DNA from: Massariosphaeria phaeospora
Lineage: Eukaryota; Ascomycota; Dothideomycetes; Pleosporales
DNA: 64,000 nt
Direction: 5' to 3'
Assembly (NCBI GenBank): GCA_011032825.1
Contig: JAADJZ010000019.1
Coordinates: 1 to 64,000 of the forward strand
Shown here: piece by piece, positions 1 to 64,000 of the stretch
How the letters are laid out: each line of letters starts with the position of its first letter
How positions within the stretch are numbered: the first letter of the stretch is position 1
Position numbers and translations under genes: made by a program
Notes under the pieces: generated by a model
Told to the model about the DNA's origin: nothing
Seen by the model: the letters and a program-made list of their open reading frames with translations, nothing else
Databases searched by the model: none

Positions 1-347
1 AAAACAAAAGCAAATTTAAACAAGTAGCATAATAGAGTATAGTAATAGATTAGCGCAAGTAGCTGCTAAAGCGTTTACAGCACTTTAGCTATTAAAAAAA
101 GCGCGTAGTAAAAAGAGTTAAGAAAGAGCACAACTAGCTCTACGGCTTTGTAGAAACTATAGTAATACAAAGCACAATACCCAAACTTGCTAAAAGAATA
201 TAAAAAAAGCTTTTAAATTAGATGCTAGCACGACGTACGCAGGTTTCTTGTTTAATAGCAATTAATTTAATATTTTTAAGATAAGTTGGTTGTGCTAAAA
301 TATTTTGTTAAGTTTACTAGTTTGTTGAGTTCGCTAGTACTTTACGT
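1..347 (+). mobile_element. Pogo/Fot1-like element A1, 3' end only
   Basis: This is the 3' end of a type I pogo-like DNA transposon cut by the window edge. It matches the end of the better preserved copy A3 (35041-35385): the last part of the transposase, including the region of its CCHC knuckle, then the terminal inverted repeat ending ...TTTACGT before a TA. It is almost exactly the reverse complement of 858-1204, the same end of copy A2. In-frame stops are TAG or TAA. It cannot encode a working protein. Confidence 0.85.
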
Positions 348-349
348 TA

Positions 350-855
350 TTGTTTTTTTCTTTTTTAAATTACTACTTGCAAGTAAGCTAGCGAATAGGT
401 ATAAGTTGAGTTAAAGTTGAGTTAGATTCGCACGAATTAGAAAACGAAAATTAAAATCTTTACTTTTTAATATCTTACCTAGTACTATAGATATACTAAT
501 GCAAATTTAACACGTGCTACAGATATATAAATACAATTATATGTAAAATTATTAGAGAATTCTGCCTAGTCTAGAGTATATTTCATTTATCTTTTATAGA
601 TTTAATAAATAAAAAGCTATATTAAAGAAGCTAGACTAGCTAGAATTCTCTAATAATTTTATATATAATTGTGTTTATATATCTATAGTACGTATTAAAT
701 TTGCATTAGTATATCTATAGTACTAGGTAAGATATTAAAAAGTAAAGATTTTAATTTTCGTTTTCTAGTTCGTGCGAATCTAACTCAACTTTAACTTAAC
801 CTATACCTATTCGCTAGCCTACTTGCAAGTAGTAATTTAAAAAAGAAAAAAACAA
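350..855. repeat. Palindromic MITE-like element M5a
   Basis: This 506-bp non-coding element lies between the TA at 348-349 and the TA at 856-857. Its two arms of roughly 215 bp are inverted copies (both begin TTGTTTTTTTC when read inward) around a short unique centre near 600. The arms differ at scattered transition-type positions. It lacks the 9+17+17 terminal plan of the other elements here. A related element (M5b) lies at 3861-18879, sharing the AGCGAATA and GTTAAGTTAAAG motifs. What mobilises it is unknown. Confidence 0.7.
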
Positions 856-857
856 TA

Positions 858-2635
858 ACGTAAAGTACTAGCGAACTCAACAAACTAGTAAACTTAACAA
901 AATATTTTAGCACAACCAACTTATCTTAAAAAATATTAAATTAATTGCTATTAAACAAGAAACCTGCGTACGTCGTGCTAGCATCTAATTTAAAAGCTTT
1001 TTTTATATTCTTTTAGCAAGTTTGGGTATTGTGCTTTGTATTACTATAGTTTCTACAAAGCCGTAGAGCTAGTTGTGCTCTTTCTTAACTCTTTTTACTA
1101 CGCGCTTTTTTTAATAGCTAAAGTGCTGTAAACGCTTTAGCAGCTACTTGCGCTAATCTATTACTATACTCTATTATGCTACTTGTTTAAATTTGCTTTT
1201 GTTTTTGTAATTTTCTTTTTGTTGCTTCTTTAATAGTTTTTTTAAAGCTAGAGATTTGATTGCGCATTAGTTTAACTTAATAGGCTATCTAGTAGAACTC
1301 TTTAACAAGCTAATTAACTCTATTCTTTAGAAATAATAGAAAGAAACCAAGCTTAGTAGTAATAAGCTTTAATTGCGATTTAAATTTAAGCGTATTGCTT
1401 GGAGTTTTTAACTGCTACGGCGTTTCTAGTGCAAAAAGTAGTAGCAAAGTACATAGTTGTACTTTAAGACAATTAAAAACTACTTACGCGTTAATAAGAA
1501 CTAGCTTTAAAGCTTTCTTTATTAATATAAAAAACGCGCTAGCGCGCTAAGTTTTAAACGGGTTGAAAGTACTTTAGCTTTAGCAGCGAAAAGCAAACTA
1601 CATCTAGCAGCTAAAAAATATAAAATAAATAAGCTAGCATGCAAAGCGTAAGAATTTCGTACTTAAAGCAATAGTTTTTAAAATTCTAAGATTAGTAGCT
1701 CTTATAGCCGTTTAAAATAAGTAGCTAATACTTTTCTACTTAACGCGCTTTTGTATGCGCGTTAAAATGCTTTAACTATTTAAAACTAAAAGCGTTGTTT
1801 GTCTAGCTGTTCTTAGAAACTAAAAGCTTTTAATTGCTAAGTATAAAGTTTTTCTCGTACTATGCTAAAATGTAAACGCGCTTTTTGTAGATAATAAATA
1901 GCAGAATCGCGTACTTTGCAGCGCAAATGCTTTGGATAACTATTACTTACTTCTAATTGCCTAGCTAGATAAGATTAAGTTAAGTACGTTTTTAAAAGCT
2001 TGTAACAACTTTTATAAACTTAATAATACTTATCTAGAAACTAGTTTTGTTAAAGTTGTGTATATTATTATTTTAGATGCTGTACTTAGCTTTAGTATCT
2101 CTAACAAGCTTAAACTACGCGCTAATTACTTTAGAATTTTCTTGTTGTATTCTTTGCTAGTTCTTTGCTTAATTAAAAGCTATTTTAAGCTTGCTTAAAC
2201 GCGTTACAAATCTCTTAGCCTAGTTTTTGCCTACTAGCTTTTTACTTTACGTAGCTACTAGTTTATTTTCTATATCTCTTACTTTAAATAGCCGAAAAGC
2301 AAATTCTCGCGAATTAAAGTTAAGAATATATTGAATAATTGTTTGCTTTTTAGTTGTAGTAAGCTTTAACAATGTAAGTTGTGTTTAAGCTTCAAATAAT
2401 TTTTTTTTAGCGCGTTTAGAAAGAGTATAGTGTTTAACGTTAAAAGCACTAGTAGTAGCTTAATAGCTTTAGAATTAGCTAAAATTCTAAGCTTTAAAAG
2501 TAAGCTAAAGTTTTTTTTCGTGTTAGTGTAATAACGCGTTAGTTAGTTAAAACATATTGCGTTAATAAAGAAAGTAGTAGTTTTGGCAAATTTTGTTAAG
2601 TTTACTAGTTTGTTGAGTTTGCTAGTGCTTTACGT
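858..2635 (-). mobile_element. Pogo/Fot1-like element A2, RIP-degraded
   Basis: This is a complete but heavily mutated type I pogo-like element of 1778 bp, flanked by TA at 856-857 and 2636-2637. The transposase reads on the minus strand, so its C-terminus lies at low coordinates. The body follows A3 (33538-35385) throughout; for example 1560-1620 is the reverse complement of the segment around the third catalytic Asp of A3. The termini carry ACGTA, then two 17-bp boxes (ACTAGCGAACTCAACAA and ACTAGTAAACTTAACAA at the left end). Stops are frequent and of TAG/TAA type. The known family role is cut-and-paste transposition into TA, and this copy is inactive. Confidence 0.87.
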
Positions 2636-2637
2636 TA

Positions 2638-3668
2638 CTACACTAAGCAGTTGTAAAGTATAAGTTAAAAAAAAAAACAGCTAGTAGAATTTTATTAGCG
2701 TTGCAAAAGTTTATAAACTTGCGCGTAAAGTAGCTACTATAGCTATTAACAAAAAGAAAGCGCTATTGCTAGCGCGCTTTTTGCTTTGTATAGCACTTAA
2801 ACAGCTGCTTAAGCTAAGCTAATTTAATATCGTTATTTGTTTATTTTAAAGTTGAGTTGGCTATAAATACTTAGTGTTTTCTAGCTTTAACGTTGTTAAC
2901 CTAGCTTAATTGCAAGCTAGCTTTTTTTTCGTAGATAAAAGCAAGTAGTAGCGCTTTACTATTAGCGCAAATACAAGCTAAAAGCGTAATCTATTTTCTA
3001 TTGCTATTTTGTATAGCCGCTGTACGCAGTTTTGCTTACTAAACTACTTTAAAAAAAACGCGTTTTAAGCGTGTAGTAATGCTAACAAAAAAGCTTTTTT
3101 TATTTATATTATAAGTGTTGCGCGCTTTAACGTCGTACTTTTGCATTTTTCTATGTAGTAGTTAAAAGTATAGGTTGTATTTCTTATGTAAGTTAGCTTA
3201 GTAACGATTGCAATTAATCTTAGCACTTTATTTAGTAGTAAGCTTAGCTTTATAGCAATGCAAAAAGCGCGAAACCTACGCATGTAAAGCTTTTTGTTTT
3301 GCAACTGCGCTAGCGAAATTTTGTACTATTTCTTTTATTAGTAGTAAGCTTTGCTTTGTGCATTTTTTTATGTACTTTACAAGTTCTTGCTTTTGTTGTA
3401 AATTAAGTAGTTGCCGTTGTTCTAATGCAGCTGTATAAAACTACGTTTTGCTTTTATACTATTGCAATAGTGTAGTGCAATTAATACTAAACTATTGCGC
3501 AATTTTGTAGTAAAAGAAAAATGTACTAGCTTTACACAATTCGATTGCTTTAATTGCAACTTTAATCAAGTTTATGTTAGTAGAAATGCAACGCGTTAAA
3601 GTTAAAATAATGCATATGTTTTAATGCGAAGTAGCTTATTAGCTATACTAGCTTATTTAGCGCACAGG
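2638..3668 (-). mobile_element. Pogo-like clade D element D1, N-terminal half
   Basis: This is part of a third pogo-like clade, read on the minus strand. It aligns by eye with 20560-21615 of D3: a middle portion near 2690-3000, then the N-terminal helix-turn-helix region at about 3313-3668, which also resembles 31488-31842 of D2. The C-terminal half lies beyond the A2/M5a/A1 block or is lost. The right end is approximate, and I see no clean TA duplication there. It is degraded by TAG/TAA stops. Confidence 0.6.
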
Positions 3669-3940
3669 CACTATATCTATTTTTATAAAAAAATTTAGTA
3701 GAAAAACTTTTAACATGCTCGCAATTAATTTGTATTATTTATATTTACGTAAAACGTTAATAGTGCAGCTACAAAAGTTAACTTTAAGTAGAGCAACTAG
3801 TATAGCTTCTAGAAACGCTGCGATAGCTATAGAGCTACTACCGCGTTTCTGTTGCTTATAAGCTAGTAAATAAGTAAAAGTTAAGTTAAAGTTGAGTTAG
3901 CTTACGTTAGATTTCAACTTAACTTTAGCTTTAACCTACG

Positions 3941-4449
3941 TGTTATCAAGAGTTTCTCTTACCAAAAGTACGAGTTATCGAACTCGAAGATTCCGCCTAA
4001 AGAATTGTTCTGTGTTCAAAAGGCTTGATAACAACAAAAAAACAATCTTAATTCTATTTTAGATAGAATAACAAAGTAACAATTTGTTGCCTATAGATCT
4101 AATCTATGTATGAAATGTACTTAGAAGAGTTAACTACAAAGAATCTAAACTGTAAAAGAAATCTTGCTAATCTATATAGTTCTATAATTCTTTGCTAAAA
4201 GCGTTTTGCTTTGCTTGCTTAGTGTGCTTAGCCTAAGCACACTAAGCGCCTCGAGCGTAGTTCTACTTAGTTTGCCAAGACTAAGCGCTATTCTGCTTAG
4301 TTCGCCAAGACTAAGCGCTATTACGTAACTGCTAACTTAACTCTGCTCTGCGCGTTTTCGTACTTCTATCTTGCAAACCTACGAGTTCTAACAACCTTTC
4401 TACGTTGTTGCTTAGTCTACGATACCTAGTATTGTTTCTATTTGTAACA
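3941..4449 (-). repeat. 3' LTR of G1-2
   Basis: The 509-bp repeat starts TGTTATCAAG and ends TTTGTAACA. It matches 17156-17664 with mostly transition differences. It contains the CTTAG/CTAAG motif array at 4218-4315, which is replaced by a different array in the G1-1 LTRs. Confidence 0.95.
4214..4325. promoter_or_regulatory. LTR motif array, CTTAG/CTAAG type
   Basis: Eight copies of CTTAG or its complement CTAAG lie at 4218, 4227, 4233, 4242, 4266, 4281, 4296 and 4311, arranged as inverted pairs. The first four form an almost perfect palindrome, and the last four form two tandem units with the spacer TTGCCAAGA or TCGCCAAGA. The same array is in the other LTR at 17433-17530. The position inside the LTR, the spacing and the symmetry suggest a protein-binding cluster. 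Function is inferred only. Confidence 0.55.
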
Positions 4450-4466
4450 TTATCTTTTTCTTTAAG
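4450..4466 (-). promoter_or_regulatory. Polypurine tract of G1-2
   Basis: Directly inside the 3' LTR the minus strand reads as a purine-rich run (complement of TTATCTTTTTCTTTAAG). This is where plus-strand DNA priming is expected in a minus-strand LTR element, so it supports the orientation. Confidence 0.6.
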
Positions 4467-4615
4467 AATATCGTTCTAATAGCTGTTCTACTATGCCGTG
4501 CTAGTTTCTTTTGTGCTTTGCATCAAAAGTGCTTTTTCGTATAAAAGTAAGTTAACTCTAATTCTCGTTGTGTCGTAGCTTTCTTTTGTATTTTTTTAAG
4601 TTTTTAAGTTTAACT

Positions 4616-5230
4616 ATGCCTAAGGCTTTCTTTTCTCCTATTGCTCTAGTAGGCAAATTAACTTGTCGTCGTTACAAACAAATTGCTTAGATTCGCGAAC
4701 GTAGTTGTAAAATGCTAAATCCCTATAGTCGTTGCTTAAAGAAAAGTCTTTAGTGTCTTGTAGAAGCATTGTCTAAGAAGTGTACTAAGTGTTTAAGCTT
4801 TAGTGCTTCTTGTAGGCTTGCGCTGTTTTTTAAAAAGTAAGCTGCGCTTTAGCAAAAGCGACGCAACCTACGCTATCGGCTTTTTGTAGTAAAAAGCCAA
4901 GCTGCTGCACTTCGTGCTAAGCTTTCTGCTATAGAAATAAAAAAGCACGTCCATCTATCTTAAGAGTAGATTGCGATTGAAGAGTTAGAACGAGCTAACT
5001 GCGAGGTCGCGCTTTCTAGAGCTTCTACGAGTTCTAAGAGTATAGTTTCTACTAATAGTCTTGCACTACTGCTACTCGAAACTTTTTCGACTAACCTAGG
5101 CTAGTTACAAACTAACTCTTCTCTACTCGCTTTTTTTTTTTTTGATTTTTCTACTTTTTTAGAGAACTTGGATTCTTTGCTTTTAGATTTCGCTAGTAAT
5201 ACTTCTGTACTAGTTCCTTGCAGTTTGTAA
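4616..5230 (+). pseudogene. Antisense accessory gene of G1-2, Zn2Cys6-like coiled-coil protein
   Basis: A 205-codon frame runs from ATG 4616 to TAA 5228-5230 on the strand opposite to gag-pol. It is broken only by TAG/TAA codons at apparent Gln positions. At about residues 38-66 it has the spacing C-x2-C-x6-C-x8-C-x2-C-x6-C, with the first Cys changed to Tyr, as in fungal binuclear zinc clusters. A Lys/Arg/Ala-rich, probably helical region follows. The last 60 to 70 codons overlap the end of the pol chromodomain on the other strand. G1-1 has an equivalent frame (23527-24144) with the same start, stop and cysteine spacing but a very different first two thirds. Accessory antisense genes of this sort are, from memory, found in other fungal Ty3 elements. 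Their function is unknown to me. Confidence 0.65.
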
Positions 5231-7346
5231 AATTCCGTATTAGTTCTCATGTATTCTAGCTCTCTAGCTATTTTTGCTATTTGACTATGTATTTCCACTA
5301 ACGTCTGAACTTTTGTAGGTTCTTAACTTCTTCGACTTCGTACTCTTTGTTTTTAAGTTTAATATTAGTTGCTACTTTAGCGTCTAGTAGTGCTAGTTTA
5401 AAAAGTAATTTGTAAAAAACTAAGTGTATGCGCATACTTGTAAGTAGCTATAGTTTAAATAATACAAGTTTCTTAACTTTTAGAATTTTGAATAGTTTTA
5501 TTTGGAAGTTGTTTAACTTGTTGCATAGTTGTTTAGTTTTTAGGTTTTTTTGTAAGAGAAAAACTCTATTTCTCTCTTTAAAAGTTAGTCTCTTAAGCTT
5601 TTTTTTATTTGCTAACTTAGCTGTCGTAAGGTTTCTTTAAGCAATTCGTTGGCTTAATTCGTTGTGTAATTCTCGCATTCTAGAAGCTTTGTTGTTTGCT
5701 ACTAGCAAAATGCTTTTAATATTCTTTAAATTCTAATAAGCTACTAGCTTATATCTATAGTTTGCGTAGTATAGCGAGTGTTCTATTGTCGTAAACCTTG
5801 TGCTGTTGTATGCTAATTGTGCTGTTAGCAAAAGTTTAACTTAGTTGTTTTGTAGCTTGTTAGTGTACATTTGTAAGTACTATTTTAGCGTTTAGTTTGT
5901 TCGTTTTGTCTAGCTGTTTGTTTGTAGGTGAAAGCTAGTTAATAGCTTCTTTACAACCTCTAACTAAGCTAGAAACGTATTTTAAAACTTTAATGTAAAC
6001 AGTTTGTTTCTATTAGTAATAAACTATTCTAGCAATTTGTAATTAGCAACAAGTGCTTTTGTAACTTCGTAAGCTATTTCTTCTGCTGTAATTAACTTTT
6101 CTGTTAGTACAAAATGTAATTCTTTGGTTAATTAATTTACAATTACCAAGATCGAGTTGCATAGCCGTGCTAATTTGAGTTTTAACAATTTTAAAAGCTT
6201 TACTATAAAATCTATTGTAACGCTAATCTATAAGCGTGCGAGTAGTTCTAGCAGTTAAAGTAGTCCGTAGAGCTTATGTTTCTTGAGTTTGTTTTTTAAA
6301 CAATCTAAACAGTTGCTTATTGCTTTTTAAACTATGTTTTGTACGTAGAGCATTAAGTACTCGTTTAAAATCTGTTAAACTATTTTGTTAATTTTTAAGT
6401 GTCTATATGCTTGTAAAGCATGTAATTTTTAAATAAGCTATATAGCTTAAGTGTTGTTTGTAACTATTTATCTTTGCTAGTTGTTTTTGCTTTATTTTTA
6501 GTGCATTCTTTTTTTAATGCTTGTAACTTTAGCTATTTTAGCTAATTGTAGTTAGTTGTATTTGAAGGTTTTGTCTAAGTTCCGTTGTAATACTAGGTCG
6601 TGCGTAACTAGTTTGTTAGTTTTTATAAAATCTAATTTTTAACTAAGCGCGTTTGCGGTTCTATTGTTAATTTCTTTGCGATAGTAAATTTTAATGTCGT
6701 AATCTACTATAAATTCGGCTTATTTAACTTGTTGTCTATTTAATTTCTTAGTTGTAGTAAAGCTAGTAAAGTTTTAATAATCTAAGTACACTTGTACTTA
6801 ATGCCTTAGTTCTTTTAGCTATGCTTTTTATTGTTCAAAAGCGTTTATTATTGCTAATAGCTTTTTATTGTAAACGTTGTAATTGAGTTTTACTCTTAAG
6901 AACTTTCTAGAATAGTAAAACATTAGTTTCTATTTTCTATTGTTGCATTGTTGTAATAGTATTGCTCTTAATGCGTAGTCTAAAGTATTAGTTTTTACTT
7001 AAGTTTTTTTTTTTAAGTTGTACATCTGTAGCATTGGTGCTATAGTAAACTTTTTTTTAAGTTCTTAAAACGCTTGTTCTAGTGCTTTTGTTTACTTAAA
7101 CTTTTTATTTTTTTTAGTAACTTCTAAAAGCAGTGTCGTAGTTTTAAAGTAATTTTTAATAAACTTTTAATAAAAGTTAGCAAATTTTAAGAAAAACTGC
7201 ACGTTTTGTACTATTTTAAGAGTTAGCTATTTTTATACAGTTTAAATTTTCTTTAAGTCTATAAACACACTTTCTTTTAAAATAATAAATTCTAAATAGC
7301 TAGTTTTTGTAACGTGAAATTTACATTTTTTTAAGTAAAGTAGTAG
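5180..7346 (-). pseudogene. G1-2 pol, downstream half: RNase H, integrase, chromodomain
   Basis: Read on the minus strand from 7346 downward, this is the end of reverse transcriptase, RNase H (about 6700-7000, with a degraded form of the KELLA(I/V) helix), integrase (about 5600-6500, with the LVIVD box near 6120-6180), the GPF/Y-like tail, and a chromodomain at about 5190-5340. The chromodomain shows EYEVEEV followed by a W(K/R)YIVK-type strand. Many TAG/TAA stops are present. The upstream half lies at 13928-17150, separated by G2-1. Chromodomains are known to guide chromoviruses to H3K9-methylated chromatin. Confidence 0.8.
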
Positions 7347-7351
7347 CTAGT

Positions 7352-7825
7352 TGTTACGATCAATAATCCGCTAAGCTGCTAAAAGAAGAAAATGCTTTTA
7401 CTTTAGCGCTTAAAGTAACAGAGTATAGCTATACCTTAGGTAAGCTTAGCACGTAAGCTAAGAACTTTTCTTAACAACACAGCTTTTTTATATGCTTTCT
7501 CTAATCTTACGCTCTCTATAGCACCTTAAGAGCAAAAGATTAAAGTGCTTTTATTAATCTAACGGCTTTGTAAGAGCAAGGAGATTATGCAAAGCACACT
7601 TACGTATATAGTTAAAACAATAAACTTTTATAGCTTATTGTTTTCAATTTCAATTACTTAAGTTGACTTTTACTTTGACTTTTATACTCTTTGCAGAACG
7701 AAGCTTGCTACTGCCTTAGTATCGAACGCTATACAACTTCTTTTTTAGTTTATCAAACTTACTTAATTCCTAAGAACTAACCTAAGCCTAATAAACGACT
7801 TTTCTAAGTTCGCTTAGCCTTTACA
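7352..7825 (+). repeat. 5' LTR of G2-1
   Basis: The 474-bp repeat runs from TGTTACGATC to CCTTTACA and matches 13449-13922. It contains inverted short motifs around 7435-7465 (CTTAGG, TAAGCTTAGC, GTAAGCTAAG). No clear tRNA primer-binding site survives just after it. Confidence 0.94.
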
Positions 7826-7959
7826 TATTAAAAACTTTTAAAATAAGTAATACTTTAATAACTACTTTTTTTTATACTTGCACTAGCAGTACGAAAGTAG
7901 CAAAGCTTAACTTCTACTATAGAAATCGCTTAAAGCTAGAAAACTAGTTACTTTAGTTT

Positions 7960-8750
7960 GACTTTTTTTTCAAGTTTGAAGATAACTACGTTAACAACGT
8001 TAACAAGGCATTTCTAATAGCTTCTTACATAAAAGAAATAGCTCTTAAGTAAGTTTAACTTTACTTAAAAAAGTACTTAGATAGCGACAACGACAAAGAC
8101 ATAATTACACGCATGTTTAAAAATCGCGCTGTGTTTAAAAACAAGCTGCAACAATTTTACGCGATCGCTAATAAACCTACTATCGCAGAAAAAACTATTT
8201 AACAAATGCGCTAGACTAAGTTAGCTAAAAACTACGCTAACCTATTTTAATAGTACTTTATCTAAACTAACTAAAACGACAAAGCACTTATGCGCATGTA
8301 CAAGCAAAAGCTAAAAAATAACGTTAAAGTAGAACTAATGCGCTTTAGAGCAGCTACAGACACTTTAGACAACTTAATTAAAGAATTAATCTGCTTTAAC
8401 AATAAGTTGTACAAACTCGCGATTAAAACGCGAGCCGAAGCAAGGTTCTACGTACTAAAGAGCAACAGAAGTTATACACTTAACACTAGCTAGCGTTAAG
8501 TACAAACTTAACACTTACGCCTAGCAAGCGTATACAACTTAGCTTAAAGATACAAACCTATGCACCTCAACAACTTTAACAAAAGCAAACTAATTAATAG
8601 ACAATCAAAGTATAGCAAAGAAACAAGGACCTGCTATAATTGTAGCAAACTAGGCTACATTTCTAGCAACTGTTACTAGAAGAACAAAGTTGTTTAGCAG
8701 TTGAACGTACTGTCTAATACTACAAGTAGTATTGATAAAGAATAAAAAGT
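7960..8750 (+). pseudogene. G2-1 gag with CCHC zinc knuckle
   Basis: The plus-strand reading gives a capsid-like region (about 7970-8480) and then a zinc knuckle at 8632-8676 of form C-x2-C-x4-Y-x4-C. Tyr stands where the family has His (CAC to TAC, a RIP-type change). The segment at 8290-8493 is the longest uninterrupted piece, beginning MRMYKQKLKNN, and has a near-identical counterpart at 49991-50194 in G2-3. Stops elsewhere are TAA/TAG. Gag packages the element RNA into virus-like particles; this one is not functional. Confidence 0.82.
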
Positions 8751-9599
8751 AATTACTTTTATAGATGTTAAGAGTTAGAGAGAATAGTTGCCTAAAGAAA
8801 CAAGTTTAGCTAAAAGAAAATTGCTTTGTAACGATACTAACTCTTTAATAGACAAAGAATACGAGTTACTAGACAAGCAACCAAACTTACTAAATACTAC
8901 AAAACATCGAAACTAGATTATTAAAGAAAAACGAGTACAAAGAATCTATTAATCTAACACTTTACTTTGAAACAATGTACCTAATTACGACGAAGCAGTG
9001 TAGAGATATCTTAACGAGCCCAACTAATAGCTTACAAAAAAAATAAACAAAGAATCTATTAAAAGCTTAAGAAAGCAAGACGCTCTAAAGAAAACATTTT
9101 ACTTTTAAATCTAAACGAATTGGCTACTAAGAAACACTAGCACGATAAAGTAGCAAAAGAATTTTAACGATGCTTTAGAAAGAAACGCGACAACGCGAAC
9201 TCTTACAAACTATAGTACTACTTAAACTACTAAAATCTAGAACACGCGAAAATGTTATAGACAGTGTGCTTTTACAATTACTATTTTACTTACTACTTAA
9301 ACAAGCAAAGCACAAAATAGTTCTCTAAAAGAAAAAGCCAATTCTGCTTTTAAAAGTAGTTTGACTGCAAGAACGACACTTGCGAATACTACTTATAAAA
9401 CAAACGCAACATACTGCACTTCTTTAGAAAAAACAACTTAGCAAAACTACTTGCAATGCAAATGCTTGTAAACAACAACTGCACTTAAGCTTAATAGCAA
9501 ACCTGCTTACACTCTAACTACGCACAGCATTAGACTTTTAAAAAAGCTAACGAATTTGGTATAGATTCTTTTTTAAGCTAGCAACGCCTAACCTCGAAG

Positions 9600-12500
9600 T
9601 TAAACAAATTAACGTAATTAACTTAGCAAAACAAATTAAGCTCTTAGTAAAGCTTAACGGTTACTTAATAAAAGCCTTAATCGACATAGAAGCACAGAAT
9701 AACTTTGTTTTCGCTTAAGCAGTGTTTGTAGCTGGTTTACACCTACTAGAGAAATAACAGCTCTATCTACTTGCTAGTGCCAATAGATAGCTTATACGAG
9801 CGCAACTAGTAGTTACACATAAAATACGTAATGTACTATTGCACATCAAACAACACTAAAAGAAGTTAGCTTTCAACGTTTTTAAACTAGCTATCTACGA
9901 CATTATTTTAAAACTTTTCTAGTTAAGAAAGCATAATTTCTAGATTAACTAGAGAAGAAACACGCTTTTACTAGAGTGTTGTAAGAATAGCGCTTCTAAC
10001 ACTATGCCTACGCATTAGCAAAGTTTAATAGCAAATAAAAAAACAATTAACGTAATTGCATTGACAAAGAATAGCTTTAAAACACAAAGGTTTAACTCAA
10101 CAGATACCAACTCAAAGCTTTTAGATTAACAAGTTAGAGTAAAGAAAAAAATTAGCGCACTTTTAGGAATACTCTACGAGTACAAAAAGTTTAGATATTT
10201 CTTTTAAAAAGTAGTAAATGCAGAAGCATTACTAAAACACAAACTTTAAAACCACAAAATCGTCTTACAAGAAAGAAAGCAACTAACTTTTAGCTTAATT
10301 TACAGACTATTAAAAAAAAAGTTAAGCACGCTTCGCAATTACATTAGAAATAACTTAAAAAAAAGTTACATACAACTATTATAGTTACTTGCAGAATACC
10401 TAATTATTTTTGTACTAAAGAAAAACAGCGTATTACAACTATGCGTTGACTTTTAAAAGCTCAACAACATTACAGTTAAAAATCAATACTTTCTACTAAA
10501 TATTATAGAATTACAGGATTGATTATTTTACGCAAAAGTCTTTACAGCGCTTAACCTACAGGATAGTTACTACCTTATTAAAATTAAAAAAAGTAAAAAA
10601 TAGAAAACAGCGTTCTGAACGAGATACAAATATTACAAATACACTGTTATGCTATTTAAGCTTACAAATGCCTTAGCAACTTTTTAAAAGCTTATTAACA
10701 ACGTGTTGAGAATGCACTTAAACATCTTTATCGTTGCTTATCTAGACAACATCTTTATTTATTTTAAAACTTAAAAAAACTATGTTGAACATGTTAAAAC
10801 AGTGCTAAAGTGCTTTAACAAGTTTAACTTTTAACTTAAACTAAAAAAGTGCGAATTTTACAAGCGCAAAGTTGCATTTTTTAGATACGTAGTAGAAGCA
10901 AACGGAGTACGCATAAGCGAAAACAAGATTAAAGTAGTTAAAAAATAGCTACAACTTAAGAACGTTAAAGAAATACAATTTTTCTTAAAGTTTCTAAACT
11001 TTAACTAACAGTTTATTAAAGATTACTTGAAAATTGCTATACTTTTGACAAAGCTTACGCGAAAGAATACAACCTTCGCATAAAGCAAAAAAGTAAAAAA
11101 AGCTTTCTAATAGCTTAAAAACGCAAGCATTAGCTTACTATGCTTCTAGATATTTCAAGCAAAACAACTTTTACGCTTTAAAACTAATGCGTTAGATCTC
11201 GCACTAAGAAAATGTACTAGTTAATTGCACAAAAACAAATAGCACTCTATTGCTTATTACTTAAGCAAGTTTTTAAAACTTAAAGAACAATACAACGTGC
11301 ATGACAAAAAGCTGCTAGCTATTGTTGCATACTTACAGCATTAAAGAGTATACGCAGAAAGCTGCTTAAAACTTACAATATTTACGAATTACAAGAACTT
11401 AGTTAATTTCACAACTACTAAAGTACTTAACTAAAAGCAGGTTAGATAGTTAGAAATGCTAGGCTAGTACAAGTTCAAGATTGTGTACACACTAAAAAAA
11501 AATAACAGCAAAGCTAACGCTTTTAGCCGAAAACATAATATTGCTAGAACAAAGAAAATTATCAACACCGCGATACTTAAGGTTAACTAAAACGAATTAC
11601 TAAAACTAGCTAGAACGCTAAATGTGCTCTTAAAAACTGCAATTACAGTTTTAAAAAAATTGCAAGAAGCAATTATACAACAACATTACGATAACCTAGT
11701 TCATAGTTACTCTAGAATAACACAAACAATAAAACTTATCAAATAAAACTACAAGTTTAGCAGAATAAAAAACAAAGTTACTGCAATTATTAAGAAATGT
11801 GCAAACTGTTAGAAAAACAAACACAGTACCTACGCACAATACAAAAAAATGCAAGCTATAAAGCTACTAAATAAGCTTTAGACTAATATCTCTATAGATT
11901 TCGTAACAAGATTGCTTTTGTTAAAGGACCTTGCTATAGAAATAGCCTACAACGCTATTATAGTTATAGTCAACCGATTTACTAAGTACGCAGAAATAAT
12001 ACCTTTTAAGAACACGTACACTGTACAACAACTAGAATTCATTTTTCTAAATCAACTTATTAGATACTATAGAATACTTAAATTAATTATTAGTAACAAA
12101 AACAAGCTCTTTACATTAAACTATTAGACAACTCTGTTAGCCGCAATTAAAACAAAACGCAAGCTATTAACAGCGTATTATCTACAAACAAATAGATAAA
12201 CAGAAAGAACAAATTAAACTATAAAAACATATCTAAAGATATACAGCAACGAACGACAAACTAATTAAGTAAAGCTTCTACTAATAGCACAGTTAGCGTA
12301 TAACAACAAGTTGTTAGAACTTACAGAACAAACACTGTACTACGCAAATTACAAGAAACACTTATATTTTTTTAAAAAAACGCTTTTAAGCGCGAAAGCT
12401 AAAACTGCTACAAAAGTAGTAAAAGAGCTTAAAAAAGTACATAAGTTACTACAAAGCAAACTTAAAATAGCGCAACGCTAAAGCATCTTATATGTTAACT

Positions 12501-12906
12501 AAAAACAAAAAATAGCACTTTAGCTAAAAAGAGGGAATAGAGTTTATCTCTTTACAAAGAATTTGCGCACTAAACAACTAAGCAAAAGTCTAGACAACGT
12601 TAAAGTCAAACTATTTTTAATATTAGAGCAACGAAGCCTAGTTAATTATAAATTAAACTTGCTTAAAGACGCAAAGATCTATCTAGTATTCTACATATTC
12701 TTGTTAGAACTAGCTAACCTACAAACGCTACTCTAGCGAACCTTTCGCTATAAAACCGAAAAAGAAAACAAATTTAAAGTTAAAAAGATTATCGCACACT
12801 AAGTTGTAAATAACTAAGAAAAATACCTAGTCAAATAGTTAGGCTACTTAGACAGCGAGAATACATAAGAACTAGACACGAACTTTACAAACTACTACTA
12901 GATTCT
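9600..12906 (+). pseudogene. G2-1 pol: protease, RT, RNase H, integrase, chromodomain
   Basis: Domains in order: an aspartic protease with its catalytic Asp retained at 9683-9685 but the DSGA box altered; reverse transcriptase about 10380-10900, with the YxDD box reading Tyr-Leu-Asp-Asn at 10739-10750; RNase H about 11200-11480; integrase with an HHCC-type region about 11690-11815, first catalytic Asp at 11897-11899, the second Asp box altered, and the TER(T/V)N box near 12200; then a chromodomain about 12765-12895 (VKKIIAH... YLVK.LGYLDSENT). The longest clean stretch is 11912-12127 in the integrase core. Stops are TAG/TAA at Trp or Gln positions. The order PR-RT-RH-IN defines Ty3/gypsy. Confidence 0.9.
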
Positions 12907-12953
12907 AGCACAGTATCGATAAAACTAGTTAGGTACAACGAAACGTTGCTTTT

Positions 12954-13325
12954 TTACACTTCGTTACTAAGGCTATCTAACGCACTCTAGGTAAAAAGAA
13001 ATATTGCTAGACTATTAAAAGAACTCGCAGTTGCTTCTTGCTATTCTAGCAACGAGATGCTCGCTTTTTTGACTGCGATTGCTTTCGCCGCACGCTTTGC
13101 ATTTTCGCGCAGCGCTTGCTTAACTTTTGCTGCTTCTTTCTTTACTACTTTTAGCTAAGCCTAAAAACGCTTGCGCTTCTAACAAATAAGCACTTATTTA
13201 CTTTTTAAAATCTAAATATTATAGTTCTTAAGATTTTAACGATTACACTTATTACACTGTCTTGAACGAACATGCACTTTGCAAACTAAGCTCGCAAAAC
13301 AACAGCTTTAGCAAGCAACAGGCAT
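12954..13325 (-). pseudogene. Antisense accessory gene of G2-1, Zn2Cys6-like
   Basis: A 124-codon frame runs from ATG at 13325 to TAA at 12954 on the minus strand, opposite to pol and converging with it without overlap. It is interrupted only by TAG/TAA codons. Near the N-terminus the cysteines are spaced C-x2-C-x6-C-x8-C-x2-C-x7-Y; the last Tyr probably replaces Cys. A long Lys/Ala/Glu-rich, probably coiled-coil segment follows (residues about 65-100). G2-3 has the same 124-codon frame at 42884-43255 with mostly transition-type differences. The layout matches the G1 accessory gene, so the module is shared by two element families. Confidence 0.65.
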
Positions 13326-13430
13326 AATGTTTCTAAATAAGTTAATAAATATTGCAAAGTTAAAACGTTGTGTAGTACTGTTAGAGAAAAAGGCTTTTGG
13401 CATAGCAAAAAGAAGCTTCGAGGACGAAGC

Positions 13431-13448
13431 ATAAAAAGAGAGAAATAG
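13431..13448 (+). promoter_or_regulatory. Polypurine tract of G2-1
   Basis: A purine run (ATAAAAAGAGAGAAAT) directly precedes the 3' LTR, as expected for a plus-strand element. Confidence 0.7.
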
Positions 13449-13922
13449 TATTACAATTAATAATTCGCCAAGCTGCTAAAAGAAGAAAATGCTTTTACTT
13501 TAGCGCTTAAAGTAACAAAGTACAACTATACCTTAGGTAAGCTTAGCACGTAAGCTAAGAACTTCTCTCAACGACACAGCTTTCTTATATGCTTTCTTTA
13601 ATCTTACGCTCTTTGTAGCACCTTAAGAGTAAGAGATTAAAGTGCTTTTATTAATCTAACGGCTTTGTAAGAGCAAGGAGATTATGCAAAGCACACTTAC
13701 GTATATAGTTAAAACAATAAACCTTTATAACTCATCGTCTTTAATTTTAATTACTTAAGTTGACTTTTACTTTGACTTTTATACTCTTTGCAAAACGAAG
13801 CCTGCTACTGCCTTAGTATCGAACGCTATACAACTTTTTCTTTGGTCTATCAAACTTACTCAATTCCTAAGAACTAACCTAAGCTTAATAAACAACTTTT
13901 CCAAGTCCGCTTAGCCTTTACA
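13449..13922 (+). repeat. 3' LTR of G2-1
   Basis: This 474-bp partner of 7352-7825 has the same length and transition-type differences. It ends CCTTTACA directly before the CTAGT duplication. Confidence 0.94.
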
Positions 13923-13927
13923 CTAGT

Positions 13928-16900
13928 ACTGCTTTATTTTCTGTAGCACTTTTTTAACATGTTTCTAATGTTCTTTAAGCGTTTTTTTAGAGTATATTAA
14001 TACGTTGTTTAAGTACGCTGTAACAAAAATGTCTAAGTATTTGTATAGTGCTTTGTTAATTAAAGCCTAAAACGTAGCTAAGGCATTAGTTAATTTAAAT
14101 AGCATAACCTAGTACTTATAGAGTTTATATCTAGTTTTAAAAGCTGTTATTTATTCGTGCTCTTTTGCAATTCTAATGCGATAGTATTCGTCTTGTACGT
14201 TAAGTTTTGTAATTTATTTTACTTTTTAAAGTTAATTTATAAGCTTTTAAATAAGCGGTAGTAAGTATTTGTTTTTTTGTGTAACGTTGTTAAAATGTTG
14301 AAAATCTACGCACAGTTTTAATTTCTTGTTTTTCTTAAGTACAAACAATATCAGCGAGGCTATTAAGCTTTCGCTTAGTTGTATGTATTCTCGCTAGATA
14401 TTTCTTTAAATATATTTTTTTAATTTTTTCTGCTAGTTGTAAGTTAAGGAATACATTAGTTTTAGTCGTAGTTTTGTTCTTTTTTTAAGGATAATCTTGT
14501 AATTTTATTCTTAGTAGTCTGCTAAGTCGTGCTTTTTGTTTTTTTTAAAAAAACTTTTAAACTTTGCTTAGTATTTAGTAGAAAGGTTTTTAAACATTTT
14601 TTTTTATTTTTTAAAAAAGTTAGAGCGTAGTTTGCTTACTTTTAAAAGCGCGACTTGTTGTATCTATATAACGCCTATTTGCTAAAAGTTTTTTTTACAA
14701 ATTCTCGCGATCTTGTAGAGTAAAATTAGACTAATTTTCTTAATCTTAGGTAAGCTCTAAATTGTTGATTTGTTTTGTTGTACTATAGCAACTTTCTTTT
14801 CAAGCTTTCAGCTGCGTATTGTTTTGTTTTTTTAATTAATGTTAAAATTGTGTTTTCGTAGCCAATCGTACTTAATATACATGTTAGAACTTTTAAAGTT
14901 TATAATATTAATACACTATTAGTGCTTAATGCTCGCAACTTTTAACTTAACTTCTTAAGTTTTTAGGTTGATTAAACTGTTTTTATATTCTAGTAGTTGT
15001 CTGTCGGCTAACACTATTCGTATTAGTTAATTTTTAACTTAATAAAGTATCTTGTTTTTTTTTACTTATTCTAAGGAGACTAATGTTTAAGCAGCTTTGC
15101 TATCTAGTAGTGCAGTAAGCTTTTAGCTTGCAACTTTCGCTTTTACTTTTATGTAATTTTGTTTTAGTTGCGTTTTTTGTACGCTTTGTACGGTCGTGCT
15201 AAAAGCACTTATACTATTCTAACCGTAGGTTTAGTAGCCCGCTAGTTTTTTGCTAAAAAAGCTTTTAAAACTTGTTTTTTTAGAATGTTCTACTACTCGT
15301 AGTAATTGCACTAGTTGATAAAACATTTCTATAGCTGTAAGTGTTTGCTATAGTTTTAATTTTTAAAATTCTATTTAGTTGCGTATTTCTATAGCTAATG
15401 AATTGCGCATTTTTAAGTGCAAAAAAGCTATTGTGCTGCTTAGCACGTATCGTGGTTTTTTATGCATAATTTGTTGTTGCATTTTAAATAGTCTTTGTTT
15501 TTTAAACTTATAAGCTACTATTCTGTAATATGCTTGCTAGACTAGTGTGTTTAAGAATTTTTGTTGTAGCACTACGCTTATGCGCAGCTTCTGCTGTAGT
15601 TTTTTAACTAATTGTTGTAGTTGTATACGTAACATTTTGTTACTGTACATTCACTATCTTTGAGCAAAACGTGTAATAGTAATTCTAGCTATTGTTGTGC
15701 AAGAATTTTATTGTTTGCGTAGTACATGCAGTTTTTCTTGTTGTACTAGTGCTAAAGTAAGTTTCTGTAATTGTTCTAATTAGCGAACTTTATTTTCTTT
15801 TTTGTTAGTTTTTGTTGTGCTATTGCTGCTTTTGCAGCTTTCTATTCTTGTAGTTTTTTAATTTGTAGTTTTTTAAACTGTTAGTTGTAGTACTAGGCAA
15901 TGTAAGTAGTTTTACCGCACATCTAGCACTTGTAATTCTAAAGTCAATTTGTAATTTCTTTTGCTTGTAGATAGGTAGGTTCTGTTTTCTAGTCTAACAA
16001 TTCTTCTACTATTGAGTTTTCAACTTTAACTTACTTGCTATCTAGTTTTTTGTAGATTTTTAAATATAGTGTAGCTACTTGTTGTAGTTAAACTATAGCA
16101 ATAGTAGCAGCTTGCGCGCCTGCTACTTTTTGTAGTATTTTTAAGTAGTTTCTGCAAAAGTGTTTGTTTTTACTGTATTAAAAACATACTTTATTGTTGT
16201 AACGCTTCTAGCGTTTCTTTTTAAATAGCTCGTTTTTAGAGTTTTGTTTTGTTGAGGTAGCATTTTTTTTGTTAAACTGCTTTTGTAGTAGTTTGTCGTT
16301 CTAAACTTGTTTAACGCTGTTGATATTTATTAAGTTGTAGTAATAGGTTTTTTTAATCGTAGCTACTAGGCGTATGTATAGTTTGATAGTAAACTTGCGT
16401 TTCTACTATTGTTGCTATAGTTAGTTGTTAATTTGTACCGCAGTTTTAATTAACTCGTTAAGTTTCTCTAGTCTTTTGTTTCGACTAATTTTATTTTTTA
16501 CATGTTTTTTTAACTTTGCGTAGTAAAACTTGCATAAACTGCGTTTTCCTACATTGTCTACTTTAGCCTAAATTTTTTTAAATTTAATTGTGTACTTGCT
16601 AGCTAAGCTTTTCTGCTTAAGTAGTTTAAGTTAGTTTATTGCTTGCTGCGTTTCGTTTACTTCGTCGTAGATCGTATAAAGTTTCTGTTTAAACAACTTT
16701 TAATTCTTAAAAATGCGCTTCGTGTTTTGCTTTATTTTTTTTACGTTTTCTACGTGCGTAACGTAGTCTTCGGCGTATAGCTAAAACTATTTTACTGCGT
16801 TGTCTTTCATGTGCATTTTAGCTACTAGAATCTTGTTTTAATCTATGTAAAAGCTGTTGCTATGATAACAGCAGTAAAAGTCTACGTTAGTAAAAAAAAG

Positions 16901-17150
16901 TTTTAAGTTTCTTTTTTCTTTGCTATATTTCTCTAAGGAGAGTGCTTTTGCTAACTTTTTTTCTGTTCTACCTTGAAGCTTTGTAACTACTGCTAATAGT
17001 TCTTAAATCTATTTCGCTTGCTGCTGTATCTATTTAGCTTGCTTTGCTATTACAGTTGCTAGGTTTGTTGTAAGTGTAGTAACGCTGCTACTTGTTGTGC
17101 GTAAGCTCGTAGGTGTTACTATATTATCTTAGTTTCAAACCTAAAGTAGT
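13928..17150 (-). pseudogene. G1-2 gag and upstream pol
   Basis: Read on the minus strand from about 17150 downward, this is gag with a CCHC-type knuckle near 15895-15930 (Cys-x2-Cys, with Tyr for His), a protease region around 15000-15200, and reverse transcriptase about 13928-14700. The YxDD box reads Tyr-Leu-Asn-Asn at 14004-14015. The rest of pol continues at 7346 and below after the G2-1 insertion. A homologous, uninterrupted copy is at 26265-29480 in G1-1. Many TAG/TAA stops are present. Confidence 0.78.
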
Positions 17151-17155
17151 TAACG

Positions 17156-17664
17156 TGTTATTAGAGGTTTCTTTTACTAAAAGTACGAGTTATTAGACTT
17201 AGAGATTCTGCCTAAGGAATTGTTCTATGTTCGAAAAGCTTGATAACAACAAAAAAACAATCTTAATTTTATTTTAGATAGAATAACAAAGTAACAATTT
17301 GTTGCCTATAGATTTAATCTATGTATAAAATGTACTTAGAAGAGTTAACTACAAAGAATTCAAATTATAAAGAAAATTCTGCTAATCTATATAGTTCTAT
17401 AATTCTTTGCTAAAAGCGTTTTGCTTTGCCTACTTAGTGTGCTTAGCTTAAGCACACTAAGCGCTTTAAGCGTAGTTCTACTTAGTTTGCTAAAACTAAG
17501 CGCTGTTCTACTTAGTTCGCCAAGACTAAGCGCTATTACGTAACCGCTAACCTAACCTTGCTTTGCGCGTTTTCGTACTTCTATTTTGCAAACTTGCGAG
17601 TTCTAACAACTTTTCTACGTCGTTGCTTAGTTTACGATACCTAGTATTGTTTTTGTTTGTAACA
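17156..17664 (-). repeat. 5' LTR of G1-2
   Basis: This 509-bp partner of 3941-4449 starts TGTTATTAGAGG, ends TTTGTAACA and is followed by CTACG. Its motif array is at 17433-17530. Confidence 0.95.
17433..17530. promoter_or_regulatory. LTR motif array, CTTAG/CTAAG type (second copy)
   Basis: This is the same inverted CTTAG/CTAAG arrangement as at 4214-4325, with a few transition changes. One spacer reads TTGCTAAAA instead of TTGCCAAGA. Confidence 0.55.
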
Positions 17665-17748
17665 CTACGCTAGTTACTAAGTAGCTTAAGTTAAAGTAGT
17701 TAAAGCTTAAAGTTGTAGTTAGGTTTTACATAATATTTACAACTTATA

Positions 17749-18658
17749 ACGTACTTTACGGGTAGTTGGGCTACACGGGTTCGCGAGACACTTTTGCCAA
17801 GCAAATTATCTAATATTATAACCTTAATACCTTTTTTAATAGTAGGCCTATTAGAATAATTTATACACTGTTATAAAGCTCTAAGCTAGAACTTTAAAAT
17901 CTACTAAAAATTACCTAAATAGGCTAAGTACTACTAGAGTTTTTAAAGTTTAAAGATAAAGAGCTCGCTTAAGCTCTATACCTAGTATCTAGTAGAATTC
18001 TACTATAATAAACTTTTATATTCTAAAATATTCTTATTTATACTGTAAGTTAGAGTTCTAGAAAGTTATATAGTATATAGCTTAGAATCAAAGCTATTAG
18101 ATAGAATTAGAGTTTATATATAAAACCTACTAAGTATAAAGTATTAGTACTATTATAACTCTAAATAATACTACTTTTTTAAAGCTTATATAGTATAATT
18201 ATACTAAGTACTAAATTATTAAGTAGTTTTACATTAGGTTTTAATAGTTATATATAGATATTTATACTTAGCTAGTATAAAGAAAGTAAACTACTTTCTA
18301 ACCTATCTAGTAGCTTTAATCTTAGGCTACACGCTATAAAACTCTCTAGTACTTTAATATATAGTATAAATAAGAATATTTTAGAATATAAAAGTTTATT
18401 ATAGTAGAATTCTACTAGATACTAGGTATAGAGCTTAAGCGAGCTCTTTATCTTTAAACTTTAAAAACTCTAGTAGTACTTAGCCTATTTAGGTAATTTT
18501 TAGTAGATTTTAAAGTCCTAGCTTAGAGCTTTAAAACAGTGTATAAATTATTCTAATAGGCCTACTATTAAGAAAGGTATTAAAGTTATAATATTAGATA
18601 ATTTGCTTGGCAAAAGTGTCCCGCGAACCCGTGTAGCCCGACTACCCGTGAGGTACGT
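17749..18658. repeat. Foldback MITE M1 with B-family termini
   Basis: M1 is a 910-bp non-coding element flanked by TA at 17747-17748 and 18659-18660. The outer ends equal those of the B elements: ACGTACTTT, then boxes close to ACGAGTAGTTGAGCTAC and ACGGGTTCGCGAGACAC, then TTTTGCCAAG. Beyond them the inverted arms continue for about 300 bp, so a single strand could fold into a long hairpin. The centre (about 18060-18350) has no coding potential. It was probably mobilised by a B-type transposase. Confidence 0.85.
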
Positions 18659-19504
18659 TATTAATATTAAGTTTTCTATGTATATTTATTACATTTATTT
18701 ATTATAGTTTTTTAACTATTTAGGTAACTTTAACTTAACTCTTAACCTAAAGCTTTAACTACTTTAACTTAACCTCTACCTACGCTAGATTAACTCTAAC
18801 TTAATTTTAACCTAAAGTTTATGCAACTTATAACTTAACTAATATCTATTAATAAATACTTTCTACTTATTCGCTAGCGTAGTTGCTTGCTTTTTGCTAA
18901 AAGCTTTTTTAAAGCTTTACGCTTACTCGTTTAAGTAGTTGTAAATACTTTTATAGTATTTTAAGCTTTAATTCTAGCTGCGCGAGCAGCTGCTTGTTTA
19001 GCTTTTATTTAATTTTTTACTACTTTAGCTTGCTCTTTCGCTACACGCTTTTTTTTGCTTTTTTTTTAAAAAAAAGCTTAGTAGCAGCTTAAAGCTTTTT
19101 TTTGTTTGCCTTTGCAAGCTACTTTTTATGCTTTTGTTATTGTACTACTACTTTTTATACACGTGCTTCTTTTAGCTTGCGCGAAAACTAGAAAATAGTA
19201 CTACCGTAGTACTTCTTGCGCTGCTGTAAGATAAGAAGTTTGCTGCGCTTTTTATACTTTTTTTTAATACTAAAAGCTTTTTTTAAGCTATTGTTTTTAT
19301 AGTGTAGTAGCTTGTTTTAAGCTAAAAGTAAGTAAAGCGTTTAAAAAAACGTTTTTAACTTTTTTGTAGTAGTATTTTTTACTGCAAAGCATACGAAACG
19401 CTGCATCTAACGCTAGTTACTATTAGTAAGCGCTAAAAAACCTACGTGCTTTTCTAAGCTTTTTTTTTAAAGCGTTTAAGTATAGCTTTTAGCTTTATAA
19501 GCTA

Positions 19505-21615
19505 CTGTATTCGTACGCGTAGCGTTTAAAGTTGCGTAACATTCAAATACTAATATACTTACTACTACAAAAATAAGTTATTTGCAATAGCTACAATAGC
19601 TATTATTACAAGATTTTTTAGTGTAGCAATTGTATGCATGCTTGCGCTTAACTTGTATTAATTGTATTTGCGCGAAAGCTTAATAGCGCAGTTGTAAAAG
19701 TTTACTTTAAGTGCAGCAGCTAGTATAGCTTCTAAAAACGCTGCGATAGCTACAAAGCTACTACTACGTTTCTATTACTTAAGCTTTAATATAAAAAAAC
19801 TTAAAGCTTTGCGCTTGCCTTTCTAGGTAGTTTGAAACGCTTTTTTAGTATTTTAAGCTGCGATCTAAGCAGCGCGCGCAGCTTTTTTATTTACTTTCTT
19901 TTTAGCACGTACTACCTTAGCCGCTTTTTTTACTATACGCTTTTTTTTTGCTTGCTACTTTTAAAGTAGCTTAGTAGCAGCTAGAAGCTTTTTTCTATTC
20001 GCCTTTGCAAGCTACTTTTTATGCTTTTTTTATTATTTTACTACTTTTTATGCACGTGCTTTTCTAATTTTCTATAGAAACTAGAAAATAGTACTACTAT
20101 AGTACTTCTTGCGCTACTGTAAGTTAAAAAGCTTGCTACGCTTTTTTTGCTTTTTTTTAGTAGTAAGCGCTTTTTTTAGCCTATTGTTTTTATAGTATAG
20201 TAGTTTGTTTTGCACTTAAAGTTAGTAGAGCGTTTAAAAAAGCAACTTTGCTTTTTTTATAGCGTTATTTCTTACTGCAAAGCGTAAAAAACACTTTATT
20301 TTAGGCTAGTTACTATTCTTTAGTGCTAAAAACTGTAATTTACTATTTCTTTGCTTTTTTTTTTTAGAACTAATTGAGTATAATCTCTAGCTTTATAAGC
20401 TATATACTAGTAGCTTTAAAAAACTCAAAAATAATTTCTATTGTAAAAGAAAACTTCAACGCTTTTTAGAATAGTAGAAAAAAGTTTCTTTTCTTAACTA
20501 CAAAAAGCTTTTGAGTTTTTTAAAAGTAATTAGTAAGCTCTTTAAAGTAGGCGCTAGAAAGAAGTTTAAAGTAAACAACGTTAAGTAGCTAAAGCGTATA
20601 AGTACTGTAAAGCAAAAATATAGCAAAAAGTATATAATAAAAGTTGTAGTAGTTAATAAGATTTTGTGTAAAGTAACTGCTATAGCCGTTAAGTATAAAG
20701 AAACGCTAGTTTTTTTTTCTACTCGCTTTTTCTTTTGTGTAGTAGTTAAAAACCTGCTTAAGCTATGCTAATCCAACGTTATTATTCGTTTAGCTAAACG
20801 AGAATAAAGTAATAAAAACGTTGTGCTTTTTTGCTTTAACGTTGGCTACTTAGCTTAATTGCAGTAACTTTAATAACGCTTAGAAAATAAAACTAAGCAG
20901 CAGCGCGCTTTTATTAGCGCAAATAGCTACTAAAAGAGTTATCTACTTACAAAAGCTATCTTAAAGTAATGCTTGTACTTTTTTTTTCTATTACTATTAA
21001 GTAAACACTTGTTTTAAGCAACTTGTTATACTAATTATAAAGCTTTTTTTATTTATATTGTAGTAGTAACGCGGTTGTATGTTGTACTGCTTTATTTTAA
21101 AATACAGCAAGTTGAAATACAGCGCGTACTTAACGTTTAAATTAGCGTTGTAGCAAGAAAAGTTTATTCTAAAAGTTTATTTAGAGACTGTTTTGTTAGT
21201 AGAGAAAGCGCGTTATCTAAGCGTTGCTTACAAGCTTAGTAGCTATCGTAGTTGCAAAATTTTGTATTATTTCTTTTGTAAAAAAAAGCTTTTTTTTTTG
21301 TAAAGTTTTTAATATAGCTTACAAGCTTTAATTCTTGTTGTAAGCTAAAAGCTTGTTAGTTGATAATCTTAGCTGCCTACGGCTTTTAACAACTTTAGTA
21401 TTTTCAAAACAGTATAAACTTTTGTATACTAAACTAATTAGCAATTTCTTAGTACGTAAATTTTTCTTTTAGTTTAAGCAATTTAAATGCTGTAAGCGCA
21501 ACTTTTATAGCTGTTGCAGTAGTTAAAATGCAACGCGTTAGATTTAGTAGCTTGTTTAGTGTTTTAGTGTTTAGCAAATGTTACGCAATTTCAAACGCTA
21601 CGCGCATAAACACGG
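19505..21615 (-). mobile_element. Pogo-like clade D element D3, inserted in D2
   Basis: D3 is a complete 2111-bp element with TA at 19503-19504 and 21616-21617. Its inverted ends carry 9 terminal bases (CTGTATTCG at left; CCGTGTTTA at right read inward), then 17-bp boxes (left TACGCGTAGCGTTTAAA and GTTGCGTAACATTCAAA). The transposase is on the minus strand: C-terminal Lys/Arg-rich part about 19790-20400, core about 20400-21100, and N-terminal helix-turn-helix about 21256-21560. The insertion site lies in the transposase of the related D2, so the region appears as a partial tandem duplication (20400-21100 resembles 21620-22260). Degraded. Confidence 0.8.
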
Positions 21616-22859
21616 TATATACTAGTAGCTTTAAAAAACTTAAAAATTGTTTCTATTGTAAAAGCAAACTGCTAGGCACTTTAGAATAGTAAGAAAAAGT
21701 TTCTTTTTGCAACTAAAATAAGCTTTTAGCTTTTTTAAAAGTAAGCTGTAAAGTTCTTTAAGTAAAAGCTAAAGAGAAGTTTAAAGTAAACAACGTTAAG
21801 TAGCTAAAGCGTATAAATACTGTAAAGCAAAAATATAGCAAGAAGTATATAATAGAAGTTATAGTAGTTAATAAACTTTTTTGTAAAGTAACTACTATAG
21901 CTATTAAGTATAAAGAAACGCTAGTTTTTTTTGCAACGCGCTTTTTGCTTCGTATAGCAATTGAATACTTACTTTAGCTACGCTAATCTAATGTCGTTGT
22001 TCGTTTATCTAGATAGAAATAAAGCTACAAAAACGTTGTATTGCTTAGCTTTAATAGCAGCTATTTATAAAGCTTGTAGTAAGCTGTTCGCTAACTAGTA
22101 AATAAAGCTAAACAACAAAGTACTTTTATCTGCGTAAATAGCTACGAGAAAAGTAACTTACTTACGAAAGCTATTTTAGAAAGCTATAGTAACTTCTTTA
22201 CGTTTTTACATTTTATAGCTAAGCACTTGTTTAAAGCAGCTAAGTACGCTAATTATAAAGCTTTTTTTATTTATATTGTATATAATTTAAAGTTTTAAGC
22301 TGTACTAAGTAAGCTTAGAGTGTAGTAGTTTAAAATACGCTTTGTACTTTTTTCTAAAGTTAGCTTTGTAGCGTAAAGCGTTTATCTTAGTAGTATTTTA
22401 AGAAATAAAATACTTATAGTTTTAGCTTAAGAAGTGCGTAATGTACTTTACGAATTAGTAAATTACACAAGTTCGTAGATTACTTTTGCTAAGCTTCTAC
22501 CAAAACTACTTTATTCTAGCGCAAAATAGCTTACTTTAGCTCTATATAAAGTAATAAAATACGCAATATTATTTAGAGTTTACTTTTACTACTTGCTTAC
22601 ACGTACGCGCGTTATGCTTAGTTTAATTGCACTACTTGCAGCGCTTTTAAAATAGTTTACCTACTTTAGCGCGCACTTGCGTCTTTAGCTTTTTTTTATT
22701 ACTACGCGTTTTAAACTTCTGTAGAGTAGTTAAACAAGCTTTGTTTTTAAATATCAAAGTTTTTTTTGCTTAAACTTGCTTTCTTTTATGCAATCTACGC
22801 TGCGTAGCAGCTTTATTTGCTACTTAAAGCTTTGCGATTTTTTTTTGCGCTAACACTAG

Positions 22860-23360
22860 TGTTATTAGAAGTGTTCTCTTACCGAAGGTAATTACGATTA
22901 GACTCGAAAATTCTGCCTAAGAAATTGTTCTATGTTCGAAAAGCTTGTTAACAACAAAAAAACAATTTTAATTCTATTTTAAATAGAATAACAAAGTAAC
23001 AATCTGTTGCTTATAAATCTAATCTATGTATAAAATGTACTTAAAAAAGTTAACTACAAAAAATCTAAATTATAAAAGAAATTCTGCTAATCTATATAGT
23101 TTTTTAATTCTTTGCTAAAAGCATTTTGCTTTGCTTGCTACGTTTTGCTACGCCGTAGTACTTGTAGCGCTTGTAGCAACTATTGCTTAGTATGCTACGT
23201 GCTAAAGCTTTGTAGCACTCGTAGCGCGTTACGTAACTTTTGCTAACCTAATTCTACTTTGCGCGTTGCTGTACTTTTGTCTTGCAAATTTGCAAGCTTT
23301 AACAACTCTTTTGCGTTGTTGCTTAGTTTACAATACTTAGTATTGTTTTTGTTTGTAACA
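22860..23360 (-). repeat. 3' LTR of G1-1
   Basis: The 501-bp repeat runs from TGTTATTAGAAG to TTTGTAACA and matches 29490-29990. A pyrimidine run just inside it (23361-23378) is the complement of a minus-strand polypurine tract. Confidence 0.95.
23137..23225. promoter_or_regulatory. LTR motif array, GCTAC/GTAGC type
   Basis: Seven copies of GCTAC or its complement GTAGC lie at 23137, 23147, 23164, 23173, 23194, 23212 and 23221, in inverted pairs. The array occupies the LTR position that holds CTTAG/CTAAG motifs in G1-2. The second LTR has the same array at 29767-29855. Protein binding is inferred. Confidence 0.55.
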
Positions 23361-23526
23361 TTATTTTTTTCTTTAAAAATATTGTTTTAATAGCTGTTTT
23401 GCTGTGCTGTGCTAGTTTTTTTTGCGTTTTGCATCAAAAGTGCTTTTTTGTATAAAAGTAAGTTAACTCTAATTCTCGTTGTGTTGTAACTTTTTTTTGT
23501 ATTTTTTTAAGTTCTAAAGTCTAACT

Positions 23527-24144
23527 ATGCTTAAAGTTTTTGTATTTTTTTTTGCAAAGTTAACTGTTTGTAAGCACGCTTGTTTTGCGCGTATTCGTGC
23601 AATAGATTACTTTGTAGCGAAGCCTTGCCGTTGCTGCTTGTTAAAGAGTCTAAAGTATTTTTTTTCGCCTAAAAGAACTTGTTAAGACTGTATTTCTTCT
23701 AGCTTAGTGTGCAGTTTTTTTTTTTTTAAAAAAAAGTTTGCTGCTGTTGCTAAGAAACAGCGGTTTCTACGTTAAAAGCTTTTTGCAGTAGAGTTTTAAA
23801 AGCTTAAAATTCGTTAGCGAGTTTTAGAGCTTCGGGCTTAAGTTAACGCAGCTGTTAGTAAAAAGAAAAAGTTGTTTGCTCGTAAGCTAGCAACGATTGA
23901 AAAAATAAAACGTTTTAAGAAAGCGCAGTCGAGCGCTTTTTTCAATTCTAAAAGTACAGCTTCTACTAATAGTCTTATACTGCTACTACTCGAATTGTTT
24001 TTAGCTAACTTAGGCTAGTTACAAACTAACTTTTCTCTGCTCGCTTTTTTTTCTTTTAATTTTTTTGCTTTTTTAGAGAACTTGGATTCTTTGCTTCTAG
24101 ATTTTGCTAGTAATATGCTCGTACTAGTTTCTTGTAGTTTGTAA
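23527..24144 (+). pseudogene. Antisense accessory gene of G1-1, Zn2Cys6-like coiled-coil protein
   Basis: A 206-codon frame runs from ATG 23527 to TAA 24142-24144, opposite to gag-pol, with only TAA/TAG interruptions. The cysteine block at about residues 36-64 has the spacing C-x2-C-x6-Y-x8-C-x2-C-x6-C, where the Tyr is probably a mutated Cys. A Lys-rich, probably helical stretch follows. The last 60 to 70 codons are nearly the same as in G1-2 (4616-5230) and overlap the pol chromodomain on the other strand. Upstream of that the two proteins share little but cysteine spacing and basic character, although the DNA just before the ATG is almost identical. Confidence 0.65.
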
Positions 24145-27100
24145 AATTCCGTATTAGTTTCTATGTATTCTAGCTTTTTAGCTATTCTTGCTATTTGACT
24201 AAGTATTTCTACTAACGTTTAAACTTTTATAGGTCTTTAATTTCTTCGGCTTTATACTTTTTGTTTTTAAGTTTAATATTAGTTGCTACTTTAGCGTCTA
24301 GTAGTGCTAGTTTAAAAAGTAATTTGTAAAAAACTAGATGTATGCGCATGCTTGTAAGTAGTTGTAGTTTAAATAATACAAGTTTTTTAACCTTTAGGAT
24401 TTTAAATAGTTTTATTTGAAAGTTGTTTAACTTGTTGCATAGTTGTTTAGTTTTTAGGTTTTTTTGTAAGAGAAAAACTTTATTTCTCTCTTTAAAAGTT
24501 AGTTTCTTAAGCTTTTTTTTATTTGCTAACTTAGCTGTTGTAAAGTTCTTTTAAGCAATTCGTTAGCTTAATTTGTTGTATAATTTTTGCATTTTAAAAG
24601 CCTTGTCATCTACTGCTAGCAAATTGCTTTTAATATTTTTTAAATTTTAATAAGCTACTAGCTTATATCTATAATTTGCGTAGTAAAGCGAGTATTTTGT
24701 AGTTGTAGATCTTGTGCTGTTGTAAGCTAATTGTACTATTAGCAAAAGTTTAACTTAGTTGTTTTGCAACTTGTTAGTGTACATTCGTAGATACTATTCT
24801 AGTATTTAGTTTATTCGTTCTGTTTAGCCGTTTGTTTGCGAGTGAAAGCTAGTTAATAGCTTTTTCGCAACCTCTAACTAAGCTAGAAACGTATTCTAAA
24901 ACTTTAATGTAAACAGCTTGTTTCTGTTAGTAATAAACTGTTCTAGCAATTTGTAATTAGCAACGAGTGCTTTTGTAACCTCGTAAGCTATTTCTTTTAC
25001 TGTAATTAATTTTTCTGTTAGTACAAAATGTAATTTTTTAGTTAATTAATCTACGATTACCAAGATTAAGTTGCATAGCCGTGCTAATTTAGGTTTTAAC
25101 AATTTTAAAAGCTTTACTATAAAGTTTATTGTAACGCTAATCTATAAGCGTGCGAGTAGTTCTAGTAGTTAAAGTAATTCGTAGAGCTTGTATTTTTTAG
25201 GTTTGTTTTTTAAACAATCTAAATAGTTGCTTACTACTTTTTAAACTATGTTTTGTACATAAAGCATTAAGTACTCGTTTAAAATCTGTTAAACTATTTT
25301 GTTAATTTTTAAGTGTCTATATGCTTGTAAAGCATGTAATTTTTAAATAAGCTATATAGCTTAAGTGTTGTTTGTAACTATTTATCTTTGCTAGTTGTTT
25401 TTGCTTTATTTTTAGTGCATTCTTTTTTTAATGCTTGTAACTTTAGCTATTTTAGCTAATTGCAGTTAGTTGTATTCGAAGGTTTTGTCTAAGTTCCGTT
25501 GTAATACTAAGTCGTGCGTAACTAGTTTGTTAGTTTTTATAAAATCTAATTTTTGACTAAGCGCGTTTGCGGTTCTATTGTTGATTTCTTTGCGATAGTA
25601 AATTTTAATGTCGTAATCTGCTATAAATTCGGCCTATCTAACTTGTTGTCTATTTAATTTCTTAGTTGTAGTAAAGCTAGTAAAGTTTTAATAATCTAAG
25701 TACACTTGTACTTAATGCCTTGCTTTTTTTAGCTATGCTTTTTATTGTTCGAAAGCGTTTATTATTGCTAATAGCTATTTATTGTAAACGTTGTAATTGA
25801 GTTTTACTCCTAAGAACTTTCTAGAATAGTAAAACATTAGTTTTTATTTTCTATCGTTGCATTGTTGTAATAGTATTGCTCTTAATGCGTAGTCTAAAGT
25901 ATTAGTTTTTACTTAAGTTTTTTTTTTTAAGTTGTACATCTGTAGCATTAGTGCTATAGTAAACTTTTTTTTAAGTTCTTAAAACGCTTGTTCTAGTGCT
26001 TTTGTTTACTTAAACTTTTTATTTTTTTTAGTAACTTCTAAAAGCAGTGTCGTAGTTTTAAAGTAATTTTTAATAAACTTTTAATAAAAGTTAGCAAATT
26101 CTAAGAAAAACTGCACGTTTTGTACTATTTTAAGAGTTAGCTATTTTTATATAGTTTAAATTTTCTTTAAGTCTATAAACACACTTTCTTTTAAAATAAT
26201 AAATTCTAAATAGCTAGTTTTTGTAACGTGAAATTTACATTTTTTTAAGTAAAGTAGTAGCTAGTACTGCTTTATTTTCTGTAGCACTTTTTTAACATGT
26301 TTCTAATGTTCTTTAAGCGTTTTTTTAGAGTATATTAATACGTTGTCTAAGTACGCTATAACAAAAATGTCTAAGTATTTGTATAGTGCTTTGTTAATTA
26401 AGGCTTAAAACGTAGCTAAGGCATTAGTTAATCTAAATAGCATAACCTAGTACTTATAAAGTTTATATCGAGTTTTAAAAGCTGTTAACTATTCGTGCTC
26501 TTTTGCAATTTTAATGCGATAGTATCCGTCTCGTACGTTAAGTTTTGTAATTTATTTTACTTTTTAAAGTTAATCTATAAGCTTTTAAATAAGCGGTAGT
26601 AATTATTAGTTTTTTTGTGTAACGTTGTTAAGCTGTTGATAGTTTACGCATAGTTTCAATTCTTTGTTTTTTTTTAGTACAAACAATATTAGCGATGCTA
26701 TTAAACTTTTGCTTAGTTGTATGTATTCTCGCTAGATATTTCTTTAAATGTACTTTATTAATTTCTTCTGCTAGTCGTAGATTAAGAGATACATTAGTTT
26801 TAGTCGCAGTTTCGTTCCTTTCTTAAAGATAATTTTATAATTTTATTTTTAGTAGTTTGCTAAGTTGTGCTTTTTGTTTTTTTTAAAAAAGCTTTTAAAC
26901 TCTGTTTAGTATTTAGTAAAAAAGTTTTTAAACTTTTTTTTTTGTTTTTTTAAAAGGTTGAATTGCGGTTTGCTCGTTTTTAAAGGCGCAACTTGTTGTA
27001 TCTATATAACTTCTATTTGCTAAAAGTTTTTTTTACAAATTCTCGCAATTCTGTAAAGTAAAATTAAACTAATTCTTTTGTTCTTAAGTAAGCTCTAAAT

Positions 27101-29480
27101 TGTTAAACTATTTTGTAGTACTACAGCAACTTTCTTTCTAAACTTTTAGCTGCGTATTGTTTTGTTTTTTTAATTAATATCAAAGTTGTGTTGTTGTAGC
27201 TAGTTGTACTCAATATACATGTTAAAACTTTTAAGGTTTATAATATTAATACACTATTAGTGCCTAATGCTTGCAACTTTCAACTTAACTTTTTAAGTTT
27301 CTAGGTTAATTAAACTGTTTTTATATTCTAGTAGTTGTCCGTTAGCTAACACTGTTCGTATTAGTCAATTCTTAACTTAGTAAAGTATTTTGTTTTTTTC
27401 TACTTATTCTAAAAAGACTAATGTCTAGGCAGCTTTGCTATTAAGTAGTGCAGTAAGCTTTTAGCCTACGACTTTCGCTTTTACTTTTATGTAATTTTAT
27501 TCTAGTTGCGTTTTTTGTACGCTTTATACGGTTGTGCTAAAAGTACTTATACTATTCTAACTATAGGTCTAGTAGCCTACTAGTTTTTTGCTAAAAAAGC
27601 TTTTAAAGCTTGTTTTTTTAGAATGTTTTATTGCTCGTAGTAGTTGCATTTGCTAGCGAAGCATTTCTAAAGCTTTAAAAACTTGTCGTAGTTTTAGTTC
27701 TTAAAATTCTATTTCGTTGCATTTTTTTATAGCTTATAAATAGTGCATTTTGTAGTGCAAAAAAGCTAGCGTGCTGTTTAGCACGTATTGTAGTTTTTTA
27801 TACATAATTCGTTGTTGCATTCTAAGTAGTTCTCGTTCTTTAGACCTGTAGGCTACTATTCTATAATATGCTTACAAAACTAGTGTATTTAGCATTTTTT
27901 ATTATAACACTGCGCTTATTTGCGGCTACTGCTGTAGTTTTTAAACTAATTGTTGTAGTTGTGTACGTAGCATTTTGCTACTATACATTCGCCGTTTTTG
28001 AGCAAAACGTGTAATAGTAGTTTTAGCTATTGCTAAGCAAGAATTTTATTGTTTGCGTAGTATACATAGTTCTTTTTGTTGCACTAGTGCTAAAGTAGGT
28101 TTTTGTAATTATCTTAATCTGCGAACTGTATTTTTTTTTTGTTAGCTTTTGTTGTGCTATTGCTGCGTTTGCAACTTTCTATTTTTGTAGTTCTTTAATT
28201 TAATGCGTATAAAACTTGTTTTTGCAATACTAAGCAATGTAAGTTTTCTAGCTACACATCTAGCACTCGTAGTTTTATAGCCGTTCGTTAATTTCTTAGA
28301 CTTGTAAAGTTAATAGTTCTTTGTCGTTTTAGTTTGTTAGCTTTGTAACGTCTTTAAGACTTTCTATTCAAATCTAATTGTTTTTTAATTTTTTAAAGTT
28401 TTTAGAGTATAGTGTAGCTACTTGCTGTAGTTAAACTATAGCAATAGTAGCAGCTTGCGCGCTTGCTACTTTCTATAGTATTTCTAAATAGTTTCTGCAA
28501 AAGTATTTGTTTTTACTGCATTAAAAACATACTTTATTGTTGTAACGCTTTTAGCGTTCTTTTTTAGACAGCTCGTTTTTAGAGTTTTGTTTTGTTAAAG
28601 TAGCGTTTTTTTTGTTAAACTGCTTTTGTAGTAGTTTATTGTTCTAAACTCGTTCAACGCTGTTAATGTCTATTAGATTATAGTAATAAGTTTTTTTAAT
28701 CGTAGCTACTAGGCGTATGTATAGTTTAATAGTAAACTTGCGTTTTTACTATCGTTGCTATAGTTAGTTGTTAATTTGTACCGCAGTTTTAATTAGCTCT
28801 CTAAGTTTTTTAAGTTTTTTGTTTTAACTAATTTTATTTTTTACATATTTTTTTAGTTTTGCGTAGTAAAATTTGCATAAGCTTTGTTTTTCTACGTTAT
28901 TTACTTTAGCCTAAATTTTTTTAAACTTGATTGTATATTCGCTCGTAGATTTTTTTTGTTGTAGTAGTTTAAGTTTGTTTATTGCTTATTGTGTTTTGTT
29001 TACTTTTTTGTAGATCGTATAAAGCTTTTTTTTAAACAATTTTTAGTTTTTAAAGATGCGTTGCGTGTCTTGCTTTATTTCTTACTTGCTATTGCTTTTA
29101 ACATAGTCGTTTGCGTGTAGCTGAAACTATTCTACTGCGTTGTCTTTTATGTGCATTCTAGCTACAAAAATTTTGTTTTACTTTGTAAAAAAGCTTGTTG
29201 CATAGTAACAGCAGTAGAAGTTAATGTTCGTAAAAAATAATCGTAGTGTTTTCTTTTTTCTGCTATATTTTTCTAGAGACAGTGTCTTTGCAGCACTACT
29301 AGTTCTTTAACTCTTTAAAATTGCTACTATTTTTAACAGTTCGCTAATCTGCTTGCTTATTTGTTTTATCTAGTTAGCTTGCTTTGCTAGTACTATTGCT
29401 ACGGTGCGTGCTAGTGCTTTAGTACTACTACTACTTAAGCTTGCTAAAGTTGTTATATTGTCTTAGTTTTAAACCTAAAG
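24110..29480 (-). pseudogene. G1-1 gag-pol
   Basis: On the minus strand from high to low coordinates: gag (about 27900-29480) with a degraded CCHC knuckle near 28230-28260; protease (about 27300-27500); reverse transcriptase (about 26265-26960) with Tyr-Leu-Asp-Asn at 26342-26353; RNase H (about 25600-25900), with a form of the KELLAIVNA helix and the TTKKLNRQQVR segment; integrase (about 24500-25500), with an ILVIVD box near 25010-25080; and a chromodomain at about 24110-24260. Many TAG/TAA stops. The chromodomain end overlaps the antisense accessory gene. Confidence 0.82.
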
Positions 29481-29489
29481 TAGTTAACG

Positions 29490-29990
29490 TGTTATTAGAA
29501 GTGTTCTTTTACTAAAGGTAATTACAATTGAACTCGAAGATTCTGCTTAAAGAATTGTTCTATGTTTAAAGAGCTTGTTAACAACAAAAAAACAATTTTA
29601 ATTCTATTTTAAATAGAATAACAAAGTAACAATTTGTTGCCTATAGATCTAATCTATGTATAAAATGTACTTAAAAGAGTTAACTACAAAGAATCTAAAT
29701 TGTAAAAGAAATTCTGCTAATCTATATAGTTTTTTAATTCTTTGCTAAAAGCATTTTGCTTTGCTTGCTACGTTTTGCTACGCCGTAGCACTTGTAGCGC
29801 TTGTAGCAACTGTTGCTTAGTGTGCTACGTGCTAAAGCTTCGTAGCACTCGTAGCGCGTTACGTAACTTTTGCTAATCTAATTTTACTTCGCGCGTTGCT
29901 GTACTTTCGTCTTGCAAACTTGCAAGCTCTAACAACTTTTCTGCGTCGTTGCTTAGTCTACGATACCTAGTATCGTTTTTGTTTGTAACA
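29490..29990 (-). repeat. 5' LTR of G1-1
   Basis: This 501-bp partner of 22860-23360 ends directly before ACTAG and contains the GCTAC/GTAGC array at 29767-29855. Confidence 0.95.
29767..29855. promoter_or_regulatory. LTR motif array, GCTAC/GTAGC type (second copy)
   Basis: This is the same seven-motif arrangement as 23137-23225, here with CGCCGTAGCAC adding an eighth GTAGC. Confidence 0.55.
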
Positions 29991-31842
29991 ACTAGCTTGT
30001 GCGCAATAATTGCTGCTTTTTTAAAAACTTTTTTAAAAGCTTTTACTATAAACGTTAGTAAGCTATTTATATACTTCTAAATTCTTGCTTTTACAAGCGT
30101 TAATTGCGACTCTAGTTTAAAAGTATTGCTTAGAATTTGCAACTGCTAGAGCTTGTTGTTAATAAATAGTAATAGTAATAAAGTACGCAACTAAACGTTA
30201 AAAGCTGTTATAACCTATTCTAGGTTAAATAAAACTAATTTAGTGCTTTGAAACTTTTTTTAGATACTACTAAAAGTAATTGCAGCATTGTAAGCGCGTA
30301 TAAAGTATAGTAAAAACTTAAGTTTTGTAATGTAAATAATCTAGTTGCGTATAAAATCTTCGGCTTAGCGCTTATACGCTTTTTAAAAAAAAGCAAAACA
30401 ACCTACATTAAAAAGCTATAAAAAGTGCGATAAGTGCGAAAGTATGCAAATAGTAATAGTTTTGTTTTTCTTGTAGTATTGCTAAAATTAAAGCGAGTTG
30501 TAGCTTTTATAGCTTTTAATTGCGAGTAGTTAGTAGCTGCTAACTACTTTTTTCTTTGTATACTTATTAAAGTGCTTTAACTACTTAAAACTAAGTTTAT
30601 TTATTGTTTAGCTGTTTTTAGAAACTGCAATAACTTAGTTCTAAAGCAAGTTATTTTTTTTGTACTAAGCAAAGAAGTAGTAGTAGCTTTTAAAAATAAT
30701 AAAAAGTAGAATAGCTTACTTTGTTGCGTTGATACTTTAGATAACTATTGTTTACTTTCTATTACTTTGCTGTATTGCCTTTAGCTATTCTCGTTTCTCT
30801 AAAGCTATAACAACTACTTTAGTTAATATCTAGCTTATTATAAAGCTTGTTTTGTTAAAGTTGTATGTATTTATATTTTAGATACTGTACTTAGCATTTA
30901 TATTAGCTACTAGGCGAAACTAGTTTTAGATAATTTTAAAATTCTCGCAAAGCGCTTTTTTGTAGTTGTACTTGCGATTAAATTTTATTATAAACTTAAA
31001 GCAGTGCATAACCTACGTACTAAGCTAGTTTAAGCTAACTTAGTTTAAGTTGCGCTTTGCGCGCAAAAAATTAGTTATATTAGCTATAGCTGCGAGCTTA
31101 GAAAAAAATTTGCGCAATATAAGCTTAAGTATATACTTAACAACTACGCTTTTTTTAATTTCTATTAGATTTTTTAATTTAGGCTAGCAATTTACTTGTA
31201 AAGTTTATTCTACGCGTTAGTAACTTAGTGTTAACTAAGCAACCTTGTAAATAGCTATAGCGCGTTGCTAAAAAAGTGTTGCGTTTTGTTTAAAAGCTTA
31301 AAAAGCAGTTTGTATCTAACGTTCTGTAGAAAGTTCTATTTAGTATTGTTGTTAAAGCATTGCGTACATAGTTAGAGTTAGTAGAAGCTTAGTAAAAGTA
31401 ATCTACGAACCTATGTAATCTACTAACTCGTAAAGTACGTTAACTTACTTTTTAGAAGCACTTTTAAAAGCAATCTTAGAAGCGAAATTTTGTATTATTT
31501 CTTTTGTAGAAAGTAGCTTTTGCTTTGTTAAGCTTTTAATATATTCTATAAGCTCGTACTTTTGTTGTAAGCTAAGTAGTTATTGTTTATAATATTTAGC
31601 TTCTTGTAGACGCTAACTGCTTTAGTGTTTTCAAGCTAGTATAACTTTTTTTATACTAAACTAGTTAGCAATTGCATAGTATATAAAATGTTTTTTTAGT
31701 TTTAGCAATTTAATTGCTGCAAGCGCGTTATTAATTGGTGCTATAGTAGTTAAGTTATAACGTGTTAAAGTTTGTAAATTATCTAGTATTTTAGTATTTT
31801 GCAATTGTTACGCGTTTTCGATTGCTACGCGTTCGTGCATAG

Positions 31843-32042
31843 TAATAGCAGCACAACGAACTATTCTACTCGTAACTTTCTTAACTTTACTACTTTTTCA
31901 ACGGCTAAATATGCGCGAAGCCTAAAGTTATAACAAATACTAAAAAGAATTTAAAAAAGCTAGAAGCTAAGCTATTTATATATTAGAGCTAACTAGATAA
32001 AAACTCTATTTAAGTAGCTTAGTAAGCTAGCTTTTCTTTATA
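31843..32042. other. Unassigned 200-bp spacer
   Basis: This AT-rich sequence lies between the right end of D2 and the left end of A4. I see no coding signal and no match to the element families in the window. It may be older flanking DNA. Confidence 0.4.
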
Positions 32043-32954
32043 ACGTATTCTACTACTAAGCGAGTTAACTTACTAAGTAAATTGAAAATATTAGCAGCAC
32101 TAACTTATACTACGCATTTTTAATTTTATTGCTATTAAACAAAAAGCTTACGTACGTTGTGCTTAACGTACATTTAATTTAGAAAATGTTTTTGTATTTT
32201 TTTTGCATGTTTGCGCGTTGTGTTTAGTTTCTCTATAGTTTCTACAGCGCTGTAAAAGTAGTTAAACTTTTTTTTAATTACTACTACTACGAGCTTTTTT
32301 TAACTACTTAGTAGCTACTAAAGCTTTTGTAGCTACTTAGGCTACTGCTTTACTATACTCTATTGTACTACTATGCTAAATATACTTGCGCTTACGCAAT
32401 TTTCGCTTAGTTATTACTATTAATTGCTTTTTAAGCTTTTTGTTGCGAGTAGCAAAAAGCGCGTTTTAGTATAGCATTAGCTTACTACTTTTTATAAACC
32501 AAAAAAAGCTAGCTTAAGCTATAATAAGCAAGCGAGTAAAAAACTTTTGTATAAGCTTTAACTAAAATCTAAACTTGTAAGTATTACTTAGTATTTTAAC
32601 TACTATAGCGTTTTTTATAGTAAAAGTGCTAGTAGAGTACGTAGTTGTATTTTAAAATAATCTAACACAACTTGCGCGTTAATAGAAACTAGCTCTAATA
32701 CTTTAAAAGCTTTTTAACAATTTCTTTTTGTAAACACGTTAAAAACGCGTTTTTAAAAGTAAAAAAAAGCTATTTTTGTTAATATAAAAAACGCGTTGGC
32801 GTGCTAAGTTTTTAACGCGCTAAAAGTACTTGCACTTTAGTAGCAAAAAGCAAACTACATTAAGTAAATAAAGAATATGCAATAAGTAAAAAAGTATGCA
32901 AAAAGTTAAAATTTTGTATTTAAAATAGTAGTTTTTAAAATTCTAGTTAAAGTA

Positions 32955-33370
32955 ACGTACTTTATAGGTTCGCCGAACACATAGGTTCGCCGAACACTTG
33001 TTTTTACTAAAGAAAATCAATAATCTAAGGCTTAATAACTTTAGATTTACTTTATAGAATTCTCTTAAAATGTTACTACTAAGCTGCATCTATATAAACT
33101 TCAAGATTCTAAAGTTACTAAGCTCTAGCCTTAGTATTTAAAAAGCTATTAAAGAAAGCTTAAATTATAGGAATTATCTTAGCGTATTTTTTGTATTTCT
33201 AGAATTAGACTAGGTAGAGCTTAGTAATATTAGAATTGAAAAGTTAATGTATACAGAAATAACATATTAAACTTTTAGAAAATTCTATTAAGTAGATCTA
33301 GAGTTATTAAGCCTTAGATTATTAATTTTCTTTAGTAAAAACAAGTGTTCGGCGAACTTATAAAGTACAT
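32955..33370. repeat. MITE M2
   Basis: M2 is 416 bp and non-coding, with TA at 32953-32954 and 33371-33372. The left end is ACGTACTTT followed by a perfect tandem pair of ATAGGTTCGCCGAACAC; the right end keeps one clear box. Inside, AAAATCAATAATCTA and CTTAATAACT are inverted near both ends. The same core occurs in M3 (43571-43994) with different terminal boxes. Confidence 0.87.
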
Positions 33371-33537
33371 TAGCTTTTATAACTAGTTAAAATAAGTAGC
33401 TAGTATACTTTTACTTAGCGCGATTTTGTGTGCGCGTTAAAGTGCTTTAACTATTTTAAACTTAAAGCGTTGTTTGTTTAGCTATTTTTTAATACTAAAA
33501 GCTTTTAATTGTGTAGTATTAAAGCTTTCTTGTACTA

Positions 33538-35385
33538 ACGTAAAGCACCAGCGAACCCGACAGACTAGTGAACTCAACAAAATTTGCCAAGACTACTACC
33601 TCCCCTATTAACGCGATATGTTTCAACTAACTAACGCGTTATTACACTAACACGAAAGAAAACTTCAGCTTGCTTTTAAAGCTTATAATCTAGCTAATTC
33701 TAAAGCTATTAAGCTGCTGCTAGTGCTTTTAACGTTAAACACTATACTCTCTCTAAACGCGCTAGAGAAATTTTATTTTAAGCTTAAACACGACTTACAT
33801 TTTCAAAGCTTACTGCGACTAAAGAGCAAACAATTATCTAATATATCCTTAACTTTGATTCGCGAGAATTTGCCTTTCGGCTGTCTAAGGTAGGAGATAT
33901 AGAAGATAAACTAGTAGCTGCGCAAGATAAAAAGCTAGTAGGCAAAAACTAGGCTAAGAGATTTGTAACGCGTTTAAGCGAGCTTAAAATAGCTTTCAAT
34001 CGAGCAAAGGACCGGCAGAGAATACAACAAGAAGATTCTAAAGTAATTAGCGCGTAGTTTAAGCTTGTTAGGAATACTAAAGCTAAGTACAGCATCCAAG
34101 ATAATAATATACACAACTTTGACAAAACTAGCTTCTAGATAGGTGTTATTAGGTCTATGAAAGTCGTTACAGGCTTTCAAAAACGTACTCAACCTAATTT
34201 TATCCAGCTAGGCGATTGGAAGTAGGTAACAGTTATCCAAAGCATCTGCGCCGCAAGGTACGCGATCCTGCTATTTATTATCTACAAAGAGCGCGTTTAC
34301 ATTTTAGCATAGTACAAGAAGAACTTTATACCTAGCAATTAGAAGCTCTTAGTCTTTAAGAACGGCTGGACAAACAACGCTTTTGGTCTTAAGTAGTTGA
34401 AGCATTTTAACGCGCATACAAAGGCGCGTTAGGTAGGAGAGTATCGGCTGCTTATTTTAGACGGCCATAAGAGCTACCAATCTCAGGATTTCAAAAACTA
34501 TTGCCTTGAGAACAAGATTCTTACGCTCTGCATGCTAGCTTATTTATTTTATATTCTTTAGCTGCTAGATGTGGTCTGCTTCTCGCTGCTAAAGCTAAAG
34601 TACTCTCAACGCGTTTGAGACTTGGCGCGCCGGCGCGTTTTCTATATTAACAAAAAAAGCTTCCTGCCAGCCTTTAGAAACGCGTTTTTTGAGGTATTTA
34701 CAACAAAGAACTGCAAAAAAGCCTTTAAGGCTTTAGAGCTAGTCTCTATCAACGCGCAAGTAGTTTTTAATCGTCTTGAAGTACGGCTGTGTACCTTGCT
34801 ACTACCTCTCGCACTAGAAACGCCGTGGCAGTCAAAGACTCTAAGCAATACGCTTGAATTTAGATCGCAATCAAAGCTTATTACTACTAAGCTTGGTTCC
34901 TCTCTATTATCTCTAAAGAATAGGGTTAATCAGCTTGTCAAAGAGTCCTACTAGATAGCCTATTAGGTTGAGCTAATGCGCGATCAAATCTCTAGCCTTA
35001 AAAAGACTATTAAAGAAGCAACAAAAAGAAAATTACAAAAACGAAAGCGGATTTAGACAGGTAGCACAATAGAGTATAGTAATAGATTAGCGCAAGTAGC
35101 TGCTAAAGCGTCTACAGCACTTTAGCTATTAAAGAAAGCGCGTAGTAGAGAGAGTTAAAAAAGAGCACAACTAGCTCTACGGCGCTGTAAAAACTGTAGT
35201 GATATAGAGCACAATGCCCGAACCTGCCAAAAGAATACAGAAAAAGCTTTTGAATCTAAAGCTAGCACGACGTACGCAGGTTTCTTGTTTAATAGCAATT
35301 AATTTAATGTTCTTTAAGATAAGTTGGTTGTGCCAAGATATTTTGTCGAGTTTACTAGTCTGTCGGGTTCGCTGGTACTTTACGT
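33538..35385 (+). mobile_element. Pogo/Fot1-like type I element A3, best preserved
   Basis: A3 is a 1848-bp element inserted in A4, with TA at 33536-33537 and 35386-35387. Its inverted ends read ACGTAAAGC, then boxes ACCAGCGAACCCGACAG and ACTAGTGAACTCAACAA, then AATTTTGCCAAG. It is clearly richer in G+C than its neighbours and keeps the whole transposase in one frame, so it carries the fewest RIP-type changes of the family here. It was probably the last of the group to arrive. Confidence 0.93.
33620..35302 (+). pseudogene. A3 transposase, single-frame with TAG/TAA stops
   Basis: About 560 codons stay in one frame to TAA 35300-35302. In order: a psq-type helix-turn-helix (about 33640-33770); a CENP-B-like second DNA-binding region ending in a GKNWA(x)RF-type motif with Trp now TAG (about 33930-33960); a DDE core with catalytic Asp codons at 34121, 34460 and 34568 (35 residues between the last two, usual for Fot1/pogo); and a Lys/Arg-rich tail with a CCHC knuckle at 35186-35227 (C-x2-C-x4-H-x4-C). 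The longest open piece is 34622-34954. Roughly 19 stops, all TAG or TAA, stand where the family has Trp or Gln. All three Asp and the knuckle are retained. The exact start codon is unclear. Confidence 0.88.
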
Positions 35386-35692
35386 TATGCTAAAATGTAA
35401 ACGCGTTTTTTGTAAATAATAAAAAGCAAGATTGCATACTTAGCAGCGTAGATGCTTTAAATTTTTGTAACTTACTTGCAATTACTTAGCTAAACTAGCT
35501 TAAAACAAGCGCGTTTTTTTGCGGTTATAACAACTTTTATAGAACTAATTACGCTTATTTAAAAGCTAGTTTTGTTAAAGTTGTGCACATTGTTATTGTA
35601 AACGCTGTACTTAGCTTTAGTTTTTTCTACTAGCTTAAACTACGCGCTAATTATCTTTAGATTTTTCTAAAGTATTTTTTGCTTATTTTTTA

Positions 35693-37571
35693 ACGTAGAT
35701 TTCTAGCGAATTGCTTACCTAAGCGAGTTGCTTACCTACGCTAAGCTTTTTTTCTACTACCTACTTTTTATTTTCTACTACTTTCTTTTTTGCACTTGGT
35801 ACAAGTTAAAATAACTTAAATTACTTAGAATTAGCTACTATATTTAACTTATACGTGCGCTTATTGTGCTTTAGCTTGCCGCAGCATCTACAGCGTTTTA
35901 AAAGCTAGCTGCTCTAATTACTAGCATTACTACAAGCTTTTTTTTTGCTTTTTTTTTATTACTGCGTGTTTTAAACGCTCTAAAAGCTGTTAAGCGCACG
36001 CTTTTTTTAATTATAAAAGTACTTTTCTACTGCACACGCTTTCTTTTGTGCAATTTTTATTGCAAAAAAGCTTTGTTAGTAGCTTAAAGTTTAGCAACTT
36101 AGTTGCGTAGTAGTAGCACAAAAGCTACTACATACTTTGCGCTTTTAAAAAGCTTTACAAAAGCATTAACTATTAAAGTAAAAAGCTATTTACATGCTTT
36201 TAAATTCTCTTTTAAATTAGCGTTAATTGCAACTTAAATTCTAAAGTATTGCTTAGAGTTTGAAACTACTAGAAACTGTTTTTTATAGTAAGTAATAGTA
36301 AAGTGCAAAGCTGCACGTTAAGCTTTAAAATTACTACTTCTAGGTTAAATAGAACTAATCTAGCACTTTAAAAGCTTTCTTAGATTTTGCTTTTTATAAT
36401 AGAAACGTTGTAAGCGCTAATAAAGTATAGCAAAAACTTAAGTTTAGTAATGTAGTTAATGCGATTGCGCATTAGATTTTTAGCTTAGTAGCTGTACGCT
36501 TTCTTTAAAAGCGTAAAACAGCTAATATTAAAAAGTTGCAAAAAGTGCAACGAGTAAGAAAGCATGCAAAAAGTAATAATACTGTTATTCTTGTAGTACT
36601 ACTAGAAAGCAAGCGAGTTATAGCTTTTATAGCCGTTAATAAAAAGTAAACGTACTATTTTAATAGTACGTTTTTTTGTATAAGCGTTAAAGTGCTTTAA
36701 CTACTTTAAACTTAGCTTATTGTTTGTCTAGCTGTTTTTAGAAACTGCAATAACCTAGTTGCAAAATAAGTTATTTTCTTTGTACTAAGCAAAAAAGTAG
36801 TTTTTGCTTTAAAAAATAATAAAAAGTAGAATAGCTTACTTTATTGCGTTAACGTTTTGCACTACTATTGTTTACTTTCTATTACTTTGCTATACTGTTT
36901 TTAGTAGTTTTTAACGCTTTAAGCTAGTTATTACTATACTTGTTAAAATCTAGCTTATTATAAAGCTTATTTTATTAAAGTTTTAAGTATTCTTGTTTAC
37001 TACGTTGTACTTAGCTTTTATATTTGCTACAAGCTTAAACTAGTTAGCTACAAGCTTAAAATTCTTACAAAGAGCTTTTTTATAGTTGTACTTTTAATTA
37101 AACTTAATCTAAAGCTTAGAGTAACGCTTAACGAACAACGTAACCTAATTTTTTTTAACTAGTAGCTAGTTTCGCGCTGCGAGTAGTAGGTTAGCTTTAT
37201 TCTCTAACTTAGTAAGCTTAAGTAGAAAGCTTTGCGCGTTAAAGTTAATAGCATACTTTTTAATTACTGTGTTTTCTATTAAACGAAGTTTTATTAAGTT
37301 AAGTGTGCAATTGCATTGTAGAAGTTTTTTAGCAAGCTAATTGCTTAGTATTTTTTAAAAAACGTTGTAGATTGATGCAGCGCGTTGCTAAGAAAGTGTT
37401 GCGTTGCGTTAAATAGCCTAAATCGCAAGCTGTATTTAGCTTTTGTTTAAAGCGCGTAGCGCGTTGTGTAGTTAAGCTATTGCGTAGTAAAAAAAAAAAA
37501 GCAAGTGTTAGTAAAGAGCTTAGCGCAGGTAAGCAACTCGCTTAGGTAAGCAACTCGCTAAAAATCTACGT
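35693..37571 (-). mobile_element. Pogo-like type II element C2
   Basis: C2 is 1879 bp with TA at 35691-35692 and 37572-37573. The body is a minus-strand transposase related to B1 (compare 36220-36420 with 40620-40800, and the N-terminal segment near 37375-37410 with 41785-41815). Its termini differ from B: ACGTAGATT, then boxes TCTAGCGAATTGCTTAC and CTAAGCGAGTTGCTTAC. Degraded by TAG/TAA stops. It sits at the junction between A4 and G3-5. Confidence 0.82.
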
Positions 37572-38015
37572 TACAAGCTAAAATAAAAAGTTACGCGCAT
37601 GCAACAACTACGCTTGCTAGTTTTTGCTACTACTTTCTATTACTTCGTTGCTAATAGTTTCGCTAAACAATTCTCTAGCGCTAAAAAAGAAATACAAAAT
37701 ACTAGACCTATTTAATTTAAAAAAGAAAAAAAAAACTACGCACGGTTTAAGATTTAGATAAAAAACAAAATTGCGTACAATAAAAACTATATCGAAATAA
37801 AGTACAGCTACATTTTTAATTAGCTAAAAAAAAAAGTAGCTATTACTAGCTTCGCTTAGTACTAGAATAATTGTACTAAAAGTACTGCAAACTTTTAAGC
37901 TTACTTAAACGTTTACTTTGTAAACAAGAACTACGAAAAAAACGCTCAAACTCAACTTTTAACTCTAAAAAAAAAAGAGGTTTTTTTTTTAACAACTACA
38001 ATAAGAAGTTTATAA

Positions 38016-38303
38016 TAAAAAAAAATCGCCTAGAAAAGTAAGTTCTAGATAAAGAATATAATAAATTCAATAAAGTTTATTTATAGCGCAAGCAAAAAAG
38101 CTCTATATACTTTATAAATAGTTAGCTTTTAAAGCACTTGCGAAGCGCTTTTAGAAGCTATGTAAAAACCTAATACTACAAAGCTTTTGTTAACTAGAAG
38201 CTAGCAAAGCTTTTTTGAGTATTGTCGAAGCTATTACGTATAGCGTTAATAGCTACCAAAGTTCTACGACTAAAGTTTTTTATTAAGCTTCTAGCTTATT
38301 ACA
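38016..38303 (-). repeat. 3' LTR of G3-4
   Basis: This 288-bp repeat matches 54434-54721. Common landmarks are ATCGCCTAG near the left end and TTCTAGC(C/T)TATTACA at the right. The pyrimidine-rich TAAGCTTTTTTCTAT just inside is the complement of a polypurine tract. Confidence 0.88.
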
Positions 38304-40106
38304 TAAGCTTTTTTCTATAACTTGTAGTAAAACTAGTTTTTTTTATGTCGTTATTAGCGATATTTTTAAAAAGCTTACTTTCGTTCTAGCGTTTTTTCTA
38401 AAAGCGTGCCGTTTCGAAAGTTTTTTAGCAATTTTCTATTAGCGTTTTAGTAAGCTGCCGAAAATTCTTGCTAAGTAAACAAGACTTTTGTGTTTTTAAG
38501 TTCTAGCGCTAGTTTCTATGTAAGCTAGTTGTAGCTAGTTTATTTTACGAGATACTTAAGCTACTATTTTTTTTTTAACTACTTTTTAGCGTTCTTTCGT
38601 AATGCGTTTGACGAACTACTTTTGCTCGCTTTCTACTATAATGCTGCCTAGTTTTTAGTTAAAAATCTTTTGTTTTTCTAGCGAATTATTTGCTGCAAGT
38701 TTTAGCTTATCTATTAGAAATATTGGATTTATTTCTAGTACAGTATTCAAAACGACATTGCTTAAGAATTTAACTTCTAGAACTATATACTTGCTATTTT
38801 TTTAGTTAAGTTTTTTACTTAAGCGCTTATTAGAAATGTGTTTGCTATTCTACAACTAGACTTTGTTTTCTACCTAAAGCAAAAGCGCTTTTTTTTTATG
38901 TTAATTTGCTTATTTTTTTTGCTTCTATTAAGCCTTCGCTATTGCAGCTTGCGCGAAGTTAATAACTTTTTTTATTTTTTTAGCTATTTTCGCTGCGCTT
39001 TGCTTAGAGTCTAGAGTTGCCTAGTAAAACGTGTTCGCTTTTTTCTTTACTTGAAGTTAAATCGAGTTTATCTCGTAACTATGCTAGAAAAAGAAAAAGC
39101 TTACTTTTGTTAACACTGCTTTTTGTTTCTAGATTGCGATTTGTACGATAGAGCATAGCTTCGCTTAGTTCTTCTAGTTCTAGTTTACAAACAGTTTTAA
39201 AATAGTTTTAATTATTAAATTTGCTTTTTTTGTAGCTTCGTTGGTTTTCGAGTAAAAAGCTGTAGATAGCTGCTTTACAATTTCAAGCTTTTTGCAAAGC
39301 GTTTTCTAGAATTTACTTACGAATTGTGCTTTTCGATTAGAAACAATAGCGTTAGAAAGCTAGTAGTAAGCTACTACTCTTTTAATAAATACTTTTGCTA
39401 TAGACGTTGCATTAATTCTCGCTATAAAAATCAAGATTATATTTTTACTAAGCTAGTTTGTAATTACTAGCAAATTCGTACACTTCTTGCTTTTTAGCAG
39501 GTTAGTAATAAAGTCTATAAAAAGTTTTTTCTAGATCCTGTCTAGAACGAAAAGCGAGCAAAAAAAACTACTTTTTATTTTTTGCTATAGTTTTGCTCGT
39601 TTACATGCATCGTAGTTAGTAATGTACTATTAAATATCCAAGCTTATTCTTAGCTAAAAGAAATTTCTTTTGAGAATATTATAGGTATTTTTTTTGCTAA
39701 AGTGCTTTGCAATAAGTAGGTTGTAAGCTTTAAAAAATAATTTAGTACGCAGTTAATACGTTTTCGGCACCTATTTTTTTTTAATAGAAAAGCGCGTCGT
39801 TTTTAACAACGCAATTTGCTAAAAACGCTTTTAATTAAAAGCCTAAAAGAAACTTCTTACGAGTACTTTTTTTAGTTTAGCTTTTTTTTACGACTTCTAA
39901 GGCTTTCTAGTACAAACTGTTTTTTCAAACTTCTCTAATCTAAAGTTTATCTAAGAACAGCTTTTTTGCATTATTCTTAGAATTATTTTTCGTGCTAGCA
40001 TTTTTTTTCTGTTTAGCAGTATTTCGTTTAAAACTTGTAGCATTTTACTTTTCAAAGCTTGCACTTTTAATCTAAAAAAGAATATTCTACTTTAAAACTT
40101 CTACTA

Positions 40107-41967
40107 ACGTACTTTACGAGTAGTTGAGCTACACGGGTTCGCGAGACACTTTTGCCAAGCCCTTACCAAAACTACTCTATTCTAGCGCAAAACAGCTTAT
40201 TTTAGCTCTATATAAAGCAATTTAACCTAAGATATTATTTAGAGTTTACTTTTGCTGCTTGCTTACACGTACGCGCGTTATGCCTAGTTTAATTGCACTA
40301 TTTACACTGCTTTTGAGATAGTTCACCTGCTCTAGCGCGCACTCGCGTCTTTAGCTTTTTTTTATTACTACGCGCTTCAAACTCTTTTAGAGCAGTTAGA
40401 CGAGCTCTATTTTCAACTGTCAAAGTTTCTTCTGCCTGAACCTGCTTTCTTTTATGCGATTTACGTCGCGTAGCAGCCTTATTTGCTACTTTCAGCTTAG
40501 CTATTTTCCGTTGCGCTAACACTAGCTTGTGCGCGATAATAGCTGCTCTCTTTAAAACTTTCTCAAAAGCTTCTACTATAAAAGTTAGCGAGCTATTTAT
40601 ATGCCTCTGAATTCTTGCTTTCACAAGCGTCAATTGCAACTCTAATTCAAAAGTATTGCTTGGAGTTTGCGACTGCTAGAGCTTATTGCTAAAGAGTAGT
40701 AGTAATAGAGTACGTAGCTAGACGTCAAAAGCTGTTATAACTCGTTCTAGGTTAAATAGAACCAATCCAGCGCTTCGAAACTCTTTTTGGATATTACTAG
40801 AAGTAATTGCTGCATTATAGGCGCGTATAAAGCATAGTAAGAACTTAAGTTTTGTAATGTAAGTAATCTAGTTGCGCATAAGATCTTCGGCTTAGCGCCC
40901 GTACGCTTTCTTTAGAAAAGCAAAACAACCTACATTAAGAGGCTGCAAGAGGTGCGATAAGTGCAAAAGCATGTAGATAGTAATAATCTTGTTCTTCTTG
41001 CAGTATTGCTAGAATGCAAGCGAGTTATAGCTCTTATAGCCGTTAATTGCGAGTAGTTAGTAGCTGCCAACTACTCTCTTTTTTGTATGCTTATCAAAGT
41101 GCTTTAACTACTACAGCTTAAGCTTATTTGTTGTCTAGCTCTTTTTAGAAACTGCAATAACCTAGTTCTAAAGCAGATACTTTTCTTTATACCAAGCAAA
41201 GAAGTAGTATCAGCTCTTAAAGATAATAAAGAGTAAAATAGCTTACCCTGTTGCGTTGATGCTCTAGATAACTATTGTTTACTTTTTATTGCCTTGCTGT
41301 ATTGCCTTTGGCTGTTCTCGTTTCTCTAAAGCTGTAACAACTGCTTTAGTTAATATCTAGCCTATTATGAAGCTTGTTTTGTCAAAGTTGTACGTGTCTA
41401 CATTCTAGATACCGTACTTAGCTTTTATGTTAGCTACTAGGCGAAACTAGCTTTAAATAACCTCAAGATTCTTGCAGAGCGCTTTTTTGTAATTGTACTT
41501 GCGATTAAACTTTATTGTAAACTTAGGGCAGTGCATAACCTACGTACTAGGCTAGTTTAAGCTAACCTAGCCTAGATTGCGCTTTGCGCGCAAGGAATTG
41601 GCTATATCAGCTACAGCTGCGAGCTTAGAAAGAAATCCGCGCGATATAAGCTTAAGTATATACTCAACAACTACGCTCTCCTTAGTCTTTGTTAGATTTA
41701 TCAATTTAGGCTTATAATCTGCTTGTGAAAGTCGTTTAGCGCGTTGATAGCTTAGTGTTGTTCGAGAAACGTTATAGATAGCTGCAGCGCGTTGCAAAAA
41801 AAGTGTCGCGTTTTGTTTAAAAGCTTAAAAGGCAGTTTGTATCTGACGTTTATTAGAAGGTTCTATCTAGTGTTGTTGTTGAAGCATCGTGTACATAGGT
41901 AGAGTTAGTAGAAGCTTAGCAAAAGTGTCTCGCGAACCCGTGTAGCTCGACTACTCGTAAAGTACGT
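40107..41967 (-). mobile_element. Pogo-like type II element B1
   Basis: B1 is a complete 1861-bp element with TA at 40105-40106 and 41968-41969. Its termini are ACGTACTTT, boxes ACGAGTAGTTGAGCTAC and ACGGGTTCGCGAGACAC, then TTTTGCCAAG; the right end is the inverted copy. It is less mutated than B2 and sits inside the integrase region of G3-4. Confidence 0.93.
40298..41797 (-). pseudogene. B1 transposase
   Basis: Two clean pieces frame the gene on the minus strand. The N-terminal piece, 41567-41797, starts MQRAAAIYNVSRTTLSYQRA, a psq-type helix-turn-helix, followed by a TKTKESVVVEYILKL helix usual in pogo/Fot1 proteins. The C-terminal piece, 40298-40639, has the IQRHINSSLT block and then an Arg/Lys-rich tail (AATRRKSHKRKQ). 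The DDE core between them carries several TAG/TAA stops. The two pieces are parts of one gene, not separate genes. Known family role: cut-and-paste transposition at TA. Confidence 0.85.
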
Positions 41968-42288
41968 TACATTTGCTTTGTAAAAAGCATTAAGCTTACT
42001 AGCGAGTATATTTAGCGTTGAAATTAAAGTGCTATAAAGCAGAAACGCGCGAATTACGCTTAAAGTTTTTTTTTGTAATGTTATTCTCGTTTAACACACT
42101 AGTTAGTTTGAGAAGTTAAAATTTACAACTTTTTAGCCGAATATTGTTTTAGTTTTAAAAAAAAATCTGCTTTTTCTGTAAAAAAGCGTTTGCTTTTTTA
42201 TTAGCTACTTTAGAGCTGTACACAAACTTTAGATTGTATTTAAAAAAAAAATTTGCTTAGCAAATATGTTGCTTTGTTAGTAACTTTG

Positions 42289-42760
42289 TGTAAAAGCTAA
42301 GCGAACTTGAAAAAATCGTTTATTAAGCTTAGGTTGGTTCTTGGAGAATAAGTAAGTTCGATAGACTAAAAGAGTTAGTATAGCGTTTAATACTAAGGTA
42401 GTAGCGAGCTTCGTTTTGCAAAGAGTATAAAAGTCAAAGTAAAAGTCAACTTAAGTAATTAAAATTGAAAACGATAAGCTATAAAAGTTTATCGTTTTAA
42501 CTATATACGTAGGTATGCTTTGTATAATCTCTTTGCTTTTGCAAAGCTAACAGATTAATAAAAGCACTTTAATTTCTTGCTCTTAAGGTGCTACAAAGAG
42601 CGTAAAATTAAAAAAAGCATATAGAAAAGCTGTATTGTTGAGAAAAGTCTTTAGCTTACGTGCTAAGCTTACTTAAGATATAGCCGTGCTCTATTACTTT
42701 TAACGCTAAAGTAAAAGCATTTTCTTGTTTTAGCAGCTTAGCGGATTATTAATTGTAACA
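42289..42760 (-). repeat. 3' LTR of G2-3
   Basis: The 472-bp repeat runs from TGTAAAAGCTAAGCG to AATTGTAACA and matches 50659-51130. The pyrimidine run CTATTTCTTTTTTG just inside is the complement of a polypurine tract. Confidence 0.94.
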
Positions 42761-42883
42761 CTATTTCTTTTTTGTTATGCTTCGTTCTCGAAGCTTTCTT
42801 TTGCTATGCTAAAAGCTTTTTCTTTTAACAGTACTACACAACGTTTTAACTTTGCAATATTTATTAACTTGTTTAGAAACATT

Positions 42884-43255
42884 ATGCTTGTTGCTTGCTA
42901 AAGCTATTGTTTTGCAAGCTTAGTTTGCAAAGTGCATGTTTGTTTAGAATAGTGTAATAAGTATAATCGTTGAAATCTTAAGAACTATAATATTTAGATT
43001 TTAGAAAATAAATAAGTGCTTATTCGTTAAGAGCGCGAGCGTCTTTAGGCTCGGCTAAAAGTAGTAAAGAAAAAAGTAGCAAAAGTTAAGCAAGCGCTGC
43101 GCGAAAATGCAAAGCGTGCAGCAGAAGCTATCGCAGTTGAAAAAGCAAGCATTTTGTTGCTAGAACGGCAAGAAGCGACTGCAAGTTTTTCTAATAGTCT
43201 AGCAATGTTTTCTTTTACCTAGAGTACGTTAAATAGCTTTAGTAACAACGTATAA
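42884..43255 (+). pseudogene. Antisense accessory gene of G2-3, Zn2Cys6-like
   Basis: The same 124-codon frame as 12954-13325, here on the plus strand because the element is inverted: ATG 42884, TAA 43253-43255, interrupted only by TAG/TAA. The cysteine block is more damaged (C-x2-Y-x6-C-x8-C-x2-Y). The Lys/Ala/Glu-rich helix is retained (KQALRENAKRAAEAIAVEKA). It is nearly the same protein as in G2-1, in contrast to the G1 pair. Confidence 0.65.
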
Positions 43256-43570
43256 AAAAGCAACGTTTCGTTGTACCTAACTAGTTCTAACAATACTATG
43301 CTAGAATCTAGTAGCAGTTTGTAAAGTTTGTATTTAGTTTTTATGTATTTTCGCTGTCTAGGTAGCTTAACTATTTGACTAGGTATTTTTCTTAGTTGTC
43401 TATAACTCGGTGTGCGATAATTTTCTTAACTTTAAATTCGTTTTTTTTTTTGGTTTTATAGCGAAAGGTTCGCTGAAGTAGTATTTGTAGGTTAGCTAGT
43501 TTTAACAAGAATATGTAGAATACTAGGTAGATCTTTGCGTCTTTAAGCAAGTTTAGTTTGTAATTAACTA

Positions 43571-43994
43571 ACGTACTTTACGAGTTCGCTGCCTACACGA
43601 GTTCGCCGCCTACTGAATTTTACTAAGGAAAATCAATAATCTAGAGCTTAATAACTCTTAACCTACTTGATAAAATTCTCTAAAAATTTTACTACTAAGC
43701 TGCATCTATATAAACTTTTAGATTCCTAGATTACTAAGCTACAACTTTAGTATTTAGAAAGTTATTAAAGAAAAGCTTAAATTATCCGTGCGCTCTAAGG
43801 TATCTACTCTTCTAGACTAGCTAGAGCTTAGTAATCTTAAAACTAGAAAGTTTATATATACAGAAATAATATATTAAATTTTTAGAGAATTTTATTAAGT
43901 AGGTTAAGAGTTATTAAGCTCTAGATTATTGATTTTCCTTAGTAAAATTCGGTAGGCAGCGAACTCGTGTAGGCAGCGAACTCGTAAAGTACGT
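43571..43994. repeat. MITE M3
   Basis: M3 is 424 bp and non-coding, with TA at 43569-43570 and 43995-43996. The ends read ACGTACTTT, then boxes ACGAGTTCGCTGCCTAC and ACGAGTTCGCCGCCTAC, inverted at the right end. The core (AAAATCAATAATCTA, CTTAATAACT, inverted at both sides) is shared with M2, but the terminal boxes are not. Confidence 0.9.
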
Positions 43995-46972
43995 TAAGCT
44001 TCGTTGTTCTAATATTAAAAATAGTTTAACTTTAACGTTGTCTAGACCTTTGCTTAGTTGTTTAGTGCGCAAATTCTTTGTAAAGAGATAAACTCTATCT
44101 CCTTTTATTAGCTAAAGTGCTATTTTTTGTTTTTAGTTAACATATAAAATGCTTTAGCGTTGCGCTATTTTAAGTTTACTTCGTAGTAACTTATGTGTTT
44201 TTTTGAGTTTCTCTACTACTTTTGTAGCAGTCTTAGCTTTCCCGCTTAAAAGCGTTTTTTTAAAAAAATATAAGTGTTTTTTGTAATTTGCGTAGTAAAG
44301 TATTTGTTTTGTAAACTTAAACAACTTGCTGTTATACGCTAACTATGCTATTAGTAAAAGCTTTACTTAATTAGTTTGTCGTTTGTTGCTGTATATCTTT
44401 AGATATGTTTTTATAGTTTAATTTGTTTTTTTTATTTGCCTATTTGTTTGTAGATAATACGCTGTTAATAGCTTGCGTTTCGTTCTAATTGCAGCTAACA
44501 AAGTTGTTTAATAGTTCAATGTAAAGAGCTTGTTTTTGTTACTAATAATCAATTTAAGTATTTTATAGTATTAGATAAGTTAATTTAGAAAAATAAATTA
44601 TAGTTGTTGCGCAGTGTACGTATTCTTAAAAAGTACTATTTTTGCGTACTTAGTAAATCGGTTGACTATAACTATAATAGCGTTGTAAGCTATTTCTATA
44701 GCAAAGTTCTTTAACGAAAGTAATTCTATTACAAAATCTATAGAAATATTAGTTTAAAGCTTATCTAGTAGTTTTAAAGCCTGCATTTTTTCGTATTGTG
44801 CGTAGGTACTATATTTGTTTTTCTAATAGTTTGCACATTTCTTGATAATTGCAGTAACTTTGTTTTTTATTCTGCTAAACTTGTAGTTTTGCTTAATAAG
44901 TTCTATTGTTCGTGTAATTTTAAGATAATTGTAAACTAAGTTGTTGTAATGTTGTTGTATAATTGCTTCTTGCAATTTTTTTAAAACTATAATTGTAGTT
45001 TTTAGAAGCACGTTTAGCGTCTTAGCTAGTTTTAGTAATTTGTTTTAGTTAACCTTAAGTATCGCAGTGTTAATAATTTTCTATGTTTTAGCAATATTAT
45101 ATTGTTAGCTAAAAGCGTTGGCTTTGCTATTATCTTTTTTTAGTGTGTACACGATTTGAACTTGTACTAGCCTAACATTTCTAACTATTTAACTTACTTT
45201 CAGTTAAGTACTTTAGTAGTTGTAAAATTAACTAAGTTCTTGTAATTCGTGAATATTGTAAGTTTTAAGTAGCTTTTTGCGTATACTCTCTAATGCTATA
45301 AGCATGCAACAATAGCTAGTAGCTTCTTGTTGTACACGTTGTATTATTTTTTAAGTTTTAAAAACTTGCGTAAGTAGTAAGCAATAGAGTGCTATTTGCC
45401 TTTGTACAATTAACTAGCACATTCTTCTAGCGCAAAATCTAACGCGTTGGTTTTAAAGCGTAAAAGTTGTTTTGCTTAAAATATTTAAAAGCATAGTAAA
45501 CTAATGCTTGCGTTTTTAAGCTGTTAGAAAGCTTTTTTTGCTTTTTTGCTTTATGCGAAAGCTGTATTCTTTCGCGTAAGCTTTGTTAAAAGTATAGCAA
45601 TTTTCAAGTAATCTTTAATAAACTGTTAATTAAAGTTTAGAAACTTTAAAAAAAATTGTATTTCTTTAACGTTCTTAAGTTGTAGCTATTTTTTAACTAC
45701 TTTAATCTTAACTTCGCTTATGCGTACTTCGTTTGCTTTTACTACGTATTTAAAAAATGCAACTTCGCGCTTATAAAATTCGCACTTTTTTAGTTTAAGT
45801 TAAAAGTTAAACTTGTTAAAGCACTTTAGTACTGTTTTAACATGTTTAACATAGTTCTTTTAAGTTTTAAAATAAATAAAAATGTTGTTTAAATAGGCAA
45901 CAACAAAGATATCTAAGTGCATTTTCAACATGTTGTTAATAAGCTTTTAAAAAGTTGCTAGAGCATTTGTAAGCTTAAATAGCATAATAGTGTATTCGTA
46001 GTGTTTGTATCTCGTTTAAAACGCTATTTTCTATTTTTTACTTTTTTTGATTTTAATAAAGTAGTAACTATTTTGTAGGTTAAGCGCTGTAAGAACTTTT
46101 GCGTAAAATAATTAATCTCGTAGTTCCGTAATATTCGATAAAAAGTATTAATTTTTAACTATAATGTTGTTGAGTTTTTAATAGTTAACGCATAGTCGTA
46201 GTACGCCGTTCTTTTTAAGTACAAAAATAATTAAGTATTCTGCAAGTAACTGTAATAGTTGTATGTAACTTTTTTTAAAGTTATTTTTATTGTAATTGCA
46301 AAGTGTGCTTAACTCTTTTTTTAATAGTCTATATATTAAGCTAAAAGTTAGTTGCTTTTTTTTTTGTAAAACGATTTTGTAGTTTTAAAGTTTGTGTTTT
46401 AGTAATGCTTTTGTATCTACTACTCTCTAAAAAAAATGTCTAAACTTTTTGTACTTGTAGAGTATTTCTAAAAGTGCGCTAATTTTTTTCTTTACTCTAA
46501 CTTGTTAATCTAAAAGCTTTGAGTTAGTATCTATTAAGTTGAACTTTTGTGTTTTAAAGCTGTTCTTTGTTGATGCAATTACATTAATTGTTTTTTTATC
46601 TGCTATTAAACTTTGCTAATGCGTAGGTATAGTGTTAAAAACGCTAGTTCTACAACACTCTAACAAAAGCGTATTCTTTTTCTAGTTAATCTAAAAGTTG
46701 TGCTTTTTTAACTAAAAAGGTTTTAAAATAATGTCGTAGATAGCTAGTTCAAAGACGTTGAAAGCTAACTTCTTTTAGTATTATTTAATGTGCAACGGTA
46801 CATTACGTATTTTGTATGTAACTATTAGTTGCGCTTGTATAAGCTATTCGTTGGCACTAGCAAGTAAATAAAGCTATTGTTTTTTTAGTAGATATAAACT
46901 AGCTACAAATACTACTCAAGCGAAAACAAAGTTATTCTAGGCTTTTGTATTAATTAAAGCTTTTATTAAGTA

Positions 46973-48819
46973 ACGTAAACTACTAGTAACCTAGCCAAAC
47001 TAGTAACCTAGCTAAAAATGCTTGGCACAACCAACTTATCTCAAAGAACATTAAATTAATTGCTATCGAATAAAGAACCTGCGTACGTCGTGCTAGCTTT
47101 AGATTTAAAAACTTTTTCTGTATTCTTTTAGTAGGTTCGGGTATTATGCTTTGTATTACTATAGTTTCTACAGCGCTATAGAGCTAGTTATGCTCTTTTT
47201 TAACTCTTTTTACTACGCGTTTTCTTTAATAGCTAAAGCGCTGTAAACGCTTTAGCAGCTACTTGCGCTAATTTGTTACTATACTCTATTGTACTGCTAT
47301 GCTAAATTCGCTTTTGTTTGCGCAATTTCTGCTTAGTTATCTTTGCTAATTGATTTTCAAGCTTTTTAATACAGTAGTCCTTAAGCGCGTTCTAATGCAG
47401 CATTAATTCAGCTTCTTTTACAAGCTAAAAGAAGCTACTTTGCGCTAAAGTAAGCGATCTAGTAATAAAATCGCGTACTAGCTTTAATTGCGATTTAAAT
47501 TTAAGTGTATTGCTTAGAGTTTTTAACTGCTACGGCGTTTCTAGTGCGAAAAGTAGTAGCGAAGTACGCAGCCGTACTTTAAAACAACTAAAAACTACTT
47601 GCGCGTTAATAAAAACTAGCTTTAAAGCTTTAAAAGCTTTCTTGCAGTTCTTTGTTGTAAACACCTCAAAAACGCGTTTTTAAAAGCTAGCAAAAAGCTT
47701 TTTTTGTTAATATAAAAAACGCGCTAGCGCGCTAAGTCTTAAACGCGTTAAAAGTACTTTAGCTTTAGCAGCAAGAAGCAAACTACATCTAGCAGCTAAA
47801 GAATATAAAATAAATAAGCTAGCATGCAAAGCGTAAAAATCTTGTTCTTAAAGCAATAGTTTTTGAAATTCTAAAATTAGTAGCTCTTATAGCCGTTTAA
47901 AATAAGTAGCTAATACTTTCTTACCTAACGCGCTTTTGTATGCGCGTTAAAGTGCTTTAACTATTTAAAACTAAAAGCGTTGTTTGTCTAGCCGTTCTTA
48001 AAAACTAAAAAGTTCTAATTGCTAAGTATAAAGTTCTTTTTGTACTATGCTAAAATGTAAACGCGCTCTTTGTAGATAATAAACAGCAAGATTGCGTACT
48101 CTACGGCGCAAATGCTTTGAATAACTATTACCTACTCTCAATTGCCTAGCTAGATAATATTAAGTTAAGTACGTTTTTAAAAGCTTGTAACGACTTTTAT
48201 AAAGCTAATTACGCTTATTTAGAAACTAGTTTTGTTAAAGTTGTGCACGTTGTCGTCGTAGACGCCGTACTTAGCTTTAGTGTTCTCTACTAGCTTGAAC
48301 TACGCGCTAATTATCTCTAGATTCTTTTGAAGTATTCTTTGCCTATTCTTAGCTTAATTAAAAGCTATTTTGAGCTTAGATAAACGCGTTACAAAGCGCG
48401 CAAGCTAGTTTTTGCTTACTAGCCTGCTACTACGCTTGCCTAGTAGTTTATCAGCTATATTAGCTACTTTAGATAGAAAGAGCGCAAATTCTCGCGCGTT
48501 AAAGTTAAGAATGTATTAGATAATTGTTTTTTTTTGGTACTTGTAAGCTTACGGAGAGTAAACGTAGTTTCTAAGCTAAAAAGTATTTCTTTATTGCGTT
48601 TAGCAAGTTAATAGTAATTAATAGTAAAAAACTATGCAGCTGCGCAAAGGCTTTGGAATTTGCTAGCTTTAAAAGCTTTAAAAGCAAAAAGAAGTTTGCT
48701 TTTGTATTTACGTAATTGCGCGTTCGTAGGTGTAAGCATAGTAGAAGCAAGTTAGTATTCGTAGTTTTAGCGTTTTTTAGCCGAGTTACTAGTTTGGCCG
48801 AGTTACTAGTAGTTTACAT
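46973..48819 (-). mobile_element. Pogo-like type I element C1 with different termini
   Basis: C1 is 1847 bp with TA at 46971-46972 and 48820-48821. Its ends read ACGTAAACT, then boxes ACTAGTAACCTAGCCAA and ACTAGTAACCTAGCTAA. From about 47025 to 48535 the body follows A2/A3 closely, so it encodes the same kind of transposase on the minus strand. Beyond 48535, which is the N-terminal DNA-binding part, similarity to A2 becomes poor. TAG/TAA stops make it inactive. It interrupts the pol gene of G2-3. Confidence 0.88.
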
Positions 48820-50658
48820 TAACTATTAAACTTTACTAAAAGCTTAATTTGTTTCGCTAGGTTAATTACGTTAATTTGTTTAACTTCGAGGTTAAGCGTT
48901 GCTAGCCTAAAAAAGAATCTATACTAAATTCGTTAACTTTCTTAAAAGTTTAATGCTGTGCGCAGTTAGAGTGTAAGCAAGTTTGCTACTAAGCCTAAGT
49001 GCAATTGTTATTTACAAGCATTCGCATTGCAAGTAGTTTTGCTAAGTTGTTTTTTTTAAAGAAGTGTAGTACGTTGCGTTTGTTTTATAAGTAGTATTCG
49101 CAAGTGTTGTTTTTGCAGTCAAACTACTTTTAAAAGCAGAATTAGCTTTTTCTTTTAGAAAACTATTCTGTGCCTTGCTTGTTAAAGTAATAAATAAAAT
49201 AGTAGTTGTAAAAGTACACTGTTTATAACATCTTCGCGTGTTTTAAATTTTAGTAGTTTAAGTAGTACTGTAGTTTGTAAGAGTTTGCGTTATCGCGTTT
49301 CTTTTTAAAGCATTGTTGAAATTCTCTTGCTACTTTATCGTGCTAGTGTTTTTTAGTAGCTAGTTCGTTTAGATCTAGAAGTAGAATGTTTTCTTTAAAG
49401 CGTTTTGTTTTTTTAAGCTTTTAATAGATTTCTTGTTTGTTTTTCTTTGTAAGCTATTAGTTAAGCTTGTTAAGATATTTCTACACTACTTTGTTGTAAT
49501 TAGCTACGTTGTTTTAGAGTAAAGTGTTAGATTAATAGATTCTTCGTATTTGTTTTTTTCTAATCTACTAATCGTTGCCGTGCTGTGTTTTTTGTAGTAG
49601 TTTTAGTTGTTCGTTTAGCAACTCGTATTTCTCGTTCGTTAATTCGAAGTCGTTGCACATTAACTTTTCTTTAGCTAAACCTACTCTCTTAGGTAACTAT
49701 TCTTTCTAATTCTTAACATTCATAGAGGTAATTACTTTTTATTCTTTATTAATACTACTTGTAGCATTAGATAGTACATTTAACTATTAAACAACTTTGT
49801 TTTTTTAATAACAGTTGCTAGAGATGTAGCTTAGTTTGCTACAATTATAGCAAGTCTTTGTTTCCTTGCTATACTTTAATTGTTTGTTAATTAGTTTGCT
49901 TTTGTTAAAGTTGTTAAAGTGCATAAGTTTGTATTTTTAAGCTAAGTTGTATACGCTTGCTAAGCGCAAGTGTTAAGTTTGTACTTAACGCTAGCTAGTG
50001 TTAAGTATATAACTTTTGTTGCTTTTTAGTACGTAGAACTTTACTTTAGCTCGCGTTTTAATCGCAAGTTCGTACAACTTATTGTTAAAGCGAATTAACT
50101 TTTTAATTAGATTGTCTAAAGTGTCTGTAGCTGCTCTAGAGCGCATTAGTTCTGCTTTAATATTATTTTTTAGCCTTTGCTTGTACATGCGCATAAGTGC
50201 TTTGTTGTTCTAGTTAGTTTAGATAGAGTACTGTTAAAACAAGTTAGCGTAGTTTTTAGCTAACTTAGTCTAGCGCATTTGTTAAATAGTTTTTTTTGCA
50301 ATAGCGAGCTTGTTAGCGATTGCGTAAAATTATCGCAGCTTGTTTTTAAATACAACGCGATTTTTGAACATACGTGTAATTATGTTTTTATCGTTGTTAC
50401 TATCTAGGTACTTTTTTAAGTAGAGTTAAACTTACTTAAGAGCTATTTCTTTTATGTAGAAAGCTATTAGAGATGCTTTGTTAATGTCGTTAACGTAGTT
50501 ATCTTCAAACTTAAAAAAAAAGTTAAACTAAAGTAACTAGTTCTCTAGCTTTAAGCGATTTCTATAGTAAAAGTTGAGCTTCGCTACTTTCGTACTACTA
50601 GTGCGAGTATAAAAAGAAGTAGTTATTAAGATATTATTTATCTTAAAAGTTTTTAATA

Positions 50659-51130
50659 TGTAAAAGCTAAGCAGACTTAAAAGAATTGTTTATTAGGCTT
50701 AGGTTGGTTTTTGGGGAATAAGTAAGTTCAATAGACCAAAAGAGTTAGTATAGCGTTTAATACTAAAGTAGTAGCAAGCTTCGTTTTGCAAAGAGTATAA
50801 AAGTTAAAGTAAAAGTTAACTTAGGTAATTGAAATTGAAGACGATAAGCTATAAGAGTTTATTGTTTTAACTATATACGTAGGTGTGCTTTGTATAATCT
50901 CTTTGCTCTTACAAAGCCAATAGATTAATAAAAGCATTTTAATTTCTTGCTCTTAAGGTGCTATAGAAAGCGTAAGATTAAAAAAAGCATATAAAGAAAC
51001 TATGTTGTTGAAAAAAGTTCTTAGCTTACGTGCTAAGCTTACTTAAGGTATAACCGTGCTCTATTACCTTTAACGCTAAAGTAAAAGCATTTTCTTGTTT
51101 TAGCAGCTTAGCGAATTATTGATTGTAACA
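50659..51130 (-). repeat. 5' LTR of G2-3
   Basis: This 472-bp partner of 42289-42760 runs from TGTAAAAGCTAAGC to GATTGTAACA and is followed by CTTTG. Confidence 0.94.
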
Positions 51131-54100
51131 CTTTGCTATAGTAAAGTACAAAAAGTTCTTGTAATTAGTGTAAACTATAATCTTTAGCACTACTTTAAGC
51201 TTCGCTTTTTATTTAGTAATGCATTTAATTACTGCTAATAATTTTTTGTTGTAAATAGTGTAGTTGAACTTTGTAAGTAACATTTTGGCAAAGTAGTAAG
51301 CTACTACTTGCTACAAGTTGTTCTTTGCTTTTTAAAAAAGCGCTTTTTTAGTAGCTATTCTCAAAGCGTTCGCTTTAATAGCGGTTTTCAAATTAAAGTT
51401 AAAATAAGCTAATAACAGCTTAGATATGAACTTTTTTTTAAGCGTGTCAAACGCTTCTTGTTGTTTAAGCTTTTAACAAAATTTAACGCTTTTTTTTGTT
51501 AACTCTGTTAGTAGAGAAACAATTGCAAAAAAAGCGCAAATAAACTGCTAGTAAAAGTTTGCAAAACTAACAAAGCTTTGCACTCTTTTAACTAAAGCTA
51601 AAGCCTTTTATTTAAAAATTGCGCAGACTTTTTTTAGATTCATGCTAATTTCCTTGCCTACTTTAATAATAAAACTAAAGTATTTAGTTTTAGTTACTTT
51701 AAACTCGCATTTCTTAATATCGAATTTTAACTTCGCTTTTTTTAACTTGTTAACAACTTTTTTAACACGTTGCTAGTAGTTTTTTTAAGAACTTTTAAAG
51801 TAAATAAGTACATTATCTAAGTATGCAAAAGCGTTAACGTTAATGTAATTACGCAAAGTGTAGTTAATAAATTGCTAGAACGTACTCAAAGCGTTAGCAA
51901 AACTAAATAGGCAAACTATTTATTCGTACAATTTAAATCTTGTACGAAAAGCTGTTTTTTACTTGTTTTCTTTAGCAATTTAGACTTTGTAAAAGGCTTA
52001 GATAACGTTTAGCTTAGTAAACTATTTAGCTTAGCTAATCTAATTTAGAGTTTCGTAAATCAAAGGCAGCAAGTATTAGTTTTTTTTCGTAATAGCGTTA
52101 AGCGCTTGATAGTTTACGCAAAAGCGTAGCTTTCTACTAAGTTTCTTTGCAAACAACACTAGCGCTTTAACTTAAAAGCAACTTACTCTAATAAACTTGC
52201 AATTTAAATGCGCAGTAAGCTGCTTTTGCAAGACTAATAGTTTGTTTTTAAACATGTTATACAAAGGTTTCTATAAGATTTCTACTTTTTTTTTGTTTTT
52301 TTTAATTAGTTCGATGCCGTAGTTTACTAAGCTTTGGTAAGAAAATTATTTGTTAGCTTTAAACTGTATAAACGCTGTATACTAATTTTTTATCTAGTTA
52401 AGCAGCGTTAAGCGTAGGTTAACTACTACTTTAGTTTAAAAAACTTTCTAGATGTTCGCTATAAACGCAGCGAAAATCTTAACGCTAAAGTTTTTTTTTT
52501 TAAACTACTACATTATTATTCTAAACGCAGCTGCAAACACTTGCTAAAGCTTTTGTTTAAGCTTTTTTCCTTTCTAGCTTCGCACGCGTGTTTCGATTGA
52601 ATAGATAAAAATCGATTTTTTTGCTAAAGCTAGCGTTACCTAGCTTCCGTTTATTTATAAGCGCTTTAGAATAATATCGTATTTGTTATTCTTAGTTATA
52701 ACGTACGCTTAAGCTGTTTGTTTGTACTTATTTAAGTTTATTGTAAACTAAGTAGCTTTTGTAACTTTAACAACTTGTTTGCTAATGCCTACTACAAGCT
52801 TTTCTTTTATTAAAATACGTAGAAAATAGTTTTTTTTACAAAACTTTTTACTAACTAGACTATAGGTAGTGCACTCGAAGTTGAGCATTGCTAAAGCAAA
52901 AATAAATTAATTAATAATTGCATGTACTGTTAGTGGTTTTTCGTTTAGCTAGCGCTAGCAAAACTTCAAAAACTTATCTAATAAAGAAACCGTGTTTTTT
53001 TTCTACTACTCTTAACTGCGCTTTTAGTTAGAAGTGTTTAGTTTTTTAAGTTTTTAAACTCAAAGACTTTTTAACTTTTGCTATCGTCTTAACTAGTTTA
53101 AAAATCGCTTTTTAAGTTGTAGCGAGCTTTTTTGAAGCTGCGAGCTTACATTTATTAAACATGTAAGTTGCTAAATTACATTAAAAGCAAAAGTAATTCT
53201 TTTGTTATTTCGTTATTTCTACGTTGTTTGCTTATTTGGCTCGCTTTTTTTTCTTGTTGTTAGTAGCTGCGCGGACTACTTAGGTAGTAGCTTTAGTTGC
53301 TAGCTTCTAGTTTATAGCCTTTGTGTTGCTTATTAATTAATTTAGTACTATTTGCTACTAGTTGTTTGCTTTTGCGTAGTTTAGTTTCTTTTTAATTTAA
53401 GTAACTCGTTTTATTAGGTTCTAGAGTTGCTATGCTAGAAAAACAATTACGCTAACTATTTTGTTCTATAGATTAGCGCGAAGCTTTGTTTTGTACTAGT
53501 TTTTTAATGTAGCTACGTTGCTTGTTATTTTTGCGTTGTACGCAAGCGCATAAATTTCTTATTATACTTTTAAAAAAACTTTTTTTTTTGCCTAAAAGCA
53601 AAGAGTTAGTTAAGCGCTTTTTGCGCTTGCATGTAGTTTTAGTAGTACTTGTTAATGTACTTTTAGAACTTCTTTGCTATTTCGTTATAGTATTTCTAAT
53701 ACCAAGCGAGTTTAGTAGTAGCTGCTTGCTTTGTTAAGTAGTTGTAAATGTAGCTGCATAAGTTTCTAAATAAGTTTTTATTATTAAGCATTTTGTTTTT
53801 TACCTAAATCTTGAACTGTTTATAGTTTAACTTTGTTTTGTTGAACTAAGCTAGGTTAGGCATTTTGTTTCGCTTTGTAATTAGCATAGAAGCTATTAAA
53901 ATACTAAAAAAAGTAAGCAGTGTTGCTAGCGCAGCTTTCTTTTTTTTCTAGAGAATTTAAACTTAATTTTGTAGTATTTTAATAAGTGCCTAAACTCTTG
54001 CACTTTCGTTGTTAACTAGCTGCTTAGAATTTAAAAGTTCTGCGAGAACTAGCTTCGCTGCTAGTAGCTAATCGTTTGTTACTTTTTTAAGTAGTTTTAT

Positions 54101-54433
54101 TACTAGTTTCGCAACGAATATTTTCGTATATGTAGCTTTCGCTGTATTAAAACGAATTTTCTAAGTTTTTACATTAAGTTTGTCGTTGTCTATTAGCTTT
54201 TGTAAAGCTTTTTAATTGCTTTGCTACTTTAGCTTTTACTTTTTAGCTTGCGAGCTTTTACAACTAGTATTTGAATATACTTATTCTAAGTGCCGTCTAT
54301 TGTAGCAATTTAGTTTTAAAAACTTTTTTTACTACGTTGTAGAGTTTTTTAGAAGTTGCTTTTAACTTTTGAAAGTATTGTACTTCTTGAAAATCTCACG
54401 ATTTTCACTGCGTAGAGATTAATTAAATTTGAA

Positions 54434-54721
54434 TAAATAAAAATCGCCTAGGAAAGCAGGTTCTAGATAAAAAATGTAATAAATTTGATAAAGTTTATTT
54501 ACAGCGCAAGCAGAAAAGCTCTATATACTTAATAGTTAGTTAGCTTTTAAAGCACTTGCGAAGCGCTTTTAGAAGCTATGTAAAAACCTAATACCGCAAA
54601 GCTTTTGTTAATTGAAAGCTAGCGAAGCTTTTTTAGGTATCGTTGAAGCTATTACGTACAGCGTTAATAGCTACTAAAGTTCTACAACTAAAGCTTTTTA
54701 TTAAGATTCTAGCCTATTACA
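54434..54721 (-). repeat. 5' LTR of G3-4
   Basis: This 288-bp partner of 38016-38303 ends CTATTACA and is followed by TATAA. Confidence 0.88.
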
Positions 54722-57700
54722 TATAAAACTAGCTTACAATTTGAAAATAATAAAAATCTTAGATTTTTAAGTTGTTAAAAATAGATACATAGCTAGCTTC
54801 TGCGCGAATTTCTAGAAAAGAATAGCTATTATAATTCTCAAAAAGCAAGCAAGCTTCTAAAAAGTTATAAAAAAAGTTACTTTAATTAACAAAAGTTTCT
54901 ACTGCGCTAAACTTGCTGCTTAAAACTAGCTAACAACTATAAGTAATTTTGCCGCTGCTAACTTAAATACTATAAAATAAACAACAAAAACTATAGCTAC
55001 TACTTAAATAGTTCGCTTAGAAACAATTAAACGCACTTTAAGCAAGAAATAAGTAGTTTAGTAAATAAAAAAAGAAATTAACTACTACTGCAAATAGAAG
55101 CTTTGTTTTAGATGCGCGCTTTTTAGCTACTATAGTAACAACTACTACTTATTGCAAGCAACGAAGCTTACTGCAGCACAACTCGCTACTACTACTACAA
55201 CCTTGCGAACTAAAAATATTACTAAAACAAAAAGTTTAAGAAACTAAACACTTTTTAAAAAAATTGTAGTTAAAAGTAGTTTAAAAAAAATACGTAGAAA
55301 TTGTTAGATTAGTATTATAAGTTTCGCTAGAAATAGTTAAATAGAAAACCTTTAACTATACACTTGCTTATTAATCAAAATACTTTTTCTTTTATATTGC
55401 TAAACTTAGAATGTAATACGTATAGTATTGTAAGCGAAATATTTTGCAACAAAGCGCGTTTCTAGCGTATTCTAATAGAATACTAGCTAATTATAAGCTT
55501 AAACAACTACTAGGTAGTAGTTCAAAAAGCTACTTGCTTTAACATAAACATTAATAGCTATAAAAAAGTAGTTTAAGCTTTCGTTATAAGCAACAATTGC
55601 TTTAATATTATTCTTAGCTAGCTTTAGATAAACTGCTACAACGTTACTATTGCTTTTGCAAAGAAATTTATTTTTATGCACTTCGTAGAAATCTAAATCT
55701 AAAGCTAAAAAAAAAACCTTTTAAATAGTTCTAGAATTTTAGAAGTATTTGCTAAAGCTTTTAGCTACTTTATACAAAACGCAAAATAGAAAAGCTTAAT
55801 AACTTAAGTTTTTGCAGCATCTATAGCGAATATCTAAAAAGAACTAGCGCTTAAAATTAAGCTTAACTTAAAGAATACTTTTTTAAACTAGATGTAAAAC
55901 TAGTACAAAGTTTTTTTACAAACTAAAGCTAATAAGCTTGTACTATACTAAAAGAAAATAAACTACACTATTAAGCTCGTAAAAAATTCAAAGTAAAGTT
56001 AAAAGTTTTATACAGCTTACTTTATAATATATACAAAAACAAACTTTTTGTACTAAAAAAGCAGCTTACTGTTTAAATTAACTAAGAATTTATACGAGTT
56101 GGCTGCTTTTAGGCTAGCGCTTTTGTTTTATTCGCGAAAAAACTAAAAAGCAAATTGAGATTTTGCGTAGATTACTAGGCACTTAACGCAATTTAAAAAA
56201 AAACTAGTATTCTTTGCTGCTAATTTACGAAACGCTAAACTAGATTAGCAAAACTAAATAGCTTACTAAGCTAAACGTTGTTTAAGCGTTTTACAAAATT
56301 CAAATTGCACTTAAAAAAAAGTAGAAAACAGCGTTTTGTACAGAATTCAAGCTGTACAAATAAATAGTTTGTTTTTTTAAGCTAGCTAACGCACTAAGTA
56401 CTTTTAAAAGTATATTAATTACGTTCTTGCAGCGCATATTAACATTAACGCTTTCGCGTATATTAACAACGTGCTATTTTACTCTAACAAAAGCTAAAAA
56501 AACTACTACTAAAAAGTTAAAAAAATTGTTTAGAAATTTCAAAACGCTAGCTTGCACTTTAATATCAAAAAATTAGAGTTCAAAGTTACAAAAACTAAGT
56601 ATCTTGGCTTTATTATTAAAGTTAGAAAAAGTATTAGCATAGATCTAGAAAAAGTACAAGCAATTTTTAAGTAAAAAGCGCTAGCTTTAGTTAAAAAACT
56701 ATAAAGCTTTGTTAGCTTTGCTAATTTTTACAAGCAATTTATACGCGATTTTTTCGCTATTGTTTTCTTGCTAACGAAGTTAACAAGCAAAAGCTAAAAG
56801 CAACAAGCAGCGTTTAATACACTAAAAAAATAATTATATTTAGCCCGTTGCTAGCTTATTTTAACTTAGATTCAAATACGGCAATTAAAGTAAACGCTTT
56901 TAGATACGCTACAAGCAGCGCTTTTTTATAAAAAGCTAAAAACAATATATAGCACGTAGTAGCTTACTACTTTGCAAAAAACTTTTTAGTAGAGTTTAAT
57001 TATACAATCTACAGTAAAAAGCTGCTAGTAGTAATTAAGTATATTAAAAAATTAAATTCTAAGCTAAAAGTAGTTTTTAAAATTACAATTTATACTAACT
57101 ACAAAAACTTGCTGTATTTTACAACTACTTGCTTGCTTACAAAGTAGTACGTTCGCTAGGCAAACATTTTTTCTAAATACAACTTAAAGTTCGTGTACTA
57201 CCTAAGCGTAGCAAACGAACAAGCAAACGCTTTTTTCTAAAAAAAGCAAAAAAGAATTAAAATAAAAAAAGCTTTTGCTTTTAAAGTTGCTATTTTTAAC
57301 TTTTTAAACTAACAAGTGTTTTTAATAAAAGTAGTATTACAGAAAATACACTTAGCGTTATACATATTTTTTTTACTTAAACTTTCGCAGCTTAAGCTGC
57401 TATAGTACTAGCTATTTTTAAAGCTAATATTTCGCAAAATACTAAGAATGCTAAAAAAAAGTTTTGCTTTTTTAAAAGAAAATGCTACTGCAATTTTTAA
57501 AAATGCAAAGATTAGAAAAAGCGTTTTAACTTTAAATGCTGTTTATAAAAAAGAAAATGCAAGCTTACAAAAGAATATTCCCGCTTAAAATAACAAAACT
57601 AAAAAGAAAATAACGCTAGACAAGCTTTAGTAAAAGAGCGTTGTAAAAAATAAAATTTACAAAAGCGCTTTTAACGCGGTGCAAAATAGCTTCTTTAAAA

Positions 57701-59347
57701 AAAGCACTTGCTAGAAATTCTTGCTAAAATTAAATTTAAAAGCTTTACTAGCAAACTACGGCGCTAATAGCAGTAAACTTTTTTACTTTAAAAAAAAGTA
57801 AGTGCTAAAAACGTACTATTTGTGTACAAAACTAATTTTTAGAGTATACAACTTTTTTATCGCTAGGCACTTAAAAAAAGAAAATACGTACAATATTCTT
57901 AAACAAGAGTTTTTTTTAGTCTAGAATAAGTTCTAATATATAGTAATACATTGCAAATTGTAACGCTTGCAAACGAGCAAAACTATAAAGAAAGTTTAAA
58001 AGCGAATTTTTACGCTCGCTGCTAGTTCTAAACCGCATGTAAAAAAAACCTTTTATAGATTTTATAACAAACCTTTTTAAAAGCAATAGCTGCACTAATT
58101 TTTTGGTTATTACAAACTAGCTTAGCAAGAATATAATTTTAATTTTAATAGCTTAAATAAATATAAAATTCGTAGCTATAGTTTTTTTTAACAAAGTAGT
58201 AGCTTACTACTAGCTTTTAAACGCAATTGTTTTAAACAAGAAATTCTAATTTGTAAAAATCTTTTAAAGAATTTTGTGCAAAGAACTCAAAATTGTGCAG
58301 CGCCTTTTAACAGCGTTCTACTCAAAAACAAACGAAGCTACAAAAAAAGAAAATTTAATAATTAAATTTGTTCTTTGCTTTTTTGTACATTAGAACTAGA
58401 AAAACTAGGCAGCGCTGTAATTAATAGTTCAAATCGCTATTTAAAGCAAAAAAGCGGTTTCTACAAAAGTTAGCTTGTTTTATTTACAATATAGTTACAA
58501 AATAACAAAATAAACTCTATTTAGTTTAAAGCTAATAAAACTGCAAATGCTTTGTACTAGAACTTTTTTAACTTAGCCTAAAGCGCTTTAGACATAGTAC
58601 GAAAAATTAACGAAATAGTTAACTTTACTTAAGTAGCAATAGCTAAAGCCTAATAGAAGCAAAAAAATAAGCAAATAAATACTGCAAAGAAGCACTTATT
58701 TTGCAAGTAAAAAACAAAGTTTAGTTGCAATATAGCAAATAGCTTTCTAATAGCTACTTTAGCAAGAAACTTAACTAGAAAAATAGCAAGTTCTTTGTAC
58801 TAAAAGTTAAATTTGCAGCTAACATTCGCTTAGACATGCTGCTTAAAATTAATCTAATTTTTTTTATAAACTAGTTAAGGCTTTTAGCAAGTAACTTTTT
58901 TAATAGCTAAGTTGTTACAAACTAGCGCCTAGCTAGTATCTAAATTAAAAAAGTAGCAAAATACCTCGTTAAGAGTATTACAGCAAAGCAACAAAAGAAA
59001 GTTAAAAAAAGCTAGCGAAAGCAATACTAAGTAAAATAAGTTAAGTACAATTAAAAAACTTAAGAAGTTGTTAAAAATCTTAAAAATACAAAAGTTTTGT
59101 TAGTTTAAGAAAACGCTTTAGCACTTTACTAAAACAACAACAAATAGTTTTCTTAAAGCTTTGCGTAGAGAAATCTAATTTCTAAAACAACTAAACGCTA
59201 AAACCGCAAATAAACGTCGCCGCTAAAGAACAAGAAAGCAAAAAAAAATTTACTTTTCGCTACTTCGCTAGGGCAAGAATTCTTCGAAGAATTTTTTTAA
59301 AAGCTTAAGCGTTTTTGTAGTTACTTTGATAAACGCAAAAAAGCTTA

Positions 59348-59523
59348 TGTAATAAGCAAATGCCTAATAAAACGCTTTAGCTGCTAAGCTTTAGTTAAAG
59401 CAATTTCGTACGAAATTGCTTTGCTAACTTCTAGCTAGGCTTTAATAGATTCCGGCATAGCGCAAAGAGTATAAAAAAAAAATATTTTATAAATAGAACC
59501 GCATTAATTTATTACTTTTTATA
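59348..59523 (+). repeat. 3' LTR of G3-5
   Basis: It starts TGTAATAAGC after the purine-rich AAAAAAGCTTA, the same junction as in G3-4 read on the other strand. It is shorter (about 176 bp) and diverged, and the right boundary is approximate. Confidence 0.55.
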
Positions 59524-61375
59524 TTAAAACTTGCTTACTTTGGCAATTTCTTTATACAAACATAAGTTTATTGCAATAGCTACAATAGCTATTATTGCAA
59601 AAAAATTTGCTAAAGTAATTGAAATAAAGTTTTTGTACAGCTTGTATTATTTATATTTAAATAAAACGTTAATAGCGCAGCTGCAGCTATTTACTTTAAG
59701 TAGAGTAGCTAATGCAGCTTTGAGCAACGCTGCGCAAGCTACAACACTACTCGTACGTTTCTAACGCTTATTTTTAAATAAAAATATTTATAAAGCTTTG
59801 TGCTTGCTTGTTTAGAACGTTTGTAAAACTTTTTTTAGTATTTCGAGCTTTAATCTTGCGTGCGCGCTTAGCTGCTTTTTTAGCTTTTTTTAACTACTTT
59901 AGCTGCTTTTTGCGCTACGCGTTTCTATTTAGCTTTAGTTTTACAAACAAGTTTAGCTAAAGCTTAAAGCTTTTTTTAGTTAGCTTGCGCAAGCTTGTGC
60001 ATATGCTTATTTTTTTATTTTTTTTCTTAAGCACGTGCTTTACGAACTTTGCTAAGTAACTACTACTTAGTTTTGCTATAACGTAAAGCACTACCGAGCG
60101 GCCTACACTACCGAGCAGCTCAAAATTGCTTAGCATTAAATCCTTACGTTCAAAGCTTAATAACTTTACTAATAGTAGAGCTATCTAGATAAATTTTTTA
60201 CTATCTTAAAGACCTATTCTAGCACTTTAAAACGCGCTAAGAATTATAGCTATAGCTTACGTAATACTAATTCTATTAAGCTTTAAACTATAACTACTTC
60301 GCTTAAGCTTTATACCTAGTATGTACTACTTAACTACTATAATAAAGAATAATACTTTCTTATATTATTTTATATAGTTATTTTTAAGTATTTGCAAAAC
60401 TCTTATAGCGTGTAGCTTAGAATTACAGCTAGTATAAAAGTTAGAAAGCTACTAATATATCTCTACTTTCTAAGTAAAAATATCTATATATAGCTTATAT
60501 AATTTATTATAAAACTATTAAGTACTCTAATATATAGTTGAATTTAGCTATATTGAGTTCAAAAAGTAGTAAATACTTATTATTATAAATAATATTATTA
60601 TTCTAAACTACTTAACTTTGTATATAGAATTTAACTCTATATACTAGCTTTAAATCTAGGCTGCACGCTATAAAATCTAAATAAAACTATAGTTTAGAGT
60701 CTATAATAGATATTTAAACAGTTTTACTATTTATTGTAGTAGTTTAGTACTAGAAGTAGAGGTTAGAAGCTAAGCGAATCTCTTTACATTCAAACCTTAA
60801 TAACTCTAGCAATACTAGTTCTAGCTAGGTAAATTGTAGTAGATCTGAAAGCGCTAGATTGAGGCTTTAAAATGGTCTAAAAATTATCTAGATAGCTATA
60901 CTACTAGTAAAGTTATAAAGCTTTGAGCGTAAGGATTTAATGCTAAGCATTTTTGAGCTGCTCGGTAGTGTAGGCCGCTTGGTAGTGCTTTACGTTAATA
61001 CTTCTTGCGCTGCTGCAAATCTAAAAGTTTGCTATGCTTTTTGTACTTTTTCTTAGCTAATAAAGCTTTTTTTAAGCTACTGTTTTTGTAGTTAAAAAGC
61101 TTGTTTTAGAACTAAAAGTAGTAAACTGTAAAGCTAAGCTTTTTTAACTTCTTTGCGCTTTTATTCTTTATTGCAAACTATACAAAGCAATTTAGGTAAC
61201 GCTAATTAGCATTTTTAATAGCAAATACTTTACTTTTATCTATTTTATTTTTATTTAAAGCTCTTTAGGTAAAGCGTTTGAGTATAACGTTTAAATTTAT
61301 AAGCTAAATACTAGTAGCTTTAAAAAACTTAAAAATAGTGTTTGTACTTTTTTGCTTTTGCATAGCTAGGTGCTG
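59524..61375 (-). mobile_element. Pogo-like clade D element D4, partial
   Basis: D4 is a clade D copy on the minus strand. 59530-59790 matches the low-end region of D3 (19546-19790), 59790-61310 matches the transposase C-terminal part (19790-20400), and 61310-61340 matches the segment starting TAGCTTTAAAAAACT. MITE M4 splits it. The first about 40 bp are missing beside G3-5, and the N-terminal half is cut off by the copia-like element at 61376. Degraded. Confidence 0.72.
60081..60995. repeat. MITE M4
   Basis: M4 is 915 bp and non-coding, with TA at 60079-60080 and 60996-60997. The ends read ACGTAAAGC, boxes ACTACCGAGCGGCCTAC and ACTACCGAGCAGCTCAA, then AATTGCTTAGC, inverted at the right. A subterminal block is repeated inside: CATTCAAACCTTAATAACTC near 60787 resembles the left-end segment near 60150. 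Its length and internal layout recall M1, although the terminal boxes differ. Confidence 0.87.
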
Positions 61376-61655
61376 TGTAACGTATACACAACGCAAGTAT
61401 GCAACTTTTCTTACTACTACTTCGTATAGTAGCAAATATAAAGCAAGCTTAAAGAAAGTATATAAAACTATTTTGTTCTATCGTAGATAGAACACACATA
61501 CGAACTAATATACAAAGATTAGTTACTTGTGCACTTGTTTTTCTCTTTTACACTTGTAAATTAATACTAATTAGTAGTTAACTTTATAGTATAGCAATGC
61601 TATAAGATAACTACAAACAGCAAGAATAATTAGAAAAAACACAACTAGAGGTACA
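61376..61655 (+). repeat. Putative 5' LTR of the copia-like element
   Basis: It starts TGTAACGTATACACAACG after TGCTG and ends near AGGTACA, before TTGATACTACAAACC. The second LTR is outside the window, so both boundaries are inferred from the TG...CA rule and from where similarity to the D elements stops. Confidence 0.45.
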
Positions 61656-62429
61656 TTGATACTACAAACCGTGTGCTAATAAAACTCTAAGCGTTTACCT
61701 AGGTTTTTGCGTTTATTACGCTTTCGCTAGAAACTTGCGCGTCGAAGCCTATTACTAAGCAACAAGAACTTTAAGCGTTTACTTAAGTTTATGCTTACGC
61801 TTAAAGTACTTGCTTCTAACAGTACTATCAACTTGCGCTTTAACTTTTCGAAAAGACGCTTCTTTACTACTTTTTTCTACAATGCCTTATACCAACTACT
61901 TTACAAAGAAAAAACAAATAATTATCAACGAAAATAACTACAGTTAACTTCTAGACATTAACAAGAATACAAACATTACAGCTATTAACACAAAAACAGT
62001 TAACACTTACTTTTTTTTTTAATACTGCACTTTTTAGAACTATAGATTAGAGAACTATAAGCTATAGAATACAACTACAGTTGCTTTTAAAAGCTAGCCA
62101 AAAAAAACTATTTGCTAAAGTTAATAAGATTTTGCTTTTTTGCTTTTAAAACTACCTACGCATGCAAAGTGTTTTTGTTGTTAAAAATAGCAAATTAATT
62201 GCTTGCAACATAGTAGAAACGATACAAAGCAACTATTACAAATAAACTAACAAAGAAGTTGCTAATTAGTTTAAAATAACTAAGAACTTCAACTTGCACT
62301 TTAACTTAAATTGTTCGCTAGCGCTTACGTACGACACTTCTTTGTTACGATAATTTTCTTAACAACAACTTTCTACCTATTTACTTTTTTTCTTTTACTT
62401 AGCTCTACTTGTACTACAACTTAAAACGC

Positions 62430-64000
62430 GTTTACAATTACAGCAACTAAAAGAGTACTACTTACTCTAAATTCAATTTTCGCCGCAGCAGCGACCTACG
62501 TTTTATGCACTTCTCTAGTAGCAGTACAACGCTTCTTTACTCTCTACGCAGCAACTAAACCTATACGATTTCTACAACTTTTCTCTACAACGCAAAAGCT
62601 TTGCGAACTGTTTTAACAATACTTATTAACTTATTACAAACCTTTGCAAGCTGTACAACAACGACAAACGCTTTAGAAGTAAGCTGTATAACGTATTTAA
62701 TACTAAATTCAGAATTTTCCGCAACAACTATAGCAAGATAGAGCTACTTAAACTATACTAGAATTAAGCTTTCTCTATTATACTAAAGAAAAGAGCATTA
62801 AGCTACTATTACAACTGTCTTGCAAGCTAGAGCTATAACTTTAAAACAATAATAGGCATAATAAAAAGCTATTTCTACACTAAAGAAAATCGTTAACTAT
62901 ACTTTAGCAAGTAAAAAACAACTACGCTAGCTCGTACAATTAGCACCTACTCTAACAAATTACATTTTGAAGCTTTACAAGTTCTTATTAACAAACTCTA
63001 AAAGCTTTAACGCGAACTAGGTTATAACTACTAAAGCAACAACGTGCTGCGTAAACAATTAATTAACGCGTATAGTAGCATTAAGAACTGCAACCTCGCA
63101 CTCTTTGCTTTAGCACCTACTTTTGAAAGTTTCTATTTTACTCTACGCTTATCTATTAGCGCTGCTACTTGCTTGCGCAAAGTACGTAACTTAAACTTAA
63201 CGCAATACACTACTAACAGCAACTATAGAAACAACTATAGCTAATATCTCTATAGAAACAACTTCGATAACAACACAAAGCATAGCTATAAGTAGTACTA
63301 AACTAATAGAACCTATAGAAGTTAAAGCTTATAAAGAAATTAAAGCAATATATTGCAAGAATTTCTATAACGCTTCTTGCTACAAGGCCTCAACGATAGA
63401 GCCTACTAAAACAACTTTCGAAAATTACTCTTTTAACAACTATTGCTACTTAAACGATAGCAACGCTAGAGAAAGTGCTTTATCTATAGCAAGCCTAAAT
63501 GCTAGTTAACAAAGTACTTTAGAAACGAACGCAAGCAATTCTATAATAGGTATTGCTAAATAGCGTTAACTTACTTATACGAATAACAACCTAGCTCTAG
63601 CATTGCTAACTTCTACGCTTTCTTAGCTAATTACGAAAGCTTTAAGTTTAACAAAAAAGCCTAGCAAATGCTCGTTGCTAAAACGGTAGAAAGAAACTAG
63701 TTTTTTACTAAACTAACTAGTGCAATTGATAGCAACTAAACAATTGCTTATTTAAGCAACCAAGCTGTGTGTTACGCAGCTACCAAAATTAATGCGTTTA
63801 GAGTAGTTAACAAAACGCTTACTACCGTGTTTACGTTTGAGAATTGATACAATAAAAAAGTTTTCTAGAGCATTATGCCTAATACAAAAGCTTTAGGCGT
63901 TTTGATAGCAAGCAAATTGCAAGCAATTGCTCTATAGGCAATAGAAAGCTTGCAGATAAATACTTTAACAGCTAGATAGTACTAAATTCGCTTTGGTAGA
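62430..64000 (+). pseudogene. Copia-like gag and protease
   Basis: The capsid region reads in one frame from about 62460 to 63250, with the longest clean piece at 63044-63244 (start LRKQLINAYSSIKNC). A zinc knuckle follows at about 63470-63515 (C-x2-Y-x5-C, second Cys changed to Tyr). At about 63870-63930 is an aspartic protease box of the MPDTGA type, here reading Asn-Thr-Lys-Ala with the Asp codon mutated at 63880-63882. The frame continues to the window end. An upstream ATG at 61882 may belong to a leader reading frame. Stops are TAG/TAA. Confidence 0.72.

What the first reader, a model, noticed from the sequence alone, without database searches (positions are those of the whole stretch)
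4214..5040. Two linked segments are swapped between otherwise near-identical G1 elements: accessory gene and LTR motif array
G1-2 and G1-1 align well, with mostly transitions, except in two places. (1) Right after the accessory ATG (4619 versus 23530) similarity collapses and returns only at about 5037/23949. (2) In the LTR, a CTTAG/CTAAG array (4218-4315, 17433-17530) is replaced by a GCTAC/GTAGC array (23137-23225, 29767-29855). In G2, where both copies have the same accessory protein, the LTRs are also the same. This suggests that the antisense Zn-cluster protein recognises the motif array of its own LTR and that the pair changes together, as an element-specific regulatory or anti-silencing system. 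Plant VANC proteins and their target motifs are a known analogy. The function is inference.
Basis: partly seen in the sequence, partly recalled or inferred. Interest (0 to 1): 0.9.

Follow-up and report, generated by a model that had tools for sequence, protein, structure and literature searches.

The report
Retrotransposon's matched regulator and LTR switch
Copies of one retrotransposon in a likely fungal genome share almost everything except two nearby pieces, a backwards-running gene predicted to make a DNA-binding regulator and a row of short motifs in the end repeats that it would bind, and the two pieces changed version together in every copy where both could be read, which suggests each version likely keeps its own private on-switch.

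Summary
G1 is a RIP-damaged Ty3/Gypsy element whose accessory gene runs antisense between pol and the 3' LTR. In 67 of 67 copies where both pieces could be read, the LTR array and the accessory N-terminus, clustered separately with transitions ignored, fall into the same six versions (A, B1, B2, C, D, E). Outside them A and B1 copies differ about as much as A copies do among themselves, and 0 of 209 pol and gag-side sites separate them. Even the roughly 295-bp linker between the pieces is nearly shared: B1 against B2 differ there by 0.5% (transversions plus gaps), but by 10.7% in the array and 7.5% in the N-terminus. Synonymous transversions indicate old alleles on a young backbone. The swapped module is a predicted Zn2Cys6 cluster plus coiled coil; the acidic tail stays. 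Best reading: an element-encoded Gal4-like factor with matched LTR arrays, exchanged as pairs. Binding, activation and any anti-silencing role are untested. Against it: A, C and D share one half-site spelling, and the linker partly tracks version. Closest known: VANDAL VANC with its motif arrays, and antisense brtn of Botrytis Boty.

The parts
3941..4449 (.). G1-2 left LTR (3' LTR of the element, whose pol is on the minus strand)
   Evidence: TSD CTACG at 3936-3940 and 17665-17669
4213..4318 (.). A-version motif array in the left LTR (GCTTAG/CTAAGC half-sites; the GC-richer copy L013 reads GCTCRG/CYGAGC)
4319..4615 (+). linker: rest of the LTR and antisense promoter region, nearly shared between versions A-D; TATAAAAG at 4540
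4616..5036 (+). swapped module of the accessory gene, A version: predicted Zn2Cys6 cluster and coiled coil (broken by stops)
5037..5230 (+). constant C-terminal tail of the accessory gene, Ser/Asp/Phe-rich
17156..17664 (.). G1-2 right LTR with A-version array at 17428-17533
22860..23360 (.). G1-1 left LTR
   Evidence: TSD ACTAG
23133..23226 (.). B1-version motif array (CTACG/CGTAG half-sites)
23227..23526 (+). linker; TATAAAAG at 23451
23527..23948 (+). swapped module of the accessory gene, B1 version (broken by stops)
23949..24144 (+). constant C-terminal tail of the accessory gene
26204..26674 (-). reverse transcriptase (RVT_1) of G1-1, opposite in strand to the accessory gene
29490..29990 (.). 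G1-1 right LTR with B1-version array at 29763-29856

Best explanation
The G1 copies read here each carry one of six matched pairs, made of an antisense gene for a predicted Gal4-like (Zn2Cys6) transcription factor and an LTR array of its likely binding half-sites, set into an element body that is otherwise largely shared. Shown: the two pieces switch together in every copy where both could be read, the rest of the element does not follow them (A against B1), and the modules are old coding alleles with the substitution pattern of purifying selection. Inferred: the protein likely binds as a coiled-coil dimer to repeated half-sites in U3 of its own LTRs, and the constant acidic/aromatic tail likely activates gag-pol from the 5' LTR and the accessory gene itself from the 3' LTR side. 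Inferred: pairs move between elements by recombination (template switching in mixed particles or gene conversion); copies whose regulator and array do not match would lose self-activation and leave no progeny, so only matched pairs are seen. A new pair would escape titration by the many dead arrays in the genome and avoid switching on competitors.
For: Co-switch: 67 of 67 copies, arrays and N-termini clustered separately. Searches agree on copies not fetched: with the E query (40 of 315 candidates scored) 4 of 4 elements that have the E array before an accessory gene also have the E N-terminus, two of them not fetched, and the other accessory elements listed match the linker plus short end pieces only; with the A query (40 of 308 scored) the 8 matches over array and N-terminus, the window copy included, carry both. 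Not lineage: A against B1 transversions outside the two pieces are about those within A; 0 of 209 informative sites at element positions 2000-6630 separate A from B1 at r2 above 0.8; a divergent gag-side stretch comes in two forms that both occur in A and in B1. Not mere linkage: with gaps counted, B1 and B2 linkers differ by 0.005 (0.007 and 0.003 within), arrays by 0.107 (0.004 and 0.000 within) and N-termini by 0.075 (0.010 and 0.007 within); a two-site linker haplotype crosses versions (B1 4 of 25, B2 1 of 12, D 3 of 3). Array and N-terminus distances correlate at 0.87 in 52 copies, 0.83 given linker and downstream flank, 0 of 2000 permutations; 0.86 in 65 copies. Old alleles under constraint: synonymous transversions 16.8 per 170.5 opportunities (B1/B2) and 34.2 per 151.5 (A/C); omega on transversions 0.10-0.38 for related pairs. 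Protein: cysteine pattern over 18 sequences; AlphaFold2 gives two short helices after the CxxC pairs and a 76-residue helix; 14 of 14 Foldseek hits are Put3, Gal4, Pho7, Leu3, Lac9 or Ppr1 DNA-binding domains; three relatives are named Zn(2)-C6 fungal-type by UniRef. Sites: arrays are direct and inverted repeats of a 5-6 bp half-site with 9-10 bp steps.
Against: No binding or expression data. Versions A, C and D share the half-site spelling GCTYRG although their N-termini differ strongly (C against D 0.33), so the code is not one protein, one word; RIP may hide original differences. Array and N-terminus trees disagree at depth (array: C near D; N-terminus: C near A, D near B). The linker does track version in part: r 0.56 with array and 0.48 with N-terminus, A against B1 linkers 0.028 against 0.014 and 0.007 within (gaps counted), and the right part of the LTR and the promoter are far more uniform within B1 (0.001-0.004) than between (0.015). 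In version E part of the promoter is swapped too (0.10 from the others). E motif enrichment is weak (4 TTCTA/TAGAA in L076, 14 of 500 shuffles reach it; 2 in L074, 162 of 500). In D against B1 arrays transversions favour half-site columns clearly in one of four pairs (14 of 63 against 3 of 34) and little in three. Pfam Zn_clus is below its cut-off in the 8 of 14 scanned proteins that list it and absent in 6 (best 20.2 against 21); no Foldseek hit reaches E 0.001. The RIP-damaged D copy L073 has tyrosine at the sixth cysteine. Activation by the tail is read from composition only.
Confidence: 0.77

Rival explanations
1. Linkage only: array, linker and N-terminus travel as one block because they lie about 300 bp apart, with no functional match.
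For: The linker correlates with version (r 0.56 and 0.48); version E carries its own promoter stretch; A and B1 linkers differ more between than within.
Against: B1 and B2 linkers are as alike between as within while both pieces differ; linker variants cross versions (B1, B2, D for one; A, C, D for another); 39 of 67 copies have an equally near linker in another version. A block transfer would carry the linker's divergence along.
Confidence: 0.15
2. Two or more old element lineages that diverged along their whole length.
For: N-termini are anciently diverged.
Against: A/B1 transversions outside the two pieces are about the within-A values; 0 of 209 pol and gag-side sites separate A from B1.
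Confidence: 0.03
3. Fast adaptive divergence in place of both pieces within a young family, without exchange.
For: The flanks are young and the pieces differ strongly.
Against: Synonymous sites in the N-terminus are more diverged than its amino acid sites (omega on transversions 0.10-0.38 for related pairs, 0.64-0.66 for the most distant), far above flank divergence.
Confidence: 0.04
4. The accessory protein is a repressor or anti-silencing factor of its own LTR, not an activator.
For: VANC proteins of plant VANDAL elements bind tandem motif arrays and cause loss of DNA methylation (abstract and one section read).
Against: No VANC domain (DUF1985, DUF287) was listed in the Pfam scans of 14 proteins; the constant tail is acidic and aromatic like activation domains (recalled comparison).
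Confidence: 0.25

Closest known systems
VANDAL VANC anti-silencing proteins and their target motif arrays (Arabidopsis; PMC5735166: abstract and one results section read)
   Same: Element-encoded protein, element-specific short motifs in tandem repeats in non-coding parts, motif and protein both variable between related elements.
   Different: DNA transposon, not LTR element; other protein family; here whole modules are exchanged on a shared backbone and the array sits in the LTR.
brtn, antisense gene of Boty Gypsy-type elements of Botrytis cinerea (Zhao et al. 2011, not held; mentioned in passages of PMC8365987, PMC4227169 and PMC5987419)
   Same: Antisense extra gene of a fungal Gypsy-type element; a PMC8365987 passage notes that one consensus lacks the beginning of brtn but keeps a putative ORF, which could be the same N-terminal exchange.
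   Different: No passage seen names a zinc cluster in BRTN, an LTR motif array or matched switching; relation by sequence not tested.
Antisense ORFs between pol and 3' LTR of plant LTR elements (Retand, Grande; passages of PMC11963269 and PMC7264820)
   Same: Position and strand; Retand TRP28 predicted to bind DNA; tandem repeats nearby.
   Different: Other protein domain; no matched LTR array in the passages seen; function unknown.
Foamy virus Tas/Bel1 transactivator (recalled, no call)
   Same: Retroelement-encoded protein that binds its own LTR directly and specifically.
   Different: Sense orientation, unrelated protein, no exchange of modules known to me.
Fungal Zn2Cys6 regulators (Gal4, Put3, Leu3, Pho7)
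   Same: Cysteine pattern, two short helices, coiled coil after the cluster, half-sites in repeats.
   Different: Host genes; here element-encoded, highly divergent, below the Pfam cut-off.

Membership tests
Ty3/Gypsy LTR retrotransposon | LTRs with TG...CA ends and short target duplication | tested here: met
   TGTTAT...TAACA, 5-bp TSDs CTACG and ACTAG
Ty3/Gypsy LTR retrotransposon | reverse transcriptase upstream of integrase in pol | tested here: met
   In relatives, e.g. contig C13: RVT_1 29044-29523(-), Integrase_H2C2 28045-28206(-), accessory 26355(+); likewise C4, C29 and C1 copies (all capped lists); the integrase of G1-1 itself was not listed
Zn2Cys6 transcription factor | six cysteines C-x2-C-x6-C-x5..12-C-x2-C-x6..8-C | tested here: met
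   five columns invariant, the sixth at 90% or more over 18 sequences (15 of 18 relatives found plus three of this genome); four relatives have extra residues in one spacing; L073 lacks the sixth; spacing rule recalled
Zn2Cys6 transcription factor | Pfam Zn_clus PF00172 above its cut-off | tested here: not met
   listed below cut-off in 8 of 14 proteins scanned, best P0006 20.2 bits against 21; so called predicted Zn2Cys6-like, not filed as a Pfam member
Zn2Cys6 transcription factor | fold of the DNA-binding domain | tested here: inconclusive
   14 of 14 Foldseek hits are Zn2Cys6 domains but none has E at or below 0.001
Zn2Cys6 transcription factor | sequence-specific DNA binding | not testable with these tools
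   needs a binding assay
VANC anti-silencing system | element-encoded protein with element-specific motif arrays that vary in step | tested here: met
   67 of 67 matched; that the protein targets the arrays is inferred
VANC anti-silencing system | VANC protein domains (DUF1985, DUF287) | tested here: not met
   not listed in the Pfam scans
VANC anti-silencing system | loss of DNA methylation on targets | not testable with these tools
   no methylation data
Boty brtn antisense gene | antisense gene of a Gypsy-type element | tested here: met
   accessory on + strand, RVT_1 on - strand
Boty brtn antisense gene | sequence relation to BRTN | not tested
   no BRTN sequence was at hand; no hit carries that name

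The most novel reading that the evidence does not exclude
A retrotransposon specificity locus: the element population recombines freely except for a regulator/LTR-array pair kept as six or more anciently diverged, always matched alleles, like a self-recognition system of a selfish element. New specificities pay because they escape the decoy arrays of dead copies and, in version B, because the half-site CTACG contains no CpA on either strand and so is spared by RIP: it is intact in 138 of 184 (B1) and 60 of 66 (B2) site-copies, against 0 of 68 (A) and 2 of 90 (C) for GCTCRG.
Probability: 0.4. Interest if true: 0.95.

Novelty: new variant of a known kind. Interest (0 to 1): 0.86.

Why it matters
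Antisense accessory genes of plant LTR elements were described as of unknown function (PMC7264820 passages). Here genome sequence alone ties such a gene, in a likely fungal element, to a cis array: a predicted transcription factor and its likely sites switch as matched cassettes. It gives a natural series of domain swaps in which protein-DNA specificity can be read by evolution, a clear way for a transposon subfamily to gain independence from its relatives, and a possible route by which RIP shapes regulatory motifs.

Tried and rejected
Two diverged lineages: rejected for A and B1. The copy at C1:1839313 looked like an A/B recombinant (88% like A over query 101-419), but L018 has B1 array and B1 N-terminus. 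A first clustering that counted only transversions put all copies in one group because gaps absorbed the differences; redone with gaps counted. A block of linked sites in the downstream flank of L011, L013, L014 and L033 looked like a second backbone; I take it for insertion junctions, did not prove that, and did not use it as backbone evidence. The within-A downstream value of 0.050 is likely inflated by these. Pfam, PDB sequence search and literature gave no retrotransposon-encoded Gal4-like protein. A motif search for the integrase zinc finger in G1-1 found nothing.

Rows dropped: of 72 copies (2 in the window, L009-L078) five were left out of the pairing count because the upstream LTR is missing or cut or could not be delimited (L016, L038, L058, L075, L077). 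In some searches five further linkers (L049, L050, L052, L053, L069, the GC-rich copies) had been skipped by a score filter; one search repeats the linker comparison with all 67 and agrees. L002-L008 repeat later loci and were not counted. One search lists 150 match rows from 177 candidates, some of them pieces of one copy; those outside the fetched loci were not read. In one search I aligned 15 of 18 relatives found (P0008, P0012, P0013 left out). In one search the reference copies and L049 were not counted.

Full report
What is there. The window is contig 11, bases 1-64000, of a 42-Mb genome in 51 contigs. It is AT-rich, full of nested LTR elements, and copies differ mostly by transitions with many TAG/TAA stops, the mark of RIP; that, and relatives from Zopfia and Pyricularia, make it likely fungal, though the source is not named. 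G1 is a Ty3/Gypsy element: TG...CA LTRs of about 500 bp, 5-bp target duplications, reverse transcriptase on the minus strand (G1-1 26204-26674) and, in four relatives compared, integrase downstream of it. The accessory gene is on the plus strand, so antisense, next to the left LTR, which is the element's 3' LTR. A TATAAAAG lies 76 bp before its ATG in both window copies.

The observation.

Genome-wide test. I fetched 70 loci found by three searches with window pieces and one with an accessory protein (lists capped). With the two window copies this makes 72; 67 allowed both pieces to be read. To be blind to RIP, I counted only transversions and gaps. Arrays and N-termini were clustered separately. 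They fall into the same six groups: A 9 copies, B1 25, B2 12, C 16, D 3, E 2, with no mismatched copy; the nearest neighbours by array and by N-terminus agree in version for 67 of 67. At the finest threshold the A arrays split by number of 30-bp units (76, 106, 136 bp) and two truncated N-termini (L017, L051) stand apart; neither crosses versions. At coarser thresholds B1 and B2 merge on both sides, and at the coarsest array threshold C and D arrays merge while their N-termini do not. Searches extend this: with the E query (40 of 315 candidates scored) 4 of 4 elements that have the E array before an accessory gene also have the E N-terminus, while the other accessory elements listed match the linker plus short end pieces; three LTRs with the E array but no gene match are also listed. 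Where both LTRs of an element were found, they carry the same array (10 of 10).

Not two lineages. Along G1-1 coordinates, A against B1 transversions are 0.4-2.5% outside the two pieces and are about those within A; within B1 the right part of the LTR and the promoter are more uniform (0.1-0.4% against 1.5% between). Three gag-side windows reach 5-10% and are variable within versions as well. Of 209 informative sites between element positions 2000 and 6630 none separates A from B1 at r2 above 0.8; the 11 separating sites lie in the two arrays (4 and 4), the linker (1), the N-terminus (1) and the stretch 1088-2000 after it (1). The form at 5330-5600 comes in two types, each with A and with B1 copies; with the type at 6080-6600 all four combinations occur among B1 copies, so the elements have recombined.

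Not just linkage. The linker between array and gene has 11 purine/pyrimidine columns and 4 gap columns with a minor state in 3 or more of 67 copies (16 columns in the earlier set of 64). A two-site haplotype (RCGYACTAGC) occurs in B1 (4 of 25), B2 (1 of 12) and D (3 of 3; a fourth D copy, L075, lacks it), and another variant in A (3 of 9), C (12 of 16) and D (2 of 4). With gaps counted, B1 and B2 linkers differ by 0.005 (0.007 and 0.003 within), while arrays differ by 0.107 (0.004 and 0.000 within) and N-termini by 0.075 (0.010 and 0.007 within). In the linker, 39 of 67 copies have an equally near copy of another version. Array and N-terminus distances correlate at r 0.87 in 52 copies, 0.83 after removing linker and downstream flank; 0 of 2000 permutations reach the former; r is 0.86 in 65 copies. 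On the other side, linker distance correlates with array at 0.56 and N-terminus at 0.48 (0.45 and 0.49 without E), A and B1 linkers differ by 0.028, and version E has a partly different promoter (about 0.10 from all others), so some hitch-hiking is real.

Age and constraint. Between B1 and B2 pieces that read open as they stand (L050, L053), 16.8 of 170.5 synonymous transversion opportunities are used, against 13.2 of 629.5 non-synonymous (omega 0.21; 0.10 for L049/L054; 0.36 within B2; 0.38 for A/C; 0.64-0.66 for the two most distant pairs; no transversion between L049 and L050). The B1-B2 linker value of 0.004 per site without gaps is about 0.002 per opportunity. So the modules are old, were selected as protein-coding in this frame, and sit on a young shared body. 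That fits exchange by recombination, not fast change in place.

The protein. The native open frame of L053 (211 residues) has C34, C37, C44, C52, C55 and C62, a long coiled coil, and a tail SSFDFSAFLENSDSLPLDF. The swap covers about the first 140-148 residues; the tail is recognisable in copies of A, B1, B2, C and D and its first residues in E, where the fetched piece ends. The open B1 copies L049 and L050 leave the frame before the tail as they stand. AlphaFold2 with 8 sequences gives mean pLDDT 70 and pTM 0.40, two short helices (35-40, 53-57) and one helix 68-143. The 14 Foldseek matches are Zn2Cys6 domains, best E 0.26. Pfam Zn_clus stays below its cut-off in 8 of 14 proteins and is not listed in 6. 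In 5.8 billion proteins relatives are few (12 and 14 hits, the second query among them; only the best candidates scored), mostly on short metagenome contigs, with three named Zn(2)-C6 fungal-type by UniRef; the search with L053 alone found one. Across 18 sequences P33 and five of six cysteines are invariant and the sixth is at 90% or more; four relatives have extra residues in one spacing, and the RIP-damaged D copy L073 has tyrosine at the last position.

The arrays. Half-sites in the GC-richer copies: GCTCRG in A (L013) and C (L069), CTACG in B1 and B2 (L050, L053); D is only known in RIP-damaged form, GCTTAG; E has TTCTA/TAGAA, weakly enriched. Half-sites stand in direct and inverted order with 9-10 bp steps. 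D and B1 arrays have the same length; their right parts align without gaps and three of four half-sites there read GCTTAG-type in D and GCTACG-type in B1, while the left parts need gaps. Transversions concentrate in half-site columns in one of four D/B1 pairs and little in the other three. B half-sites have no CpA on either strand and survive RIP (138 of 184 and 60 of 66 kept) while GCTCRG does not (0 of 68 and 2 of 90). The reference copy for A, L013, may itself be unusual.

How it likely works. The protein would bind its array as a dimer. The array lies in U3 if the LTR is read in element sense (inferred from position; no transcript data), where it could drive gag-pol from the 5' LTR, and about 300 bp upstream of the accessory ATG at the 3' LTR, where it could drive the accessory gene: a self-activating loop. 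A mismatched recombinant would lose the loop. This explains why recombination reaches the linker yet no mismatch is seen. Activation is inferred from the tail; repression or anti-silencing stays open.

What is known. VANDAL elements have VANC proteins and fast-changing motif arrays (PMC5735166, abstract and section on target evolution read). Antisense genes are known in plant LTR elements (passages) and in Botrytis Boty as brtn (original paper not held; passages in three papers). I found no report of a retrotransposon-encoded zinc-cluster factor with matched LTR arrays in the searches (listings); subscription papers are mostly not held. I rate it a new variant of a known kind.

Noticed in passing
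G1-1 element positions 5330-5600 and 6080-6600 (window about 28190-28460 and 28940-29460): Two stretches near the 5' side come in divergent types (about 11% and 7-11% transversions) that recombine with each other; the first is shared by versions A and B1. Possibly a second allelic system of the element.
   Followed up: partly
window 4213-4318; L012, L014, L015, L017: A-version arrays vary by whole 30-bp units (76, 106, 136 bp).
   Followed up: no
window about 13405-12900 (minus) and 42806-43300 (plus): G2 also has an antisense frame starting MPKAFF (MLKAFS in the second copy) with a C-x2-C pair and a helix-rich stretch; it may be a distant member of the same accessory family.
   Followed up: no
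L074, L076: In version E about 30 bp of the promoter just before the TATA box is replaced too, so its cassette is wider.
   Followed up: partly
L050, L053 arrays: CTACG half-sites lack CpA on both strands and are mostly intact in RIP-damaged copies, unlike GCTCRG.
   Followed up: yes
PMC8365987 methods passage: One Botrytis BcGypsy1 consensus lacks the beginning of brtn but keeps a putative ORF, possibly the same N-terminal exchange in another genus.
   Followed up: no
window 7352-13922 inside G1-2: A G2 element is inserted in G1-2, so G1-2 is older than that insertion.
   Followed up: no
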